64,000 nucleotides of DNA from NCBI RefSeq assembly GCF_027921745.1, contig NC_079238.1, positions 3,720,001 to 3,784,000 on the forward strand, read 5' to 3'. Under the pieces are notes generated by a model. It was not told the DNA's origin, searched no databases, and was given only the letters and a program-made list of their open reading frames with translations. Below are positions 1 through 64,000 of the stretch, piece by piece (position 1 is the stretch's first letter; the number at the start of each line of letters is the position of its first letter). This stretch comes from Schizosaccharomyces osmophilus (Eukaryota; Ascomycota; Schizosaccharomycetes; Schizosaccharomycetales; Schizosaccharomycetaceae). The position numbers were made by a program, and so were the translations under genes.

Positions 1-2
1 GC

Positions 3-1874
3 AATTCCTTTTCGTGGAAATACAACTTATCTAATGATAGCGCTTATGAAATGCTTAAGCAGAATCATCAATCCAAAGTTCGAAATACCTTGTCTCAGCT
101 TGCTATTGAGCATGCTGCGTTCGCTGAGAAACTGACATTCCCATACTATAAGACTAGGCTAAGTAAAAGAGCTGTGCGAAGCTTTCACCGACCAACTATG
201 TCATTTAAGCCAAACGCTGCTATTGTATTCTCTCCTTTGAATGTCCGCAAGAAAAGCAAGGATAAGCATAAATCCGAAAGAGGGCTTATTCCGAATACGA
301 AAGACATGACTATGGGTGATACCACGCATGCTATATTGGTAGAGTTTTCTGAGGAGCATCCTCCCGTCCTTTCCAATGTTGGAATGGCCAGCAGGATTGT
401 GAATTATTATCGAAAAAAGAACGAACAGGACGAATCACGACCCAAGTTGGAAGTTGGTGAGAGTCATGTTTTGGACGTTCAGGACAGAAGTCCTTTTTGG
501 AACTTTGGTTCCGTGGAGCCGGGAGAAATAACGCCCACTCTATATAATAAGATGATTCGTGCTCCTTTATTTAAGCATGAACTCCCTTCCACAGACTTTA
601 TTCTAGTTCGGAATACGAGTAGTTATGGCTCGAAATACTATTTAAAAAACATAAACCATATCTTTGTGAGTGGACAAACTTTTCCTGTTACTGATGTCCC
701 TGGTCCTCATTCTCGAAAAGTAACTACTGCAAGCAAAAATCGTTTGAAAATGCTTGTATTTAGATTAATCAGACGGTCACCAACCGGTGGTCTTTTTATT
801 AGGCAGCTTTCGCAACATTTTTCGGACCAGAATGAGATGCAAATTCGTCAAAGACTTAAAGAGTTTATGGAATATAAAAAGAAGGGTGACGGACCTGGTT
901 ACTGGAAATTAAAATCCAATGAAGTTGTCCCTGATGAGGCTGGTACAAGGTCAATGGTTTCTCCTGAAACTGTATGTCTTTTAGAGAGCATGCAAGTTGG
1001 TGTCCAGCAATTAGAGGATGCTGGATATGGTAAAACGATTGACGAGGTAAATGACGATGACGAGGAAGAACAACCTGCAGAGCAATTATTAGCACCTTGG
1101 ATAACCACTAGAAATTTCATTAATGCTACTCAAGGAAAAGCTATGCTTACCCTTTTCGGTGAAGGAGATCCAACTGGCATCGGTGAAGGATATAGCTTTA
1201 TCCGTACTAGTATGAAAGGTGGTTTTAAGCCTGCTGGTGAACCAGATGACAGACCTGAGCCGCAGACGAAGAATGCGCATGCTTATAACGTTGCGAAACA
1301 ACAGCAGGCCTACGAAGAAGAAATTAATCGGATTTGGAACGCCCAAAAACGTGGTCTTTCTATTTCGAGCATCGATGAATTGGCAAGGAAGTATAAAATA
1401 AGAAATAAATACGAAGACTATCTTGAAACGGAGGAAGCCCCAAGGGAAGTTACTCCTTCAACAGATAAGGTTCTTCGGATCGTTCGAGTATACCAGGATC
1501 GTAATGGAAATTGGGATCGAAAACAAGAGGTTGTTCATGATCCTATTGTTATTCACGCGTACTTGAAAAAGCGGAGAGAAATTGATGAGCAGTCTACAGC
1601 TTTAGATGCCGTCGTTCCCACAGGAGACGAGGCAATAGATAGACGCAATCGTAAAAGATTGGAACAAGAACTCGCAAAAAGTCAAAAGAATTGGGAACGT
1701 AGAAGAGCTCGTCATGCTGCTAAGGAAGGTATCACCATCAATGGAGAAGGCAAAAAACCGACTACTCGTAAATGCAGCAACTGCGGTCAAGTCGGTCATA
1801 TGAAGACCAACAAGATATGTCCACTGTTTGGAAGACCTGAAGGTGGATTGGCTACCATGCTTGATAGAAACTAA
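3..1874 (+). CDS. taf1: TFIID subunit Taf1, C-terminal part (5' truncated by window)
   Basis: The frame is open from base 3, before the first ATG at 51, so this is the C-terminal ~623 residues of a larger protein; S. pombe Taf1 is about 980 residues. Taf1 is the largest TFIID scaffold subunit and acts in promoter recognition in the nucleus. The start of the visible part (NLSNDSAYEM) matches the family's SNDxxYE segment that opens the large conserved central domain. The WNFGSVEPGEITPTLYNKM and YWKLKSNEVVPDE stretches also fit Taf1. Near the C-terminus a zinc knuckle of the form C-x2-C-x4-H-x6-C (CSNCGQVGH...C) lies about 30 residues before the stop, another Taf1 hallmark. No bromodomain follows, as expected in yeasts. 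The gene converges on tgs1, with only 168 bases between the stops. Confidence 0.93.
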   Translation, partial: NSFSWKYNLSNDSAYEMLKQNHQSKVRNTLSQLAIEHAAFAEKLTFPYYKTRLSKRAVRSFHRPTMSFKPNAAIVFSPLNVRKKSKDKHKSERGLIPNTKDMTMGDTTHAILVEFSEEHPPVLSNVGMASRIVNYYRKKNEQDESRPKLEVGESHVLDVQDRSPFWNFGSVEPGEITPTLYNKMIRAPLFKHELPSTDFILVRNTSSYGSKYYLKNINHIFVSGQTFPVTDVPGPHSRKVTTASKNRLKMLVFRLIRRSPTGGLFIRQLSQHFSDQNEMQIRQRLKEFMEYKKKGDGPGYWKLKSNEVVPDEAGTRSMVSPETVCLLESMQVGVQQLEDAGYGKTIDEVNDDDEEEQPAEQLLAPWITTRNFINATQGKAMLTLFGEGDPTGIGEGYSFIRTSMKGGFKPAGEPDDRPEPQTKNAHAYNVAKQQQAYEEEINRIWNAQKRGLSISSIDELARKYKIRNKYEDYLETEEAPREVTPSTDKVLRIVRVYQDRNGNWDRKQEVVHDPIVIHAYLKKRREIDEQSTALDAVVPTGDEAIDRRNRKRLEQELAKSQKNWERRRARHAAKEGITINGEGKKPTTRKCSNCGQVGHMKTNKICPLFGRPEGGLATMLDRN

Positions 1875-2042
1875 TATGGATGTAATTTTATTATTTGCAT
1901 TTACGAAAAGTGTCCTATGACATGTTGTAACTTAATCGCTATTTTTAGTTAATGAATTAATTTTTTGGATGATACCGAATAACGAAGGGATTATATATGT
2001 GACCATGTCGTGGAAGTGCATAGCATGGAGTTGTATTGAGAA

Positions 2043-2984
2043 TTAGACTTGTTGGAGAGCAGTAGAAGCCAAAACATTTTTCATGTTGAAGTAGCAACAG
2101 ATAGCCTTAGAATAACCTTCATAAAGGAAATTTGTAACCACGATGCGGTTTTTATCAGTGCTATATTGAGCCAGTTCATCAATATCAGTGTTTTTGGGTA
2201 GAAAAGCGGCAATGTATGGAGTGATACGAAAAGCCTCTTTATACAAAATGTCAAATGTATAAGGAATTAAGTCATTTAAGGAGTATGTGGATTTTCCCGA
2301 GTAACTAGGGCCTCCCCATGGTGGACTCATGAAGATGATTGTCTAAGATTCTGTTTTAGCCGAAGTGATTCATGGAAAGAAGAAACATACTCTATATTGA
2401 GAAGCAAAGTCAATTGACCTTAATACGTCCAGTACATCTCCTTGTATAAATGTGACTCTGGACGATGGAATCTCGTAAATGGCTAAATTGTGCTTGGCCA
2501 TAGCAATTTTTATTGGATCAAGCTCAATCGAAATAACTAGGGATTTAATTAGCAGAAATACACGAAAGATGAAGGAGATTATACCTGGACAAAATTTGGC
2601 GAACTGGATTGTATTTCCTCCGCAACCAGAAAATGCATCAATAACCAGCTCCGGTTTGTGAGATTCAAAAATGGACTGAGCAATGCTATACGCGACTCGC
2701 CTGAACAGGTATTAGTCTATCTTTTTTATAATGTACGGGGGAATCAAAGGATATCACATATGTGCTGCTCGGCCCATGAGAAAGGATGCAAGAAGCATTT
2801 TCTGTTCTACTTACTCTGGTGTAACACTATACCAAGATTGATAGTCCAACCAAATTCCTTCATCGAAGCGTGAAAACAAGTTGTATCGATTGTTCCAATA
2901 CTTTTTTAACGCATTGGGAATCGGTGGCCGAATAATGTGTTTTTCTATCGTCTCATAATCCCCAAAATTTTCGATCTCGCTCAT
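2043..2984 (-). CDS. tgs1: Trimethylguanosine synthase Tgs1 (four exons)
   Basis: Tgs1 methylates the m7G cap of snRNAs, snoRNAs and telomerase RNA to the 2,2,7-trimethyl cap. I read exons at 2815-2984, 2585-2700, 2391-2536 and 2043-2342 on the minus strand; together they keep one frame and give 243 residues (S. pombe Tgs1 is about the same). Exon 1 carries [19 protein letters not shown] and SVTPE, the Tgs1 N-terminal signature. Exon 2 has [17 protein letters not shown], the SAM-binding motif I. Exon 3 has [15 protein letters not shown], the acidic motif II. Exon 4 begins with the catalytic motif SPPWGGPSY. All donors are GTA-type (GTAAGT, GTATAA, GTATGT) and the acceptors end in CAG or TAG. 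Expression and splice choice are not checked. The gene converges on taf1. Confidence 0.93.
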
Positions 2985-3707
2985 GTAATAACTTTTTTTT
3001 GGTGGAGTGGAATTGAAGGAAAATGAACTTCAAACCAGGAAAAAATTATGTGAAGGGATTCACATGTTTCCATTGTTGTTATGAGATGATCTACTAGTTT
3101 TCTAGATGAAGTACAGACTTTTCTTTTTGAGAACGGCATCTACTTGTTTGGCCTATGAATGAAACAAAATAATAAAGGCCACGATGTGTGAGGATTACAA
3201 ATGTCCAAATATTATATTAAAAGAGCAACTGCTAATGATTTAGATAACTACATTGGTTGTAAATTACGGTAGAAAACCAAAATCGTTTCCTTCTCTTTGA
3301 GTGAAAAGGGCTTCTCTAACATACATTGTTTTGATGTATATGAAAAATTATGAAGCGTAGATATCCTAAATCATTGCTTTGCGTTGCTGGTTTGATATTT
3401 CGTGAATGTTGAGATTTATGAGAACCCTCTTCCGCTGTTTTTTCTATTTCATTGAATATGTACACGTTTCCTAACCAATAGAAACTCGAAAGCCAGTTTC
3501 ATGCTAGGAAACCCCAGCTTACAAACATAAATACATTATGAAATGGCTTGTGTCACGGGAGTAAGACAATTTTTTTCGCAACAAAAATTCTAAAAATTGG
3601 AAACCTCCTACGAAGCAAAAGATAGAAGCGAGTCTAGCATCAAGAAACCCGAGACAAAAGTGAAGGGAGCGGGAAAAAATGTAAGAAAATATAAATAGAA
3701 AAACGGC
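2985..3707. other. Intergenic, tgs1 5' side / wss2 3' side
   Basis: No supportable gene. AT-rich sequence between the tgs1 start and the wss2-like stop; it must hold the tgs1 promoter and the wss2 3' region. I found no tRNA-like, 5S-like or long open reading frame signal. Confidence 0.5.
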
Positions 3708-4496
3708 TTAGTCTATGACAATAAAATTATTTAGTGTTTTTTGTTTGGTTGCAGGCGGCAGCTCTGCAGGGTCTTGAGTATCCGGACCAGATCTTTTGAC
3801 CGCAGCAACAAGTCTTGCCTCTCTTCCTCGATTGCTTTTTGCTTGGGGTTTCGACGTGGAATGAAGCAAATTTTTCCGTTCATCCAAGTCGAATCCGAGT
3901 TTTTGACCTGCCTTTGTATTCTTTTTCTTTCCTACACGCGATCCTGTTGCACGACGTTCGTTCCGCTTTCTTCGAAGAGAGCCACCGCATAAGTTACCAG
4001 TAGGCGCACTTGGTGCTAAGGTGACTCCTCGGTGAGCAACCGTGCGAAGTCCTGCAACGACGTCGGCAAGAGGAAATGAGTCCCATGTCATATACTTTCC
4101 TGGGCCTTTATAACTCTTTGCATAAAGCTCTGTTAAGTCTTGGCGCAAACGAGCGAGATGATTAAAAAACGTTTTGTCGTGGGGACCACGCCAGATGTGG
4201 CATAGTTCATGTAAAAACACATCCATAACAAACTCAAAAGGCAACCAGTTTCCACGGGAATCTCGCAACACCAACTCCACACATTCGCCTTTGTTCCAAT
4301 TTCGACCCCAAAACTGAGAATTATAAGTCACTTCATCCAACGATGTTACACCAAACCCGTTGCTTTTCATAATTGGAAATGCCATAGCAGCAATTCGGTT
4401 CAAATAATCCTTTGCTAATTGTTCCTGTTCATCTTTAACGGCTGTTATAAAGACTACATATTCATTAGGATGCTCATCGTCGTTCAATCGAAGCAT
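3708..4496 (-). CDS. wss2: WLM/SprT-type metalloprotease, Wss1/Wss2-like
   Basis: The best start is the ATG at 4496, giving about 262 residues; the longer reading needs a TTG. The first ~150 residues are a WLM (Wss1p-like metalloprotease) domain, with the zinc-site motif HELCHIWRGPHD (HExxHxxxGxxH) near residue 95. WLM proteases of the Wss1/Spartan group cleave DNA-protein crosslinks and SUMO- or ubiquitin-linked targets in the nucleus. The C-terminal ~110 residues are basic and low in complexity (KKKNTK, RGREAR). They end in QKTLNNFIVID, where QKTLNNFI resembles a PCNA-binding PIP box and FIVID resembles a SUMO-interacting motif; these tail motifs are my inference. The position between tgs1 and the dehydrogenase fits S. 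pombe SPAC521.02 (wss2). A short ORF upstream (to 4690) is not convincing as a first exon. Confidence 0.85.
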   Translation of the reverse strand: MLRLNDDEHPNEYVVFITAVKDEQEQLAKDYLNRIAAMAFPIMKSNGFGVTSLDEVTYNSQFWGRNWNKGECVELVLRDSRGNWLPFEFVMDVFLHELCHIWRGPHDKTFFNHLARLRQDLTELYAKSYKGPGKYMTWDSFPLADVVAGLRTVAHRGVTLAPSAPTGNLCGGSLRRKRNERRATGSRVGKKKNTKAGQKLGFDLDERKNLLHSTSKPQAKSNRGREARLVAAVKRSGPDTQDPAELPPATKQKTLNNFIVID

Positions 4497-5412
4497 ACAG
4501 CTCAATCGGGCAAATCTATAAGCCGCTTATACAAGAGAATGAGAAACTGAGACTTAAAGAAGGAATCCTCAAAGAGCAATGGTTTGTAAAATCCAGGTTT
4601 TATTTTGGTGGAAGTTTTTAGCGTTTTAGGTTTGTAAACCGTTAACCTCTTTAGTGTGTTGGAAATCGACATCACAAGTAAACAAACCAAATAAAAAATA
4701 AAAAAGAAGTTGATAACTTTTGGATGGCGCCGTAGAAATTAGAACTGCTAAAACGCATCGGAATTCGATGTTATAGGACGTCTAAAGAAAGGGGAACATA
4801 GTTGAGTAAAGTGGTCAAGAAAACTAAAAGAAAATCATCGTCTTTCTACTAACGAGCCCGTAGTTTTGTAGATACCAACGTACGCATATGAAGAACTAAA
4901 ATCTTAAAAAAAAAAATTATTATTAAAAGACTGCCTGAGTTGATGCTTTGCAGGTTGTGTCGCCGAGTTCTTGAGCCCATACGAACTCTAGGAACATCTC
5001 AAAGATTCGAAGGATACAAACTAAAGCACCGAATAAAAGGAAAAAAATACCTAAGTAACAGATGCAGAGAAGATGTGAATGACTAATTCAGAATTATCAA
5101 TTTAATTTGGAGCTTCATTCTTCACTGTAAACAAACACGGAGGATAGTAATTTTCAGTCTTTGGCAGAATCCCGCTACCAAAAAAAGTCGCTGCTTCTAA
5201 TTAAAGAAAAAAAATCAAAAATAAATGTTTTTTTATTCCTCCATCTCAACCGTTAAAAAAGTTGTCAGCTCTCCATTATTTATCTTACAATCTACTGAAA
5301 CCCAACATAATAAATATCTCAATGATATCATATTGAACGGTTAAAAGAAAGAGTCTGTGCTATCCTTTCTTTCCCCAAGTACTTTATTCTTAGAAGCCAA
5401 AGAAGATATAAT
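4497..5412. other. Divergent intergenic region, wss2 / dehydrogenase promoters
   Basis: No gene seen. This 0.9 kb region separates two divergent genes. It is AT-rich with short A-runs, and I could not identify a named promoter box or structured RNA by eye. Confidence 0.5.
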
Positions 5413-6189
5413 ATGAGTCGCTTGGATAATAAAACTATTCTCATAACCGGTGCTTCTTCCGGTATTGGTAAGAGCACAGCTTATGAATTTGCCAAGGTTG
5501 CCAAGGTCAAGTTGGTTTTAGGTGCTCGTCGTCTTCCTGCCGTTGAGGAGATTGCTAAAGATTTAACCTCTAATTACGGTGTTTCTGTTCTTCCTATCAA
5601 ACTGGATGTGTCGGATTTGGAATCGATTCCCAAGATCATCGAAAACTTACCAAAAGAATTTGCCGATATTGATGTTCTGGTGAACAATGCTGGTCTTGCC
5701 GTTGGTGTTGACAAGGTTCGCGATCTTAAAGTTGATGATGCCGTTCGTATGATGACTACAAATGTTCTTGGTCTAATGGCTATGACTCGTGCTATTTTGC
5801 CTCTTTACTACAAGAAAGGCAAGGGTGATATTGTCAATGTTGGCAGTGTTGCAGGCAGAGAGTCATATCCCGGAGGTTCTGTCTATTGCTCCACCAAGTC
5901 AGCTGTTGCTCAATTCACTTCTGCTTTACGCAAGGAAACAATCGATACTGGTGTCCGTGTAATGGAAGTCGATCCTGGTCAAGTTGAAACTGAATTCAGT
6001 ATGGTCCGCTACTCTGGCGATCACGAGAAGGCCGGCAACGTTTACAAGGGGTACGAACCTTTGATCCCAGAAGACATTGCCGAAATTATTGTCTTCACTG
6101 TTTCCCGCCGTCCTAACGTCGTCATTGCTGACACTTTGGTATTCCCTAATCAACAAGCTGGCGCCTACCATCTTTACAAGCAACCTTAG
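5413..6189 (+). CDS. Short-chain dehydrogenase/reductase (SPAC521.03 / YMR226C type)
   Basis: A 258-residue classical SDR. The Rossmann nucleotide-binding motif TGASSGIG is at residues ~12-19, NNAG near 92, a catalytic Ser about 13 residues before the YxxxK pair, and YCSTK at about residue 158-162. The family reduces small carbonyl or hydroxy-acid substrates with NAD(P)H; the YMR226C group oxidises serine and 3-hydroxy acids with NADP+. An Arg after the second strand (GARR) favours NADPH. The length is normal and the gene has a single exon. Codon use looks biased toward well-expressed fission yeast codons (GTC, GCC, AAG), suggesting a fairly abundant enzyme. The exact substrate cannot be told from sequence. 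Confidence 0.9.
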   Translation: MSRLDNKTILITGASSGIGKSTAYEFAKVAKVKLVLGARRLPAVEEIAKDLTSNYGVSVLPIKLDVSDLESIPKIIENLPKEFADIDVLVNNAGLAVGVDKVRDLKVDDAVRMMTTNVLGLMAMTRAILPLYYKKGKGDIVNVGSVAGRESYPGGSVYCSTKSAVAQFTSALRKETIDTGVRVMEVDPGQVETEFSMVRYSGDHEKAGNVYKGYEPLIPEDIAEIIVFTVSRRPNVVIADTLVFPNQQAGAYHLYKQP

Positions 6190-6318
6190 ATTTACCCTAC
6201 ATTCATTTGTAAAAAAAAATTTTGTTCATTCTATCTATCTTTAGTAGTATTAGAGAGAGGATGTTTCTTTATATGATCCATGATAAATGAAATCCACGAA
6301 TATTATTTCTTCTGCTAA

Positions 6319-6340
6319 CATATATATATATATATATATC
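6319..6340. repeat. (TA)n microsatellite
   Basis: A run of about ten TA units lies in the convergent 3' region between the dehydrogenase and the exchanger gene. It may serve as AT-rich 3'-end-forming sequence. Confidence 0.85.
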
Positions 6341-6405
6341 ACTTATTTTTTTCTTTTTTAAATAAAAAGGCTCTAAAATGAGTTTTCGTATTAGATGGAT
6401 TCGTT

Positions 6406-9045
6406 TTAAACATTAAAAAACATAAATCCAGACATTGACACCAAGTAGGCAAGGACCAAAATGGACCCTTTGAAATATGTACTCTTTCCCTCAGAATGAA
6501 CGTAAGTCAGTAAAAACACACAAATCATAATACATATCATGTCCCAACTGGGAAATATTAAAGTAAATAAATGTTCAAAAGTCAATGTTGCACCCGAGCT
6601 GTGATATTCAAAGGCGCTATACGCCATAAGGCAAGGTATCTGTAGCAGACATACCTGTAAAGCGTAAGCGGAACCAATTTCCATTGACAAAGCAATATTG
6701 TCATTAAGTGCAAATGATATGGCATTCATAAATTCTGTAGTATTGGGAACAAGAGCAAACAAAATTAATCCAAGAAGCTTTTCACTAATTGAGTACTTCT
6801 CCATTACGGTATCAACATTCTGCACTAAAATCTCAGCAATTAAAGCATATGCAAAGGTCGCAGATAAAAGAATAACGGCACTTTTAAGACGAGACCAATT
6901 TGGTGCGTCTTCACTGTGTCCCTCTGGCTGTTTTATAAGATGGCTTTGAGGTTCGGGACTATATGGTTTCTGCTGAGTTCTTTCAAAGTCCTGAATGGAA
7001 GAAGTATCAGAAGAAGTGTAGTCAGCGGAAGAGCCAAAGGGTTCTCGAGAGGTCGAGTTTGCATCATTATCTCCATGATCATTATGGTTCTCGACAATGT
7101 TATTGTCTTCGGGTTTAGCTAAAATTACAGAAGCTTCGTTTACATTCAAATTCTCCCAAATATGGGCAGCATGCGTTCTTAATGTAAACCACAAACCAAT
7201 GCCATAAGACAACAGGAGTAAAACAGCACAAATATAAGTGAATGGGCGAATCCTTTCTTGGTAAAATTCATCATTAAGTAGTATAAATCGTTTTGTGCAT
7301 GTCTGACATTCGGGACCACAGCTGGTACATTCTAACGTAAAAGTACCGTAAATTTGGAATAGCATGGTTGGAGCAAAAACACCAAGAACAGCAAACAAAA
7401 GCATTGTGCTAGTGGCACCAGCAGACTTTATATTAAAGAACTGAAACTTCTTTTTTACTGCTCCAGCACACATCGATAAACCAGGCATCAATAATAGACC
7501 AGCTAATATACTACCGATAATACTTCCTTCAACAAGCTGAGCATTTCCTTGGCGTAAAGCTACCGAATAAAGGAACACTTCAATAACAGAGCCAAAAAAT
7601 GCGTTTATAAATGCCCCCATACCCATACTACTTTGAGCTGAGATGGATGCCACTGCCATTCCAATAAAATAAGCCAGCGGAATAATACTGATCAAGGACG
7701 CGGTAAATATAACCATTGGAGATGAGAACCAATAACCCTTAGGCCCAAAAAAGCCAATAATGATTGTCGGAAAGATTAAAGCAAGCATATCAAAATAAAT
7801 AATATAAATTCCATCGACCGTATACTTGTAGTACTTGGAGCTGGCAGCTTGCCTAACGCACAAGAGTACAACCTCCAGCGACTCTTGCGAGATTGGTAGA
7901 GCAATGTTGTTTCTGAATGATATAGCTAGAGGACAAGTATGCAAATGCTTCCACAAGGTCCACAAAGTTCGTGCACAAGGGATAAAGAATATACTAAACA
8001 TACAAATGGCAGAGACGAGTAAAAGAGAGGGTGTAATAAATAAATAAAAGAAAGTATAATAAACGACCATGGAAATGCTGAATGGTCCCTTAGAAGCCTC
8101 ACAGTCTAAAGCTCTATTCATTGGATTTTCGCAGAAAGAAAAGGTTAGGAAATTTAAACGCAAATTATCTGCTCGTTGAGAGCTGCTCCTTCTTCTTCGT
8201 CTTCCTAGTGTAGGAGAATTAGCAATTCTTGGACGGACCTTATGACGGACATGCTGACCAAAGGGATACAAAAGGTACCACATTAGGCCTTGACAGAGAC
8301 GCTTGTACAACACAGCATAAGGGAAATTAAAATAAGAAAGGAGAGAGAAGAAAAGGAAACAGAGAAACATCACAGAAAACAAAGGAATACCAAAACAGGT
8401 AAACCAAATCCAATTCGATATAGATTTACTAGGACGCTTTAAAGGTTCATCATGAATATCAATTTCAGCATCACGATTGACGGACCGAAGCTTTTTGTAC
8501 AAGGCAGGTTTCCAAAGACGGATACCGAAAGCCCTAGTTTCATTGATGGCAGTTTGACGGGCTTTCAAGTTTAGAGATTCTTCTGATTTAACAGAAGAGG
8601 CAGTTTGACGTCCTTTCGAAAGGTTCATTGGTCCCGTTCTTGGATCCGGTGAATGAGCCGACTGAGCCGACGGGGAGAAATCGCCATCCTGTCTAGGGCG
8701 GTACATACTTAGGCTGGTGTATGGACGGTATTCATAATTATTGTTTTGATCTACCGAAGAAGAAGATGGTCCTACTGGATCGGTGTTTGATGAGATTTTT
8801 CTCTGAACACGACTTCCTTGACGGGGAACTTCTTGTGAATCATACGGAAGAGACGCATCCGCGTTGCCAGAATCGGGCTCGTGCACTTCAGGCATAACAA
8901 AATCCCCTAAATCTTCACTAGATATAGACCCACTGGGCACATAACGATGGGCACTACTGAAAGAATCAGGCTGTCTTGTATTTTGAGTGATCGTTTTGGC
9001 AGAATCCCCGGATTGGGAATGGTTCCAGTCTTGATTGCTTGACAT
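6406..9045 (-). CDS. Vacuolar cation/proton exchanger, CAX family (Vnx1-like)
   Basis: An 879-residue multispanning membrane protein, close to the length of S. pombe SPAC521.04c and S. cerevisiae Vnx1. The N-terminal ~190 residues are hydrophilic and Ser-rich. Then come two early membrane segments and the two sodium/calcium-exchanger repeats. Repeat 1 carries NAFFGSVIE near residue 478 and repeat 2 carries PNTTEFMNAISFA near 765; these are the ion-coordinating alpha regions with the catalytic Glu. The repeats are joined by an acidic, Asn/Asp/Ser-rich cytosolic loop (~650-720). Vnx1-type members exchange Na+/K+ and Ca2+ for H+ at the vacuolar membrane. The segment CTSCGPECQTC forms a Cys-rich lumenal loop before that linker. 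The ion specificity is inference from family only. Confidence 0.9.
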   Translation of the reverse strand: MSSNQDWNHSQSGDSAKTITQNTRQPDSFSSAHRYVPSGSISSEDLGDFVMPEVHEPDSGNADASLPYDSQEVPRQGSRVQRKISSNTDPVGPSSSSVDQNNNYEYRPYTSLSMYRPRQDGDFSPSAQSAHSPDPRTGPMNLSKGRQTASSVKSEESLNLKARQTAINETRAFGIRLWKPALYKKLRSVNRDAEIDIHDEPLKRPSKSISNWIWFTCFGIPLFSVMFLCFLFFSLLSYFNFPYAVLYKRLCQGLMWYLLYPFGQHVRHKVRPRIANSPTLGRRRRRSSSQRADNLRLNFLTFSFCENPMNRALDCEASKGPFSISMVVYYTFFYLFITPSLLLVSAICMFSIFFIPCARTLWTLWKHLHTCPLAISFRNNIALPISQESLEVVLLCVRQAASSKYYKYTVDGIYIIYFDMLALIFPTIIIGFFGPKGYWFSSPMVIFTASLISIIPLAYFIGMAVASISAQSSMGMGAFINAFFGSVIEVFLYSVALRQGNAQLVEGSIIGSILAGLLLMPGLSMCAGAVKKKFQFFNIKSAGATSTMLLFAVLGVFAPTMLFQIYGTFTLECTSCGPECQTCTKRFILLNDEFYQERIRPFTYICAVLLLLSYGIGLWFTLRTHAAHIWENLNVNEASVILAKPEDNNIVENHNDHGDNDANSTSREPFGSSADYTSSDTSSIQDFERTQQKPYSPEPQSHLIKQPEGHSEDAPNWSRLKSAVILLSATFAYALIAEILVQNVDTVMEKYSISEKLLGLILFALVPNTTEFMNAISFALNDNIALSMEIGSAYALQVCLLQIPCLMAYSAFEYHSSGATLTFEHLFTLIFPSWDMICIMICVFLLTYVHSEGKSTYFKGSILVLAYLVSMSGFMFFNV

Positions 9046-9371
9046 GTGGAAATAGTTGTCGTTCTTGAAAGCGGAATTTCTTTTAGTTGATCACGGCTAT
9101 GAAAGCACTAAAAAGGTAGATCAGCGAGAACGATTGACAGGTTTCAATGGGCACAACTACCGATCACCGAAATATGTTTCTACAGACTAAAATAAAATAA
9201 AATAAAAAAAATATGTTGGGAAGTTGAGAAATTGGTCGTTAGCAGTTCACATATGAATGAAAGGGAAAGGGATAAAGTAAATATAAATGACCCTGCGATC
9301 AAGTGAAAGCGGGGATTCGCTTCGTAAACCAAGTATTTATAAACGACCCAATAGGGAAAGAGATGATATGC

Positions 9372-9389
9372 CTTTGTTTATAAACAAAG
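9372..9389. promoter_or_regulatory. 18-base perfect palindrome with paired forkhead-type cores
   Basis: CTTTGTTTATAAACAAAG reads the same on both strands and contains ATAAACAAA in both orientations, a forkhead-factor type core. It lies about 330 bases upstream of the exchanger start. Binding by any factor is inference. Confidence 0.45.
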
Positions 9390-9407
9390 AAACAACAATA
9401 AATACTG

Positions 9408-9433
9408 TTTTTTTTTTTTTTTTTTTTTTTTTT
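9408..9433 (+). repeat. Poly-T tract (26 T)
   Basis: An uninterrupted run of 26 T follows the palindrome closely. Long poly(dA:dT) tracts in fission yeast promoters keep nucleosomes off. Tract length may vary between strains or sequencing methods. Confidence 0.85.
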
Positions 9434-10088
9434 CTGTAAATAGATACCTTTGGAAACGTTTAAAGAAAACTTATATGGTTTGTTTGATTAAAGCAGAAAC
9501 GTTCTTGAAAAAATCGACGATAACTATGATGCTGGGGGTTTTTTTTTATTTATTCTTTCCAAGATCAGCTTTGGATTTTCGGCTTTCGGTCCTTTGGTCC
9601 TTTTAAATAGTGATATTTATTAAAAAATAAACCAAAGATGAAAGACTGACAGCCAAAATCAAAAGTGACTGATCCTTTTACCTACATAGATTTTGCACTC
9701 AGTAATAGATACATGGGAGATGGCCTTGAACAATTCCAATTCCTGCACAAATAAATATGAACGATTGGTTTTATTTCACTATTCTTTTGAAAAACTATGA
9801 ATAAAAATAAACATTTCCTCTATATTCTAAACAGCAATTCAGCTCTTTCTTTGAATATTCAATTCTATCGTTACACTACATTAAACAATGGGAGGTTATA
9901 CAGAGGCATAGGTTTCACCAACGGTCTATTCAAAAATACTTCAACTAAAAGAACTAAAAATGAGAAAAAAAAAATAAAAAAAAAAATAAATTACAATATT
10001 AGAGGGACCTTTAGGTAGCAGGGGTTGTTTACATCTAGTGCTTTTTTCTATGGTATGGTATATTAAAACCCTTTGCTACCCAAAAGAG

Positions 10089-10096
10089 CAGTCACA
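10089..10096 (+). promoter_or_regulatory. HomolD box of rps8
   Basis: CAGTCACA, the fission yeast HomolD element that replaces the TATA box in ribosomal protein promoters, lies 75 bases before the rps8 ATG. I see no exact HomolE (ACCCTACCCT) upstream, only a loose CTACCC. Confidence 0.8.
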
Positions 10097-10170
10097 CCCC
10101 AACACAAACAATGACTAGCAAAACCTTCCTCCGTTGAAACCACAGCAAATCTTAATCCAAATAGAACAGG

Positions 10171-10773
10171 ATGGGTATTACCAGAGATTCCCGCCACAAG
10201 CGCTCTGCTTCGGGTGCCAAGCGTGCTCAATTCCGCAAGAAGAGAAAATTCGAGTTGGGTCGTCAAGCTGCCAACACTCGTATTGGAGCTAAGCGTATTC
10301 ACGAAGTCCGCGTTCGTGGTGGTAACCAAAAGTACCGTGCTCTACGTTTAGAATCTGGTAACTTCTCCTGGGGCTCTGAGGGTGTTGCCAAGAAGACCCG
10401 TGTTATCCAAGTCGCCTACCACCCCTCCAACAACGAGTTGGTCCGTACCAACACTTTGACCAAGTCTGCCGTTGTCCAAGTTGATGCTGCTCCTTTCCGT
10501 GTTTGGTATGAAACTCACTACGGCATCTTGATGGGCGGTAAGGGTAAGAAGGCTACTCCTACTGCCACCCCCAAGTCCAAGCACGTTCAACGCAAGCTCG
10601 GTGCTCGTGTCGGTAACTCCAAGGTTGACCCTGCTATGGAGTCCCAATTCGCTGCTGGCCGTTTGTACGCTTGTGTTTCTTCTCGCCCCGGCCAATCTGG
10701 TCGCTGTGATGGCTATATCCTTGAGGGTGATGAGTTGCACTTCTATCTTCGTCGTATGGCCCCCAAGAAGTAA
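10171..10773 (+). CDS. rps802: 40S ribosomal protein eS8
   Basis: A 200-residue protein, full length for eS8, starting [18 protein letters not shown] as eukaryotic S8 does and ending in RRMAPKK. It is a structural component of the small subunit in the cytoplasm. It is very basic, with strong bias to preferred codons (GTC, CGT, AAG), as expected for a highly expressed gene, and has a single exon. The HomolD box upstream fits co-regulation with other ribosomal protein genes. S. pombe has two S8 genes; the copy suffix 802 is taken from position next to the SPAC521 exchanger and is less certain than the protein identity. Confidence 0.96.
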
Positions 10774-11469
10774 GAAGTATATAAGCGTCTTTTTAGTTTT
10801 CTTTTAGCTTCAGAAGGGAGGAATATATGGATTCCGAATTTGTTTTCTATTTCGTAAATATAACTGTAAAATTTTGCCGGGTATCCAACAAAGTTAAGCT
10901 TTTCACAATACTATATACACAGGAACAGAAATAGTTGTGTAAAAGAGATCAATAATTGTAATTACAATGTGATCCATCTCCCACTGTATGAAGTAGAAAA
11001 TTGTAGCTGTTTAGCGTTTCTAAGCTTTGAAACGATTTTATCACAAAAAATCGTCGAAGGCAAGGAACCAGTAAGAATCGTCAGCTTTATGCGATATCAA
11101 ACCGTTTATTATTGATACAACTGTCCAGCTTCTATTCCAAAAATGTCAAAAAATACAACATGAATGATCGTACTATGTATTGTTTAAGATAATTGGGATT
11201 TGGGAAGAGTACGCAAAAGCATTTTGCGCATTCCAACACGCTTACTGAATGTTTTCTTTCCTGAATAGAAAAGTTGAGAAGAAATAGTCTAAAGAGAAGT
11301 GATTTTCCTTTAAACACTTAAAAACATTTTTTTTTTTAAATAATAAATCGTTTACTAGAGATTGCCACGGACAAACTGGTGTTCGTAAACTGAGAGCGAT
11401 TTACCTTCCCCTAGTATAAGTTTTCCTCACCGCCAACATTCCCTGCTGCGTTTGCCATCACGGTAAAGA
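10774..11469. other. Intergenic, rps8 3' / rpb2 promoter
   Basis: No gene seen. One small perfect hairpin (arms CGCAAAA / TTTTGCG, loop of three) lies at 11212-11228. I see no clear snoRNA or tRNA. Confidence 0.5.
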
Positions 11470-14400
11470 ATGTCTTATGAGGATTGTAAGTGGAAAAAAA
11501 AGGGCTTAACTAACGGAGAATAGATCAATACAATGAGACATTGACTCAAGAAGATTGTTGGACGGTGATCTCGTCGTTTTTTGAGGAGACGTCGCTGGCT
11601 CGTCAGCAGTTGTTCTCTTTCGATGAATTTGTCCAAAATACTATGCAAGAGATTGTCGACGATGACTCTACATTGACTTTGGATCAATATGCTCAGCATA
11701 CAGGTGCTCAAGGCGATGTTACTCGTCGTTACGAAATTAATTTTGGACAAATTTATCTCTCGAGACCTACTATGACAGAAGCCGATGGCAGTACAACTAC
11801 TATGTTCCCACAAGAAGCTCGACTTCGTAATCTTACTTACTCTTCTCCTCTCTACGTGGATATGCGTAAAAAGGTCATGGTGGCTGCTGACTCAAACGTC
11901 CCTATTGGTGAGGAAGAATGGCTCGTTGAAGAAGAAGATGAAGACCCTTCAAAGGTTTTCATTGGAAAAATTCCTATTATGTTACGCTCTACCTTTTGTA
12001 TTTTGAATGGTGTTAGCGATGCCGAGCTTTATGATCTTAACGAATGCCCATACGATCAGGGTGGGTATTTCATTATTAATGGTTCAGAGAAGGTTATTAT
12101 TGCACAGGAACGGTCTGCTGCTAATATCGTTCAAGTTTTTCGTAAAGCTGCTCCTAGTCCAATTGCTCTTGTTGCCGAAATCCGGTCTGCTGTTGAACGG
12201 GGCAGTCGATTAATTTCTTCTATGCAAATTAAGTTAATGGCTCGAAATGCGGAAAATTCCGGTCAAACTATCCGAGCTACTTTACCGTATATTCGTAGTG
12301 ACATTCCTATCGTCATTGTCTTCCGTGCATTAGGTGTCGTGCCAGACCGTGATATCTTAGAACACATCTGTTATGATCCAAATGATTTGCAAATGCTGGA
12401 AATGATGAAACCATGCATTGAAGAGGCTTTTGTTATTCAAGACAAAGATATCGCATTAGATTTTATCGGTAAACGTGGTAGCACAACTGGTGTTACTCGA
12501 GAAAAACGTCTTCGTTATGCTCATGATATTCTGCAGAAGGAATTATTACCCCATATTACTACCATGGAAGGTTTTGAAACTAGAAAAGCATTCTTTTTGG
12601 GTTATATGATTAATCGTATGCTTCTTTGTGCGCTGGAACGCCGTGAGCCTGACGATCGTGATCATTTTGGAAGAAAGCGTTTAGATCTTGCTGGTCCTTT
12701 GCTAGCATCTTTGTTTAGAATGCTCTTTAGAAAAATGACTCGTGATGTTTATAAGTACATGCAGAAATGTGTCGAAACCAACCGCGAGTTTAATCTTACT
12801 TTGGCTGTGAAATCCAATACAATAACTAACGGTTTACGTTATTCTTTAGCAACCGGTAACTGGGGTGATCAAAAGAGAAGCATGATGAACAGAGTCGGTG
12901 TTTCACAAGTCCTTAATAGATATACATTTGCCTCTACCCTATCTCATTTGCGTCGAACCAACACTCCTATTGGGAGAGATGGTAAACTTGCAAAACCCCG
13001 TCAACTTCACAATACCCATTGGGGTATGGTTTGTCCAGCTGAAACACCAGAGGGACAAGCATGCGGCTTGGTAAAGAATTTGGCACTTATGAGTTACGTT
13101 TCAGTCGGTTCACCGGCTGCACCTATCATTGAATTTTTGGAAGAATGGGGTTTGGAAAGCTTAGAAGACTATAATCCTTCGGCATCTCCGAATGCTACTA
13201 AAGTGTTTGTTAACGGTGTTTGGTTGGGTGTGCATCGTGACCCTGCTCACTTGACAGACACTTTGAGAAGTTTGCGTCGGCGTCTAGATATTTCAGCGGA
13301 AGTTAGCATTGTTCGAGATATTAGGGAAAAGGAGCTTCGGCTGTTTACTGATGCTGGCCGTATTTGTCGTCCATTATTTATTGTCGATAACGATCCTAAT
13401 AGCGAAACCAGAGGAGAACTCTCTATCCGTAAAGAACACGTTCAGCAATTAATTGAGGATCGTGACCGTTTCGATATTGATCCAGAACAAAAATTTGGCT
13501 GGACTGCTTTGGTTTCAAGTGGATTGATTGAATATTTGGATGCCGAAGAAGAGGAAACAGTAATGATTGCTATGACTCCGGAAGACCTTGAAGCTTCTCG
13601 CCAAATGAATGCAGGCTACGAAGTAAAAGAAGAATTAGATCCGGCTCAAAGAGTAAAACCTGCTCCTAATCCCCACGTGCATACTTATACCCATTGCGAA
13701 ATTCATCCGGCGATGATCCTTGGTATTCTAGCAAGCATCATTCCTTTCCCAGACCACAATCAGTCGCCTCGTAATACTTACCAGTCAGCAATGGGTAAGC
13801 AAGCTATGGGTGTTTACTTGACCAATTACCAAGTTAGAATGGATACAATGGCAAACATTTTGTATTATCCTCAAAAGCCATTGGCAACAACTCGATCTAT
13901 GGAATATCTTAAATTCCGAGAGCTACCTGCTGGTCAGAATGCTATCGTTGCCATTTTGTGTTACAGTGGTTATAATCAAGAAGATTCTATCATTATGAAC
14001 CAAGCTAGTATTGATCGTGGTTTATTCCGCAGTATCTTTTACCGAACCTATACAGATCAAGAAAAGAAAATTGGTATGACTGTCATGGAAGAGTTTGAAC
14101 GTCCCGCTAGATCTACCACTCTTCGAATGAAGCATGGTACTTATGACAAACTTGAAGATGACGGTCTAATCGCTCCTGGAACTCGTGTATCAGGAGATGA
14201 TATAATTATCGGAAAAACAGCACCAATACCCGTGGACAATGAAGAAATGGGGCAACGAACTCAGTTGCATGCTAAACGTGATGTTTCAACTCCACTTCGT
14301 AGTACTGAAAGTGGTATTGTAGATCAAGTATTGGTAACTACAAATCAAGAAGGTCTCAAATTCGTCAAGGTCAGAATGCGCAGTACCAGAGTTCCTCAAA

Positions 14401-15143
14401 TTGGTGATAAGTTTGCTTCTCGACACGGTCAGAAAGGTACAATTGGTATGACTTATAGACATGAAGATATGCCTTTCTCAGCACAAGGTGTTGTGCCTGA
14501 TGTCATCATTAATCCTCATGCTATTCCATCTCGAATGACGGTTGCACATTTAATCGAATGTCAACTAAGCAAAGTATCTGCCTTGTCAGGTTTTGAAGGT
14601 GATGCTACACCTTTTACTGATGTTACTGTAGAAGCGGTTTCAAAACTTCTGCGTTCTCATGGCTTTCAGTCTCGTGGTTTTGAAGTTATGTATCATGGCC
14701 ATACCGGAAGAAAGCTAGTCTCGCAAGTATTCCTCGGCCCAACGTATTACCAACGTTTAAAGCATTTGGTGGATGATAAAATTCACGCTCGTGCTAGAGG
14801 ACCAGTGCAGATTTTAACCCGACAACCAGTTGAAGGACGTTCCCGAGATGGTGGTTTACGTTTCGGTGAAATGGAACGAGATTGTCAAATTTCCCATGGA
14901 TGCAGTAGTGTTATGCGAGAGCGTTTGTTTGACTGTTCAGATGCTTATAGAGTCGTGGCCTGCGATTTATGTGGCTTGGTAGCTATTGCAAGTTATAAAA
15001 AGAACTCTTATGAATGCCGTTCTTGTCAAAATCGCACGAGATTTAGTCAAATCTATCTTCCTTATGCCGCTAAGCTACTTTTCCAAGAATTGATGTCTAT
15101 GAATATTGCTCCTCGCCTATTTACTAAAAATCACAAAATTTAA
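11470..15143 (+). CDS. rpb2: RNA polymerase II second-largest subunit Rpb2
   Basis: Exon 1 is only 16 bases (11470-11485, MSYED plus one base). A 38-base intron (11486-11523, GTAAG...CTAAC...TAG) follows, then exon 2 (11524-15143). Together they give about 1211 residues, matching S. pombe Rpb2 (1210) almost residue for residue. The protein forms one half of the polymerase II active-site cleft. Recognisable parts include [17 protein letters not shown], the catalytic [18 protein letters not shown] block whose Glu-Asp pair helps hold metal B, and [12 protein letters not shown] in the hybrid-binding domain. The C-terminal zinc site has CDLCG and CRSCQ. The tiny first exon is easily missed; without it the protein would have to begin at a TTG (11541). 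Confidence 0.97.
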
Positions 15144-15305
15144 AGCTACTTATTTTAAGATATCATATCTGTACATTTAAAATGCAAGTTACTAATTAAA
15201 TAAATATTGCTACGTCTTTTAGCACGCTATTCTTGTCCTTGTTTAGCCAAAGTGTTTAACCATAAATTAATATTATCATTGGTTCTTCGTTAATTACAAT
15301 ACAAT

Positions 15306-18300
15306 TTAGAAACCATCTAACGCTGTAAGAAAATCTGTAACAAATCTTTCCGAATTGCTCTCCGACAATATGGAGGAATGGGTAAATATTCCCAAATCCA
15401 ACCTTCCGTTGCGAACAGCCAATTCGAAATCCAACTTAGGCGCAGGATTATTTAAAACGTCGCATCCATCTATAGTGCTACTGACGATCTTGCGCGATTT
15501 ATCACAACGTGGCTTCGTCTTCAATTCATAAGGAGTGAATATACTCGAATCCATAGCTTCAGCGCCGGAAAAAAAGTTGATTGTTATGTCAACCAGTCCA
15601 GGTTTAGGATGGTCCTTGACGCTCAACTGCTGTAAAACACCAGACGTCTGAATAATGAAACTTTGAATATCTTTTACAAGCGTTGAAATAGATTTGTTAC
15701 CCATATTGACATTCAAAGGTATGACATTGAAAAGCGGGTACAACACGGATTCTGCATTCGCAATATTCAAGGACCTTCCAGATACATATACACCAAATGT
15801 CAAGTCGTATTGTTTAGTCCAATTATTTAAGACGCACGCAAAAGCCGTAAACGCCATGCTCTGTAAACTAACGTTCATAGACTGGGCTTTCTTTAAAAGA
15901 GAATTAGCGTCAAACACACTAGGAAGATATAAAGATATATCTTTGTTACACGAATCACCTAGTACTTTTGGCAAACCACAAGGTTGGCAATCCGCCAGGT
16001 GATTGCTCCAAAAGCTCTTTGCAGAGTCAATGGCTTTCGAGTTATACAATTTGGATACGATTGATTTGGAAGAATTTTCATCAATCGGTTCCAAATTTGG
16101 ATTATCATATAATTGAGATAAACGCTGGAGTAAAATATTAATACTCCAGCCATCGTATAATGCATGGTGAATACTTATACTTAATAATAACTTTCCTTCA
16201 ATGGCAATAGATCTGATTCGCAACGGCGTCTCATGAAGCGTAGTATTTAAGGACATTTCCTCTTCAGCAATCGCTAAAGATGTTGCTTCAATATCTTTCT
16301 CTGTTTCTGTTTGATGTTGCCAAGGTGCGTTGCCTTGGCGCGTCAAAACCTGCAATATCTCGAAATCTCTATCGGTTGACTTCACAAATGTCGTTCGAAG
16401 AACGTCCGAGCTTTTCACGAGTTTTTGCCATGCGGCCTTGAGTCGTTCTATATCCAACATCCTATTACTTAAATAAAAGAAGGTTGTGAAATACTTCAGT
16501 TTATTCGTATTATTCCATGCGCTCAAAGCATATAATTGACCAGGAGAGCAAGGGAAGACATCAGCGATATTGGTTTTCTTAATTGACGAATCTTCCGGAA
16601 TAGCATTTAGTAAGTTGCCAAATTCCGCTACGTTGTCATCACCAGTAAAATCCTCCAACTCAAACAGAATGTAATGAGCCAGGAATTCGATTGAAGGGTT
16701 CTGAAGTATATTTGGAACAGTTACTGGAACCCCACTGTTTCTCAACAATGAACTAAATTTAATCGCATGCACCGAATCCAATCCTAGTTCCATAAATGTC
16801 ACTGAACGATTTATTAGATGACTAGGAATATTAAGTGACGAAGATAAATTTTGTATCAGAACTGATTCAAGTCGTGCATCGTGAAGTTCTAAAATGCCCT
16901 TTAATTGATGAATATCTTCGCTAGAAAAAGAATTAAACAATTCAAGAAGCTCAGCATGCACCTTTTCTTCTGGTAACTCCGAGATGCCTGTCACAGGTAT
17001 TAAGAAGTCTGGCATTAGGAAAAGTGGTAGCTTCGTTCGACATTTCTTTGCTAATCTCTTTAGAGATCTCTTTGTACAATCAGTTAAAAGCAAAGAAACT
17101 TGATTACAGGCTTCACCAAAAGGAACGAACAGTAAAGACTTTTGATTGTCAACCAAAACAAGTCGCGATTCTGAATTTAAAGAGTCAGCACCTAACAAAG
17201 CTTCTTTATAATCGGTATATCTTATTTTGTAACCGCGGAAAAAAAGTACATCTGAAGGCTCAGTCGTATTTGCGGCTAATTTTCCGTTTACGATATGACT
17301 CAAAATTAAATCAACCTGATTAACCATATCTTCAGCTCCTTGAAACGGAACAAAGGAAGTATCTACTGAGGCAAACCATTCCAGCTGGGACTCAGTGTTT
17401 GAAAATTCCATTGCAATAGGATAATTGATACCGGTCGATTCATCAACGGATTTTATTACATTATTACCGTCGTCCTGTTTTGGTAAACGTTGATGTACGA
17501 GGATACTTTCCACAGGTAAATTCTGAAGAAGTGGGTATTTTGAGTGAATTATTGAAAGTGGAGTATGCTGCTGATTCCAAAGTTCAATCAATTCACGCGT
17601 AAGTTTTTTCAACACCTTCTTCTGATCTCCAGTCTTGATCCTAACCGGTATAGTATTCATGCAGGGTCCTAGAATGTTATCGGCACCTTCAAATTTAGTT
17701 CTTCCTGAAAAAACCGTATGAAATATAATATCTGAAGAATGATATAGGCGAGATAAGTAGATTCCCCAAGCATAAAAAATCAGAGACTGAATACTTACCC
17801 CATATACCTTAGAAGCACTTAACAATTTTGAGTAAGTAACTGAAGAATAAGCCCCCCAAGTATGCCTTCCTTCATTTCCCAGTCGTCGCAAAGGTCTAAC
17901 AACGTTCAAGTCCTTCAAATAAGTAGACCAAAATTCTAAGTCAAAACTTATATTATTGACTTGCTTAACGAATTGGCTGAAAGGCCTGCGTGTTGGGACA
18001 TTTTGGTAATTATAACGACATAGCAGCTCATCGTACATTAGGGACAAACTCCAACCGTCATATAAAGCATGATGCATTTCAACAAACATGTAAAGATTGT
18101 CCTTGACATTAAAAAAAGTAACCCTGTAAGGGCAAGTTTCAAATGGACTGGGAAAATTACGTTTCGCTTTGAGAGACTCCTTCGCAACCTTTAGTTCATC
18201 AAAATAGAAATCTTCCCTGACAATGTGAGAGTTATAGTCAAAATCAGAAACATTTTCAACTACTTGTACCACCGTTAGGGTATTACCTACGTCTGTAAGC

Positions 18301-21300
18301 TTGAAATTTGTTCTCAAGATTGGATTGTAATGGATCATTGCAATCCATGCTTCTTTAAGACGCTCAATATCAATGCAAGAATCGACTTGGAATATGGCAT
18401 CATTCTGGTAAAGAGAAGAGTCATTTAAAGTCTCCACCAACAATCCCCTTTGTAAATGAGTAGTCATATAACAGTCTTCATAATCCTCGGTGTTAAATAA
18501 AGTTTTTATCCCATCCGCTAAGCTATTCTTTCTCATGTCAATCTCCAATGACTGTTCATTAGCTGTTGTGTTTTCATTCATCAACTTCAGCATATGAAAC
18601 AAACTAGGGTCAGTCATAAACTGGCTCAAATCAATTTTAGATAATCCTGCGCTTGAAAACTTCGATGAGAGCCAAATCAAATCAATACTGTCAATACCCA
18701 GCTCGTATATGTATGTATTCTTTTCAAATTCTTCGACGGAGACTTTGACCTTCTCCGACATTATATCAATTAATACTTGCAATACTGAATTCCAATGTTC
18801 AGGAATCTTGTGCTTAATTAAGGCGTTTTCATTTAAACAGGAAGCTTCCTGGGGTTCAAAAGTCATTTTCGGTGCGTTTATGACTTGCAGAAAATATTCT
18901 TCAAACATAGACAGAAGGGACGAAGTTTCAAGGCTTTCCACATATTTATAAGAAGTTGCTAAATTGATTATTAACGTGTCATCTTTCGATTTTTCGACTT
19001 CGAACGCCAACGGAAATTCAGTGCCGGTGCTTTTTATTTCCATATCCCAATTAGTACTTTGATCGAAAGGATTGTTCTCATGCTGTGTGTAAACAAATAA
19101 AACATTGAAGAGATCCTTAACTTGAAGAGACTTCTTTAATTCTCTAAGAGGTGTATGGTGAAAGGGAAGCATAGAAGACAGAACAGACTGTGTTGAACTG
19201 ACGAGCTCTTGGAAGGACGATTCGTTATCTACGAAAAATGGGAAGGGCAGGGTATTAAACATTGGGCCGATTACATCCAAATGATTTATTTGATTTGAGC
19301 GGCCAGAAACGACAGTTCCGACGGTCTGAACAAGAAAATGACTATTAAGAAAACATAGCCAAGCTGTAAGGAAAAGACTTGATAAAGATGTTTTGAAAGA
19401 CGATCTGCAGATGTTTTGCAATTTTAGGTATGAAAGAGATAAGGTACGCGAAAAAACCATTGATTCGGGTAATTCATCACTGAACTGAGGAAGTTGACTA
19501 ACCCTCTTCCTAAAGAGCTTTGACCAGAACGAAGTATAATCCAAATTAGAGCTTTGCTTCAGAACTTCAAGGACAGCCAACGAATATAAAGGACGTTCAG
19601 GCAACTCGCAATTTTGGCTAAATTTAGCAAGGTCGTTCCAAATAAGGTCTAAAGACCATCCGTCATAAATCCCATGAAACATTTCTAAAGAGACATGATG
19701 TATTCCGTTCGTATAATCGATGAATATCTTTATAGGAGAAATACAGTTTGTTATGTTAAGATGACCAACCGTATCGAGTACTTCTGATTTCCAGATTATC
19801 TGAAAGTAACCGTTTTCGGACTTAATAAAAGCAGACCTAAGAACCTCGTACTTCTTCGTAACAAATATTAGAGCATTTTCGAACGCTTTTGCTTGTTCTT
19901 TGCTACGAAACTTAAACGTAAAAGTATTAAAGTATAAACTTCTCCGACCTCTTTCCAGTTCAAATAATAAACCTTCAACAAGTGGTAGACAGGGAATAAC
20001 ACTTTCAGCGAGATCAGCATGTTCAAAGCTTTGATAGAACTTAGTTTTAACAGGAATATCGCTGACTTTTTTGTTGGAGAAGTTACCAATTAGGGCTTTA
20101 CTAATCTTCGATATGCTAACCGCGTTCAACAATTGGGCTGGAGAAGCCGAAAGATACCCATTCTCTCTCAACATAGCTGCGAGCGAAACAGCGGATATAG
20201 AGTCTATTCCAAGCTCAAAAATTGATGTAGAAGCCTTAAAATCTGATATACTCAAGTTCAAAAACTTAGCAATTATTTGCAAGACCTTAGGATCGCAAGT
20301 TTCTTCCTCCAAATTTTGGGTCTTCTTGTTTTGATACAGTCTGGATAGTTGATTCTGAGTAAGTTTTTGAAATTCTCCCACTACCTTCTTTTTGTCAAAC
20401 TTATTAGTAGGCGTAAGAGGAACCCAATTAATTGGAACAAGGAATGTAGGAACCATGTATGTAGCAAGGTGAGACTTGCAATATTCGTCCGCAACTTGAA
20501 TAGTTTCCATAGAGTTCTCATCCAAATCAAATAAGGAAACATTGTTATTGCTTCCTACATGAATAAATGAAACTAATTGAGTCTTATGGAGAGCGTGATG
20601 ATCCAAAGCAAAAGTAAAGGCATCCAAAACTTTTTCAGAAGAAGCTTTTAGTACAGAGTTAATCTCTCCTATTTCTATTCTCTGGCCTCGCAGCTTTATC
20701 TGGTCATCGGCTCGTCCACCGAATTCCAATGAGCCATCACTCAATAAACGACCCAAATCACCAGTATAATATACCCTGTCGTTAAATTGGTGGTACAAAC
20801 GGAATTTCTCTTCAGTTTGCTTTGGCAGATTCAAATATCCTTTAGCCACTTGATTACCGCCCATGCAGATTTCACCGATGGCACCTAATAAGACTGGCAA
20901 ATTAGTTTTCTGCGAAATAATGTAAGTACTACAATTAGCGAAAGGTGGTCCAATATTTGAAGTTCGAGCATTTTTGGGTAACTCGCGGTAAGCACTGGCT
21001 CCGATCGTCAGCTCAGTGGGTCCCCAAAAGTTATAAAGTACTCCCGTATCTCCCCATATTTCCATAACCTCCTGTCTAATTTGCTCACCACCGGTAATGA
21101 AAACTTGGAGATAAGGAGCATTGCCAGGATTTAGAATTGACGCTAACGAAGGTGTTAAATCAATATGAGTAATTCGAAGAACGCGAACAGCAGTTGGAAT
21201 ATCCTGTAGGATTAAATTTTTGGGAGCTGCTACAAGACAAGTACCAGTACTCCAACTAAAGTATTGCTCAAGGACGCTTACATCAAAATGCAGAGACGCG

Positions 21301-24300
21301 AATGAAAGGAATCGTGAGTCAGAATTCCACTTTCCTAAGAATTGTTGCTGAAAGGCCATCATAGTTTGAACCACATTTTTATGCGTTAAACAACATCCTT
21401 TAGGTTTTCCAGTACTTCCTGAAGTATATAGAACATAAGCCAAATTTGATTCGTCTAAATCTTCAATAGTTAAGTTTTCACTATCAGAGTCGTAAATTCC
21501 ATGATCACTGGCATTGAGTATGTTGACAGATATATTTGCGGACCGAAGTTTTTCTAATTGATCTTTGGATGAAATGATAAGACCAGAAGAGGAGTCGTCA
21601 ACGATAAATTTAATACGTTCTAGCGGAGCCGTCACATCGAGAGCTAAGAAACAGCAGCCTGCTTTAAGGATTGCCAATATAGCAATAAAGGCCTCAATAC
21701 ATTTATCGAAGTAGATGGAAATTATAGTTCCGGTGTTACAACCATACCTTTTCAAGGTACGCGCAAGTTGATTAGCTTTGCAATTAAACTCCTGGTAAGT
21801 AAATTTCGTTGACATGTATTCATTTATATGGATCTGATTGGCAAACTCCAGGGCAAGGCTTGAAGGCAATTTGCGAGCATAATATTCAACAAATTCGTGT
21901 AAAAATTTAACTTCACATGGATAATCCTGAACTTCGGCAGGTACGACGGAAAGAAGGGTAGTAGGTAAAAATCTTTCAAGTGTCCCAATATCTTCATCTA
22001 AATGGCTTACCATCAAGTTCAGCAGCCAATCGAATTGCTGGACTATTAGTTGTGCATGTTGCTTAGGAATACTTCTGTCAAGCGAGTTTAAAACAATTTC
22101 AGAGCTTGAAGACAATACTCGTAACTCAATAGCAAGAGTGTTTTCCAGAAAAGACTGACTTTCGATTTCATCTGAAAAGATTTCTAAAGGTGTATCTGTA
22201 TCGTCTTCGACTTGCACAGACAAAAGTGAGTCAAAATACGTTTCATTACCACCCAAATTAAGCCATCTTTTAATTTGAGATATTGGTGTGTATTGATATT
22301 TTAGAAATCCCTTATTTCTTTCTTGAATGTCTTTTAAGAGGTCACCAACGCTACCAGAGACGTTTACCGAATAGGGTATGGTTGTTAATGTAGGAAATAT
22401 AGCATCGTTTTCATCCTCCATGAGCGTTTGCCCAGAGAGGATCAAACCGAAAGTAATACAATCCTCAGAGCAGTAAGAGCTTAAAAGCTTGGCCCAAGCA
22501 AGTTGAGCCAACGCCTGAATACTTATATTAAGCTTCCCGCATATTTCTCTAAACTTAAAAATATCAAATGAGGACGGTTTAGAGGTGATGGACCTAGCAT
22601 CACCTGTATGGCGATTAGTGCACAGATTAGGAAATAACGTTGGAGCAAAACCTTCTAATTGCTTTATCCAATATTCCTTGCTTTCAATTGAACGTTGTTT
22701 GTACGCAAGAATTTTTTTAGTGATTATTTCGTGAGAAGAAAGTTCAACTTCTGCTTCCAAAGCATTCTCCACAATTCTCAAAGTATGATTCAAAGATCGC
22801 TCGTCGAAGATAGCATGATGCATAACCAAGATAAAGTAGTGTACATTTTCATTTGTCCTAATAAAAGACAAGGAATAAGGGATACTAGTAGTATCCGATA
22901 ATAATGCCTGTTTTAAATTCCCAACAGCTGTTGACACAGCATCCTCAACCCCAATGGTTTGCTCTCTTAAGAGCCATGGAGGGTTTATATTTTCAAGGGT
23001 AACTTGGGCAAACGGACTTCGTGGGTTATTGATAGATACGAAGTATGTGCGTAACATCGAAATCTTCTTAATGGCTATTTCCCATCGCTTGGAAAAGTCC
23101 CCAAAGATAACATGATCCTTCATTCGATATACGAAATAATTCAAATTCGTTTTCCCTCCACTTGAATGAAATTGGCTTAGCAACGAATTTTGAGAATCAA
23201 CACACGGTAATACACAGTCAATATTAGGAAGATTAGGTAGATGAGGCTTCGTACTCTCTTTGATATCAGCTAAAAATTTGTCAATCATTTCATCACATTC
23301 CACCGGCGGTTGGCTTTCGATGCTTTTTTGTAGCTTCTGGGATAAATCAAAGAGTGTATTACATTCCAAAAGATCTAAAGCAGAAATTTTAGCCTGATAG
23401 CGATTCCGCATAGTCCTTGAAAGCTGAATTGCGCTTAAGGAATCAAGTCCAAGTGAGGAAATTTCCGACTCTAATTTAATAGCCTCCAAAGGAAGTTTAA
23501 AAAAGTTTGAAATCAAAGATGAAACATCATCAACAAAGGAAGATACATTGCTTTTTTGAAGTAAATCCAAAATACTGAATTCATGAATGAATTGACCTTT
23601 CTCATATTTTTCCATCAAAGATGCTTCATCAACTTTTTCGTCAGTATCTAAAGGCATATCCCCAATCAGTACCAAAACATTTGGCGATTGTTTAGACAGA
23701 TAAATTAGCTGACTCTTCAAATCTTCAAGTTTTTCCACGCCCATATCAACTAATAAAAAGGCAATTGAAGAATCCATGGGTTTATCAAGAACAACGCGAT
23801 GTACCTGTCTCACCTCCGGAACTTTCTGAAGAATAAGGTCTTCCCAATTATTGCTGTCGGTTTCTTTCGTTAGTCCTTCAAGCTGGAATGTAGAGTCAGG
23901 CAACAACCGCGCGACGGAATCAGTATAGATATTTAAGGATCCACTAGATACTTCAACAGATTTGTTTTGATCAAGAATACCAAGCAATTCCGCGTTTACA
24001 GCTAAGAGAAGTTGACCGAATCCACATTTTGGAATTATAGTTTTAGCGCTGGGATGCACGATCAGACCTTTGAAGCACCCAATCAGTTTACCAAGTATAT
24101 CCCGAGTTTTATTTGAGAAATGTGTATTTAGAAAACATGGAAAGTTCATATTCTTCATTAAATGAACCCTAACATGTCTTCCATTCCAATATTCCAGTAT
24201 TTTAGATGATAGTTTACCTCCGTACGATATTAATAATTTGACGGACTGAGTCACATCCTTGTTCAGTTTTGACACTAATGCAGAGTTGACATTAAGATGT

Positions 24301-27300
24301 GTTATATTTTGGCTCACAATTACTCTTGGAAGTTTATTACTAAGAGTTTTCTGGGAAGCGGTCACTAAAGTTGCACCTTTCATCCAAACTGTAAAACAGT
24401 CGAACAATTGCATGCTATTCGAGTTGGAAGCAAACTGAAGCCATAAAGACTTTTCGTCTACCTTGCTTGCATTCGAAAAATCCAAAATTGCGTGGAGCAA
24501 CAAGCGATGATCAATTGACACTGCGTTCATTTCCGTATCCCCGATCGGGAAATAAAAACGCATATTGTGATTGTAACTTTTAGGCAAACTAGTATGAGTT
24601 CTAAAAGAAAGTTGACTTTCAAATTCGAATACGCTCAAACATACAGTATCGTTCACATCAAATTCCATGTCAGATACAACAAAGCCTGCATTTATATTTC
24701 GCAAGTACTTGCCAAAATCTTCATGACTTAAAGACGAGTTTACTGAAGAAAAATTCACACCTAATTTAATGCAAGCAAGCATAACACAGTAATGATCGAA
24801 TGACTTTTCCATGTAAGAAATTACGGTATTACCTGTCGAAACACCTTTGGCTAGTAACCAATTTGCCCAACGGTTAGACAAGAAATTTAAATCAGCATAG
24901 GACATGTTCATCAACTGATCGTCGGCTTCAACATACCGAATTGCCTTATTATTAGCATACGCATGTACAGAGCTATCAAGCAACTCTAGAAGGCTAGTTG
25001 GATGTGACCCAGTAATATTCTCCGATTCGTATATTGAAAGATGCTTCTTAAGCTGTAAGTAACTTTCGAGAGTATTTTCAATACCTTCATCAAGGTAAAA
25101 GTTTATAATGTTGATGAAGAGTTCACAAACGTGATGAACAATACGACGATCTGCAGTCGCCACAACGGAAAGAGCTTGATCTTCCTCATTTGGATACAAT
25201 TCCAACATATACTGAAAATCCATTTGCAATTCTTCTTCAACGAGCTTCCAGTTCTCGAAATTTGAATCAAGAGGACCATTTTGTATGATAAGTATTGTGT
25301 CAAACATTGGTACTTTCGGAGAAAATCCCAACATTTTACTTACATCAATTAATGAACTCAGCTCTAAATTTTTAGTCAGCTTTTTTAGTGACTCAAGTCT
25401 CTGCATCGGCTTGAATTGATTATCATCATTGGAATAGAATACTCTTAAAGGGATTGAATTAAAGGTAGGCCCCGCTAGGCTATCCACACCATCTACTGGA
25501 ATGTTGCGTCCACTTACAACATTACCAAAGCAGATATCTTTGTTGCTAGTAATCAACGAAAGCGTCTTCGCCCAACATGCTTGCAAAAAAGAAGAAGTGC
25601 TAACCAAATTTTGTGAGCATATATCTCTTAATTTTAAGTAATTAAGAGGCACCCGCCTGACATAACTTCGTTTTTCATCAGAGGTCATACCGCATGGGAA
25701 AAGAACTGGCTTAAAGTCATTAAAAATACGCTTCCAGGTAACCATCTTCTTCTCGTCATTAATTAAATGCAAATATTCAATATAGGATCGCATGGAAGGT
25801 GAAACAATTAATTGTTCTCCTCTAAATAGTTTGGCCAGTTGATCAAAAATGATTTTGAAACTCCATGCATCATATAACACGTGATGCATGTAAATTAATA
25901 GGTAATTCTTTTGATAACCACGCAGATACTGGAGACGCAGAGGGACTTTTCCTGAATCAACGACCGGAACGGGTTCTACGTCGTAAGAAGTTAGGCGATT
26001 ATCCAAATAAGAAGCTTCTTCAAAAGCAAAATTGGAACTTTTTAGTAAGACTTGGCAGTAAGGATATTTGGAAGAGTTCGTCAAATAAAAGCAGGTCCTG
26101 AGGATCGGAAATGCACGAGCTAACTTTCCAAAAATATCCAACACGGTTGAAGATGACTGGTCACCTATGTCAAAGAGAAATTTATTGTAATAGAAATGCA
26201 TTCCATTCTTTTCCGTGCTGGTAAGAAGCGCTAGCTGCATAGGGGAACAAGGAAATATATCCTCGATATTTGAATCATTAATTAAAGAATTATTCAAGTC
26301 CTCCGGTTTATAGAATTCCACTGATTTCTTACCATGAGTAGGAGAGGCTTTACCTTTATTAACCATTCGACATAGTGTACTTATGGAAGGATAAGATCCG
26401 ATTTGTGAAAAGTTCAGATCTTGAATTCCTTTTTTCCGTAAATCGGAGAAGACACGTAGCAGCATCAAAGAGTCAAGCCCATATAACTGTAAATTCTCAA
26501 AGTGGTCCACGGAGTGCAACGACTTATTCAAAAGCTTTGACAGGCTAGACCTTACTAAATCCTCATTTTCATATACATCATCAAAGTTATCAAGAGCGTC
26601 AACATTGTCATTTAAATTGTCAGTACCATTTGAAATATGATTAAAAGTGAATAAAGCGTCAGCATGCATAATGGTCCTGTTGATGCTGTTTTGAAAATCG
26701 TGTACCAATGTTTCCAAATATTTATCCTGGAATTTTCCCGTAATCTTTATTTCGTAATGTTCATGCTTATCCACTTCAACTAAAAGTGGATATTCGGTTT
26801 TATTAGTAGAGGAAATGGATGCAATAATGTTATCATCGAGGGTGACAGCGGATTGTTGTAAAATTAGCAAACTATTCAGTTGAACTGGATTCTCGTGAAA
26901 CTCTTGAATATCAGCTAAAGAGACAGAAGTATGATCTAGAATTGAAGTTAGACTTGACAATGTCCTCTGGCAATTTTGCTGATGTGAATGCTGTTCCGAA
27001 AGCTCAATCCTAACAGGAAGGGTTCGCATGCATGGACCAACAATGTAATCAATATTTTCAATTAAATTGTTCATTCTTCCGGATATAACGGTACCAATTA
27101 ACATATCAAGACTTTCGGTATGCTTGGACATGACTGCCGACCATGCTGTCAAAAGAAATGATAAAGGTGTTATACGCAATGATTTACAATAATCATCTAT
27201 GTGAAAAGCTTTAAGCTTAGTTGCCCCAGATATAGAAGAAAAGCTTGTAGTGTGATGCTTTAAGCTCATCGAATTAGAATTTTTCAGATATTCTTTCCAA

Positions 27301-30248
27301 AAATGCATGTTTTCTTTCAAATATTTCTGTTTGGTAAGGCATAATTCATGTACGTACTCACCAAACTGTGAGTAAATAGGTAATGGTCCCTTTTTTAACA
27401 ACAATTCAAGTTGTTGTCTTATGACATCCAAAGACCAACCGTCATAGAGGGCATGGTGCCATATGATGCTTAAATAACATTCGCTGGAATTGTGTATTAT
27501 TACAGCATCCAATGGCCCACGACTAAAAAACTCCTCAGTGAATCGAAAGTTTTCAAAATGCTTTTGAGTTTCAGTGAATGGATGCTCGGAATATACGAGA
27601 ACTGGTGAGACCTCTTGATTTATACGAAGAATAAAACCTTCCCTATCATCTAGATGAAATGAACTTCTCAACAACGAGTGAGATTTTAATACTTGATGCC
27701 AAGCCTTTTCAACGTCTTTAGCAGAGGCATTAATTTTCAGCACATCATGGTTTACGTAAACTTCTCCATTCTTTATTAAAGATTCGTAAAGCATTCCTTT
27801 TTGGAGATCAGTACACATGCTCGATTCAGCTTGTACGGCACGCTTATCCTTGGAAGAATTTATCGCAACTAACCCTTCGGCAATGCTTTCAACAATGTGT
27901 GATGAAAGCAACTTTGACAAAGATACTTTATAGCCTAACTTGGAGAAAGAGCGTGATAACTGTACTGCATCTAAGGAATCATAGCCTAACTCGAAAATCG
28001 AAGTAAACCGATTAACATTAGGATATTCGTTATGTTTGTGATGATAATGATCTCTAACAACAGTTGAGACCACTTCTTCCTTTTGATTTGATAAAGAAGC
28101 GTTTTGTTCCTTGGTTGGTTGCGTAGAAAATAGGGATTTCAAGGCTTTACGGTTCGTTTTACCGCTAGGAAGATAAGGAAGACTTTCAACGGATACATAG
28201 TCTGTTGGTCTCATCCAAGCTTGCAGATTTGTCTCAGCTTGATTTTTAACGTTTTGTTCACTTCCGACAAAAAAGGCTACCAGACGCTCATCAATTTTCT
28301 CCACGGCTAAAGATTGAGCAGCGGGTGCCAATTTGGATTCAATTTCTCCTAACTCCACTCTTCTCCCCCTTATCTTCACTTGCATGTCACCACTGATCCT
28401 ACCATAAATGTAAAGACGGCCGTTTATAATTCGGCCACAATCACCCGTTCTATATATGGAATAAGATCGGCCATTGCGATCAAATGCAGTAGTGAAAGCT
28501 TTTACATTTAATTCTTCTCTATTCAGATATCCTCGGGAAAGCTGAGGACCAGCGATACAAACTTCCCCAAGGAACCCATCCTCACTAATAGGGTAGCTTG
28601 ATGAGTCGGGTTGCGTGTCACAAATGCAAAGCATTGCAGCAATTAAGGGAGAGCCAACCAAATATACAGAAGTAAACCTTTGAGAAGCATTAAGAGTAAC
28701 ATGTATGGCAGCCTCCGTCGGGCCGTATGCGTTAACAAGTCGATTATCCCAAAAATCGATTACACGTTTTGTTAAAAGCTCTCCAATGGAAAGCAACATA
28801 CGGACATTCTTTAGTAAGGGAATATTTTCTTCGACGGAAATTACGTTAGCAACGGTTGGTGTTAGCTCCAGCGCGGTGATTTCAAAATCGTGGATTAAAA
28901 ATTCTAAACACCCGACAAGATTTTGCCTGGTTGAGGTAACTAAAGAAAGTCCCATGTTCCAATTACCAAAGATCTCATAAACCGAAACATCAAAAGTTAC
29001 ATTTGCAAATTGGAGCCATTTATCGCCTCGTGATACACCAAATTTTGGATAAAGAAAAGAGTGAGAAAAGATAGAATTGACGGCTGATCTATGGGTGATT
29101 GGAACACCTTTGGGGGTCCCAGTAGATCCGGACGTATATAGCACATATGCGGTAGAGTCTGGAGAAGAGGCAAAGCAAATGGATGGCAAGGGATCAGGTG
29201 TCTTTAGGTTGGGAAGACTCTGGTCGGAAAGCTGTAATAATTCCACATTGGTAGAGAATCTTTCTGCAAGTGCTGGATCAGCAATTGCCAAGCTTGCATC
29301 TGTATCTTTGCATATGAACTGAACTCGTTCCGGGATTGTTTCCACGTCTATGGGACAGTATGCATTTGAGCTGTACAGGACGGCCAAGATGGCGATGAAA
29401 AGACTTGGAGAATGGGGAATCATGATAGGGACAACTTTATTATGAAAAGGAATGGACTTTGAGATGGTGAATGCAAAAGAATGAAGCTCTTGAAACGTAA
29501 AAGACGTAGAATCAGAAAAAGAATCATTATGGGAATAAACAAAGTTGAGAGCTTCTTGAGTCGGGTTCGAAAGGACATTGTGATAGAAGCATCCATGTAA
29601 GTAATGGTTCGAGTTACCGGTGATTTGGTTGGAGTCTTTCGAACCTAGGTGATCTACAGGATCTGGATTTAGAAGAGACAAAGGTAAACTTTCGTTTTTT
29701 CCTTTGTGAAGGATCATTTTGAAAATGTAGTCTGCGATTTCTGAAGAGAATCGTTGGCAATCCCAACGCAAAGTTAGAGAAGAGGGAGAATATACAAAAG
29801 TAACATCAATGTCAAAACTAGGATTGCGGAATGACATTAAGTCAGAAAAGCCACTGAGAAAGGAATTGAAAGCGGAATTACTCCATGAAGCCGGTTGTTC
29901 ACGAGAGCACTCATGATCAGAACGAAACACAGCGCAATGGATTTTGTTGGAAGCTAAATGTGAAAGGGGGAACGGTTGGAGTTCGGCATTCAATGATATA
30001 TAGCTTTCATGTTGAATCGTTTCTAAACCATTGCAAGGGACGTAGTTTGGAAATACCACAAACGCGGTTTCAGATCCAATTAGCCCAGAAAAGAGCCAAT
30101 GCCATAATTCAACAAAGCGAGAAAAGGAAAAGGAAGCATCGAATGGATAGCTCTTGACCTGAAAAGAAGGGGAAGTCTGAGGGCATCGAGATGGCCCTAA
30201 GTGTGAAATCTCACTAAGTTGAATCTGGTCATTTACCGTATGTACCAT
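15306..30248 (-). CDS. sib1: Ferrichrome-type nonribosomal peptide synthetase Sib1
   Basis: One uninterrupted reading frame of 4980 residues (S. pombe Sib1 is about 4920). Ferrichrome synthetases join three glycines and three N5-acetyl-N5-hydroxyornithines into the cyclic siderophore. Domain order from motifs: A1 with YTSGSTGTPKG near residue 369; T1 (LGYDSL, ~752); C1 (HHALYDGWS, ~929); T2 (YGLDSL, ~1254); C2 (HHVLYDAWS, ~1455); a degenerate A domain (~1750-2180) lacking the ATP-loop motif; T3 (LGLDSL, ~2266); C3 (HHAIFDERS, ~2476); A3 with YTSGSTGKPKG near 2940; T4 (LGIDSI, ~3344); C4 (FHGIYDGWS, ~3523); T5 (LGIDSI, ~3849); C5 (HHALYDGWS, ~4058); T6 (LGLDSV, ~4486); C6 (HHALYDGWS, ~4693). 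The extra T-C units at the end fit iterative use. There is no thioesterase; the terminal C domain should cyclise. The gene is divergent from sib2 behind GATA-type iron boxes. Confidence 0.97.
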   Translation of the reverse strand: MVHTVNDQIQLSEISHLGPSRCPQTSPSFQVKSYPFDASFSFSRFVELWHWLFSGLIGSETAFVVFPNYVPCNGLETIQHESYISLNAELQPFPLSHLASNKIHCAVFRSDHECSREQPASWSNSAFNSFLSGFSDLMSFRNPSFDIDVTFVYSPSSLTLRWDCQRFSSEIADYIFKMILHKGKNESLPLSLLNPDPVDHLGSKDSNQITGNSNHYLHGCFYHNVLSNPTQEALNFVYSHNDSFSDSTSFTFQELHSFAFTISKSIPFHNKVVPIMIPHSPSLFIAILAVLYSSNAYCPIDVETIPERVQFICKDTDASLAIADPALAERFSTNVELLQLSDQSLPNLKTPDPLPSICFASSPDSTAYVLYTSGSTGTPKGVPITHRSAVNSIFSHSFLYPKFGVSRGDKWLQFANVTFDVSVYEIFGNWNMGLSLVTSTRQNLVGCLEFLIHDFEITALELTPTVANVISVEENIPLLKNVRMLLSIGELLTKRVIDFWDNRLVNAYGPTEAAIHVTLNASQRFTSVYLVGSPLIAAMLCICDTQPDSSSYPISEDGFLGEVCIAGPQLSRGYLNREELNVKAFTTAFDRNGRSYSIYRTGDCGRIINGRLYIYGRISGDMQVKIRGRRVELGEIESKLAPAAQSLAVEKIDERLVAFFVGSEQNVKNQAETNLQAWMRPTDYVSVESLPYLPSGKTNRKALKSLFSTQPTKEQNASLSNQKEEVVSTVVRDHYHHKHNEYPNVNRFTSIFELGYDSLDAVQLSRSFSKLGYKVSLSKLLSSHIVESIAEGLVAINSSKDKRAVQAESSMCTDLQKGMLYESLIKNGEVYVNHDVLKINASAKDVEKAWHQVLKSHSLLRSSFHLDDREGFILRINQEVSPVLVYSEHPFTETQKHFENFRFTEEFFSRGPLDAVIIHNSSECYLSIIWHHALYDGWSLDVIRQQLELLLKKGPLPIYSQFGEYVHELCLTKQKYLKENMHFWKEYLKNSNSMSLKHHTTSFSSISGATKLKAFHIDDYCKSLRITPLSFLLTAWSAVMSKHTESLDMLIGTVISGRMNNLIENIDYIVGPCMRTLPVRIELSEQHSHQQNCQRTLSSLTSILDHTSVSLADIQEFHENPVQLNSLLILQQSAVTLDDNIIASISSTNKTEYPLLVEVDKHEHYEIKITGKFQDKYLETLVHDFQNSINRTIMHADALFTFNHISNGTDNLNDNVDALDNFDDVYENEDLVRSSLSKLLNKSLHSVDHFENLQLYGLDSLMLLRVFSDLRKKGIQDLNFSQIGSYPSISTLCRMVNKGKASPTHGKKSVEFYKPEDLNNSLINDSNIEDIFPCSPMQLALLTSTEKNGMHFYYNKFLFDIGDQSSSTVLDIFGKLARAFPILRTCFYLTNSSKYPYCQVLLKSSNFAFEEASYLDNRLTSYDVEPVPVVDSGKVPLRLQYLRGYQKNYLLIYMHHVLYDAWSFKIIFDQLAKLFRGEQLIVSPSMRSYIEYLHLINDEKKMVTWKRIFNDFKPVLFPCGMTSDEKRSYVRRVPLNYLKLRDICSQNLVSTSSFLQACWAKTLSLITSNKDICFGNVVSGRNIPVDGVDSLAGPTFNSIPLRVFYSNDDNQFKPMQRLESLKKLTKNLELSSLIDVSKMLGFSPKVPMFDTILIIQNGPLDSNFENWKLVEEELQMDFQYMLELYPNEEDQALSVVATADRRIVHHVCELFINIINFYLDEGIENTLESYLQLKKHLSIYESENITGSHPTSLLELLDSSVHAYANNKAIRYVEADDQLMNMSYADLNFLSNRWANWLLAKGVSTGNTVISYMEKSFDHYCVMLACIKLGVNFSSVNSSLSHEDFGKYLRNINAGFVVSDMEFDVNDTVCLSVFEFESQLSFRTHTSLPKSYNHNMRFYFPIGDTEMNAVSIDHRLLLHAILDFSNASKVDEKSLWLQFASNSNSMQLFDCFTVWMKGATLVTASQKTLSNKLPRVIVSQNITHLNVNSALVSKLNKDVTQSVKLLISYGGKLSSKILEYWNGRHVRVHLMKNMNFPCFLNTHFSNKTRDILGKLIGCFKGLIVHPSAKTIIPKCGFGQLLLAVNAELLGILDQNKSVEVSSGSLNIYTDSVARLLPDSTFQLEGLTKETDSNNWEDLILQKVPEVRQVHRVVLDKPMDSSIAFLLVDMGVEKLEDLKSQLIYLSKQSPNVLVLIGDMPLDTDEKVDEASLMEKYEKGQFIHEFSILDLLQKSNVSSFVDDVSSLISNFFKLPLEAIKLESEISSLGLDSLSAIQLSRTMRNRYQAKISALDLLECNTLFDLSQKLQKSIESQPPVECDEMIDKFLADIKESTKPHLPNLPNIDCVLPCVDSQNSLLSQFHSSGGKTNLNYFVYRMKDHVIFGDFSKRWEIAIKKISMLRTYFVSINNPRSPFAQVTLENINPPWLLREQTIGVEDAVSTAVGNLKQALLSDTTSIPYSLSFIRTNENVHYFILVMHHAIFDERSLNHTLRIVENALEAEVELSSHEIITKKILAYKQRSIESKEYWIKQLEGFAPTLFPNLCTNRHTGDARSITSKPSSFDIFKFREICGKLNISIQALAQLAWAKLLSSYCSEDCITFGLILSGQTLMEDENDAIFPTLTTIPYSVNVSGSVGDLLKDIQERNKGFLKYQYTPISQIKRWLNLGGNETYFDSLLSVQVEDDTDTPLEIFSDEIESQSFLENTLAIELRVLSSSSEIVLNSLDRSIPKQHAQLIVQQFDWLLNLMVSHLDEDIGTLERFLPTTLLSVVPAEVQDYPCEVKFLHEFVEYYARKLPSSLALEFANQIHINEYMSTKFTYQEFNCKANQLARTLKRYGCNTGTIISIYFDKCIEAFIAILAILKAGCCFLALDVTAPLERIKFIVDDSSSGLIISSKDQLEKLRSANISVNILNASDHGIYDSDSENLTIEDLDESNLAYVLYTSGSTGKPKGCCLTHKNVVQTMMAFQQQFLGKWNSDSRFLSFASLHFDVSVLEQYFSWSTGTCLVAAPKNLILQDIPTAVRVLRITHIDLTPSLASILNPGNAPYLQVFITGGEQIRQEVMEIWGDTGVLYNFWGPTELTIGASAYRELPKNARTSNIGPPFANCSTYIISQKTNLPVLLGAIGEICMGGNQVAKGYLNLPKQTEEKFRLYHQFNDRVYYTGDLGRLLSDGSLEFGGRADDQIKLRGQRIEIGEINSVLKASSEKVLDAFTFALDHHALHKTQLVSFIHVGSNNNVSLFDLDENSMETIQVADEYCKSHLATYMVPTFLVPINWVPLTPTNKFDKKKVVGEFQKLTQNQLSRLYQNKKTQNLEEETCDPKVLQIIAKFLNLSISDFKASTSIFELGIDSISAVSLAAMLRENGYLSASPAQLLNAVSISKISKALIGNFSNKKVSDIPVKTKFYQSFEHADLAESVIPCLPLVEGLLFELERGRRSLYFNTFTFKFRSKEQAKAFENALIFVTKKYEVLRSAFIKSENGYFQIIWKSEVLDTVGHLNITNCISPIKIFIDYTNGIHHVSLEMFHGIYDGWSLDLIWNDLAKFSQNCELPERPLYSLAVLEVLKQSSNLDYTSFWSKLFRKRVSQLPQFSDELPESMVFSRTLSLSYLKLQNICRSSFKTSLSSLFLTAWLCFLNSHFLVQTVGTVVSGRSNQINHLDVIGPMFNTLPFPFFVDNESSFQELVSSTQSVLSSMLPFHHTPLRELKKSLQVKDLFNVLFVYTQHENNPFDQSTNWDMEIKSTGTEFPLAFEVEKSKDDTLIINLATSYKYVESLETSSLLSMFEEYFLQVINAPKMTFEPQEASCLNENALIKHKIPEHWNSVLQVLIDIMSEKVKVSVEEFEKNTYIYELGIDSIDLIWLSSKFSSAGLSKIDLSQFMTDPSLFHMLKLMNENTTANEQSLEIDMRKNSLADGIKTLFNTEDYEDCYMTTHLQRGLLVETLNDSSLYQNDAIFQVDSCIDIERLKEAWIAMIHYNPILRTNFKLTDVGNTLTVVQVVENVSDFDYNSHIVREDFYFDELKVAKESLKAKRNFPSPFETCPYRVTFFNVKDNLYMFVEMHHALYDGWSLSLMYDELLCRYNYQNVPTRRPFSQFVKQVNNISFDLEFWSTYLKDLNVVRPLRRLGNEGRHTWGAYSSVTYSKLLSASKVYGVSIQSLIFYAWGIYLSRLYHSSDIIFHTVFSGRTKFEGADNILGPCMNTIPVRIKTGDQKKVLKKLTRELIELWNQQHTPLSIIHSKYPLLQNLPVESILVHQRLPKQDDGNNVIKSVDESTGINYPIAMEFSNTESQLEWFASVDTSFVPFQGAEDMVNQVDLILSHIVNGKLAANTTEPSDVLFFRGYKIRYTDYKEALLGADSLNSESRLVLVDNQKSLLFVPFGEACNQVSLLLTDCTKRSLKRLAKKCRTKLPLFLMPDFLIPVTGISELPEEKVHAELLELFNSFSSEDIHQLKGILELHDARLESVLIQNLSSSLNIPSHLINRSVTFMELGLDSVHAIKFSSLLRNSGVPVTVPNILQNPSIEFLAHYILFELEDFTGDDNVAEFGNLLNAIPEDSSIKKTNIADVFPCSPGQLYALSAWNNTNKLKYFTTFFYLSNRMLDIERLKAAWQKLVKSSDVLRTTFVKSTDRDFEILQVLTRQGNAPWQHQTETEKDIEATSLAIAEEEMSLNTTLHETPLRIRSIAIEGKLLLSISIHHALYDGWSINILLQRLSQLYDNPNLEPIDENSSKSIVSKLYNSKAIDSAKSFWSNHLADCQPCGLPKVLGDSCNKDISLYLPSVFDANSLLKKAQSMNVSLQSMAFTAFACVLNNWTKQYDLTFGVYVSGRSLNIANAESVLYPLFNVIPLNVNMGNKSISTLVKDIQSFIIQTSGVLQQLSVKDHPKPGLVDITINFFSGAEAMDSSIFTPYELKTKPRCDKSRKIVSSTIDGCDVLNNPAPKLDFELAVRNGRLDLGIFTHSSILSESNSERFVTDFLTALDGF

Positions 30249-30403
30249 GAAAACTAGCTCGAGCTAAAAGATGAAAGATCCGAAATCAATCAAAAGAAAT
30301 CAAGAAAAAAGGGAATTCCAAAAAGAAAAAACCAAAGCTGTGCAAAGCGTTGGTAATAGACAGTGTGTTGCGAAAAGATGTGTGATGCGGGTAACTATAT
30401 ATG

Positions 30404-30412
30404 ATCTGATAA
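30404..30412 (+). promoter_or_regulatory. Fep1-type GATA box 1
   Basis: ATCTGATAA, an exact match to ATC(A/T)GATAA, lies 156 bases upstream of the sib1 start codon. The assignment to Fep1 is by motif and context. Confidence 0.7.
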
Positions 30413-30745
30413 CCTTGTTACTTGGCACATAAACAAACACGCAATTCTATCGAAAAGGTCTTTTGTAACGGGAATTGAAATGTGGACAGAAACAAATGTC
30501 CATACGGCTTGCTCGATCGAGTCGGATGAAGTAAAAGTCGAAAATTACGTATCCTTTTCTCTATAGCCTTGTTCGAGTGTTTCTCTTGCTTTCCCTCGAG
30601 ATCAACCGAAAAAGCAGATCCAACAGAAATGTTTAAAGCTTTTACTAGGACTTTCCAACGAAACCAATCGTCTACTTTGAGGCCATCATCGCTCGCTGTT
30701 CCTTGAGTGCTACCTACGTTTATGATATGCTAAAATTTCTCTTTC

Positions 30746-30754
30746 ATCTGATAA
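30746..30754 (+). promoter_or_regulatory. Fep1-type GATA box 2
   Basis: A second exact ATCTGATAA, in the middle of the intergenic region about 500 bases from sib1 and 760 from sib2. It could serve either gene. Confidence 0.7.
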
Positions 30755-30818
30755 ATAATCATTTTATTTGTTTTTCCTTTTATGTTTTTATTTCTTTTCT
30801 TTCATTATTGTTCTTATT

Positions 30819-31154
30819 TTAGTTTTTTTTTCTCGAAAAAGTAATGTTTGGAAGTTTGCTGTAAAGTGGTTTGATGAAAAAAATTTCACCCGTCACAACT
30901 GATTTGAACGTCTCCTCATGAAGACGTAACGAGCGTCCATTGCGTGAGTTCTTTAGCCGTTCTATAGAAAAACTTGACTGCCGTTTCAAGTTATTCATAC
31001 GAAATTCTTCCTTTTTGTTCATTTCCCCTTTGTCTGGCTGAGCCATAAACAAACCTTCCGTATCTGATCGGGTAATTTTTATCTGATCGGATCGGTTACG
31101 TAACAAACCGTTGTCGTACATACAACGACGAGCAATGTAACTTGGTGGTAGCAT
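30819..31154 (-). CDS. Doubtful small ORF, 111 codons
   Basis: An ATG-initiated frame, hydrophilic and Lys/Arg/Ser-rich, with no motif I recognise. It sits wholly in the sib1-sib2 promoter, overlaps a GATA-type box, and encodes an internal RSDxxxxTRSD echo that comes from an 11-base direct repeat (TATCTGATCGG at 31061 and 31080). I recall no gene here in S. pombe. It may be chance; conservation in sister species would decide. Confidence 0.2.
   Translation of the reverse strand: MLPPSYIARRCMYDNGLLRNRSDQIKITRSDTEGLFMAQPDKGEMNKKEEFRMNNLKRQSSFSIERLKNSRNGRSLRLHEETFKSVVTGEIFFIKPLYSKLPNITFSRKKN
31079..31087 (-). promoter_or_regulatory. Fep1-type GATA box 3
   Basis: The minus strand reads ATCAGATAA, again an exact ATC(A/T)GATAA match, about 420 bases upstream of the sib2 ATG. 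Confidence 0.65.
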
Positions 31155-31312
31155 ACTTACCTATATATATCAGTATATTTCCATTCCACTAAATCTTCTT
31201 TTTGTTATATTACACGAAATAGTGTACTATAAAGGGAAGTAGTTTTGGGTGCATATCTTGTTTCATCCATCTGAACAATTTGTTAACGTGTGTGCTTGGA
31301 AACTCTTCGGCT

Positions 31313-31381
31313 CGGTTTGGTTTGGTTTGGATTAGATTGGCGTAACCTAACTTAACTTAACTTAACTTGACTTGGCTTGGT
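31313..31381 (+). repeat. GGTTT and AACTT pentamer tract in sib2 leader
   Basis: About three GGTTT units, a short spacer, then about four to five AACTT-type units decaying into ACTTGG / GCTTGG. The tract ends 130 bases before the sib2 ATG, probably within its promoter or 5' leader. Confidence 0.8.
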
Positions 31382-31510
31382 TAATTGTTTTAGGAAAAAG
31401 AACAAATAAAAGACTTGTTTTCTTTCTTTTCCCTTGCTTTTCGGTGTTTTAATTTTTTGAATCGTCGTAGAATCGTTTTGGATTTTGGTATCGTTCGTTT
31501 ATTTACAAGA

Positions 31511-32815
31511 ATGACATTCGTAAAGGGAACAGAAGAAACTTTGGATTTGGCAATCATCGGATTTGGACCGGCATCGCTTTCTCTGATGGTGGCTCTCCAT
31601 GACCATTCCGAAAAACCTTTGCGTAACAAAAAGGTTTGTGTTTTGGAAAAGTCGCCCTTGTTTTCTTGGCATTCAGGCATGCTGATTCCAGGATCGAATA
31701 TGCAAATTTCATTTGTAAAGGATTTGGCTACACCACGTGATCCAACTTCTTACTTTTCATTTTTGAATTATCTGCATCAGAATGGCGATGAAAGATTTTC
31801 CAGCTTCTTAAACTTATCGACCTTGGAACCCTCTCGCTATGAATTCCATGATTACCTTTGCTGGGCAGCTGGCCATTTCAAGGACTATGTGCAGTACGGT
31901 GCAAACGTAACCAAATTAGAGTACGATCAGTCTTTAGATTTGTATCGTATCACTTATGGCGATCACCAAAAAATCGCCAAAAATGTCATTGTAGCTACGG
32001 GCGGTCAAGCAAATATTCCCAAGCCTTTTTCCTCGTTACAAAGTCCCCAAGTTATCCATTCAAGCGGCTTTATGTTTGACGACAGCCAGCGCAAGCTTCG
32101 TTCGGCTAAGCATGGGGTACTTGTCATCGGTTCTGGTCAATCCGCTGCGGAAATTTGGAATCACAGCCATAACATCATTGATTCCAAGCTTCCTCTTACC
32201 TTGGCTTTCCGCAATTTGTCTCTTATCCCCAGTGATTCCAGTCCCTTTGTCAACTCGTTATATTTTGATAGCCATAATTCTCACTGGTGGTACAATCTCC
32301 CTGAACAAACCCGTATACAGGGCTTGAGAAACGGCCATACCACAAATTACGGAGTCGTCAAAGAAGAATTGCTTGAGGACATGTATCGTGAACAATACAT
32401 GCAAAAACTCAAATACGGCAAGGCCTGCCACAACTTCTTGAATGCCACCTATGTGGATTCCGTGGAACAAAAACAAGATCACATACTCGTTACCCTGGCC
32501 TCCAAACTGGATGGTATTGAAAAAAAGATCACTCAAAAATTCGATGTCATTTATTTAGCCACTGGTTACAACCATGCATCTTACGAAACCATCCTTTCTC
32601 CCATCTTTCCCCATTCCCACGATATTCGTATCGCTGAAAACTACCTCGTTGAAAACACTCCTTCCAAAAACAGCCGTCTTTTTGTTATTGGCATCTCAAC
32701 GTATCAGCACGGTATTGGTGAAACCTTGCTTAGTTGGACTGCCATTCGTGCTGGTGAATTGGCTTCTCAAATATTTGGACCAAGCAAGCCTACTGCTCGC
32801 CCTTTTTCTCCTTAA
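31511..32815 (+). CDS. sib2: L-ornithine N5-monooxygenase Sib2
   Basis: The start is taken at the ATG at 31511 (MTFVKGTEETLDLAIIGFGP), giving 434 residues; the open frame extends upstream only without an ATG. The enzyme hydroxylates ornithine N5 with FAD and NADPH, the first committed step toward ferrichrome. The FAD motif GFGPASLSL is at residues ~17-25. IPGSNMQISFVKDLATPRDP is the substrate-side signature shared with SidA. The NADPH motif GSGQSAAE is near 210, and the ATGY motif lies near 355. The gene is divergent from sib1 and shares its GATA-box promoter, so both should be induced in iron starvation. Two flavin-dependent steps and acylation precede Sib1; the acyltransferase is not in this window. 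Confidence 0.95.
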   Translation: MTFVKGTEETLDLAIIGFGPASLSLMVALHDHSEKPLRNKKVCVLEKSPLFSWHSGMLIPGSNMQISFVKDLATPRDPTSYFSFLNYLHQNGDERFSSFLNLSTLEPSRYEFHDYLCWAAGHFKDYVQYGANVTKLEYDQSLDLYRITYGDHQKIAKNVIVATGGQANIPKPFSSLQSPQVIHSSGFMFDDSQRKLRSAKHGVLVIGSGQSAAEIWNHSHNIIDSKLPLTLAFRNLSLIPSDSSPFVNSLYFDSHNSHWWYNLPEQTRIQGLRNGHTTNYGVVKEELLEDMYREQYMQKLKYGKACHNFLNATYVDSVEQKQDHILVTLASKLDGIEKKITQKFDVIYLATGYNHASYETILSPIFPHSHDIRIAENYLVENTPSKNSRLFVIGISTYQHGIGETLLSWTAIRAGELASQIFGPSKPTARPFSP

Positions 32816-33828
32816 TTTTTCTTCTTTACCGATGTATTGTCAGTTAACGGACCGTTTTTTTATGACTGCACTACAAAAAAAAAGCGCTTTTTTTGTATCG
32901 TTAATAAAACTCATCCCACTAAGTATACATATTCTACATATATATCGAGACTTGTAGAATCATTTCCATTGTGTATCTTTCTTTTATTTCATTGATTTCT
33001 AGCTATGTTCTAGCTATGAAAAGGACACTATGTTAGATATCTTCACAAGGACACCAGCAAACAAACCAATCTTTTGTTTTCAGTCTTCCAACATTTTTAC
33101 TTCTATCAATTCATAGACTTTTAATACCTCGTAAAAGTAGTATTCCTTTCTATCCTATTGCAATATAGGTTCAACCTCTCAGCCTAACAGTCAAAAAACA
33201 GAATTCAATAAACATAAACTAATTTCTGCTACATCTACCTTTTTTCTTCCCTAAATCTCGTAATTCATACCAGTGTTAGATTCACTATAACCCGTATTGG
33301 GATGCAGTGTTCGTTATACGAAATTTTATGCGAGACACACTCGGATGACCAGAAGAAGGCGGGAATACCAACATGACAACAAACATGGGAGGACACAAAT
33401 GTCCAACAGCTTGCGTATATTCCAAGACTTGACAAGCCCAGCAAGTCGAATTCTCTACACATCATCAGCAAAGAAGAATTTGAACTGCTTGAAAGGTTTG
33501 GGAAAAGTATATTGAAGAAAAAATTTCTTTAAAAGTAAGGTTAAAGAAATATCTCTTTTGAAATTCGATTGAATCGAAAAAAGACTTAGGTTTTGCTTTT
33601 TTATCTTTCCTTATATATTTTCTGAATTATTTCCTTTTGAGACCAACAAAAGAACCTTTTCTATCCAAACTGTTGATCGAATAAGTGTCTTCCATTGCTG
33701 TCTTTTCAAGTGAGAGGTTTGTTTTGCTTCTCTGCTTATATCGTTGGACAATTTTTCAATACGAAAGCATATCCATAAAAAACCTTTTTTTCCTTCTAGG
33801 TTCTCTCTCCCTCTAGTCTCTAGCAACT
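32816..33828. other. Intergenic, sib2 3' / ies4 promoter
   Basis: One kilobase without a supportable gene. Short frames on both strands have no recognisable composition. A short direct repeat of TCTAGCTATG / TCTAGCTATG occurs near 33000. A pyrimidine-rich stretch lies immediately before the ies4 ATG. Confidence 0.5.
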
Positions 33829-34419
33829 ATGTCAGAAACACTGGTTTTACATCTCAGACTTCCTTCTGAGCGATTTCGAGACACCTTAGATTCTCTGAAA
33901 GAAAAAGATAGCTCCCGCACTTCTTCGCCGACCCAAGCATCGAAAACACAAGACAAACTTGCACAGCTGAAAAAGCCCAGGGCTCCTTATGGAATGGGTC
34001 CTAGAGCCATTAGGCGAAGAGAAAAGGCCGAAAAGGAACGTCAAGGCACAACCATTGAAGAAACGAATGGTCCTTCCCATCCCTCTTCTGGAAGCGTGAC
34101 TCCTACGCAAGCTGCTTCTCGTTCTGCTCCCAAGGCAAATGCTAATTTGATAAATGCGGGTTTGCGAGCCCTCGACAGATCTGGCAAACCTTGTCGAAAA
34201 TGGGAAAAGAAACCTATTTCTATTCGAAGTGTCTCCGCTACTGTCTGGAAACTTCCAACTTGGTTAGGGACTTCAGATGTAAACGGTTTTGAAACTCCCT
34301 CTTCTTCTCCTAGATCGATGACTCAAGATAGTCATCAAGAGCAAAATGAATCAATCCCTGCCAATCCGGAATCTAGCTCTACCGAAGTTGCCTCCCCTAC
34401 CGAATCAATGGTCAGTTAA
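33829..34419 (+). CDS. ies4: INO80 chromatin-remodelling complex subunit Ies4
   Basis: A 196-residue protein opening with LVLHLRLPSERF. It has a Ser/Pro/Ala-rich middle and the conserved Ies4 core NAGLRALDRSGKPCRKWEKK...VWKLPTW at residues ~107-145, as remembered for the fungal Ies4 family. Ies4 binds the Arp8 module of the nucleosome-sliding INO80 complex in the nucleus. A segment RAPYGMGPRAIRRREKAEKE (~52-70) is basic and possibly nucleic-acid contacting; that is inference. Single exon, placed between sib2 and the Rax1-like gene exactly as SPAC23G3.04 is in S. pombe. Confidence 0.88.
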   Translation: MSETLVLHLRLPSERFRDTLDSLKEKDSSRTSSPTQASKTQDKLAQLKKPRAPYGMGPRAIRRREKAEKERQGTTIEETNGPSHPSSGSVTPTQAASRSAPKANANLINAGLRALDRSGKPCRKWEKKPISIRSVSATVWKLPTWLGTSDVNGFETPSSSPRSMTQDSHQEQNESIPANPESSSTEVASPTESMVS

Positions 34420-35092
34420 ATGCAGGGCTTCATACTATCTCGGTTATTTCTTATAATTTTTTTCACGGCTGGTCCGTGATAATTAATATATACATGGTTT
34501 TTTTAGAACCTTTATATACCATCTATTGATCATCTTTTTTATCATTCTAATATTAAGTTTCTGTACTCTTTTTGTTCGCCAGGGAAAATATGTGAAAGGA
34601 ATCCAAGTTTATTCGTACGAATCGTGTTACGGTGTATTGTAATTTCTCTTTTCCCGTTAAAAGGTTCTTATTAAATCTCGCAAGGGTGTCTCCTGATATG
34701 CTTCTTTTTGCTTAGGAATATGGTCTATCTGGTTTGCTCGATGATATTCCTTACCTGAAGCTCAATACATTTGATGAAGCTGATTTGTACACTGTTTTCT
34801 TCATGTCTTTCTTTTGTCTTTTGTTTGATTTCTATCGCTAGGTCGAAAAACTGGCTTTGATTATCTGGTTCTGTGCAATGGAGTTTTTCTAGCGTTCAAA
34901 TTTAAAAATAAAAAAAAAATAAAAAAAAGAACGAAAGAGTAAGGAATTATATTATGTTATCAAAAGAGTCCGTGTTTGATTGTTGCTATGAAACAGAAAT
35001 GAAAGAAAGCATAAAACGAGCAAATAGTCTTCAATAGAATCGGAATGAAATGTGGTCATAAAAATAAAGATAAATAAAAATGAAGGATCGTT
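34420..35092. other. Intergenic, convergent 3' regions
   Basis: No gene seen between the convergent ies4 and Rax1-like genes. AT-rich, with an A-rich stretch at 34900-34930. Confidence 0.5.
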
Positions 35093-36124
35093 TTATAGTC
35101 GAATTGAAGGTACGCTGCTGAAGATTGCTGTATTGGCAGCTACTAATGCAGCGATTAACAAACCTGCGTAAACTGCCTTAATCTGTAAGTGAAGAAGGAT
35201 CCTCTTGTTTTGTACTTTTGAAAAATGAAACGGCTTTGTTTCATTATATCCAACAAGTGCCAACAAAGGATCTAAGCAAAACCACGAACAAATGAGGTTA
35301 TAAAATCCAATGAAAAAGGGAAGCAAAGTCCAAACCCGTACTCTTCTAGAATACTCCAAAAAGATGCCGCAAAACCCAAGCCAATATGCTGCAAAGGTAG
35401 CGATGTATCCGATGAGAAATCTGACGGCATAGCTAGCAGCATGAATGTTGTGCTTCATTTGTTGATCCAAAAATCGAGTATATGCAGGTTTGAGAATAAA
35501 GTGAAATATATAGGAATGAACTTCTTCAAGGATGTTTGGATCCTCGGCCACTTGATACTTTGAGGCATTAAGTAGTGGATTCACCAAACGCGATGGAAGG
35601 GGAACCCGAAAAGGGGACCCTTTTGTCAAGTATCTGTTTATTATTATCTGTCGAAAAGCAAACAAATGATTATGTGAGATCATTCCGAAGGAAGGAAGAA
35701 AAGGCTTTGGATCATTAGAGGGATGAATTTCTTTTAAATAAGATGCTCGATCCTTGTTATGAAAAAGGGAGGCTGGGTCTAAGATTTCCATATTGAATAT
35801 GTTTTCTGTGAATAGCGGTCCAAAATTAGGGAGATAGTAGTCTTCCAAAAAACCATAAGAAACGTTCGATTGGTTCGGTGTCCGGGCTCGAGAGCCATTT
35901 AGGCCAAGGGTAGAGCTACTCTGTGTAGCGATAGAATGGGAATTTTCAATTTCTTTATAATAGATTCTGGTAAGGATGTCGAGCAAACTAATATCCAACC
36001 ACATATCTAGATAGTCAACTCCTCGCTCTTCATATTGAATATATATATAAAAGTTATAGATATTCAATGGAGCACTACACTGTTTTGTCAACACATCATT
36101 TACATTTGGTATACGACTGCTCAT
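35093..36124 (-). CDS. Rax1-like RGS-domain membrane protein
   Basis: A 343-residue protein. Residues ~10-225 resemble a divergent RGS (regulator of G-protein signalling) helical domain, starting VNDVLTKQCSAPLNIYNFYIYI and with FLDQ near its end. Three to four hydrophobic helices close the protein: FLIGYIATFAAYWLGFCGIF, LLPFFIGFYNLICSWFCL and a last one near the C-terminus. This RGS-plus-C-terminal-membrane layout is that of Rax1, which in budding yeast marks bud sites. In S. pombe the syntenic gene is SPAC23G3.05c. Whether it acts on a G-alpha protein is unknown. No intron needed. Confidence 0.72.
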   Translation of the reverse strand: MSSRIPNVNDVLTKQCSAPLNIYNFYIYIQYEERGVDYLDMWLDISLLDILTRIYYKEIENSHSIATQSSSTLGLNGSRARTPNQSNVSYGFLEDYYLPNFGPLFTENIFNMEILDPASLFHNKDRASYLKEIHPSNDPKPFLPSFGMISHNHLFAFRQIIINRYLTKGSPFRVPLPSRLVNPLLNASKYQVAEDPNILEEVHSYIFHFILKPAYTRFLDQQMKHNIHAASYAVRFLIGYIATFAAYWLGFCGIFLEYSRRVRVWTLLPFFIGFYNLICSWFCLDPLLALVGYNETKPFHFSKVQNKRILLHLQIKAVYAGLLIAALVAANTAIFSSVPSIRL

Positions 36125-36903
36125 TTCATGTTACACCGTTTTACCCAAAAGAAAGTCCTAGAGCTTGTTTTCTATTACAAAAAACCGAATGGAAATGTTT
36201 TATAAACAATTTAAGAGAATGGTAGAATACAAAGCAGGGCTCCCTCACCCGTTAGCTCTTCCAAACGTATCGAAGGTTTTTGTGGGTAGTGTTTTGCTTT
36301 TCCAGCATTCCATATACAGTACGAGTATAAAGAATTTAGTACAGCAGAAAAGCAATTCAGGAAGAAAATGATATTTGTACTTTAAATTTAAAATTATTGT
36401 GAAGTAGTCCATTTTCCTATTCCTCGTGTTCTCTCGATAATACTATTGAATATCATCTTACTCGTAACAAATGTTCCCTATGAAAGCATGAGAGAAATCG
36501 TTCAAATAAAATTAGAATTAAAATCATGCAAATGTACAATTGTATCAGGTTTGACCCATTTCACCTTTACACTCTACATCAACTTCTAATGTCCAGGCGC
36601 TTTTCATTTGTAAAGCTAAAGGAAAACCAAAAACCACTTCTGCCCAAAATAAGTTTCGAAAACAAACCTCAAAAGTCATTTTAAAAGAAAAAAAAAAGGT
36701 ATTTTTGTAATTCGCAAGTAGGGAATAATGTAACCATTGTTTGTTTACGACTGCAACTTTCAAAAGATGCGTTCTAATTCGTTATCCTAATTACAGTATT
36801 GCTGCTGTTTGCTCCACAAAATGTGGCCGTTCATAAATTTTCTGCGCTTCACCAACAACTACCAAAGCATACTACACGTTTAAAAACGTGAAAAGTCGCA
36901 GAA
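36125..36903. other. Divergent promoter region, Rax1-like / nop58
   Basis: No gene supported. Two ~70-codon frames (36165-36371 and 36545-36763) look like chance. A small perfect inverted repeat (CACGTTT / AAACGTG) lies at 36875-36890, in or near the nop58 5' leader. Confidence 0.5.
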
Positions 36904-38537
36904 ATGTTGATTCTTACAGGTAAATAACTTTCTGCCTTGCAAGTTATGATGAAAACAAGAAATTAACAAAGTTTAGAGACTGCGGCCGGTTATGCCGTTT
37001 TTAAGGCAAAAGATAAATTGTTGAAAAAGCGTGAAGCCTTAGTCGACGACTTAAAAACAGCTGAAGGTGCTTCGAATATGTATGGAAAAGCAAAAACAAA
37101 TACTGAATTTCACTAACACCGGTTTGTAGCTTAAAATTGCAGTCATTTGCAAAATTCGAAAGTACAGTGGATGCCGTCGACAATGTCTCCGCTCTTATCG
37201 AGGGCAAGGTTTCCCCTAAGCTTTCAAATCTTTTGAAGGACTTGTCCGACAAAAAAAATAATATGCTTGTTGTTGCTGATCCCAAGCTTGGTAACGCCAT
37301 TAACAAATTGCCTGGTCTTGAGTTTGAGGTTATGTCTGACTCATCCGTCCAGGATCTATACCGTGGTATTCGTGAGCATATGTCTTCGTTGATTGCTGGC
37401 TTGGCACCCTCTGATATTAACGCCATGTCTTTGGGTCTTTCGCACTCCCTTTCTCGTCATAAGCTCAAGTTCTCTCCCGACAAGGTTGACACAATGATCG
37501 TTCAAGCAATTGCTCTCCTTGACGATCTCGACAAAGAGTTGAATACCTACGCTATGCGTGTTCGTGAATGGTATGGTTGGCATTTCCCTGAAATGGGCAA
37601 GATTGTTCAAGATAACTTGGCATATGCCCGCGTTATTAAGACTATGGGTATGCGTACCAGCTGTTCTTCTACCGATTTCAGCGATGTTCTTCCTGAAGAA
37701 GTCGAGGCCACTTTAAAGAGTGCTGCTGAGATTTCTATGGGTACCGAAATTACCGCCGAAGATTTGGAAAACATTTCTATCTTGGCACAACAAGTTCTTG
37801 ATTTGGCAGCTTACAGAGCTCAGTTATCAGAATATCTCCGCAACAGAATGCATGCCATTGCTCCCAACTTGACTGCTCTTGTCGGTGAACTTGTCGGTGC
37901 TCGTTTGATAGCTCACGCTGGCTCTTTGATGAACTTGGCCAAGCAACCTGCTTCCACTCTCCAAATTTTGGGTGCTGAAAAGGCTCTTTTCCGTGCCTTG
38001 AAAACCAAGCACAGTACTCCCAAGTACGGTTTGATCTACCACGCTAGCTTGGTTGGTCAAGCTAATTCTAAAAACAAGGGTAAAATAGCTAGAGTTTTGG
38101 CTACCAAGGCCGCCTTGTCCCTTCGTGTTGATGCTTTGACTGACAAAAATATTGTTGATGGTAACGTCGGTCTGGAGAATCGCATTCGCGTTGAAAACCG
38201 TCTTCGTTCCCTTGAAGGTGGAAAGCTTTTGCCTTTGCCAACCGCCTCGGTTCAACAACAAAAGCACGATATCAGTGGTGGTGCCGCCTACAACCCTGCT
38301 ACTGACACTGTTGTTACCACCGATGACGCTGATAAGAAGGAAGAGAGTGAAAGTGAAGAAGAAAAACCCAAGGAAGACAAGGATTCCAAAAAGAAGAAGA
38401 AAAAGTCTTCCAAGAGTAAGGATGTTGATGAGTCATCAGATAGCAAAAAGGAAAAGAAAAAGAAGAGAAAATCTGAAGACGGAGAAGAAGCTTCTGGCGA
38501 GAAAAAGAAGAAAAAATCCAAGAAATCTAAATCTTAA
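36904..38537 (+). CDS. nop58: Box C/D snoRNP core protein Nop58 (three exons)
   Basis: Exons 36904-36919, 36977-37079 and 37130-38537 join in frame to 508 residues, the S. pombe length. The introns use GTAAAT / TTTAG and GTATGG with CTAAC then TGTAG. The reading is [17 protein letters not shown]..., then SFAKF, the Nop5/Nop58 N-terminal domain. The NOP domain follows, with [21 protein letters not shown]-like residues (here [16 protein letters not shown]) at ~300 and [19 protein letters not shown]. The C-terminal ~80 residues are KKE/KKD repeats typical of nucleolar Nop56/58. It scaffolds fibrillarin and 15.5K on C/D snoRNAs for rRNA 2'-O-methylation. The two small 5' exons would be lost in an ORF-only annotation. 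Confidence 0.95.
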
Positions 38538-39093
38538 ATTGACTAAGTCTTTTTTGAGTCTTCAAGGAATGCTCCTTCAAAGCTTTTCCCTTTTATTATA
38601 TATGCGCACATTCATATACTAATGGGATCAATTGTATGGATGTTTTGAAATTGGGAAACCTTGATTTTGTCATGCACCTTATTTAGGAGGTGCTGAATTT
38701 TGTTGTTTGATTTCTCCCTATTTAAACAGTTTCTTGGATATTGTCTTCGTTTATTTCTTGCGTCCTAGGTATATATAAAAAATTTAGTTGTTTGCCTAAA
38801 GTAGGGTTCAGTACCTAAAGGTTTATTAGGAACAGTAACACGATATATAATTCATATAGACTATGACTCGTACATCAAGCGTTGTACATCTTGCGTCGGA
38901 ATAAATTAGGATATTTGATTTGCAATGTATAGGTGGATAAAGATAATGATTTACTGGATGTAGCTTATGATGGAATAGAACTATGTAAAGGAATGTGACC
39001 ATAAACTAACGTTGTGGAGTTTGCCATGTAATAAGTTACCGTTATGCTAATTTAGATTACTCTCATAAAAACTTTATTGTACTAGTCCAAAAC
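38538..39093. other. Intergenic, nop58 3' side to first 5S copy
   Basis: No gene seen. It marks the left edge of the accessory island. Confidence 0.5.
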
Positions 39094-39222
39094 GTCTACG
39101 GTCACACCTAGGCGAAAACACCAGTTCCCGTCTGATCGCTGCAGTTAAGTGAAGCGTCTGAGGGTCTCGTTAGTTCAATACTGCGGTTGGAGACAACATG
39201 AGAATCCGGGATGCTGTAGGCT
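39094..39222 (+). rRNA. 5S rRNA variant, elongated (possible pseudogene)
   Basis: Starts GTCTACGGTCACACCTAGGC and ends GATGCTGTAGGCT, clearly 5S rRNA, but 129 bases long against 119 for the copy at 41549. About five extra bases follow GCAGTTAAG and about five lie near GTTAGT, plus several substitutions. The internal C-box region GGTTGGAGACAACATG is kept, and a T-run (pol III terminator) follows at once. It could still be transcribed, but the extra bases would disturb the fold, so a pseudogene is likely. Confidence 0.85.
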
Positions 39223-39727
39223 TTTTGCAATCCTTGTTCTTTTGTATGCAAGCATCCTGAAGAGTAATGAAAAGACCGGCGGACATTATGACAAAAAATG
39301 CTTTACTTTCCAATATAGAGATATGCATTTCTAATCCTGCTATTTATAATTTAAGCAAACAGCATGATTTCTTTGCTCAAAGTTCCTTTGTTTACTTTTT
39401 GTAATAAACGACGACTCTTTTGGATTATACTATTAAGAAAAATCGCAATGAGGACTGTGACCAGTCAGTGACATAATGTCGCTGCTTTTATGAATTAAGA
39501 CATGCGAAAAGCCATTACCATGATTTTTTCAAACTCGCATCGTTGGTTTTAAAGGAAAAGTTAAGCTGAATGATTTATTTGCTTTTTTGGAGCGAGGCTC
39601 AATTCCCTTTTTCGACAGATTATTGAAAAGTGCAACCAGTTCCAACGGACTTTTCTTAGTGATTCTAGTTGATTTCGTTTAGAGTGTAACTATCGGTGTT
39701 ATTTTGGCTCTAATTGCCATTGTAAAT
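39223..39727. other. wtf 5' flank
   Basis: Half a kilobase between the 5S variant and the wtf-family gene. It contains one FLEX-like site (listed). No gene otherwise. Confidence 0.5.
39387..39395 (-). promoter_or_regulatory. FLEX-like (Mei4-type) core
   Basis: The minus strand reads GTAAACAAA, the core of the FLEX element bound by the meiotic forkhead factor Mei4, about 330 bases upstream of the wtf first exon. Orientation and function are unproven. Confidence 0.4.
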
Positions 39728-40799
39728 ATGAAAAACAAATATACTCCTATTTCAGATTCTGATGACTCTTCCAAAACGCTCAATGATGAAAAGGCAGATA
39801 GTCAGTCGTCTCCTTCTGATGGTACGCCTCCTCCGTATACAGGTAAGATTAGTTGAAATAGAAAGGAAAGGTTGATTCTTTGTGTTCTTGCTGGAACGGT
39901 TCTTGATGGAAGAATCATGCTTGTTTATTTATTTGTCGGGTTTGAAACTAATAACCTTGTCGATAACTGTCAGCAAACATTATAGACACCTCTATCTTTT
40001 TACAAACAAAGAACTATTTACTAATACATCCATTAGCTTCAACCAAATTTATTGATCTCGAAATGGCTCCTGAAACAGAAGAAAGTTCTAAAAAGAAAAG
40101 ATATCTGACGCCTCGTGAATTAGCAATTGTTTTTGCTATTTTTATTGTATATAATGTATGCTTAATTATTGCGAGGGTCATTCTTCTTGTTTACGAAATT
40201 CCGTTTAATCAGCTTGCCGTTTGGGTACTTTTTGGCGTTTGGTGCGCTCTATTTCTGTCATTGACAATTGGTAAGAAACTAATTTCAGGATTTTTAATGA
40301 CTCACTAACTATTAGTAATAACTCAAATGCCTAAAGAATGGTTCACGCAAGCTGGTAGAGTGCTGCACAACATGTTGACGGCAGCAATCTCTGTGTGTTG
40401 TTTCAATGGTTTCTGTTACTTTATTGGAAAGAAGCTAGTATGGACTGAAAACATAAACTCGTTCTGTTACTGGCTGTTTGGTGCCATTGACATAATGTTT
40501 ATTCTTGTTTTAACGAGTATGCGATACACCCTGCGAAATATTCTAACTGTTCTAGTGAATGCAAATGCGCGTGAAATATTAAGATTAGTTCTCGTCGATC
40601 TGAGAAACGGCATAGGCGTTGGCGTAAACGGAATAGGAAACGCTGTGGATCGTATTTTAGGTTTGTACACTTCGTAAATGCTTGCTATCGTTAGGGCTTT
40701 AATTAACCTATTTTAAAGATACAAATCGAGGAGAGCAAGTACCTCAGAACGAAGGAATCGAACTTCAGCCTCTTGCTGAGCAAAGCGCTGAAGTTTGAG
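39728..40799 (+). CDS. wtf-family gene (spore poison/antidote meiotic driver family), looks whole
   Basis: The first exon begins MKNKYTP and has a Pro-rich end (PPPYT), the wtf N-terminal signature. Coding segments at about 39728-39842, 40037-40270, 40316-40663 and 40727-40799 are bounded by splice signals. I see no break in them, so it looks whole, though small (~255 residues) for the family. The second and third segments hold several hydrophobic membrane helices; the last is short and polar, Gln/Glu-rich. wtf genes make two products from one locus: a long antidote and a shorter poison started inside intron 1, which together kill spores that do not inherit the locus. An in-frame ATG at 40063 in the second segment fits such a short form. 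Flanking by 5S genes is as known for wtf in S. octosporus relatives. Driver activity is not shown; it could be antidote-only. Confidence 0.8.
40001..40010 (+). promoter_or_regulatory. Degenerate FLEX-like site in wtf intron 1
   Basis: TACAAACAAA lies within intron 1, about 35 bases before the second exon and 53 before the in-frame ATG at 40063. In S. pombe drivers a FLEX site in this place drives the short transcript in meiosis. The match is imperfect. Confidence 0.3.
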
Positions 40800-41548
40800 T
40801 TTGAGTTTTACCGAACCTGCTTTCATTCTTTATATTTCGCTCCTTCTTTGGAAATATCCATGTCAATTGCAGTCCATCAAGTTTCTGCATTCGCATCCAC
40901 CAAAGTAAGCATTATCGTTATATGATAGCTTTAATTGCTTTTCTCATTCGCTCTTTCATGAATCTGTTGATTCGTTTCACAGCATCGTTGTTTACGCATT
41001 GTTCATCTTCTTCGTGAATAGAACACCTTTTTAATGATTATTTAATTATTCCGACGAAAATTCTGCCGTAATGAACTTCGTACTTTCCGCATATAATTCA
41101 TAAATGGCAGGGACGAAAGTGATTACCGCCAGAGGTAAAATTGATTCACAGCGTAGAAAGCACAAATCTTCAGATTAAAAGATTCGACAGATGTAGCTTA
41201 ATAAATTAAATTATCGTTTATATGGTGAGTCAAGTCGACGCACTATGAAAATATATTAGTGGATCCATATATATGAAAGTTCAAGGTTTTTTCAAACCAT
41301 AAACTCATACGCTGAGTCTTACACTTAGCGGCGTAGAAACAAAGCTCTGACAGCCTAGTAGGATGTGAACCAATAGAAAAGAGAAAAACAGTGTGTTTTC
41401 AAATATTATTCTTATAATATGAAAGCATTCTCCATTCAACCGTGATAAATTACCAGATAGAACTGAGCCGAATTGGATCTTGTAGTTCATCAAGCCAAAA
41501 AGACTGGATCAATTATGAATTAAATTATTTTTACAGACCACAACAAAC
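40800..41548. other. Intergenic, wtf 3' side to canonical 5S
   Basis: No gene seen. It contains one copy of a dispersed repeat at 41156-41208 (listed). Confidence 0.5.
41156..41208 (+). repeat. Dispersed repeat, copy 1
   Basis: About 45-50 bases match 62451-62500 at roughly 85% by eye. The shared blocks are GAAAGC, CAAATCTTCAGATT, AAGATT, GAC, GAT and TAGCT. It contains a short inverted repeat (AATCTT / AAGATT). The family is not identified. Confidence 0.6.
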
Positions 41549-41667
41549 GTCTACGGCCACACCTAGGCGAAAACACCAGTTCCCGTCCGATCACTGCAGT
41601 TAAGCGTCTGAGGGCCTCGTTAGTACTATGGTTGGAGACAACATGGGAATCCGGGGTGCTGTAGGCT
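41549..41667 (+). rRNA. 5S rRNA, canonical copy
   Basis: 119 bases, the exact fission yeast length, from GTCTACGGCC to GTGCTGTAGGCT, with an intact A-box/C-box internal promoter (GGTTGGAGACAACATGGG). Almost identical to the remembered S. pombe 5S sequence. The nearest strong T-run is about 25 bases past the end. Fission yeast 5S genes are scattered singly rather than kept in the rDNA array. It transcribes in the same direction as the wtf gene. Confidence 0.96.
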
Positions 41668-42160
41668 CCCTACTCACTTTATTCTCATTTTATTCACAGT
41701 TTGTCAATTCATCCAGAATACGACTTACGACTTCTATATTCTTTTGATACCACGCTAATACTATCCATACAGGTAGTTTATTTTGAAGGATTAAGTAGAG
41801 AGAGGAGCGTATTAGCCCATATAAAATGATGAACGAGTTTTTTACCTTTTAATGAAATATTTTTTCGAAATATGCTTTATATAGGATATAATTATCTCTC
41901 CTCAACATTCCATAAATGGGTGATTTTGCCCTGTTTACGTTTTGTAACATAAAATAATTGATTGAAAATACTTTCAATCAACAACATAAGATTAGAGCGG
42001 GATAGTTCGTTAGATGACATTCTGACGATATAGGACACCTAAGCAGCGTCATTCATGTGCAACCAAATGCCAATATCCTTTATGTATCTCAGGGAGTTGC
42101 TGCAGCCGGCCAATTTCCTTTTCATTGTTCCTTCTTTTCACTGCCTTGACCCTTTGAAAG
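41668..42160. other. 5' flank of the orphan coiled-coil gene
   Basis: No gene. A TGTTTAC (forkhead core GTAAACA on the minus strand) lies at 41932-41938, about 220 bases before the next start codon. Confidence 0.5.
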
Positions 42161-42931
42161 ATGGACCAAGAGTTATTTAAAAACCCATTTGAAGTTGCTC
42201 CACCATCTGATGATTCTTTTGCATCCTTAGAAAAATTCACTTATGAATTGGTGGGGGCAGTTCCCCAAAAGAAGTTCAATAGATTCAGAAGCAAGCTGAT
42301 CAACCTCTACAAAGCACTTGCATCTAAACTAGAAGAAGAGGCTCCTCCACAAGATGATATGTCTGAAATTCGAGAGATGCTTCAAGACTTAAGAGAAGAC
42401 ATGTCTCAAGAGCTTAATGAAAAGTTAGGTAGCCTCAGAAAAGATGTCGAGAGCATGAAAAAAGAACTACAATCAGTGGATGCACAAATGCAATTTGTTG
42501 ATACCAATTCTAGAGGATATTATATTGATATTACCTCAAAAATCAAGGAAAATAATTCCGAGATAAACAAGGCAAGAACCTCAGCACAGAGATCGGAAAA
42601 CACTGTAAACAGAGTTATTTTCAAAGATACAAAGCCAGTTCCATTTATCAATGGACAAAAAACTCCTTCTGAACTGCCTGAATTAAGAGTTATTTCTGAC
42701 ATTGATAATTTGAATCCAAGCCAACTAAAAACATACCTGGAGGGATATGGTGGTAAGTATGAAGATAAAGAACCTCAGGCATCTCTTAAAAGAAAGCTTG
42801 CAGATCACGTTGGTTTTGTTACGTCCGAAGATTCCCGTTACGAGTTCTCAGACAATAATGAACCCCTTTCTAAATATGCCAAATCGGTACACCAAACCGA
42901 AGGTGAAGAGTCATGCTCCATCAAAGGTTGA
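42161..42931 (+). CDS. Unrecognised coiled-coil protein with SAP-like segment
   Basis: A 256-residue single-exon frame from ATG to stop, not recognised. What can be seen: an acidic N-terminus (DQELFKNPFEVAPPSDDSF), a basic patch (KKFNRFRSKL), and a long heptad-rich acidic/basic coiled coil from ~67 to ~155 (MSEIREMLQDLREDMSQEL onward). Next is a Pro-rich link (DTKPVPFINGQKTPSELPEL) and a segment at ~182-216 (LNPSQLKTYLEGYGG...KRKLADHV) that looks like a SAP or LEM-type helix-turn-helix. A polar tail closes it. It lies between a 5S gene and a decayed 5S copy, next to the wtf gene and in the same direction. Gene families travelling with wtf and 5S are reported in the S. octosporus group (called wag, as I recall); membership is a guess. 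Confidence 0.75.
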   Translation: MDQELFKNPFEVAPPSDDSFASLEKFTYELVGAVPQKKFNRFRSKLINLYKALASKLEEEAPPQDDMSEIREMLQDLREDMSQELNEKLGSLRKDVESMKKELQSVDAQMQFVDTNSRGYYIDITSKIKENNSEINKARTSAQRSENTVNRVIFKDTKPVPFINGQKTPSELPELRVISDIDNLNPSQLKTYLEGYGGKYEDKEPQASLKRKLADHVGFVTSEDSRYEFSDNNEPLSKYAKSVHQTEGEESCSIKG

Positions 42932-43070
42932 TAAATGTTTTTCGAACAGCAAGGATCTCTATTTGGTTTCTATAATGAAGTTTTCCCGAGACTTAATTGA
43001 ACTTTGCAGTATATTAAGTCAACCCCTCGATCAATGCGTATTCTTTCACACTTTCCGATTTTTAAATTGT

Positions 43071-43194
43071 TTCTACTTAATGCCTACCATCACAATACTT
43101 GTTGCCGTTTGATCGTTGCAATGAGGGTTGCCTAACCTCAAATTAGCAGTATGCATGGTAGGAGACAACATGGAAATCCGACATATTATAGACT
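43071..43194 (+). pseudogene. Decayed 5S rRNA copy
   Basis: About 124 bases align end to end with the 5S at 41549 in the same orientation. The start TTCTAC matches GTCTAC, the middle GTTGCCGTTTGATC matches GTTCCCGTCCGATC, and the 3' part GGAGACAACATGG.AATCCG is nearly unchanged, then TATAGACT matches TGTAGGCT. TTTT follows. Much of the 5' half has drifted, so it cannot fold as normal 5S. The kept C-box core could be chance or constraint. Confidence 0.75.
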
Positions 43195-43433
43195 TTTAAT
43201 TTTCTACTATTTCTTTTCGTTTTCGTCTTCACTTGGAATTTTTTTTTTTTCAAGTGCTGATGTGAAATACAAATGGGCCCTCATTCGAAAATAAATAACT
43301 CACAAATATTGAATTATGTCGCATGATAGAAAGATCAAGTCCACCACTACCAGAAAGATATTCGGGAAAAGATTAATAATCAATACGGCACTAAGTAGAA
43401 AAGGCAAAGTCACAACGTTATAATATATAACTC

Positions 43434-44279
43434 TCATTTTGGGTAAATGTTCTGTTGATATTGATTAAACATTGGAACATGTTGTTGACCAGAATCAGGT
43501 AATTTTTGCTGCATATTTGAATACATATCTTGACTGTAAACATTTTGTGGAGCATTGTTTAGTTGAATGGTATCGGGAGTAGTCCTTGTGGCTGCCACAG
43601 GAGGACGCATGTCCGTTGAGTTTCGGGCCATCGTTGGATTCATTATAGAGTATTGGGTTTGCGGGTAAGAATTATAAGAGTTCATTAAATCTTGTTGCGA
43701 TCGTAAGGTATTCACGACTGTCGGTGAGGCACGTTGTCCATTGGGATTCGCTCCGTTATCAAAAGATTTGTTTGGAAAAGAATTATCCAAGCTTGTAGAG
43801 TTAAAATGACCGTAAGGTGAGTTCTGAGGATTGGACTCTGCATTTTGTACTGGGTAAGAAGGTGCTTTGGATTGCGACTTTTGAAACATCTGTCGAAGCA
43901 CCTCATAATGAGGTTCTAAATAAGGCATGCCTTCAGGGCAAGTCAAAGGAGGTAACGTGGTTTGTGTTTGTCGCCCTGAAGCCAAAGACGCCAAGAATGC
44001 AAGGTTGTCTTTGATGCGTCTCATGTACCTATTATTTAGTTAGCTGTTTTGGTCCTTTCGGATCTCCTTTAAATCTTGCAAATCGTATCTAGCACATTTA
44101 TATTACCTTGTAAGCATTATAGCCATTTTACTCTGTATGTCTGCATCGCTAGCGTACAATTTTTTTATCTGATGTAACTCGGCACATCTCCATAACAGAT
44201 GGCTATTTATTTCAAGTAGTTTGTTCAATCGTTCATGATCCTGTAAAGTTGTACTCACGTTACCGCTAGCCGTATTCAT
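43434..44279 (-). CDS. snf30: SWI/SNF complex subunit Snf30 (two exons, SS18-like N-terminus)
   Basis: Exon 1 is 44107-44279 and exon 2 is 43434-44028; the intron has GTAATA, CTAAC and ATAG, and the frame continues to give 255 residues. The first ~75 residues (LNKLLEINSHLLWRCAELHQ, then MLTRYMRRIKDNLAFLASLA) resemble the SS18/SSXT N-terminal helix domain that anchors SS18 to the BAF complex. The rest is Asn/Gln/Pro/Ser-rich low complexity (QNAESNPQNSPYG, MFNQYQQNIYP), again like SS18's QPGY tail. Identity rests on the syntenic place of SPAC23G3.07c plus this resemblance. It acts in nucleosome remodelling in the nucleus. A track-only reading would miss exon 1 with half of the domain. Confidence 0.85.
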
Positions 44280-44963
44280 ATTTTCCTTTTTTTATCGTTG
44301 CCTGAAAAACCAAACTTCAACCACAGTGATACGTCTAAAGTATGGATAAATAATTTATAATAAAAGCAGAATCTCCATAAAATCCGAGTATATAATCTTG
44401 TACAAAGGAAAGTTATAATTCAAGGAATTGGCCAAAACGTAGGGTTTAATTATACGGAAATATTCAAAACTCACAAAAAATCGGCATTGGCTTTCAATGT
44501 TTTATATTTCATATTTTATTAAGTAAACAATAACATTAAAATTTTAAATGCTAAGTATAGGATGCTTGCTGATTACCAAAAGTTTTGAAACAAGGGGATT
44601 AGCTTGTTAGTTTTCGTGGTATATGTTAAATGAAATCCCTTCATAAAGCAGCTCGCATCAAAAAAACGTAGACTCATTCATACAAAACAAGAATGAAACC
44701 AATTTCATAAACGAATAAAAGACTAAATAATGAGGATGAACAATAGATTCATCATGTATTATTTAAAAAGATAACTAAACAAGTAAAGTAAACCTAGGAG
44801 TGCTTGTAGTTGAAGAAAATCCTCTTATGTAAACACACTTGAAAGGTAGATGGTCAATTTCGAAATGAATAGAGTAATAGGCAGATCCTCCAAAAGAATT
44901 AATAAATAGATATTTTATAAAAGAATGTACATCTGATAACGAAGTGTTCCTGAATATAGCTTT
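44280..44963. other. Intergenic, snf30 promoter / ubp7 3' side
   Basis: No gene seen; AT-rich throughout. Confidence 0.5.
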
Positions 44964-47450
44964 TCATTTTATTTTTTCGTAGAAAAGCATATAAGCTTCC
45001 ACCTTAGAAACCTCTTCCCAGGTAGTTTTCGAGACCATATTGTCACTTATGTATAACCATTGACGTTCTTTGCTTCCTGGTTCTGTTTCAGATTCCGGCG
45101 TTTCAGATGTTGGAGACGCAGACCTATCCGCTGGAACATGCTTGTGAGACAACACATAAGCGACGTAATGGCCGTAATTCAATGTCCCTGAATGGGTAAC
45201 GACACCAAACAATCTATACTTATTCCCTTCTAATGATTGTAGCGTGGGCATAACAAACTCGTTGACGTCTAGTTCTTGGTCAAACTGTACAAACCCAGTG
45301 ATTTTTTTTGGATCGCAACTTCCATCAGCCGAAAAATAGTGATGAAACCGCTTCAAGTGAATCACAAACACGGGTGGTAACGGTGAATCAATTAAGAGTC
45401 GCTTATAAGCTTCCCGATAAGTGAAATCCACAGAACAATCGCAAGCACTTTCATCTTCAGTGTTTTCTTGCGATACACTATTATGATTAGAGGAAGATTT
45501 ACAGTCGCAACTACGACCACAAGACTCGCAAGCAAACATATTGTCGCCACTTAACTCTTCTATGCGAGTAAAGTTGCGTAAACAGTCAACAATGGTATTT
45601 GGCTCATTTATACAAGAACTATTGGCAATCATTGATTCTGGAAAAATGAGAGATGATAAATTGTTAGACTGTTTTTGCGACCGACGAGAATAATTAGATC
45701 GATTACTCAACCTCCGAAAACTTTGAAAATATGAACTACCGGCTGATTTTTCATCCTCAGCGGAATGTTCATTAGGCGTCTCAGACTTATCTCCCTGGGA
45801 GTCATCAGCCTTATTTTTTTCGTTTTCAGGATTAACATCATCAATTATAATTTTTACGTCTGGTACCCCAGTTGGTTTCTTTGGTGATCTTCCAAAACGA
45901 GACCGCAGCGCACGATGTAAGCGATGACGCTTGCTCAAGCTTTTTGAATGCGCATGTATAGATAAAGAGAAGTCTTGTGTAGGCTCATAGCTTTTGCTAA
46001 CTTCCTTGCAGTTTTTACATAAAATAAGACTTACAAGGCGACCTGTGAATGAAGAATCTATCACTGTATGAGCAGAATCTTCATCTAGAATCATCGAAAC
46101 TTCAGAATCATTTGCAAAAGATGCTGCAGACTTGTCAAACTTTGGAGAGTGATTATTTATCTTGTTAATTCCATCATGGGAGGAATCTTCCTGCGAGTGA
46201 AGGTTAAAATCTCGTCTATTATCCCTTTTGAAAGGATTGTTGGAACCAGTTATGACGAAGTCTTCGTCTGGCTTTGTTTCACTTATGTTGACAATGCTTG
46301 ATTGAATAGAGTCAATTTTTTTTAACGAATGATCCTCCTTGCTTACACAAGGAATAGGAGAAGTACTAGGGGAATGTGTATACGAAGAAGCAGAATTAGC
46401 GCCCACAATGGGGGAGTCCTCTTTTATAGGAGTAGCCAAAGGACTGGCAGACTTATGGTTATTGTTTGATTGATGTCCATTCTCAGAAGGAACTTTTGAA
46501 TGCGATTGGAGCAAAGGTGGCTCAATATTGTTAGCGGCTTTAGCAACTTCTTTTTCCTCATTTATTAAATCATTAAGTAAGTACCTTAGAAGTTCATGCG
46601 CGTCCTGTTGAACTCCCTCAGTAAACTGAGGATGACGGGATCGAAATTCGCTAAATAAAATTCCTGGGCGAAAAACGGTTACGGATCCGTCCGCTTTGTA
46701 AAAGGATTCCATAAACCTTACAAATGAGGAAAGCAACGAAGAATCTAAATGATTTTCGAAATGTAACTTTGGATCCCTATCTGGATGGAAAGGATGCCGA
46801 CTAATACAGTCGTGAAGGTGTTCAGATGAAGATAAGACTTGCAAAACAGAATTAAAGTAGCATGTTGCACCCATGTTTTTTAAACCAGGATGAATGATAT
46901 GCAGCTTTGGAGAGGAAGAGGATTTGAAAAAATGTTTCGAAAAAGTGGATGATTTTTCCTGAGACTTTGCATTTAGTGAAGTATCTGGTGAAATATCTTG
47001 TTGCTCAGAGGAAACAGAAGAGACAAGGTTGGTGCGGATAAACTGAGAAACGTCTCGAATTACCATGTTCTTTTTGTCGAAGGGAAGGACCTCCATGTTG
47101 CATGCATAACAGAAGCTTTTCAGTGTTATGATATTTACGAAAACAGAGTGCTTGTTATTTTTCTTATAGTGAGTTAGCGAATGATTATCATTGTGGGCAC
47201 AAAATAAATAGCCACAATTAGTACAAATATTTAGTTCATAATCCTCATTCGTCCTTGAACCGACCGCACAAAGGAGGCATAAGTGCTTGCTTGGGTCACG
47301 AAGAGTCCGGGCGTTATTCTTGATATAAGAAAGTTTCACGCCCTTTTTTAAATGCAAACATGATTTCACTTGGGAAATCATTTCCTCTCTAGTAGATAGC
47401 TGAGAAGCTTCTTCTCGTATCTGCATCGATAAGGCTTCGTGTGTATTCAT
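44964..47450 (-). CDS. ubp7: Ubiquitin C-terminal hydrolase Ubp7 (USP16/45-like, ZnF-UBP)
   Basis: The ATG at 47450 gives 828 residues. A ZnF-UBP finger at ~25-105 (CLHLKKG, CLLCAVGS, CTNCGYLFCAHN, HY, H) binds the free ubiquitin tail. The USP catalytic domain follows, with the Cys box GLKNMGATCYFNSVLQVL (~187-204) and the His box SGTLNYGHYVAYVL (~750). A long Ser/Asn/Asp-rich insertion (~300-500) splits the catalytic core, and a Cys-rich zinc ribbon (CESCGRSCDCKS...CDC) lies inside it. It removes ubiquitin from protein substrates. Paired by synteny with SPAC23G3.08c. The protein is slightly shorter than the ~875 residues of S. pombe, a difference the low-complexity insertion could account for. 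Single exon by frame. Confidence 0.93.
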   Translation of the reverse strand: MNTHEALSMQIREEASQLSTREEMISQVKSCLHLKKGVKLSYIKNNARTLRDPSKHLCLLCAVGSRTNEDYELNICTNCGYLFCAHNDNHSLTHYKKNNKHSVFVNIITLKSFCYACNMEVLPFDKKNMVIRDVSQFIRTNLVSSVSSEQQDISPDTSLNAKSQEKSSTFSKHFFKSSSSPKLHIIHPGLKNMGATCYFNSVLQVLSSSEHLHDCISRHPFHPDRDPKLHFENHLDSSLLSSFVRFMESFYKADGSVTVFRPGILFSEFRSRHPQFTEGVQQDAHELLRYLLNDLINEEKEVAKAANNIEPPLLQSHSKVPSENGHQSNNNHKSASPLATPIKEDSPIVGANSASSYTHSPSTSPIPCVSKEDHSLKKIDSIQSSIVNISETKPDEDFVITGSNNPFKRDNRRDFNLHSQEDSSHDGINKINNHSPKFDKSAASFANDSEVSMILDEDSAHTVIDSSFTGRLVSLILCKNCKEVSKSYEPTQDFSLSIHAHSKSLSKRHRLHRALRSRFGRSPKKPTGVPDVKIIIDDVNPENEKNKADDSQGDKSETPNEHSAEDEKSAGSSYFQSFRRLSNRSNYSRRSQKQSNNLSSLIFPESMIANSSCINEPNTIVDCLRNFTRIEELSGDNMFACESCGRSCDCKSSSNHNSVSQENTEDESACDCSVDFTYREAYKRLLIDSPLPPVFVIHLKRFHHYFSADGSCDPKKITGFVQFDQELDVNEFVMPTLQSLEGNKYRLFGVVTHSGTLNYGHYVAYVLSHKHVPADRSASPTSETPESETEPGSKERQWLYISDNMVSKTTWEEVSKVEAYMLFYEKIK

Positions 47451-48369
47451 TGCAATCAACAAAGAATTTGTAAAATAAAATTATAGATAAAAATCAACGG
47501 AAATGAGTATAAGCAGGAGCAAGTCTAATACTTTAATGTGCACTGCAGATAACTATGTGTAATGTCGGGATATCGTTTGAAAAACCTATGACAGGTCAAC
47601 AGGCTTCTGGGAAAGGAAAAAATAAATGAAATAACAGTAAAGAGAGCACCACCAAGACAACAGATTTTCGCGAAACTCGATCGAATTTTCGGAAACCAGT
47701 TGTTTTAAAAGTAAGAAGATATTATAGAAACTGTGCACCAGCGAGCCAGCAAGTAACCAAAAGAATGAACAAAATTCCCAAGCTCTACCAAATAGAATAT
47801 TCCTGTAAATTCAATTCAAGAATCGAGCAAAGGTAAGGTACAAGTATGGTGAAGGAATCCAACCAGACAACAAAATCAGCGATTTTATTATAAATCGTCT
47901 TTAAAGATAATATGAAAAGTGAGCCATTCAAAATCCTTTTTCCAAATTCAAGTATAACACGCAAATCGCGAATTAAAAGGAATGAAAAGTAGAAAATGTA
48001 GCTCACAGGGACGCTCTTGGATGAAACTTTACCCTACAAAAAACAAAATTTCAAAATCAGACACGGGAGACTCCAATTTCCTCAAGGATTCACTGAAACT
48101 ACTCAAAGTCAGTAAACAATGAGCGTTTGCAGTAGTCAAACTGATTCAAGTTACTAATAACTTTATTTACAGGTTCAGATGACTCTAATGAGGCATAAAG
48201 TAATTTCCTATCTTTTATTTAAGGTACTTGAGTGGAGTAAGGGTAAGGCACAATTATGACTAGATTTGAATAAAATCGAAGCTGAACAGAGCAAGCATCG
48301 GGAATCAGAAATTGGAAGGAAAAGGCAAAAGCATTGACATTTAACCATTGAGTTTTCATTATTTATTTA
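47451..48369. other. Divergent promoter region, ubp7 / taf4
   Basis: 0.9 kb with no supportable gene. A hydrophobic 73-codon frame on the minus strand (47785-48006) has no recognisable feature and is probably chance. Confidence 0.5.
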
Positions 48370-49482
48370 ATGGATTATAATAATGATAATATGAAAAGAT
48401 ATGGAGACGACGAAGAGGCACCGCAAGTGAAACGTACGAGAAATGACGATTATCAAGAGTATCCAGCATACGTGAGTGGTAGAAAGCCTTCTTTTGGAGG
48501 CAATCAAGGCTCTGGAGTCGGTAAACTACATTATGGGCCTTCTCGGCCTGGAAATGTCCCTTCGTCCTCAGGAGCTGCCGGCAACACAGCTGCCACCGGG
48601 GATCGTCAGGAAGCAGACCAATTACAGGATGCTTTGATATCGTGTGGTATTCAATTAAAAGAAGAAGAGCTAAACCTTTCCACGTCCTATTATGATCCAG
48701 CATCTCTAAATACCTTTGCACTTTCATCTGAAGATCGATCGAAGAAATGCGACTTTTTAAATTCATACACCTTGATGCAAACAGTCAGCAGTATTGTAAA
48801 TTTGCATCGATTGAAGAGTATGGATACAGATATTCACGCGCTCATCTCTATGGCAGTACGCGATTACATGGCCAATTTGTTACAGAGAATGATTGTCGAA
48901 AGCAATCATCGTACTGCTCGAATTGATACGAAAAATAATTTACAACTTGATAATGTTCGCCAAACATTAGCGAATTCTGCTTACAAGGAATACGAAAGTG
49001 AAGAGCGAAGACGTGCTGTCTTGAATGTCCGTCGAGCTGAACATGAAGCTAGACTTGCCGAGTTAAATACAAATCCAAATAGTGAAGAAGGGTCTTCCAG
49101 CCGACGTAGAAAAGAGCAAAGCTCTTCGGCTGCCGCAAAAAATATCTCAGAAGATGCCCAGAACAGAATGACGAATGCCACCGCTAGTATTATGGCAGGA
49201 AGTGCCTTACCTTCTGGTGGTAAGAAATACTCTTGGATGGCCACAGACATAACTCCGGCTGCCCCTGCCATAGGAGGTGGTTTTGGAATTCGAAAAAAGG
49301 AAAACAACACTCATAAAATGATGGCTCGTGATGGTACATTACCTATTCAAACCGAAGAGAAAGGCGTCATTAGCATTCGCGATGCACTTGCCATTCTCGA
49401 AATGGATCGTGATGGTGCTGGTCGCATCTTCGGAAGAGGAGCTCGAGCGATGATGCGAGCATACATTCGTCTAAAGGACTAG
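48370..49482 (+). CDS. taf4: TFIID subunit Taf4
   Basis: A 370-residue single-exon protein (S. pombe Taf4 about the same). The N-terminal ~85 residues are a low-complexity, Gly/Ser/Asn-rich tail. The TAF4 domain follows: DALISCGIQLKEEELNLS with a histone-fold-like helix, then LMQTVSSIVNLHRLKSMDTD and IHALISMAVRDYMANLLQRM (~140-190). The C-terminal TAF4 region ends GVISIRDALAILEMDRDGAG and RAYIRLKD. Taf4 pairs with Taf12 through a histone fold in the TFIID core. It converges on ssr3, with an imperfect hairpin between the two stops. The position matches SPAC23G3.09. Confidence 0.94.
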   Translation: MDYNNDNMKRYGDDEEAPQVKRTRNDDYQEYPAYVSGRKPSFGGNQGSGVGKLHYGPSRPGNVPSSSGAAGNTAATGDRQEADQLQDALISCGIQLKEEELNLSTSYYDPASLNTFALSSEDRSKKCDFLNSYTLMQTVSSIVNLHRLKSMDTDIHALISMAVRDYMANLLQRMIVESNHRTARIDTKNNLQLDNVRQTLANSAYKEYESEERRRAVLNVRRAEHEARLAELNTNPNSEEGSSSRRRKEQSSSAAAKNISEDAQNRMTNATASIMAGSALPSGGKKYSWMATDITPAAPAIGGGFGIRKKENNTHKMMARDGTLPIQTEEKGVISIRDALAILEMDRDGAGRIFGRGARAMMRAYIRLKD

Positions 49483-49633
49483 AAAATTTAATTCTTCTGT
49501 TGATTTTCTATTTTTTCTTTACAGGAGTGTTGTCATGGTCGGTTTTTGATTATTCTTATGAAGTATGAAGTTCTGTGTTTGCAATGGCTTTTTGATAGGT
49601 AGATGATTCCTTTTATTGTTACATGCTAGTTTT

Positions 49634-49665
49634 CATGTATGTATATGTGACTATATACATGCATG
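49634..49665. terminator. Inverted repeat in the taf4/ssr3 convergent 3' region
   Basis: Two 13-base arms (CATGTATGTATAT and ATATACATGCATG) pair at 12 of 13 positions around a 6-base loop. It sits between two convergent stops, so it may help separate the 3' ends, but no rule says yeast terminators need hairpins. Confidence 0.35.
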
Positions 49666-49749
49666 TGTTTTATTATACAATGACATTTCGTTTTTAATTC
49701 AGAGATCTAATATATAGCTAATGCGTTGGTGGTTCGAATCCATGACTTT

Positions 49750-51229
49750 TTATTTCCTAGTAGATGCATTAAGAATTTCTTGCTGTTTTTTGCTGTTTAA
49801 TCTATTTAAAAAATGAAAAGCGCTTTCCTCAACCCAAGGTTGTTGGTAGTATTTTGAGTCTCTTTTTTCAGCAATATTTGTTTCAGAGCCATCCAAAATA
49901 ACTTCCAAATCCTTACTTTGAGATTCAGTCCATCGATGAATGAACAGTACAGGGTCCTCTGAAAATTGTCGCATAAAATCATGTTTTGATTTGGAATAAT
50001 GGATAGCTTCAATAAAGCTTGAAATCTTCTCATCGAGAATTTTGATTTCATTTTGGTTCATCACATTAGTCAAGAATGTCCGAGTTTGGGTTTGCTTGGG
50101 ATCGTCCGCATTAACAAAAACGTCAAAGGTTTCAAATGGCTTGTCTGACTCTTCATTCACACTAAAACTGTGTTAATCATCAATCATCTGATTTAAAAAA
50201 CATACTTTAATCCAAACGATAAAACAATAGGATCGAGTGGTTCCAAGAACCGGTTCATCAGCTCGGGTATTCTAGGAAAGTAAAGTCTGTCTGTTTCAAA
50301 AAGCTAAAAAATTAACAACGAAAATTATCTTAAAAAAAACTTACGTCTCTTAATCCTTTGTCGCAGTTGATTAAACGCTTTTCTTCCAAATCCTGAAGTC
50401 GATGAAACTAAATTGGTGTTAATGTCTGCTAGAGAAAAAGGTGAAAGGCAAATTTCCATCTAGATTGCAAGACTTACCTTGATGTACTGCCATAAAGCCG
50501 CGACAATGATAGGACGTGTTCCCTCTTTGATTCCCAAGAGATTGGCGAATGCATTGGATAATTTGTAGCGTTCAGGATGCTCATCGGGATACAAAAGTAT
50601 ACTTATATTTACATTCTGATCTCCGTTTCTCTTTATTCTGAGCTCATTTGCCAAATTGGCGCCATTTGAAAGCTTATTCCATTCTACGTAATTACTTTCC
50701 GGATACAATTCCTCTGAGCGATGTACTTGAAAAGCAATTTTTTTGAATAATGTGGTGAAAGGTATTTCATCTAATTGGTTCTTGTCTTCTTCATTTCCCT
50801 GCTTCTGTTAGTCAAAGTTGAACCAAAGTTGGGAATATCTCAACATACAGGAATCAATCTTCCTTCCATATGAATTGTCCAAGAAGGAACAGAAAGAGAA
50901 GTTAAATCGTTAGATTGAATATTATTTTTTTCATGAAGATTTTGAAAGGCTTGATTTTCTAGAGTTTTACGAATGAAAATCCGTACTGCTCTGGTCTTTT
51001 TTGACTGACGACTAAGAGAATCCTGTAAATCGAAGCGTTTTCGCACAATTAATGAGTCTAAACGTTTCTCAATTTCCTGTAGTTCAACATATTGATTTGC
51101 TTCTGGGATAGTTTCCAAAAGTTTCTCAGGGATTTCACGTTCTATGAGTCGAATCTCTTTTTTTAGCTCACCTGCTTCTTTGGCATCTCGTTCATTGATT
51201 TTACCATTTTGATTAGGATTTCCTGACAT
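49750..51229 (-). CDS. ssr3: SWI/SNF and RSC subunit Ssr3 (SWIB domain, BAF60 type; five exons)
   Basis: Exons at 50849-51229, 50478-50798, 50345-50407, 50206-50303 and 49750-50167 keep one frame and give 426 residues, as in S. pombe. Introns are 37-70 bases with GTA donors. The N-terminal exon is a basic coiled-coil region (KKEIRLIEREIPEKLLETIP). Exon 2 holds SVPSWTIHMEGRL-linked core sequence and the SWIB fold (YPDEHPERYKLSNAFANLLG, EGTRPIIVAALWQYIK). Exons 3-4 complete SWIB (FHRLQDLEEKRLINCDKGLR, DLFETDRLYFPRIPELMNRF), and exon 5 is the helical C-terminal tail. BAF60-type proteins link remodellers to transcription factors. Ssr3 is shared by both complexes in S. pombe. Confidence 0.93.
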
Positions 51230-51697
51230 GAATTCTAAAATTAAATGAAAAGAACGACCAAATTCGCTGGTTCGTCCGAATTTTTAGAAACTTGGAAAAC
51301 TGTATCGTTGGATGGTTGTATTTGACTACGAAGGACCGATGGTGTTGAGTAAGTGGATCCATTTCCCTCCTAAATAATATGAAAATTCTCGACATATATT
51401 ATTTTTGTTGAATTATTGAGAATTTCTACTTTAGTTTGATACCCATTTCTGTCTGTTTACGATGGTACATCATGGCCATTGCTAGCACCCTAAAAGGTCG
51501 GGCATTTTATAGTCTTTTGAGACGAAATTTATATTTAAATGCTTTCTTTAAAAAGAAATACATAGTGATTTCCGAGATATGTTTATAAAATAGCCTTCTT
51601 TCACTTTGAATCGCCAATTTACTGAAGTAACACTGTAACTTGTAAGTTTCTTCCATGAAATAAGCAGCAGAGGCGATAGCAAGCAGCTACCAACAAC
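51230..51697. other. Divergent promoter region, ssr3 / rpn6
   Basis: No gene seen. I found no proteasome-type control box I could name with confidence. Confidence 0.45.
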
Positions 51698-53058
51698 ATG
51701 TCGTCAAACGCCAGCATTGAACAAGCAGGAGCTGAGCTAAAAAGCAAGAACTTTGCGAAAGCAGAGATCATCTATAGGGAGATTCTTCAAAAAGATGTAA
51801 AGAAAGATGACTCTCTAATTAACGAGCAAGAACAAGCGATAATCGGCTTGAGCGATCTCTATGTTGCTGAAAAGTAAGAAATAAATAAGCCCTAGTGTGA
51901 GGAGTGTTGCTGACAATTTAGTCGTCATGGAGATTTAGCTAAATTCGTGCAAGAAGTTAGACCGTTGATGTCGAATTTTTCGAAAGCCAAATCAGCAAAA
52001 ATTAGTAAGTTGCTCGAAAATACTCTTGCAGGATCGTTAACACAACTCTAGTTCGTACATTGATCGATAAGTTTTCCGGTGCGAAAAGTTCACTACTTTT
52101 GCAAATTGAAGTCACGAAAAGCTGTAGGGAATGGGCTATTGACGAAAAGCGAACCTTTCTTCGTCAAGCCTTAGACACGAAGCTTATTTCTTTATATTAT
52201 GAAAATAGCTCTTATACCGATGCCATCAACCTAACGAATACTATTCTTTTTGAACTCAAAAGGATGGATGATAAAATGCTTCTCACGGAAGTTCATTTAC
52301 TAGAATCTAGAGTTTATCATGCCATTCGAAACATTCCCAAAGCTCGTGCTTCCCTTACCGCTGCTCGTACGGCCGCTAATGCCATATACTGCCCTGCTGC
52401 CCTTCAAGCCAGCTTAGATATGCAAAGCGGTATTTTACATGCTGAAGAGGCAGACTTTAAAACCGCTTACTCCTATTTTTATGAAGCTTATGAAGGTTAC
52501 AACTCATTGGACGACGTGAAAAAGGCTCTTTCTTCTTTCAAATATATGCTACTTTCTCAGATCATGTTAAACTCTATATCTGAGGTAAAATCTTTGTTAA
52601 CAGGAAAGCACTCTGTGAAGTACTCTGGAAGGGAGATAGACGCCATGCGTGCTGTCGCCCAAGCTCATGAAAATCGTTCTCTCGCTGAATTTGAAAAGGC
52701 CTTACAAGACTTCAAGCAAGAATTGGCCTCTGATCCTATAATCCGTTCTCATCTTAGCACTTTATATGATAACCTCTTAGAACAAAACTTACTTCGTGTC
52801 GTAGAACCTTACAGTCGCATCGAAGTTTCACACATTGCCAATTTGATTGGTCTTTCTACCGTACAAGTTGAAGGTAAACTTAGTCAAATGATTTTAGACA
52901 AAGTGTTTTATGGAATTCTTGATCAAGGTAGCGGCGTCTTAATTGTCTTTGATGAACCCCAACAAGATAAAACTTACGAGGCTGCTTTGGAGGTCATTAA
53001 GAACATGGGAACAGTTGTTGATCTTTTAATTGAAAACAAAGCTTCTGCTTTACTTTAA
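51698..53058 (+). CDS. rpn6: 19S proteasome lid subunit Rpn6 (three exons)
   Basis: Exons 51698-51873, 51922-52004 and 52052-53058 give 421 residues, the S. pombe length. Introns are 48 and 47 bases; the last acceptor is CTCTAG. The N-terminal half is TPR-like paired helices ([40 protein letters not shown]). The C-terminal PCI domain includes the winged helix [20 protein letters not shown] (~330). Rpn6 clamps the regulatory lid to the 20S core and is needed for 26S assembly. Starting from the long open frame alone would lose 86 residues, including the first helix pair. The neighbour order with ssr3 equals SPAC23G3.10c/.11. Confidence 0.95.
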
Positions 53059-53207
53059 AATGTTATTTTTCATTTTTCATGAGCCCAAATAAATAATCTC
53101 TTATTCAAAATATTCTCGTGTATATTTATATTTAAATGACAAAAAACTAGATTCGTATTGATAGTGTAATAGAGTTTATGTACGAATTTTACAAAAGACT
53201 CTTTTTT

Positions 53208-56165
53208 TTAGTCTGCAGCAGCAGAATTGGTATCCACATCTTCCTCAATGATTAAACCCATTGAAGGATTATCTTCTTCAACCCCAGCATCATATTGTAC
53301 TGCCCGCCAACCAACTTCAGCATCAGAGTCACGCACCAAATCAAGAGTAGGGAAATAGTGCTCATTCATTTTAATGGTCAAAATAACGGGTACCTTGTCA
53401 AACGTTACTGTACTCACCCTTACATACGAATTATCCCGAACTTTGCGAACTTCACGAACAAAACTTTCAAGGTCTAAAGTAGGGACACCATTGATGGCAG
53501 TGATAAATTGAGCAATACCCAAGTCATACTGATCCGCAGGTGAGCCTCTACTGCGATTTGTGACAAATACATTAGACGGTAGGCCCTCACATTGGAGACG
53601 AACAGCTCTGTGTGGAGCTTGAATCGTAGCACCCCAGCATATAATCACCCTATTTGTTTCACAGTTTTCGGTAGAGAAAGTAGGTACCTTAATATTCACT
53701 TCCTTTCCTTCACGAAGAATGTCCATCTCTATTTCTTCAACATCTTCAGCTTCAATATCCTGAACACGCGTCACAGGTTTTCCGTTAGCGCTTAAAATTA
53801 CATCTCCATCAGTTAAAACACGAGGAGTATTTGCCTCAACATGAGTAATCATAAAGAGTTGATGGCGCTTTTCGTTTGCACTTTCAATCTGCTGTATACG
53901 TTCGGCGGATAATCCCATACTCCTCGCATGAGCTAATTGAATAGCACGGAATTCTACATTTAAAATTCTGATATGTGGGTTAACATTATCCTGTAATCGT
54001 CTTAGGGTTGATAAGACGACAGGAGATGCCAAACCTAGATGATACTTCACATCGGTACCGCGGCTTGTCTGCTCACCATAGTGGGTAAGCCAAAGAGCAA
54101 CAACTTGGCCTTCGTCGTCTGTTAGGACACCGGATCCACATTGTGATCCGAGACCAGATTCAATAGTTATTGACTCGAAATTGACAGCTCTGAATCGTGG
54201 CATTGGATTGGGAGGAATAACCATAGTGATAACGTCGGTCACGGAGGTCCTTGTAGCGACAACTCTAGATTTGGAATTGAATCCAAAGAAATTTACGTTA
54301 TCGCCTTGAGAGACATAATGGTTGCGCAACTCGGCCGCCTTGATAGGAGTTTCACCTAACAATTTGGGATCGTATTTAATAAAAGTTAAGTTTTGGGTTG
54401 GGTGAAGATGTAAAACCTCAGCTGGAATTTGTATAGAATCGGCAACCGTGATCGTCAAATCTCCCAAAGCATAAGGCACAGTGCATCGGCTTGTGACGGC
54501 AATACCATTTTCCTTATCCAAAACTAGAGCAGTTCCTTGTTTTCTACTTTTTCGATAGCCATCCAAATGAATGGGCATATAACAAGTAATTTTAACAAAG
54601 CAATTATTGATGTCAGCAGTAGGGCCAAAGTTCTCCACATTAAGTTTGGGAATAGATGTGGTGCATGGAACGTTAGGTTTTGCAGGTAAAGGATCACCAA
54701 GATTTTGGAAGTCCCAGAAACCACTTTCGTCATTTCTAGTAGCTAAACGAAAAGCTTTAGCCCAATGACGGTCGACTTCAATGACATCTGTAACCAAAGA
54801 GTGTTTGTCGTGAATAAAACGATAGCCAACAGCAACACGCGAACGGTCAGGAATGGTCTTCATGACATTGATGAAGGCATCTAAGTCGGGAACCGGTTTA
54901 TACGCCACACTTTCAAGCAAATAGCAGTATTCTGGACCTTCCAAACGGAAAGAACCAGCAGGCTCACTAATAAAAACACCTTTTACTGGCAAGGCATATT
55001 GACGAGCAAGTTGGTAGGATAGGTTATGGAATTTTGCACCACAAACTTCTACATACTTGTCAGGAGCAATATCATGAGTACTTTGCACTCTGCAGGTGAC
55101 GTCCACTTTGTTGTTTCCACGTTGAACGGTAAGAACAATGTCTTGACCGATGGATTCATCTAAAATGCTTTCCAACTCAATAAGATCAATCAAGTATTTT
55201 GAATTCAGATGAAGAAGAATATCACCTTCATGTAATTTATTGTGAGAAGGTCCTTCAGGAAGCACCGTTTCAACGACCAACATGCTTGTCGCACCGGGAA
55301 ACAGACCTCTAACTTGTTCTTCAATTGCTGTATCCAATCCTAAGCGAGAGCATTCGTCAAAAGGCTTGATCAAAAACTGGGCTTGAATACTACCTCTAGT
55401 GATAGGTTTCTTGTTTTGAAGGCATCGTAAAGCGCGTAATGGGCGGTCCAATGGTAAAAAGTAATCGGTAGCTGCAATCATGTGACCACCTGCTTGTAAA
55501 GCAACGACATTCCCGTTCCTTTCTACAACGGGACTTCCGCTTGAGCCACCGCTTGCGTTGGCAGCAGCTTGAATATAGTTTGTGTTGAAGTCACAGTACG
55601 TTAATTCACCATAGTCGGGAACATTACGATCAACTCGGGAAATCCAACCAGCTAGAATACTCAACTTTTCAGCAGCATCATTACCAATAACACGAATCTC
55701 TGCGCCCACTTTGGCCAAATCGGGACGCAATTCCAATTGTTCCACGTTCATGTAACGAATTCGTTTGGGGTCGAATCGCAAAAATCCAAAATCATGAACT
55801 GGATCGCGATAAGCAGGGTATACCTCAACTTCTTCATGATTATCCAGAATTGCATGTCCGATAAAGGGACCTGCACACACAACGTGTCGGTTGGTTAACA
55901 TATAACCATTTTTAGCATCCACGATGAATGCACTAGCTTCTCCTGTGCCAGATTCATCCGTATCAAATGAAGCAACCTGACTGAAGCGAATAGAAACAAC
56001 GCAACGGACTACACGAGCAATTGATTCCTTCCACTTCCCACTTTCAGCAAGATGTGAAGTTGGAGCTGCTTCTGCTGCAGGTTCGTATAATCCATTCATT
56101 TTTGGCATTTTGTCATCATTTTCTTGAACCACAGAATTCGCTCTAGCTCTTTTCTTTAAAGACAT
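53208..56165 (-). CDS. HtrA-type nuclear serine protease (Nma111/Ynm3 family)
   Basis: 985 residues, full length for the double-HtrA Nma111 family (S. pombe SPAC23G3.12c). The first, active protease domain shows the triad: His in TNRHVV (~92), Asp in VHDFGFL (~123) and Ser in GSSGSPVV (~207). A PDZ domain (~280-370) follows. A second protease-like domain (~500-720) with a weaker triad (TSRCTV, QCGSGV) is followed by more PDZ-like repeats. Nma111 proteases trim misfolded and apoptosis-related proteins in the nucleus. A Lys/Arg-rich segment at the extreme N-terminus (MSLKKRARANS) fits a nuclear localisation signal. Single exon by frame. Confidence 0.94.
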   Translation of the reverse strand: MSLKKRARANSVVQENDDKMPKMNGLYEPAAEAAPTSHLAESGKWKESIARVVRCVVSIRFSQVASFDTDESGTGEASAFIVDAKNGYMLTNRHVVCAGPFIGHAILDNHEEVEVYPAYRDPVHDFGFLRFDPKRIRYMNVEQLELRPDLAKVGAEIRVIGNDAAEKLSILAGWISRVDRNVPDYGELTYCDFNTNYIQAAANASGGSSGSPVVERNGNVVALQAGGHMIAATDYFLPLDRPLRALRCLQNKKPITRGSIQAQFLIKPFDECSRLGLDTAIEEQVRGLFPGATSMLVVETVLPEGPSHNKLHEGDILLHLNSKYLIDLIELESILDESIGQDIVLTVQRGNNKVDVTCRVQSTHDIAPDKYVEVCGAKFHNLSYQLARQYALPVKGVFISEPAGSFRLEGPEYCYLLESVAYKPVPDLDAFINVMKTIPDRSRVAVGYRFIHDKHSLVTDVIEVDRHWAKAFRLATRNDESGFWDFQNLGDPLPAKPNVPCTTSIPKLNVENFGPTADINNCFVKITCYMPIHLDGYRKSRKQGTALVLDKENGIAVTSRCTVPYALGDLTITVADSIQIPAEVLHLHPTQNLTFIKYDPKLLGETPIKAAELRNHYVSQGDNVNFFGFNSKSRVVATRTSVTDVITMVIPPNPMPRFRAVNFESITIESGLGSQCGSGVLTDDEGQVVALWLTHYGEQTSRGTDVKYHLGLASPVVLSTLRRLQDNVNPHIRILNVEFRAIQLAHARSMGLSAERIQQIESANEKRHQLFMITHVEANTPRVLTDGDVILSANGKPVTRVQDIEAEDVEEIEMDILREGKEVNIKVPTFSTENCETNRVIICWGATIQAPHRAVRLQCEGLPSNVFVTNRSRGSPADQYDLGIAQFITAINGVPTLDLESFVREVRKVRDNSYVRVSTVTFDKVPVILTIKMNEHYFPTLDLVRDSDAEVGWRAVQYDAGVEEDNPSMGLIIEEDVDTNSAAAD

Positions 56166-56713
56166 ACTAAAAAAAGAGGTAAGAGAGAACTGTTCAAACT
56201 TTTCGTGGACGCGAGAAAAGAACTATTTTAGGTGGGCTTGCATTGCACAAATCGCTTTAGTGAGCTACGTTACAATTTTGAAGCTTGATGAAATTATTGT
56301 TTTGTGATTTGCATAATACGATATCAAGATGCAGGGTACGAGGAACAAGAGTTTGAAAACTCAAAATTCGATAGATTTATTGTTGAAGAAGTTTTAACAT
56401 ATAGTAAGTTATAATGGAAATAATATCTGTATTGGGTGTCCAATGGGGAAAGCATCCAAATTCATGAACCAATACTTATTGTAGAGTCGTCAAGAGTCAT
56501 TGATGAAGAGCTAGCTTTTCATGTTGGAGACAGGGTCCATAGAAAAGAAACAGGATATTTCAGGCAATTTAAAAATGTGAATGGAGAAAAATAATCGGAT
56601 TTGAGAGAAAAGTATGTGCATAACGAGTTTCATCAATTCCCTCAACATACTGAAGGAAACAAACGGAAAGGAGCTTTGGATTAATATGTTTCAATTTCAT
56701 AAACCTATCCTTT
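56166..56713. other. Intergenic, protease promoter / unknown-gene 3' side
   Basis: No gene seen; AT-rich. Confidence 0.45.
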
Positions 56714-57433
56714 TTAACGTCCAAAGAAAGATAAAGCATGATTGGAGTTCCTTGGAAATGGCTCAAGACCGATACGGATAAAATGTAAGAACTCGTCTAT
56801 GGACATACCATTATGTCGACAAACCTTCCACAAACTGGACGTTTGCTCCACAATTAAGCTGTCAAGGCCGAGACGATCGTACTTTGGGTTCCGTCTCTGT
56901 TCAGGCAACGCGTGTGAACCACTGTCTATTTCATTTTCCAAAGGCTGGTCCACATCATAGCGATCCCAATACGCCTTTTCTTCAAGCCTTGTAGGAGAAA
57001 TAGTGTTTTTTTCTGCTTGATGATTTGTGATCATACCTTGGATAGCATCTTGTCGCTGTTTTTGCTTTTGTTTCTCATCCACATCATAAATGCCATTGAA
57101 TTTTAAGGAACAATCACTTTTAAAGTAATAAACTTCAAATTCGTATTTTTCTGTTCGAAAGATGAAGGAATCAATTCCTTCTTCTGGATGTTCTTTTCTC
57201 ACAAAAAGGGCTAATTGTGGGCTAAAACGCTCTAAATAAAGCTTCAACTTTTTCGACTCTTCTTCATTGACAATGTCTTTATTTAAAAGCAGTGCTTCGT
57301 AGAACCTTTCGGAAGGTACCAAAAACTTGGTTCGAAGTTGTAAAATAGGTGTTACAGTACCTTCCAATTGCTTTTTATCCTTTAGGGGAAAGATCCCTAA
57401 ACAAGTCAATTCATCACGTCGGTTGACATTCAT
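56714..57433 (-). CDS. Unknown 239-residue protein (position of S. pombe SPAC22H12.01c)
   Basis: Not recognised as a known domain. Charged, no membrane helix. Residues 1-110 are mixed (LGIFPLKDKKQLEGTVTPIL, FLVPSERFYEALLLNKDIVN) and look folded. The middle is Lys/Gln-rich (KQKQKQRQD). The C-terminal part has WKVCRHNGMSIDEFLHFIRI near 215 and ends PRNSNHALSFFGR. The syntenic S. pombe gene is recalled as mug35, a meiotically upregulated gene of unknown job; the link is by position only. The gene ends normally and shows no intron signal I trust. Confidence 0.75.
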   Translation of the reverse strand: MNVNRRDELTCLGIFPLKDKKQLEGTVTPILQLRTKFLVPSERFYEALLLNKDIVNEEESKKLKLYLERFSPQLALFVRKEHPEEGIDSFIFRTEKYEFEVYYFKSDCSLKFNGIYDVDEKQKQKQRQDAIQGMITNHQAEKNTISPTRLEEKAYWDRYDVDQPLENEIDSGSHALPEQRRNPKYDRLGLDSLIVEQTSSLWKVCRHNGMSIDEFLHFIRIGLEPFPRNSNHALSFFGR

Positions 57434-58519
57434 TTTCGTAGAAGGAAGCAGATTTCAAACCGTTCTTGATTTCAAACTGATGCAGCTGAGTTGGAAGAAT
57501 CCAACGAAGAATTCGTCCGGTTTATATGCATACGTGGTGGAGTGACATGTAAGTATCAATACGTAAGGGGTACTGCAAGGTCCTGCTACATAATGATTCC
57601 TTTTTCATAAAAGAAGCAATTTTCAATAAAGTAAGAAAAAAAAATACAAGAGCATACGATTTTCAGGGAAAGCGCTAAGGAAATCGGTTGATATAGATGA
57701 GATTCATGGTCCTTGTTTACTAATGAACATATCTTTAAAACGGTAAATGGAATAATGTAAATCACTAGACTTCCCAAATAAACAGAGGAACGCGACTGTA
57801 TTTTGCATGGGAAAATCGAGGAAATAATAAAAAGATGACAAATCCTTAGAAAAGCACTCTTTTCTATTTGATAAAAAAAAATTTGAATCTTTATTTGTTT
57901 CTCGGTTTGGCAACGAGTTGTGTTTAAGGATTTGTATAAGAAGGATAGAACATTGCAAAAACTTTATCAGTAAGAATTCACCTATTGCACTTGAATCTTT
58001 TCACTTTTTTTCCTTTCTTATTTACAGCCATGCTTGCTTTCCGAGAATACAAAACAAAAATCTGTATATGTTTTTGTTGACTACTGCAACTATATCTTTC
58101 TCCTTTTAGTGTCCAATTTAAACATTGCGAGTATGTTCTCTATCGCTATCCTAGAAACCAGGCTCCAGGTGAATTATTCCTTGCAGCAGCAGTAGCAGCA
58201 GCGACGTTATAAACCGACAAAAAACGCACAGTGAACGAGAGCAATCTACTTTGCTTTTGAATATATTTGCCTTTCATTTTTGCTGTTTTTAGACGTTGCA
58301 TGCTTCGTAGCATTCAGGTCTAACTTTACCATTTTGATAAAAGAAAGGATATTCACACTCCCTTTAGAAAAGCCAAGTTCCTTACTGGATTCTTTGAATA
58401 GACTTGTTTCTGAAAAGAAAAACTCTGTCTTTGTTTCTGCTTCACTTACGCAGTTCCTAGATATTATACTTTACTTTGGAAAGAAAACAAAAACCTTTTG
58501 ATTATCTTTATTTCTCATC
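57434..58519. other. Divergent promoter region before tfg3
   Basis: 1.1 kb, no gene supported. A CAG/CAGCAG-rich patch (GCAGCAGCAGTAGCAGCAGC) lies at about 58184-58203. Small hydrophobic frames on both strands are probably chance. Confidence 0.5.
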
Positions 58520-59645
58520 ATGTCCACTATTCAGAGAACGTTACGATTAGTTACTGATCAGGTAGGTAGCTTTCTACGATTGGGTTCATCCATGGTTTAA
58601 AAAGGGTAGAGGAGGCTGCAAAAATTGAAATTGCTTTTTGGAATAACGTGCTCTCTCCCTTCTCTACAAATATCTCTTCTTACTAACCTTCATTTATAGC
58701 ATATTTTGCCTGGAGGGGAAGCTGCTGTCCTAAATGATCAAAGCTATGCTATGCGAGAATGGGCTATCAAGCTTGTTTGCCTAGACGCTCAGCAAGAAGA
58801 AGTAGATGCAAGTTTTATTGATCGTGTAACTTATAAATTACATCCTACGTTTCAGAATCCCACAAGGAGTATGTTTTCTGAAATCAACACCATCGCTTGA
58901 TTTTTTCTATATGTGACAATGAATGGATTACTAACATTTGCTTTAGCTGTTCGTAAGCCTCCTTATATGATTCGAGAACAAGGTTGGGGTGAATTCGAAA
59001 TGGAAATCATCATCTATTATGCGGACAAAGGTGGTGAATACCGCTTTTCTCACTACTTGCACTTCCAACAAGAGCATTATCACGAAGACATTGATTTGGT
59101 ATTTTTTATTTTTTTATTTTCTTACTTTTTAGTTTTTACGATCTTGTTTCACTAACTCCTTTTTTAGACAATTACTGCTGGTCGGCCAGGCTTGCTGAAA
59201 GCTTTATCCCTCACAGGCCCCGTTCCTGGTTATTCACCCGAGGCCGAAGAAATAAGAAAGGACAAGCGAAAACCTGAAGTCGATGCCGGTGCTGCAAAGA
59301 AAAAAACAAAGGCAAAACCTGTATGATGCGATGCTTCTTTCCATCTCTTTATCTTTTTTTTGTGTCTAACCCAATTCTTTAGGTGGATATGGAAAAGCTG
59401 GCTGATGGCCTTCAAAAATTACAAGAAGATGACCTTTTACAAGTTGTACAAATGGTAAATGAAAACAAGACTCCAGACATGTACGTTCGTAACGATATTG
59501 AAGGTATGTTTTACGAATAGTTATTTCCTTTTCTTTCACTAACTTTACCTTTACAGGAGGTGAATTCCACATTGACCTTTATACTCTTCCCGATAATTTG
59601 CTTCTTTTATTATACAGCTTCTGTGCGAAACGCGTTACTATGTAA
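58520..59645 (+). CDS. tfg3: YEATS-domain TFIID/TFIIF/SWI-SNF subunit Tfg3 (Taf14; six exons)
   Basis: Exons 58520-58561, 58700-58868, 58947-59098, 59168-59320, 59383-59503 and 59557-59645 give 241 residues, as in S. pombe. The YEATS domain (~20-125) contains MREWAIKL, YKLHPTFQNPTR and KPPYMIREQGWGEFEMEI. It binds acylated lysines on histone H3. A basic linker (KRKPEVDAGAAKKKTKAK) and a C-terminal ET-like domain (EKLADGLQKLQEDDLLQVVQ, FHIDLYTLPDNLL) follow; the latter docks partners. Taf14-type proteins belong to several pol II complexes at once, in keeping with the many transcription genes nearby. Six small exons make it hard to see as an ORF. Confidence 0.95.
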
Positions 59646-60015
59646 TGAAAGTGAAGCGACTCCGTGGTTCTTCTTCGGCTTTCACTTAATAAATTAATGA
59701 CAAATCATTTCTTTGATAATGCATTTTGTGTTTATAAAAATTTCGATGGATTTTGATTCTACTACTACCAACATTTCTTGACTACATGTAGATGATACTC
59801 ATTTTTGCCACTAGCAACGTAATTTGGACACTAGATCAAAAGAAAAAAAACTTACAGTAAAAAGTTCATATAAATTAAGATATTTTATGTATTTTTAAGA
59901 GGTTGTATTTCGGGGAAATTTTCTATCATGATTTGCAGTATTCTATAAATTCGATATCAATCGATCCTGTCAAAAGCACACTACCTTCGAGGCCTGGAAA
60001 ATATAGAGAAGAAAA
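59646..60015. other. Intergenic, tfg3 3' / hydrolase promoter
   Basis: No gene seen. Confidence 0.45.
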
Positions 60016-60873
60016 ATGACCTTTAAACCTGTACAACTAGCTTTCGAAAAGTTTTCTGCTGCTGCCCCAAAGAAGCCCCCAGTTCTCATCCTCCACGGAC
60101 TACTGGGATCCAGAAAAAATTGGAAATCCTTGTCAAGCCACTTTGTTTCTAAACTAGACAGAGATGTGTACAACATCGATCAAAGATGCCATGGAGAATC
60201 ACCTGGCGTTGGCCCTCTGTCGTACCAATCTTTAGCTTTCGATACTCATAATTTCATGAAATCACAAGGCATTGAAAAGGCTTCTATCATCGGTCACTCT
60301 ATGTAAGTTCAATTTAAAGCTCATTATGAATTAATATACTAACTTCTGTTTAGGGGAGGAAAAACTGCCATGGCAACTGCCTTGTTATACCCAGAGACGG
60401 TTGAAAAACTAGTCGTCGCCGATAATTCCCCTATATTTACCCAGCTTCCTGAAAAAACCAAAGTTTATATAAAGGCTTTGATGCGTATTGATGAAGCGAA
60501 CGTAAAAAGACAAAGCAGTGCAGACAGCATGCTAAAGGAAGTCGAGAAGGAGACTTTAGTCCGAGCATTCCTACTCTCTAATTTAAGAAAAAGCCCCGAG
60601 AATGTTTTCAAATCCCAGATCCCTCTTGAAATTATCTACAATTCTCTCCCTGATTTAGCAGGATTCTCCGTGAACGAACGCCATGCTGATCAATATACGG
60701 GACCGACGTTGGTTATTAAAGCCAAACACAGTACCTTTGTACCGGACGAAGCTTTACCCGTGTTCAGAAAGATGTTTCCAAATTATAGAATGGAAACCTT
60801 GGATTGTGGTCATTGGGTTCACTATGAAAAAGCCCAAGAATTTACCGGACATGTAGTAGAATTTTTAAAGTAA
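60016..60873 (+). CDS. Alpha/beta hydrolase, ABHD11/YbfF type (two exons)
   Basis: Exons 60016-60302 and 60354-60873 (intron 51 bases) give 268 residues. The fold is an alpha/beta hydrolase: HGLLGSRKNWKSL (oxyanion side, ~34-46), DQRCHGESPG, nucleophile elbow GHSMGG spanning the splice junction (~93-98), acid-region TFVPDEALP (~240) and the His in DCGHWVHYE near the C-terminus. This is the mitochondrial ABHD11 group, which protects 2-oxoglutarate dehydrogenase lipoylation in animals. The N-terminus (TFKPVQLAFEKF) is not a strong targeting signal. The S. pombe counterpart is SPAC22H12.03. The substrate is unknown here. Confidence 0.9.
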
Positions 60874-61163
60874 AATATGCCCACTATACATTAGACAAAC
60901 CTCCACAAATTGGTCGTACATATTTAACTCTCCTCTCAAATTAAATAGAATATTTATATATACAGAATTTTGGTTGCTGGATAGAAGACACAAATATTAC
61001 AGAAATGTAAAATTCTTAGTTGAATATACAAATACATCTTACGATCATTTTTTCTCTACCTTACATTTTACAAAACTCAGGGAATTCTATAATAGACGCT
61101 CTTTTCATTAGCTCTTCTATAAAAATTTCAACTTGCAGCCCCAATGATTTCAATAGGATATGT

Positions 61164-61925
61164 TTATACAGTCTCCAAAGGAGTGACATCCTTGGTAACC
61201 TTAGTGCCAACATCTTGTCCTTCACCGCCGTGAAGTTCAAGAAGTCTTTGAGCATCGTGCTTAGGAGCCTTGAGGATCTTGACCTTGCGGACAAGTACGT
61301 TTTGGAGAGGGAAGATACCATTAGTAGCCTTCTCAATCTCACGACCAACAACCTCAGGGATGAGCTTTTGGACAAGCTCTCTCATGGAGCAAGAGGTGGT
61401 TTGGTTTTGGATGACTTGGAACATCTTTTGGCGAATAGCGCGGATTTGAGAAGTTTGAGCATAGGTGGCCTTCTTGACTTGGTTGGCACGACGACGAGTG
61501 AAACCGACAACGAAAACACGGCAAAGGTAGCCGTCAGTAGTCTTGATGGTTTGGTCGGCCTCAATGGTGGTTTGCCATTTGCGAACAAGAGAACGCAACT
61601 TGTCGGAAGTGATGCTCAAACCGTTGAAGCTGGTAAGACAATTCTTACCTTGAATGTCTTCGACACGGAGCTTAACCTTGCGGAATGCGTGTTCCTCATC
61701 CTTTTGCAAGTCTGCAAGGGAAACTTCAAGGATACGTCCCTTAAGGGCGTCATTGGCGTTCTTAAGACCGGCAGTGCGGTTGACAAGAGTCTTTCCAACG
61801 TTCTTGACCTCGAAGAAGGAAGGAGCCTTAATGTCGTACCAGTCCTTACGAGCGAAGGGGTCAACGGCACGCTTCTTAATTCCCTTCTTGCCTTTGGAGA
61901 GTCTCTTGTTTTTTCCAACAGCCAT
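61164..61925 (-). CDS. rps102: 40S ribosomal protein eS1 (S3a)
   Basis: The start is taken at the ATG at 61925 ([19 protein letters not shown]), giving 253 residues; the upstream in-frame ATG would add [11 protein letters not shown], a run not seen in the family. The protein is very basic and full length, ending in [13 protein letters not shown]. It sits on the 40S body near the mRNA exit. The preferred-codon bias is strong. HomolD and HomolE boxes lie 50-80 bases upstream. S. pombe has two eS1 genes; the 102 suffix comes from the SPAC22H12.04c position only. Confidence 0.95.
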
Positions 61926-61974
61926 TGTGGAGAAGTTTGGTTTCCTAAAATTTGGCAATTGTCAAAGTGTTCTA

Positions 61975-61982
61975 TGTGACTG
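61975..61982 (-). promoter_or_regulatory. HomolD box of rps1
   Basis: The minus strand reads CAGTCACA, the HomolD element, 50 bases before the rps1 start codon. Confidence 0.85.
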
Positions 61983-61995
61983 TCTGATTTTGTAT

Positions 61996-62005
61996 AGGGT
62001 AGGGT
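61996..62005 (-). promoter_or_regulatory. HomolE box of rps1
   Basis: The minus strand reads ACCCTACCCT, the exact HomolE element, about 13 bases upstream of HomolD. This paired layout is the standard fission yeast ribosomal protein promoter. Confidence 0.85.
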
Positions 62006-62972
62006 TGTCTGGCGAAACTCTACACTTTTGTCAGCGTAATATTTGTTACCGCAGCATTTTGTTACTTTCTCTTAATGTTTGATGTGGATAAAATCATGGT
62101 AGGATTCATATTTAAGAACAATGGTTTGAAAACTTAAATAATTTATTAACATTCGAATGCGTACAGTAAAAAGGTTGGTATTTATTCATTCTTTAATACA
62201 TATTTGAAGATTTAATGTCGATTCCTACTATATATACTAGATGCGTATGCTAAGAATGTATTATAAGTGTATAACACTGTCATAACTGGTATACGATATT
62301 ACTAATATCTTGATACAATAAATGTATTGTATTATCAAATACGTTATTACAAAACTAAATGTTCATTTTTGCGATTGAAAATTTTATAAATCTAGAACTA
62401 AGGTTATATAGAAGCTGACTAATCCTAGAAAGATATATATACCTCTAATGGAAAGCTCAAATCTTCAGATTGGAAGATTTGACTGATCTAGCTAAATAAA
62501 ATTGTTCATACAACTTACTTAGTGAATCAGATCCCTGGAAGCTGTTACTATTCTTCTATAGTACAAAAGTATCCAATTTAAAAGTCAAACATACAATTTT
62601 ATGAATTGTTATTACTTACATCTTTTCCACTGAATACTTATTCTCATAACAAGTGAGATTCGTCCTGTGACAAACACAAGGAGTTTCATATTCCATAATG
62701 CCATTGTACGTTCTAACTTTTCATTTTCGTAGAGTGAGAGTAAATTGGTCAATCGACCTGTAATTATATACAGTAAAGCATATCATAGGAGTATTTTTTA
62801 ATGTTGCAAATATTTAAGTTATTCTCATATCATGAATCATTTAAGATCCTTCAATTGTTATTATCATTAAATTTGTTTATAAAACGAGGAATTAAGATGT
62901 TCCATAATTCCCCAAACAATTAGTATCATTAGCTGAACATTGTAAATAATATACAGATCCTTAAGGGATGTT
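62006..62972. other. Intergenic, rps1 promoter / fasciclin 3' side
   Basis: One kilobase, AT-rich, no gene supported. It contains the second dispersed-repeat copy at 62451-62500. Confidence 0.5.
62451..62500 (+). repeat. Dispersed repeat, copy 2
   Basis: The counterpart of the copy at 41156. It begins GAAAGCTCAAATCTTCAGAT. Its core is a perfect 8-base inverted repeat (AAATCTTC / GAAGATTT) with a 6-base loop, better preserved than in copy 1. The origin is unknown. Confidence 0.6.
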
Positions 62973-64000
62973 TTAAACAGAGTGAGCAGGACTTCCAGGA
63001 CGAAGAATAGATGATGCACGACTAGCTGGCATCAACAAAGGCTCTCTTTCTGACGCCCACATTTTCTGTTGGTAAATTTTGTAAGTTTTGTAACCACTAC
63101 TACTAAACACAGCAGCAGTAAAGAATCCAAGCAGAGAAACTCCAAAAGTTTTCCAGCTCGCGTCTCGCCTTGTAGGGATTGGAGATCGCACAAAGTAGAC
63201 ATGGCCGCAACTAGAGAAACCGCTTTCTTCTATATGTACCCACGGTCCATTATCAACTGACAAAAGAGAGTCATGGATAACGAACGACTTCTTCCCAGTA
63301 TCAATGATGTGTCGGTCGGCGAAAGAAAAGTCCTTTGTTTTTAAATCCGAGGCGGATAAAGGAGGAACCACAATGAACAATCCCTGGTCCAGCATGTCAG
63401 ATAGTCCTTGTTTTTCAAGCAAGCTTAAAAATTCTTGTCTTCCTCCAGCAATAATCATGCTGCGTTGCGATATAGGGAAAGGAACGACTAATCTGCTCAA
63501 GATGTGAACGACACCTTCTTGGACCAACATGTCACGCGTTTGCACATCGTACGGAAGACCATTTATATATATTATATCGGTATTCTCAGCCTCACTTTCA
63601 ATCATAATACTTTTACCAGATATGGTCGTATAATTACCAGAAGTCCAAGAATCCTCACTTGACCCGAAATAATGTTTTCCCTGAAAAACGTACTCAAGAA
63701 ACAGATTTTGCATCATTTCCATATTATTCTCTAATGCTTTTCGTACAAGCCCCAGCTTCATCCAAGCATCATTTTCAACCAAAAACCAAGTACTATTGGG
63801 ATCCTCTCCAAGACCGAGCGCAGCTAGATATCGTACACTCATAGAAATTTCATCCAATAAAATGAGTTGGGAGAGCAAAGGTCTTGGGGGCTCAATGTCT
63901 TTTTCAATAAGAAACAAACTTACGTTGCCGATCGTCTCCCGATCAATAGAATGCGAGTCGAAATTAACGTATAATGCTCCCGTCGTATCTGTAGCAACTC
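62973..64000 (-). CDS. Fasciclin-domain membrane protein, C-terminal part (5' truncated by window)
   Basis: The frame stays open to the end of the window, so the N-terminus is missing; about 341 residues are visible. Two fasciclin-like stretches can be seen: an upstream one ending NGLPYDVQTRDMLVQEGVVHILSRLV (the H-box-like VVHILSRL), and a second one ending VIHDSLLSVDNGPWVHIE. A single membrane helix follows (FGVSLLGFFTAAVFS, ~60 residues before the stop), then a short Ser/Arg tail (EREPLLMPASRASS). Fasciclin proteins are adhesion-like; the S. pombe SPAC22H12.05c member is a vacuolar or cell-surface type. The tail's EREPLLM motif resembles an acidic dileucine sorting signal (inference). Confidence 0.9.
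   Translation of the reverse strand, partial: VATDTTGALYVNFDSHSIDRETIGNVSLFLIEKDIEPPRPLLSQLILLDEISMSVRYLAALGLGEDPNSTWFLVENDAWMKLGLVRKALENNMEMMQNLFLEYVFQGKHYFGSSEDSWTSGNYTTISGKSIMIESEAENTDIIYINGLPYDVQTRDMLVQEGVVHILSRLVVPFPISQRSMIIAGGRQEFLSLLEKQGLSDMLDQGLFIVVPPLSASDLKTKDFSFADRHIIDTGKKSFVIHDSLLSVDNGPWVHIEESGFSSCGHVYFVRSPIPTRRDASWKTFGVSLLGFFTAAVFSSSGYKTYKIYQQKMWASEREPLLMPASRASSILRPGSPAHSV

What the first reader, a model, noticed from the sequence alone, without database searches (positions are those of the whole stretch)
39094..41667. wtf-family gene framed by two 5S rRNA genes
A gene with the wtf N-terminal signature and multi-helix layout sits between two 5S copies, all in the same direction. 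wtf genes are poison/antidote meiotic drivers. The 5S-wtf-5S arrangement is the pattern reported in the S. octosporus group, where 5S copies seem to act as landing or recombination sites. It looks whole and is small for the family.
Basis: partly seen in the sequence, partly recalled or inferred. Interest (0 to 1): 0.85.

Follow-up and report, generated by a model that had tools for sequence, protein, structure and literature searches.

The report
Killer-gene pair framed by 5S genes
A stretch of fission-yeast DNA carries an intact-looking wtf spore-killer gene and, right beside it, an intact-looking gene of a second, unrelated killer family, interleaved with copies and a relic of the small 5S ribosomal RNA gene, so two selfish genes may have reached the same spot through 5S copies.

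Summary
Two same-strand 5S copies sit exactly at 39094-39222 (degenerate) and 41549-41667 (canonical). Between them lies a five-exon gene (39728-40798) with one PY motif in exon 1, an in-frame second ATG at nucleotide 27 of exon 2, four hydrophobic helices, phase-1 introns and a wtf-type 7-residue repeat in exon 4: the published layout of non-pombe wtf drivers. No such model appears in 400 shuffles or 300 control segments. Direct similarity to wtf is not significant (Pfam WTF 9.0 bits), as expected for this fast-evolving family.

The ORF at 42161-42931 is an intact member of the tdk (Mug135/Tdk1) family, a second, unrelated killer meiotic driver family. A decayed third 5S relic follows it (about 43094-43180). 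The order is 5S(degenerate)-wtf-5S-tdk-5S(relic), all on one strand.

The wtf gene is a new member of a known kind. Drive, transcripts and species identity could not be tested.

The parts
39094..39222 (+). 5S rRNA copy 1, degenerate (two 5-nt insertions, 8 substitutions against copy 2)
   Evidence: Rfam RF00001 70.7 bits; 111 of 119 aligned positions identical to copy 2, gaps 5 and 5
39728..39842 (+). wtf exon 1: antidote start, PY motif PPPY at residues 34-37
   Evidence: PY motif [L/P]PxY described for antidotes
39843..40036 (+). intron 1, 194 nt, expected to hold the poison promoter; no FLEX match with fewer than 2 mismatches
   Evidence: FLEX scan
40037..40270 (+). wtf exon 2; in-frame poison ATG at 40063 (nucleotide 27 of the exon)
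   Evidence: same position as S. octosporus wtf25
40316..40516 (+). wtf exon 3 (membrane helices)
   Evidence: hydropathy
40517..40555 (+). intron 3, 39 nt, GTATGC..CTAAC..TAG; in frame, so retention would also be open (257 aa)
   Evidence: pattern found 0 times in 40,851 coding bases of 21 long ORFs of the window
40556..40660 (+). wtf exon 4, carries the IGVGVNG-IGNAVDR repeat
   Evidence: 6 of 8 consensus positions; 4 of 20000 shuffles reach it
40719..40798 (+). wtf exon 5 and stop (preceding intron 40661-40718 has the unusual donor GTTTGT)
41549..41667 (+). 5S rRNA copy 2, 119 nt, full match to the family
   Evidence: Rfam RF00001 105.6 bits
42161..42931 (+). intact tdk-family (Mug135/Tdk1) ORF, 256 aa
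   Evidence: Pfam Mug135_C PF08593 E 4.6e-14; PDB 9ja6/9ja5 Mug135 chains E 1.5e-11 and 1.9e-10, entries titled Tdk1 tetramer complex and Tdk1-Bdf1 complex; PP motif at residue 62
43094..43180 (+). third, strongly decayed 5S relic
   Evidence: local score 48 against at most 36 for 60 dinucleotide shuffles of the 5S scanned over the window's + strand; 76 of 109 aligned positions identical, 8 gaps; alignment; not found by Rfam at E<=1

Best explanation
The reported feature is an intact wtf-family gene of the driver type (two starts), not antidote-only, in a 5S-wtf-5S unit. It lies directly upstream of an intact tdk-family gene that is itself followed by a 5S relic, between a NOP58-like gene and a small gene upstream of a ubiquitin hydrolase.

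Shown here: the gene structure, the two in-frame starts, the PY motif, the hydrophobic helices, the repeat, the 5S copies and relic, and the tdk homology.

Inferred from work on relatives: the long transcript makes an antidote whose PY motif recruits Rsp5/NEDD4-type ligases. A short transcript starting in intron 1 makes the 197-aa poison lacking that tail. The poison reaches all spores, and only spores inheriting the gene keep the antidote.

Also inferred: the unit arrived by recombination at a pre-existing 5S gene, and the neighbouring tdk gene came the same way. The pair would be inherited as one block carrying two unrelated killers. The upstream 5S has since decayed, so the 5S-5S recombination that probably removed such a gene elsewhere should be less likely here.
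For: Gene model and controls. Poison ATG at nucleotide 27 of exon 2 and a 10-residue exon-4 repeat region, as in S. octosporus wtf25. Single PY motif. 5S copies. tdk homology. Published 5S association of wtf (72 of 83, 33 of 42 and 2 of 5 genes in three species), duplication to pre-existing 5S genes, and likely 5S-mediated presence/absence of S. osmophilus wtf31. ORFs intact beside decayed 5S copies: at the copy-1 rate, 256 of 3000 neutral simulations keep the wtf ORF with substitutions alone and 0 of 3000 with single-base indels; tdk stays open in 141 of 3000 at the copy-1 rate and 0 of 3000 at the relic rate.
Against: Similarity to the Pfam WTF model is not significant (9.0 bits, E 1.5, cut-off 25, on the 197-aa form only); two unrelated models score higher (XK-related 14.6, DUF6594 13.9 bits). 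No FLEX match with fewer than 2 mismatches in intron 1. Intron 4 has an unusual donor, and other spliced readings are open, some longer. If the 39-nt intron 3 is retained, the repeat falls at poison nt 505-534, exactly where it is in wtf25 (arithmetic), so the exon count is not beyond doubt. One of five tested non-pombe poisons was non-toxic (S. osmophilus wtf19), and of 21 tdk1 homologs tested in PMC12930445 (15 plus 6) two showed substantial killing, so intact structure does not prove drive. The neutral-decay argument assumes the 5S copies began to decay when the genes arrived, which is unknown.
Confidence: 0.68

Rival explanations
1. It is a wtf gene but a spent one: suppressed, weakly expressed or antidote-only in practice, kept for resistance or by gene conversion, with no drive today.
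For: No FLEX match with fewer than 2 mismatches in intron 1. One of 5 tested non-pombe wtf poisons was non-toxic and 19 of 21 tdk1 homologs showed no substantial drive. The upstream 5S is decayed.
Against: The poison start is intact and in frame. Confident FLEX hits are absent from all 31 intact S. osmophilus wtf genes, and 14 S. octosporus genes without one still make the short transcript.
Confidence: 0.4
2. The wtf and tdk genes are neighbours by chance: two independent insertions at one intergenic site with no shared mobilisation and no joint inheritance advantage; the third 5S relic is unrelated to tdk.
For: [quoted passage not shown] The relic is far more diverged than copy 1, so it may predate both genes.
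Against: Three 5S-derived sequences alternate with the two genes on one strand, and the scan shows no other 5S-like stretch above background in the 64-kb window. S. cryophilus wtf1 is SPOG_03611 and a tdk pseudogene is SPOG_03615, hinting at a second close pair if locus tags run in order.
Confidence: 0.4
3. The gene is not wtf but another small multi-helix membrane protein that happens to sit between 5S copies.
For: No significant Pfam or PDB match.
Against: Combination of one PY motif in exon 1, poison ATG at nucleotide 27 of exon 2, phase-1 introns, exon-4 IGN repeat and 5S framing. The WTF model is listed for the real 197-aa form but for 0 of 7 pattern-preserving shuffles and 0 of 3 other window proteins, though 5 of the 7 shuffles drew weak hits to other families, so this is weak.
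Confidence: 0.04

Closest known systems
S. octosporus wtf25 (functional poison-antidote driver; PMC9562144, PMC11642804)
   Same: Five exons; poison starts at nucleotide 27 of exon 2; 10-residue repeat region in exon 4; species whose antidotes carry one conserved PY motif and whose wtf genes are 5S-associated in 72 of 83 cases (wtf25's own context not seen).
   Different: Sequence comparison was not possible with the tools held. The repeat lies 11 codons earlier in the antidote here (2 codons later if intron 3 is retained). Whether wtf25 has a FLEX site was not seen; here no match has fewer than 2 mismatches.
S. osmophilus wtf31 locus (5S-flanked wtf with presence/absence polymorphism; PMC10085805)
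   Same: wtf between tandem 5S genes.
   Different: There, recombination between the 5S copies probably explains the gene's absence in one strain; here copy 1 has diverged from copy 2 with two insertions and the longest shared exact block is 30 nt.
S. pombe Tdk1 (Mug135) and S. cryophilus tdk210/tdk203 killer meiotic drivers (PMC12930445)
   Same: The neighbour ORF has PF08593 (IPR013902), a PP motif between N- and C-terminal regions, and a length (256 aa) near Tdk210 (its C-terminal fragment ends at residue 234).
   Different: No 5S association is mentioned in that main text. Clade, ortholog and activity of this ORF are unknown.
wag genes (wtf-associated genes; PMC9562144)
   Same: A gene often found beside 5S and wtf.
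   Different: wag often lies between wtf and the upstream 5S, and in S. octosporus is divergent to wtf; the neighbour here is downstream of the second 5S, on the same strand, and is tdk. The tdk preprint names wag as a separate family.
FSARs, 5S-associated centromeric repeats (PMC6538654, PMC10085805; passages read)
   Same: 5S genes in tandem repeat units, some with ORFs.
   Different: FSARs are centromeric; this locus lies among ordinary protein genes.

Membership tests
wtf | Significant sequence similarity to wtf proteins | tested here: inconclusive
   Pfam WTF PF03303 9.0 bits, E 1.5, cut-off 25, residues 21-126 of the 197-aa poison to profile 88-194; not listed for the 244-aa or 257-aa form (E<=1), nor for 10 controls. 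No wtf protein sequence is held in the tools I used.
wtf | Five-exon gene structure | tested here: met
   chosen among several open spliced readings; intron 3 could be retained in frame, which would leave four exons.
wtf | In-frame second ATG near the start of exon 2 (poison) | tested here: met
   40063, nucleotide 27 of exon 2. With the alternative intron-1 acceptor at 39974 (also open) it would lie further in.
wtf | PY motif in the antidote-specific N-terminal tail | tested here: met
   One PY motif, PPPY at residues 34-37, exon 1; motif definition.
wtf | Four to eight predicted transmembrane helices | tested here: met
   Four non-overlapping 19-residue hydropathy peaks above 1.4; a left-to-right count gives five segments, the first three abutting. 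Simple hydropathy, not TMHMM. Range 4-8.
wtf | 7-residue IGNxxxG repeat in exon 4 (variable, not in all members) | tested here: met
   6 of 8 consensus positions over two units; 4 of 20000 shuffles.
wtf | FLEX/Mei4 motif in intron 1 (present in some members only) | tested here: not met
   Best matches have 2 mismatches (mismatch count, not the authors' FIMO test). Not required: confident hits in 0 of 31 intact S. osmophilus and 20 of 48 S. octosporus genes.
wtf | 5S association in the non-pombe species | tested here: met
wtf | Two meiotic transcripts; meiotic drive | not testable with these tools
   No RNA or cross data available.
tdk (neighbour gene 42161-42931) | PF08593 / IPR013902 C-terminal domain | tested here: met
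   E 4.6e-14, 52.9 bits, cut-off 23.8.
tdk (neighbour gene 42161-42931) | PP motif between the two regions | tested here: met
   PP at residues 62-63 (also at 14-15). A two-letter motif, so weak alone.
tdk (neighbour gene 42161-42931) | N-terminal Z-shaped domain | tested here: inconclusive
   Residues 4-48 align with Mug135 10-54 at only 0.7 bits; the single-sequence AlphaFold model has mean pLDDT 51.6.
tdk (neighbour gene 42161-42931) | Killing of non-carrier progeny | not testable with these tools
   Needs crosses.
wag | Gene between wtf and the upstream 5S, divergent to wtf | tested here: not met
   No ORF of 100 aa or more lies between 39094 and wtf exon 1 in the six-frame list; a broken wag relic was not searched for.
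5S rRNA | Rfam RF00001 above gathering score | tested here: met
   Both framing copies; the third relic does not reach it.

The most novel reading that the evidence does not exclude
5S copies mobilise not only wtf but killer meiotic drivers of unrelated families. This locus would be a compound killer haplotype: two mechanistically independent single-gene drivers (a membrane poison-antidote pair and a chromosome-segregation toxin-antidote) captured in tandem at one 5S site, inherited as a block, and partly locked in place by decay of the outer 5S copies.
Probability: 0.25. Interest if true: 0.78.

Novelty: new member of a known kind. Interest (0 to 1): 0.5.

Why it matters
As a wtf gene alone it adds one more intact candidate to a family estimated to be over 100 million years old. 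With the tdk neighbour it becomes a test case. If both are active, a spore lacking the locus faces two unrelated poisons, so a suppressor of one would not rescue it, and linked drivers could protect each other from loss. The 5S relics also give a way to ask how killer genes arrive, how long they stay, and whether the same recombination sites spread different driver families.

Tried and rejected
Considered and set aside: (1) a four-exon gene with the 39-nt segment coding; kept as an alternative, because the segment has a full donor, branch site and acceptor, a pattern found 0 times in 40,851 coding bases; the exact match of repeat position with wtf25 in that reading counts against me. (2) The neighbour ORF as a retrotransposon Gag or a wag gene (my first two guesses): rejected after the Pfam and PDB matches. 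(3) Longer open spliced models: those ending exon 4 at 40623 lose the second repeat unit and need a 95-nt last intron; those with the intron-1 acceptor at 39974 push the second ATG deeper into exon 2. Neither is excluded without RNA. (4) Naming the species: Rpb2 is close but not identical to 3h0g chain B (S. pombe by recall; printed alignment was cut), so this looks like a Schizosaccharomyces other than S. pombe. No genome is held, and supplements could not be read. (5) Homology of the 300-nt flanks of the two 5S copies: none beyond shuffles.

Led nowhere: text search for the first letters of the window's wtf protein (0 papers); PDB search with the wtf protein (two hits at E about 8); RNA folding of the 5S copies (not diagnostic); structure model of the tdk ORF (pLDDT 51.6), whose PDB fold search ranked the two Tdk1 entries first but only at E 0.065 and 0.3. 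No scans of viral or genome contig collections were made: wtf was found only in fission yeasts by PMC9562144, and those collections are viral or prokaryotic.
Full report
Observation. Rfam finds two 5S rRNA genes on the + strand at 39094-39222 (70.7 bits) and 41549-41667 (105.6 bits); nothing else in the window reaches a gathering score. The second is a full 119-nt 5S gene. The first is a damaged copy: 111 of 119 aligned positions agree with copy 2, and two 5-nt insertions interrupt it. The longest exact block shared by the two copies is 30 nt, and their 300-nt flanks show no similarity beyond shuffles.

Gene. Between them a five-exon gene reads through with four phase-1 introns and gives 244 aa. 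Other spliced readings are also open, some longer; I prefer this one for its fit to the family. The exon-1 tail carries the only PY motif, PPPY at residues 34-37. The second in-frame ATG lies at 40063, nucleotide 27 of exon 2, and would give a 197-aa product. Hydropathy shows four non-overlapping peaks above 1.4. Two repeat units, IGVGVNG and IGNAVDR, lie in exon 4; they match 6 of 8 fixed positions of the published IGNxxxG unit taken twice, which 4 of 20000 shuffles of the protein reach. A model of this kind (four phase-1 introns in set size ranges, at least 230 aa, at least four hydrophobic segments; criteria set after seeing the gene) was found 3 times in the real region, once with both PY motif and early exon-2 ATG, in 0 of 400 dinucleotide shuffles and in 0 of 300 other 1,201-base segment readings of the window. 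The 39-nt intron 3 has a donor, branch site and acceptor pattern that occurs 0 times in 40,851 bases of 21 long ORFs of the window.

Comparison with wtf. De Carvalho et al. 2022 (PMC9562144; abstract, sections 5, 7-11 and 34, part 1 of section 6, and passages seen) accepted non-pombe wtf genes on amino-acid conservation, five-exon structure, a promoter feature, an alternative transcript start in intron 1 and an alternative ATG near the start of exon 2, and describe the 5S association. Passages of PMC11642804 state that the S. octosporus wtf25 poison begins at the 27th base of exon 2, that its 10-residue repeat region lies in exon 4, at bases 640-669 of the antidote and 505-534 of the poison, and that functional Wtf proteins have four to eight predicted helices. 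The present gene has its poison start at the same base and a 10-residue repeat region at antidote 607-636, poison 466-495. If intron 3 were kept, the poison position would be 505-534, the same as wtf25, a point against my five-exon reading. Passages of PMC10721834 state that antidotes of intact S. octosporus, S. osmophilus and S. cryophilus wtf genes all carry a single conserved PY motif, and explain how it turns a toxic membrane protein harmless. Direct sequence evidence is weak: Pfam WTF scores 9.0 bits (E 1.5) on the 197-aa form only, over the helices, below two unrelated models. It is absent from seven pattern-preserving shuffles and three other window proteins, but 5 of the 7 shuffles drew weak hits to other families, so little rests on this. 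The most similar wtf pair between S. pombe and S. octosporus shares 16% identity, so a weak match is expected. In intron 1 no FLEX match has fewer than two mismatches; confident FLEX hits occur in 0 of 31 intact S. osmophilus and 20 of 48 S. octosporus genes.

The neighbour. The ORF at 42161-42931, 493 bases after the second 5S and on the same strand, matches Pfam Mug135_C (E 4.6e-14) and the Mug135 chains of PDB 9ja6 and 9ja5 (E 1.5e-11 and 1.9e-10), entries titled Tdk1 tetramer complex and Tdk1-Bdf1 complex. PMC12930445 (preprint, December 2025; [quoted passage not shown] pombe and S. cryophilus. The ORF here is open over 256 codons, has a PP motif at residue 62 and a mostly helical N-terminal part in a low-confidence model. 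162 bases further on lies a third 5S relic, 76 of 109 aligned positions identical with 8 gaps, including a 20-nt stretch (GGAGACAACATGGAAATCCG) that differs from copy 2 at one base. Its alignment score of 48 exceeds the maximum of 36 for 60 shuffles scanned against the window, and no other 5S-like stretch stands out on either strand.

Locus. The order is NOP58-like gene (37263-38537), 5S degenerate, wtf, 5S, tdk, 5S relic, a gene without Pfam match at E<=1 (43434-44024), then a ubiquitin hydrolase (44964-47450). From recall, this gene order (rpb2, sib1, sib2, ies4, nop58, snf30, ubp7, taf4, rpn6) matches an S. pombe block in which nop58 and snf30 are neighbours, which would make the 5S-wtf-5S-tdk-5S stretch the inserted part. 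I did not test this against S. pombe DNA.

Mechanism. Established in relatives: alternative starts give poison and antidote; ubiquitination via the PY motif neutralises the antidote; 5S copies frame wtf genes, wtf genes appear to duplicate to existing 5S genes (a 5S present in 5 of 6 and 11 of 12 syntenic wtf-free sites examined by the authors), and recombination between framing copies probably explains the absence of wtf31 from one S. osmophilus strain. Inferred here: this gene is of the two-product driver type; the tdk gene beside it reached the site by the same route; the two are now inherited together. A neutral-decay control gives some support for upkeep of the ORFs. Mutating the wtf coding sequence at the rate seen in 5S copy 1 leaves it open in 256 of 3000 runs with substitutions alone and in 0 of 3000 with single-base indels added. 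The tdk ORF stays open in 141 of 3000 at the copy-1 substitution rate and in 0 of 3000 at the relic rate, with or without indels. This assumes the 5S copies began to decay when the genes arrived; if the decay is older, or the genes were refreshed by gene conversion, it does not hold.

Novelty. A wtf gene between 5S copies is a known arrangement. For the wtf-tdk pair, the main text of PMC12930445 has 0 mentions of 5S rRNA or 5S rDNA and, in the parts I saw, describes a wag gene between two tdk genes near a chromosome end but no wtf-tdk pair. PMC9562144 has 0 mentions of tdk1. In the library, tdk1 with 5S rRNA finds one paper, on a bacterial strain of that name (listing only), and tdk1 with 5S rDNA finds none. 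Supplements, where gene maps would show such pairs, could not be read. Locus tags suggest a wtf gene and a tdk pseudogene lie close together in S. cryophilus too (SPOG_03611 and SPOG_03615). So the pairing may be known to those groups, and I claim only that I did not find it in print.

Verdict. The added value is the second killer family and the third 5S relic. I rate the wtf gene as a new member of a known kind and the pair as the part worth following.

Noticed in passing
42161-42931: Intact tdk-family (Mug135/Tdk1) ORF directly beside the 5S-wtf-5S unit; a second, unrelated killer meiotic driver family.
   Followed up: yes
about 43094-43180: Third, decayed 5S relic downstream of the tdk gene, same strand, below Rfam detection.
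   Followed up: yes
41156-41285 and 62451-62589: A repeat of about 130 bp (a 50-bp core is 86% identical) with an inverted-repeat centre occurs between wtf and the second 5S and again 21 kb away; identity unknown, possibly a fragment of a mobile element.
   Followed up: partly
5127-5137 (+) and 36738-36748 (-): Exact 11-base FLEX/Mei4 motifs, candidate meiotic promoters of neighbouring genes.
   Followed up: no
15306-32815: 4,980-aa ORF that reads by eye like a nonribosomal peptide synthetase (not searched) beside an L-ornithine monooxygenase (Pfam); by recall the ferrichrome pair sib1-sib2.
   Followed up: partly
39843-40036: Intron 1 has no FLEX match with fewer than 2 mismatches, and confident hits are also missing from all 31 intact S. 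osmophilus wtf genes, leaving open how the poison transcript would be started.
   Followed up: partly
window as a whole: Species unresolved. If it were reference S. cryophilus, this gene would have to be wtf1 (SPOG_03611; of the two intact genes wtf2 lacks the poison start), but SPOG_03615 there is a tdk pseudogene four tags away, unlike the intact next-door gene here. This points softly to another species of the group.
   Followed up: partly
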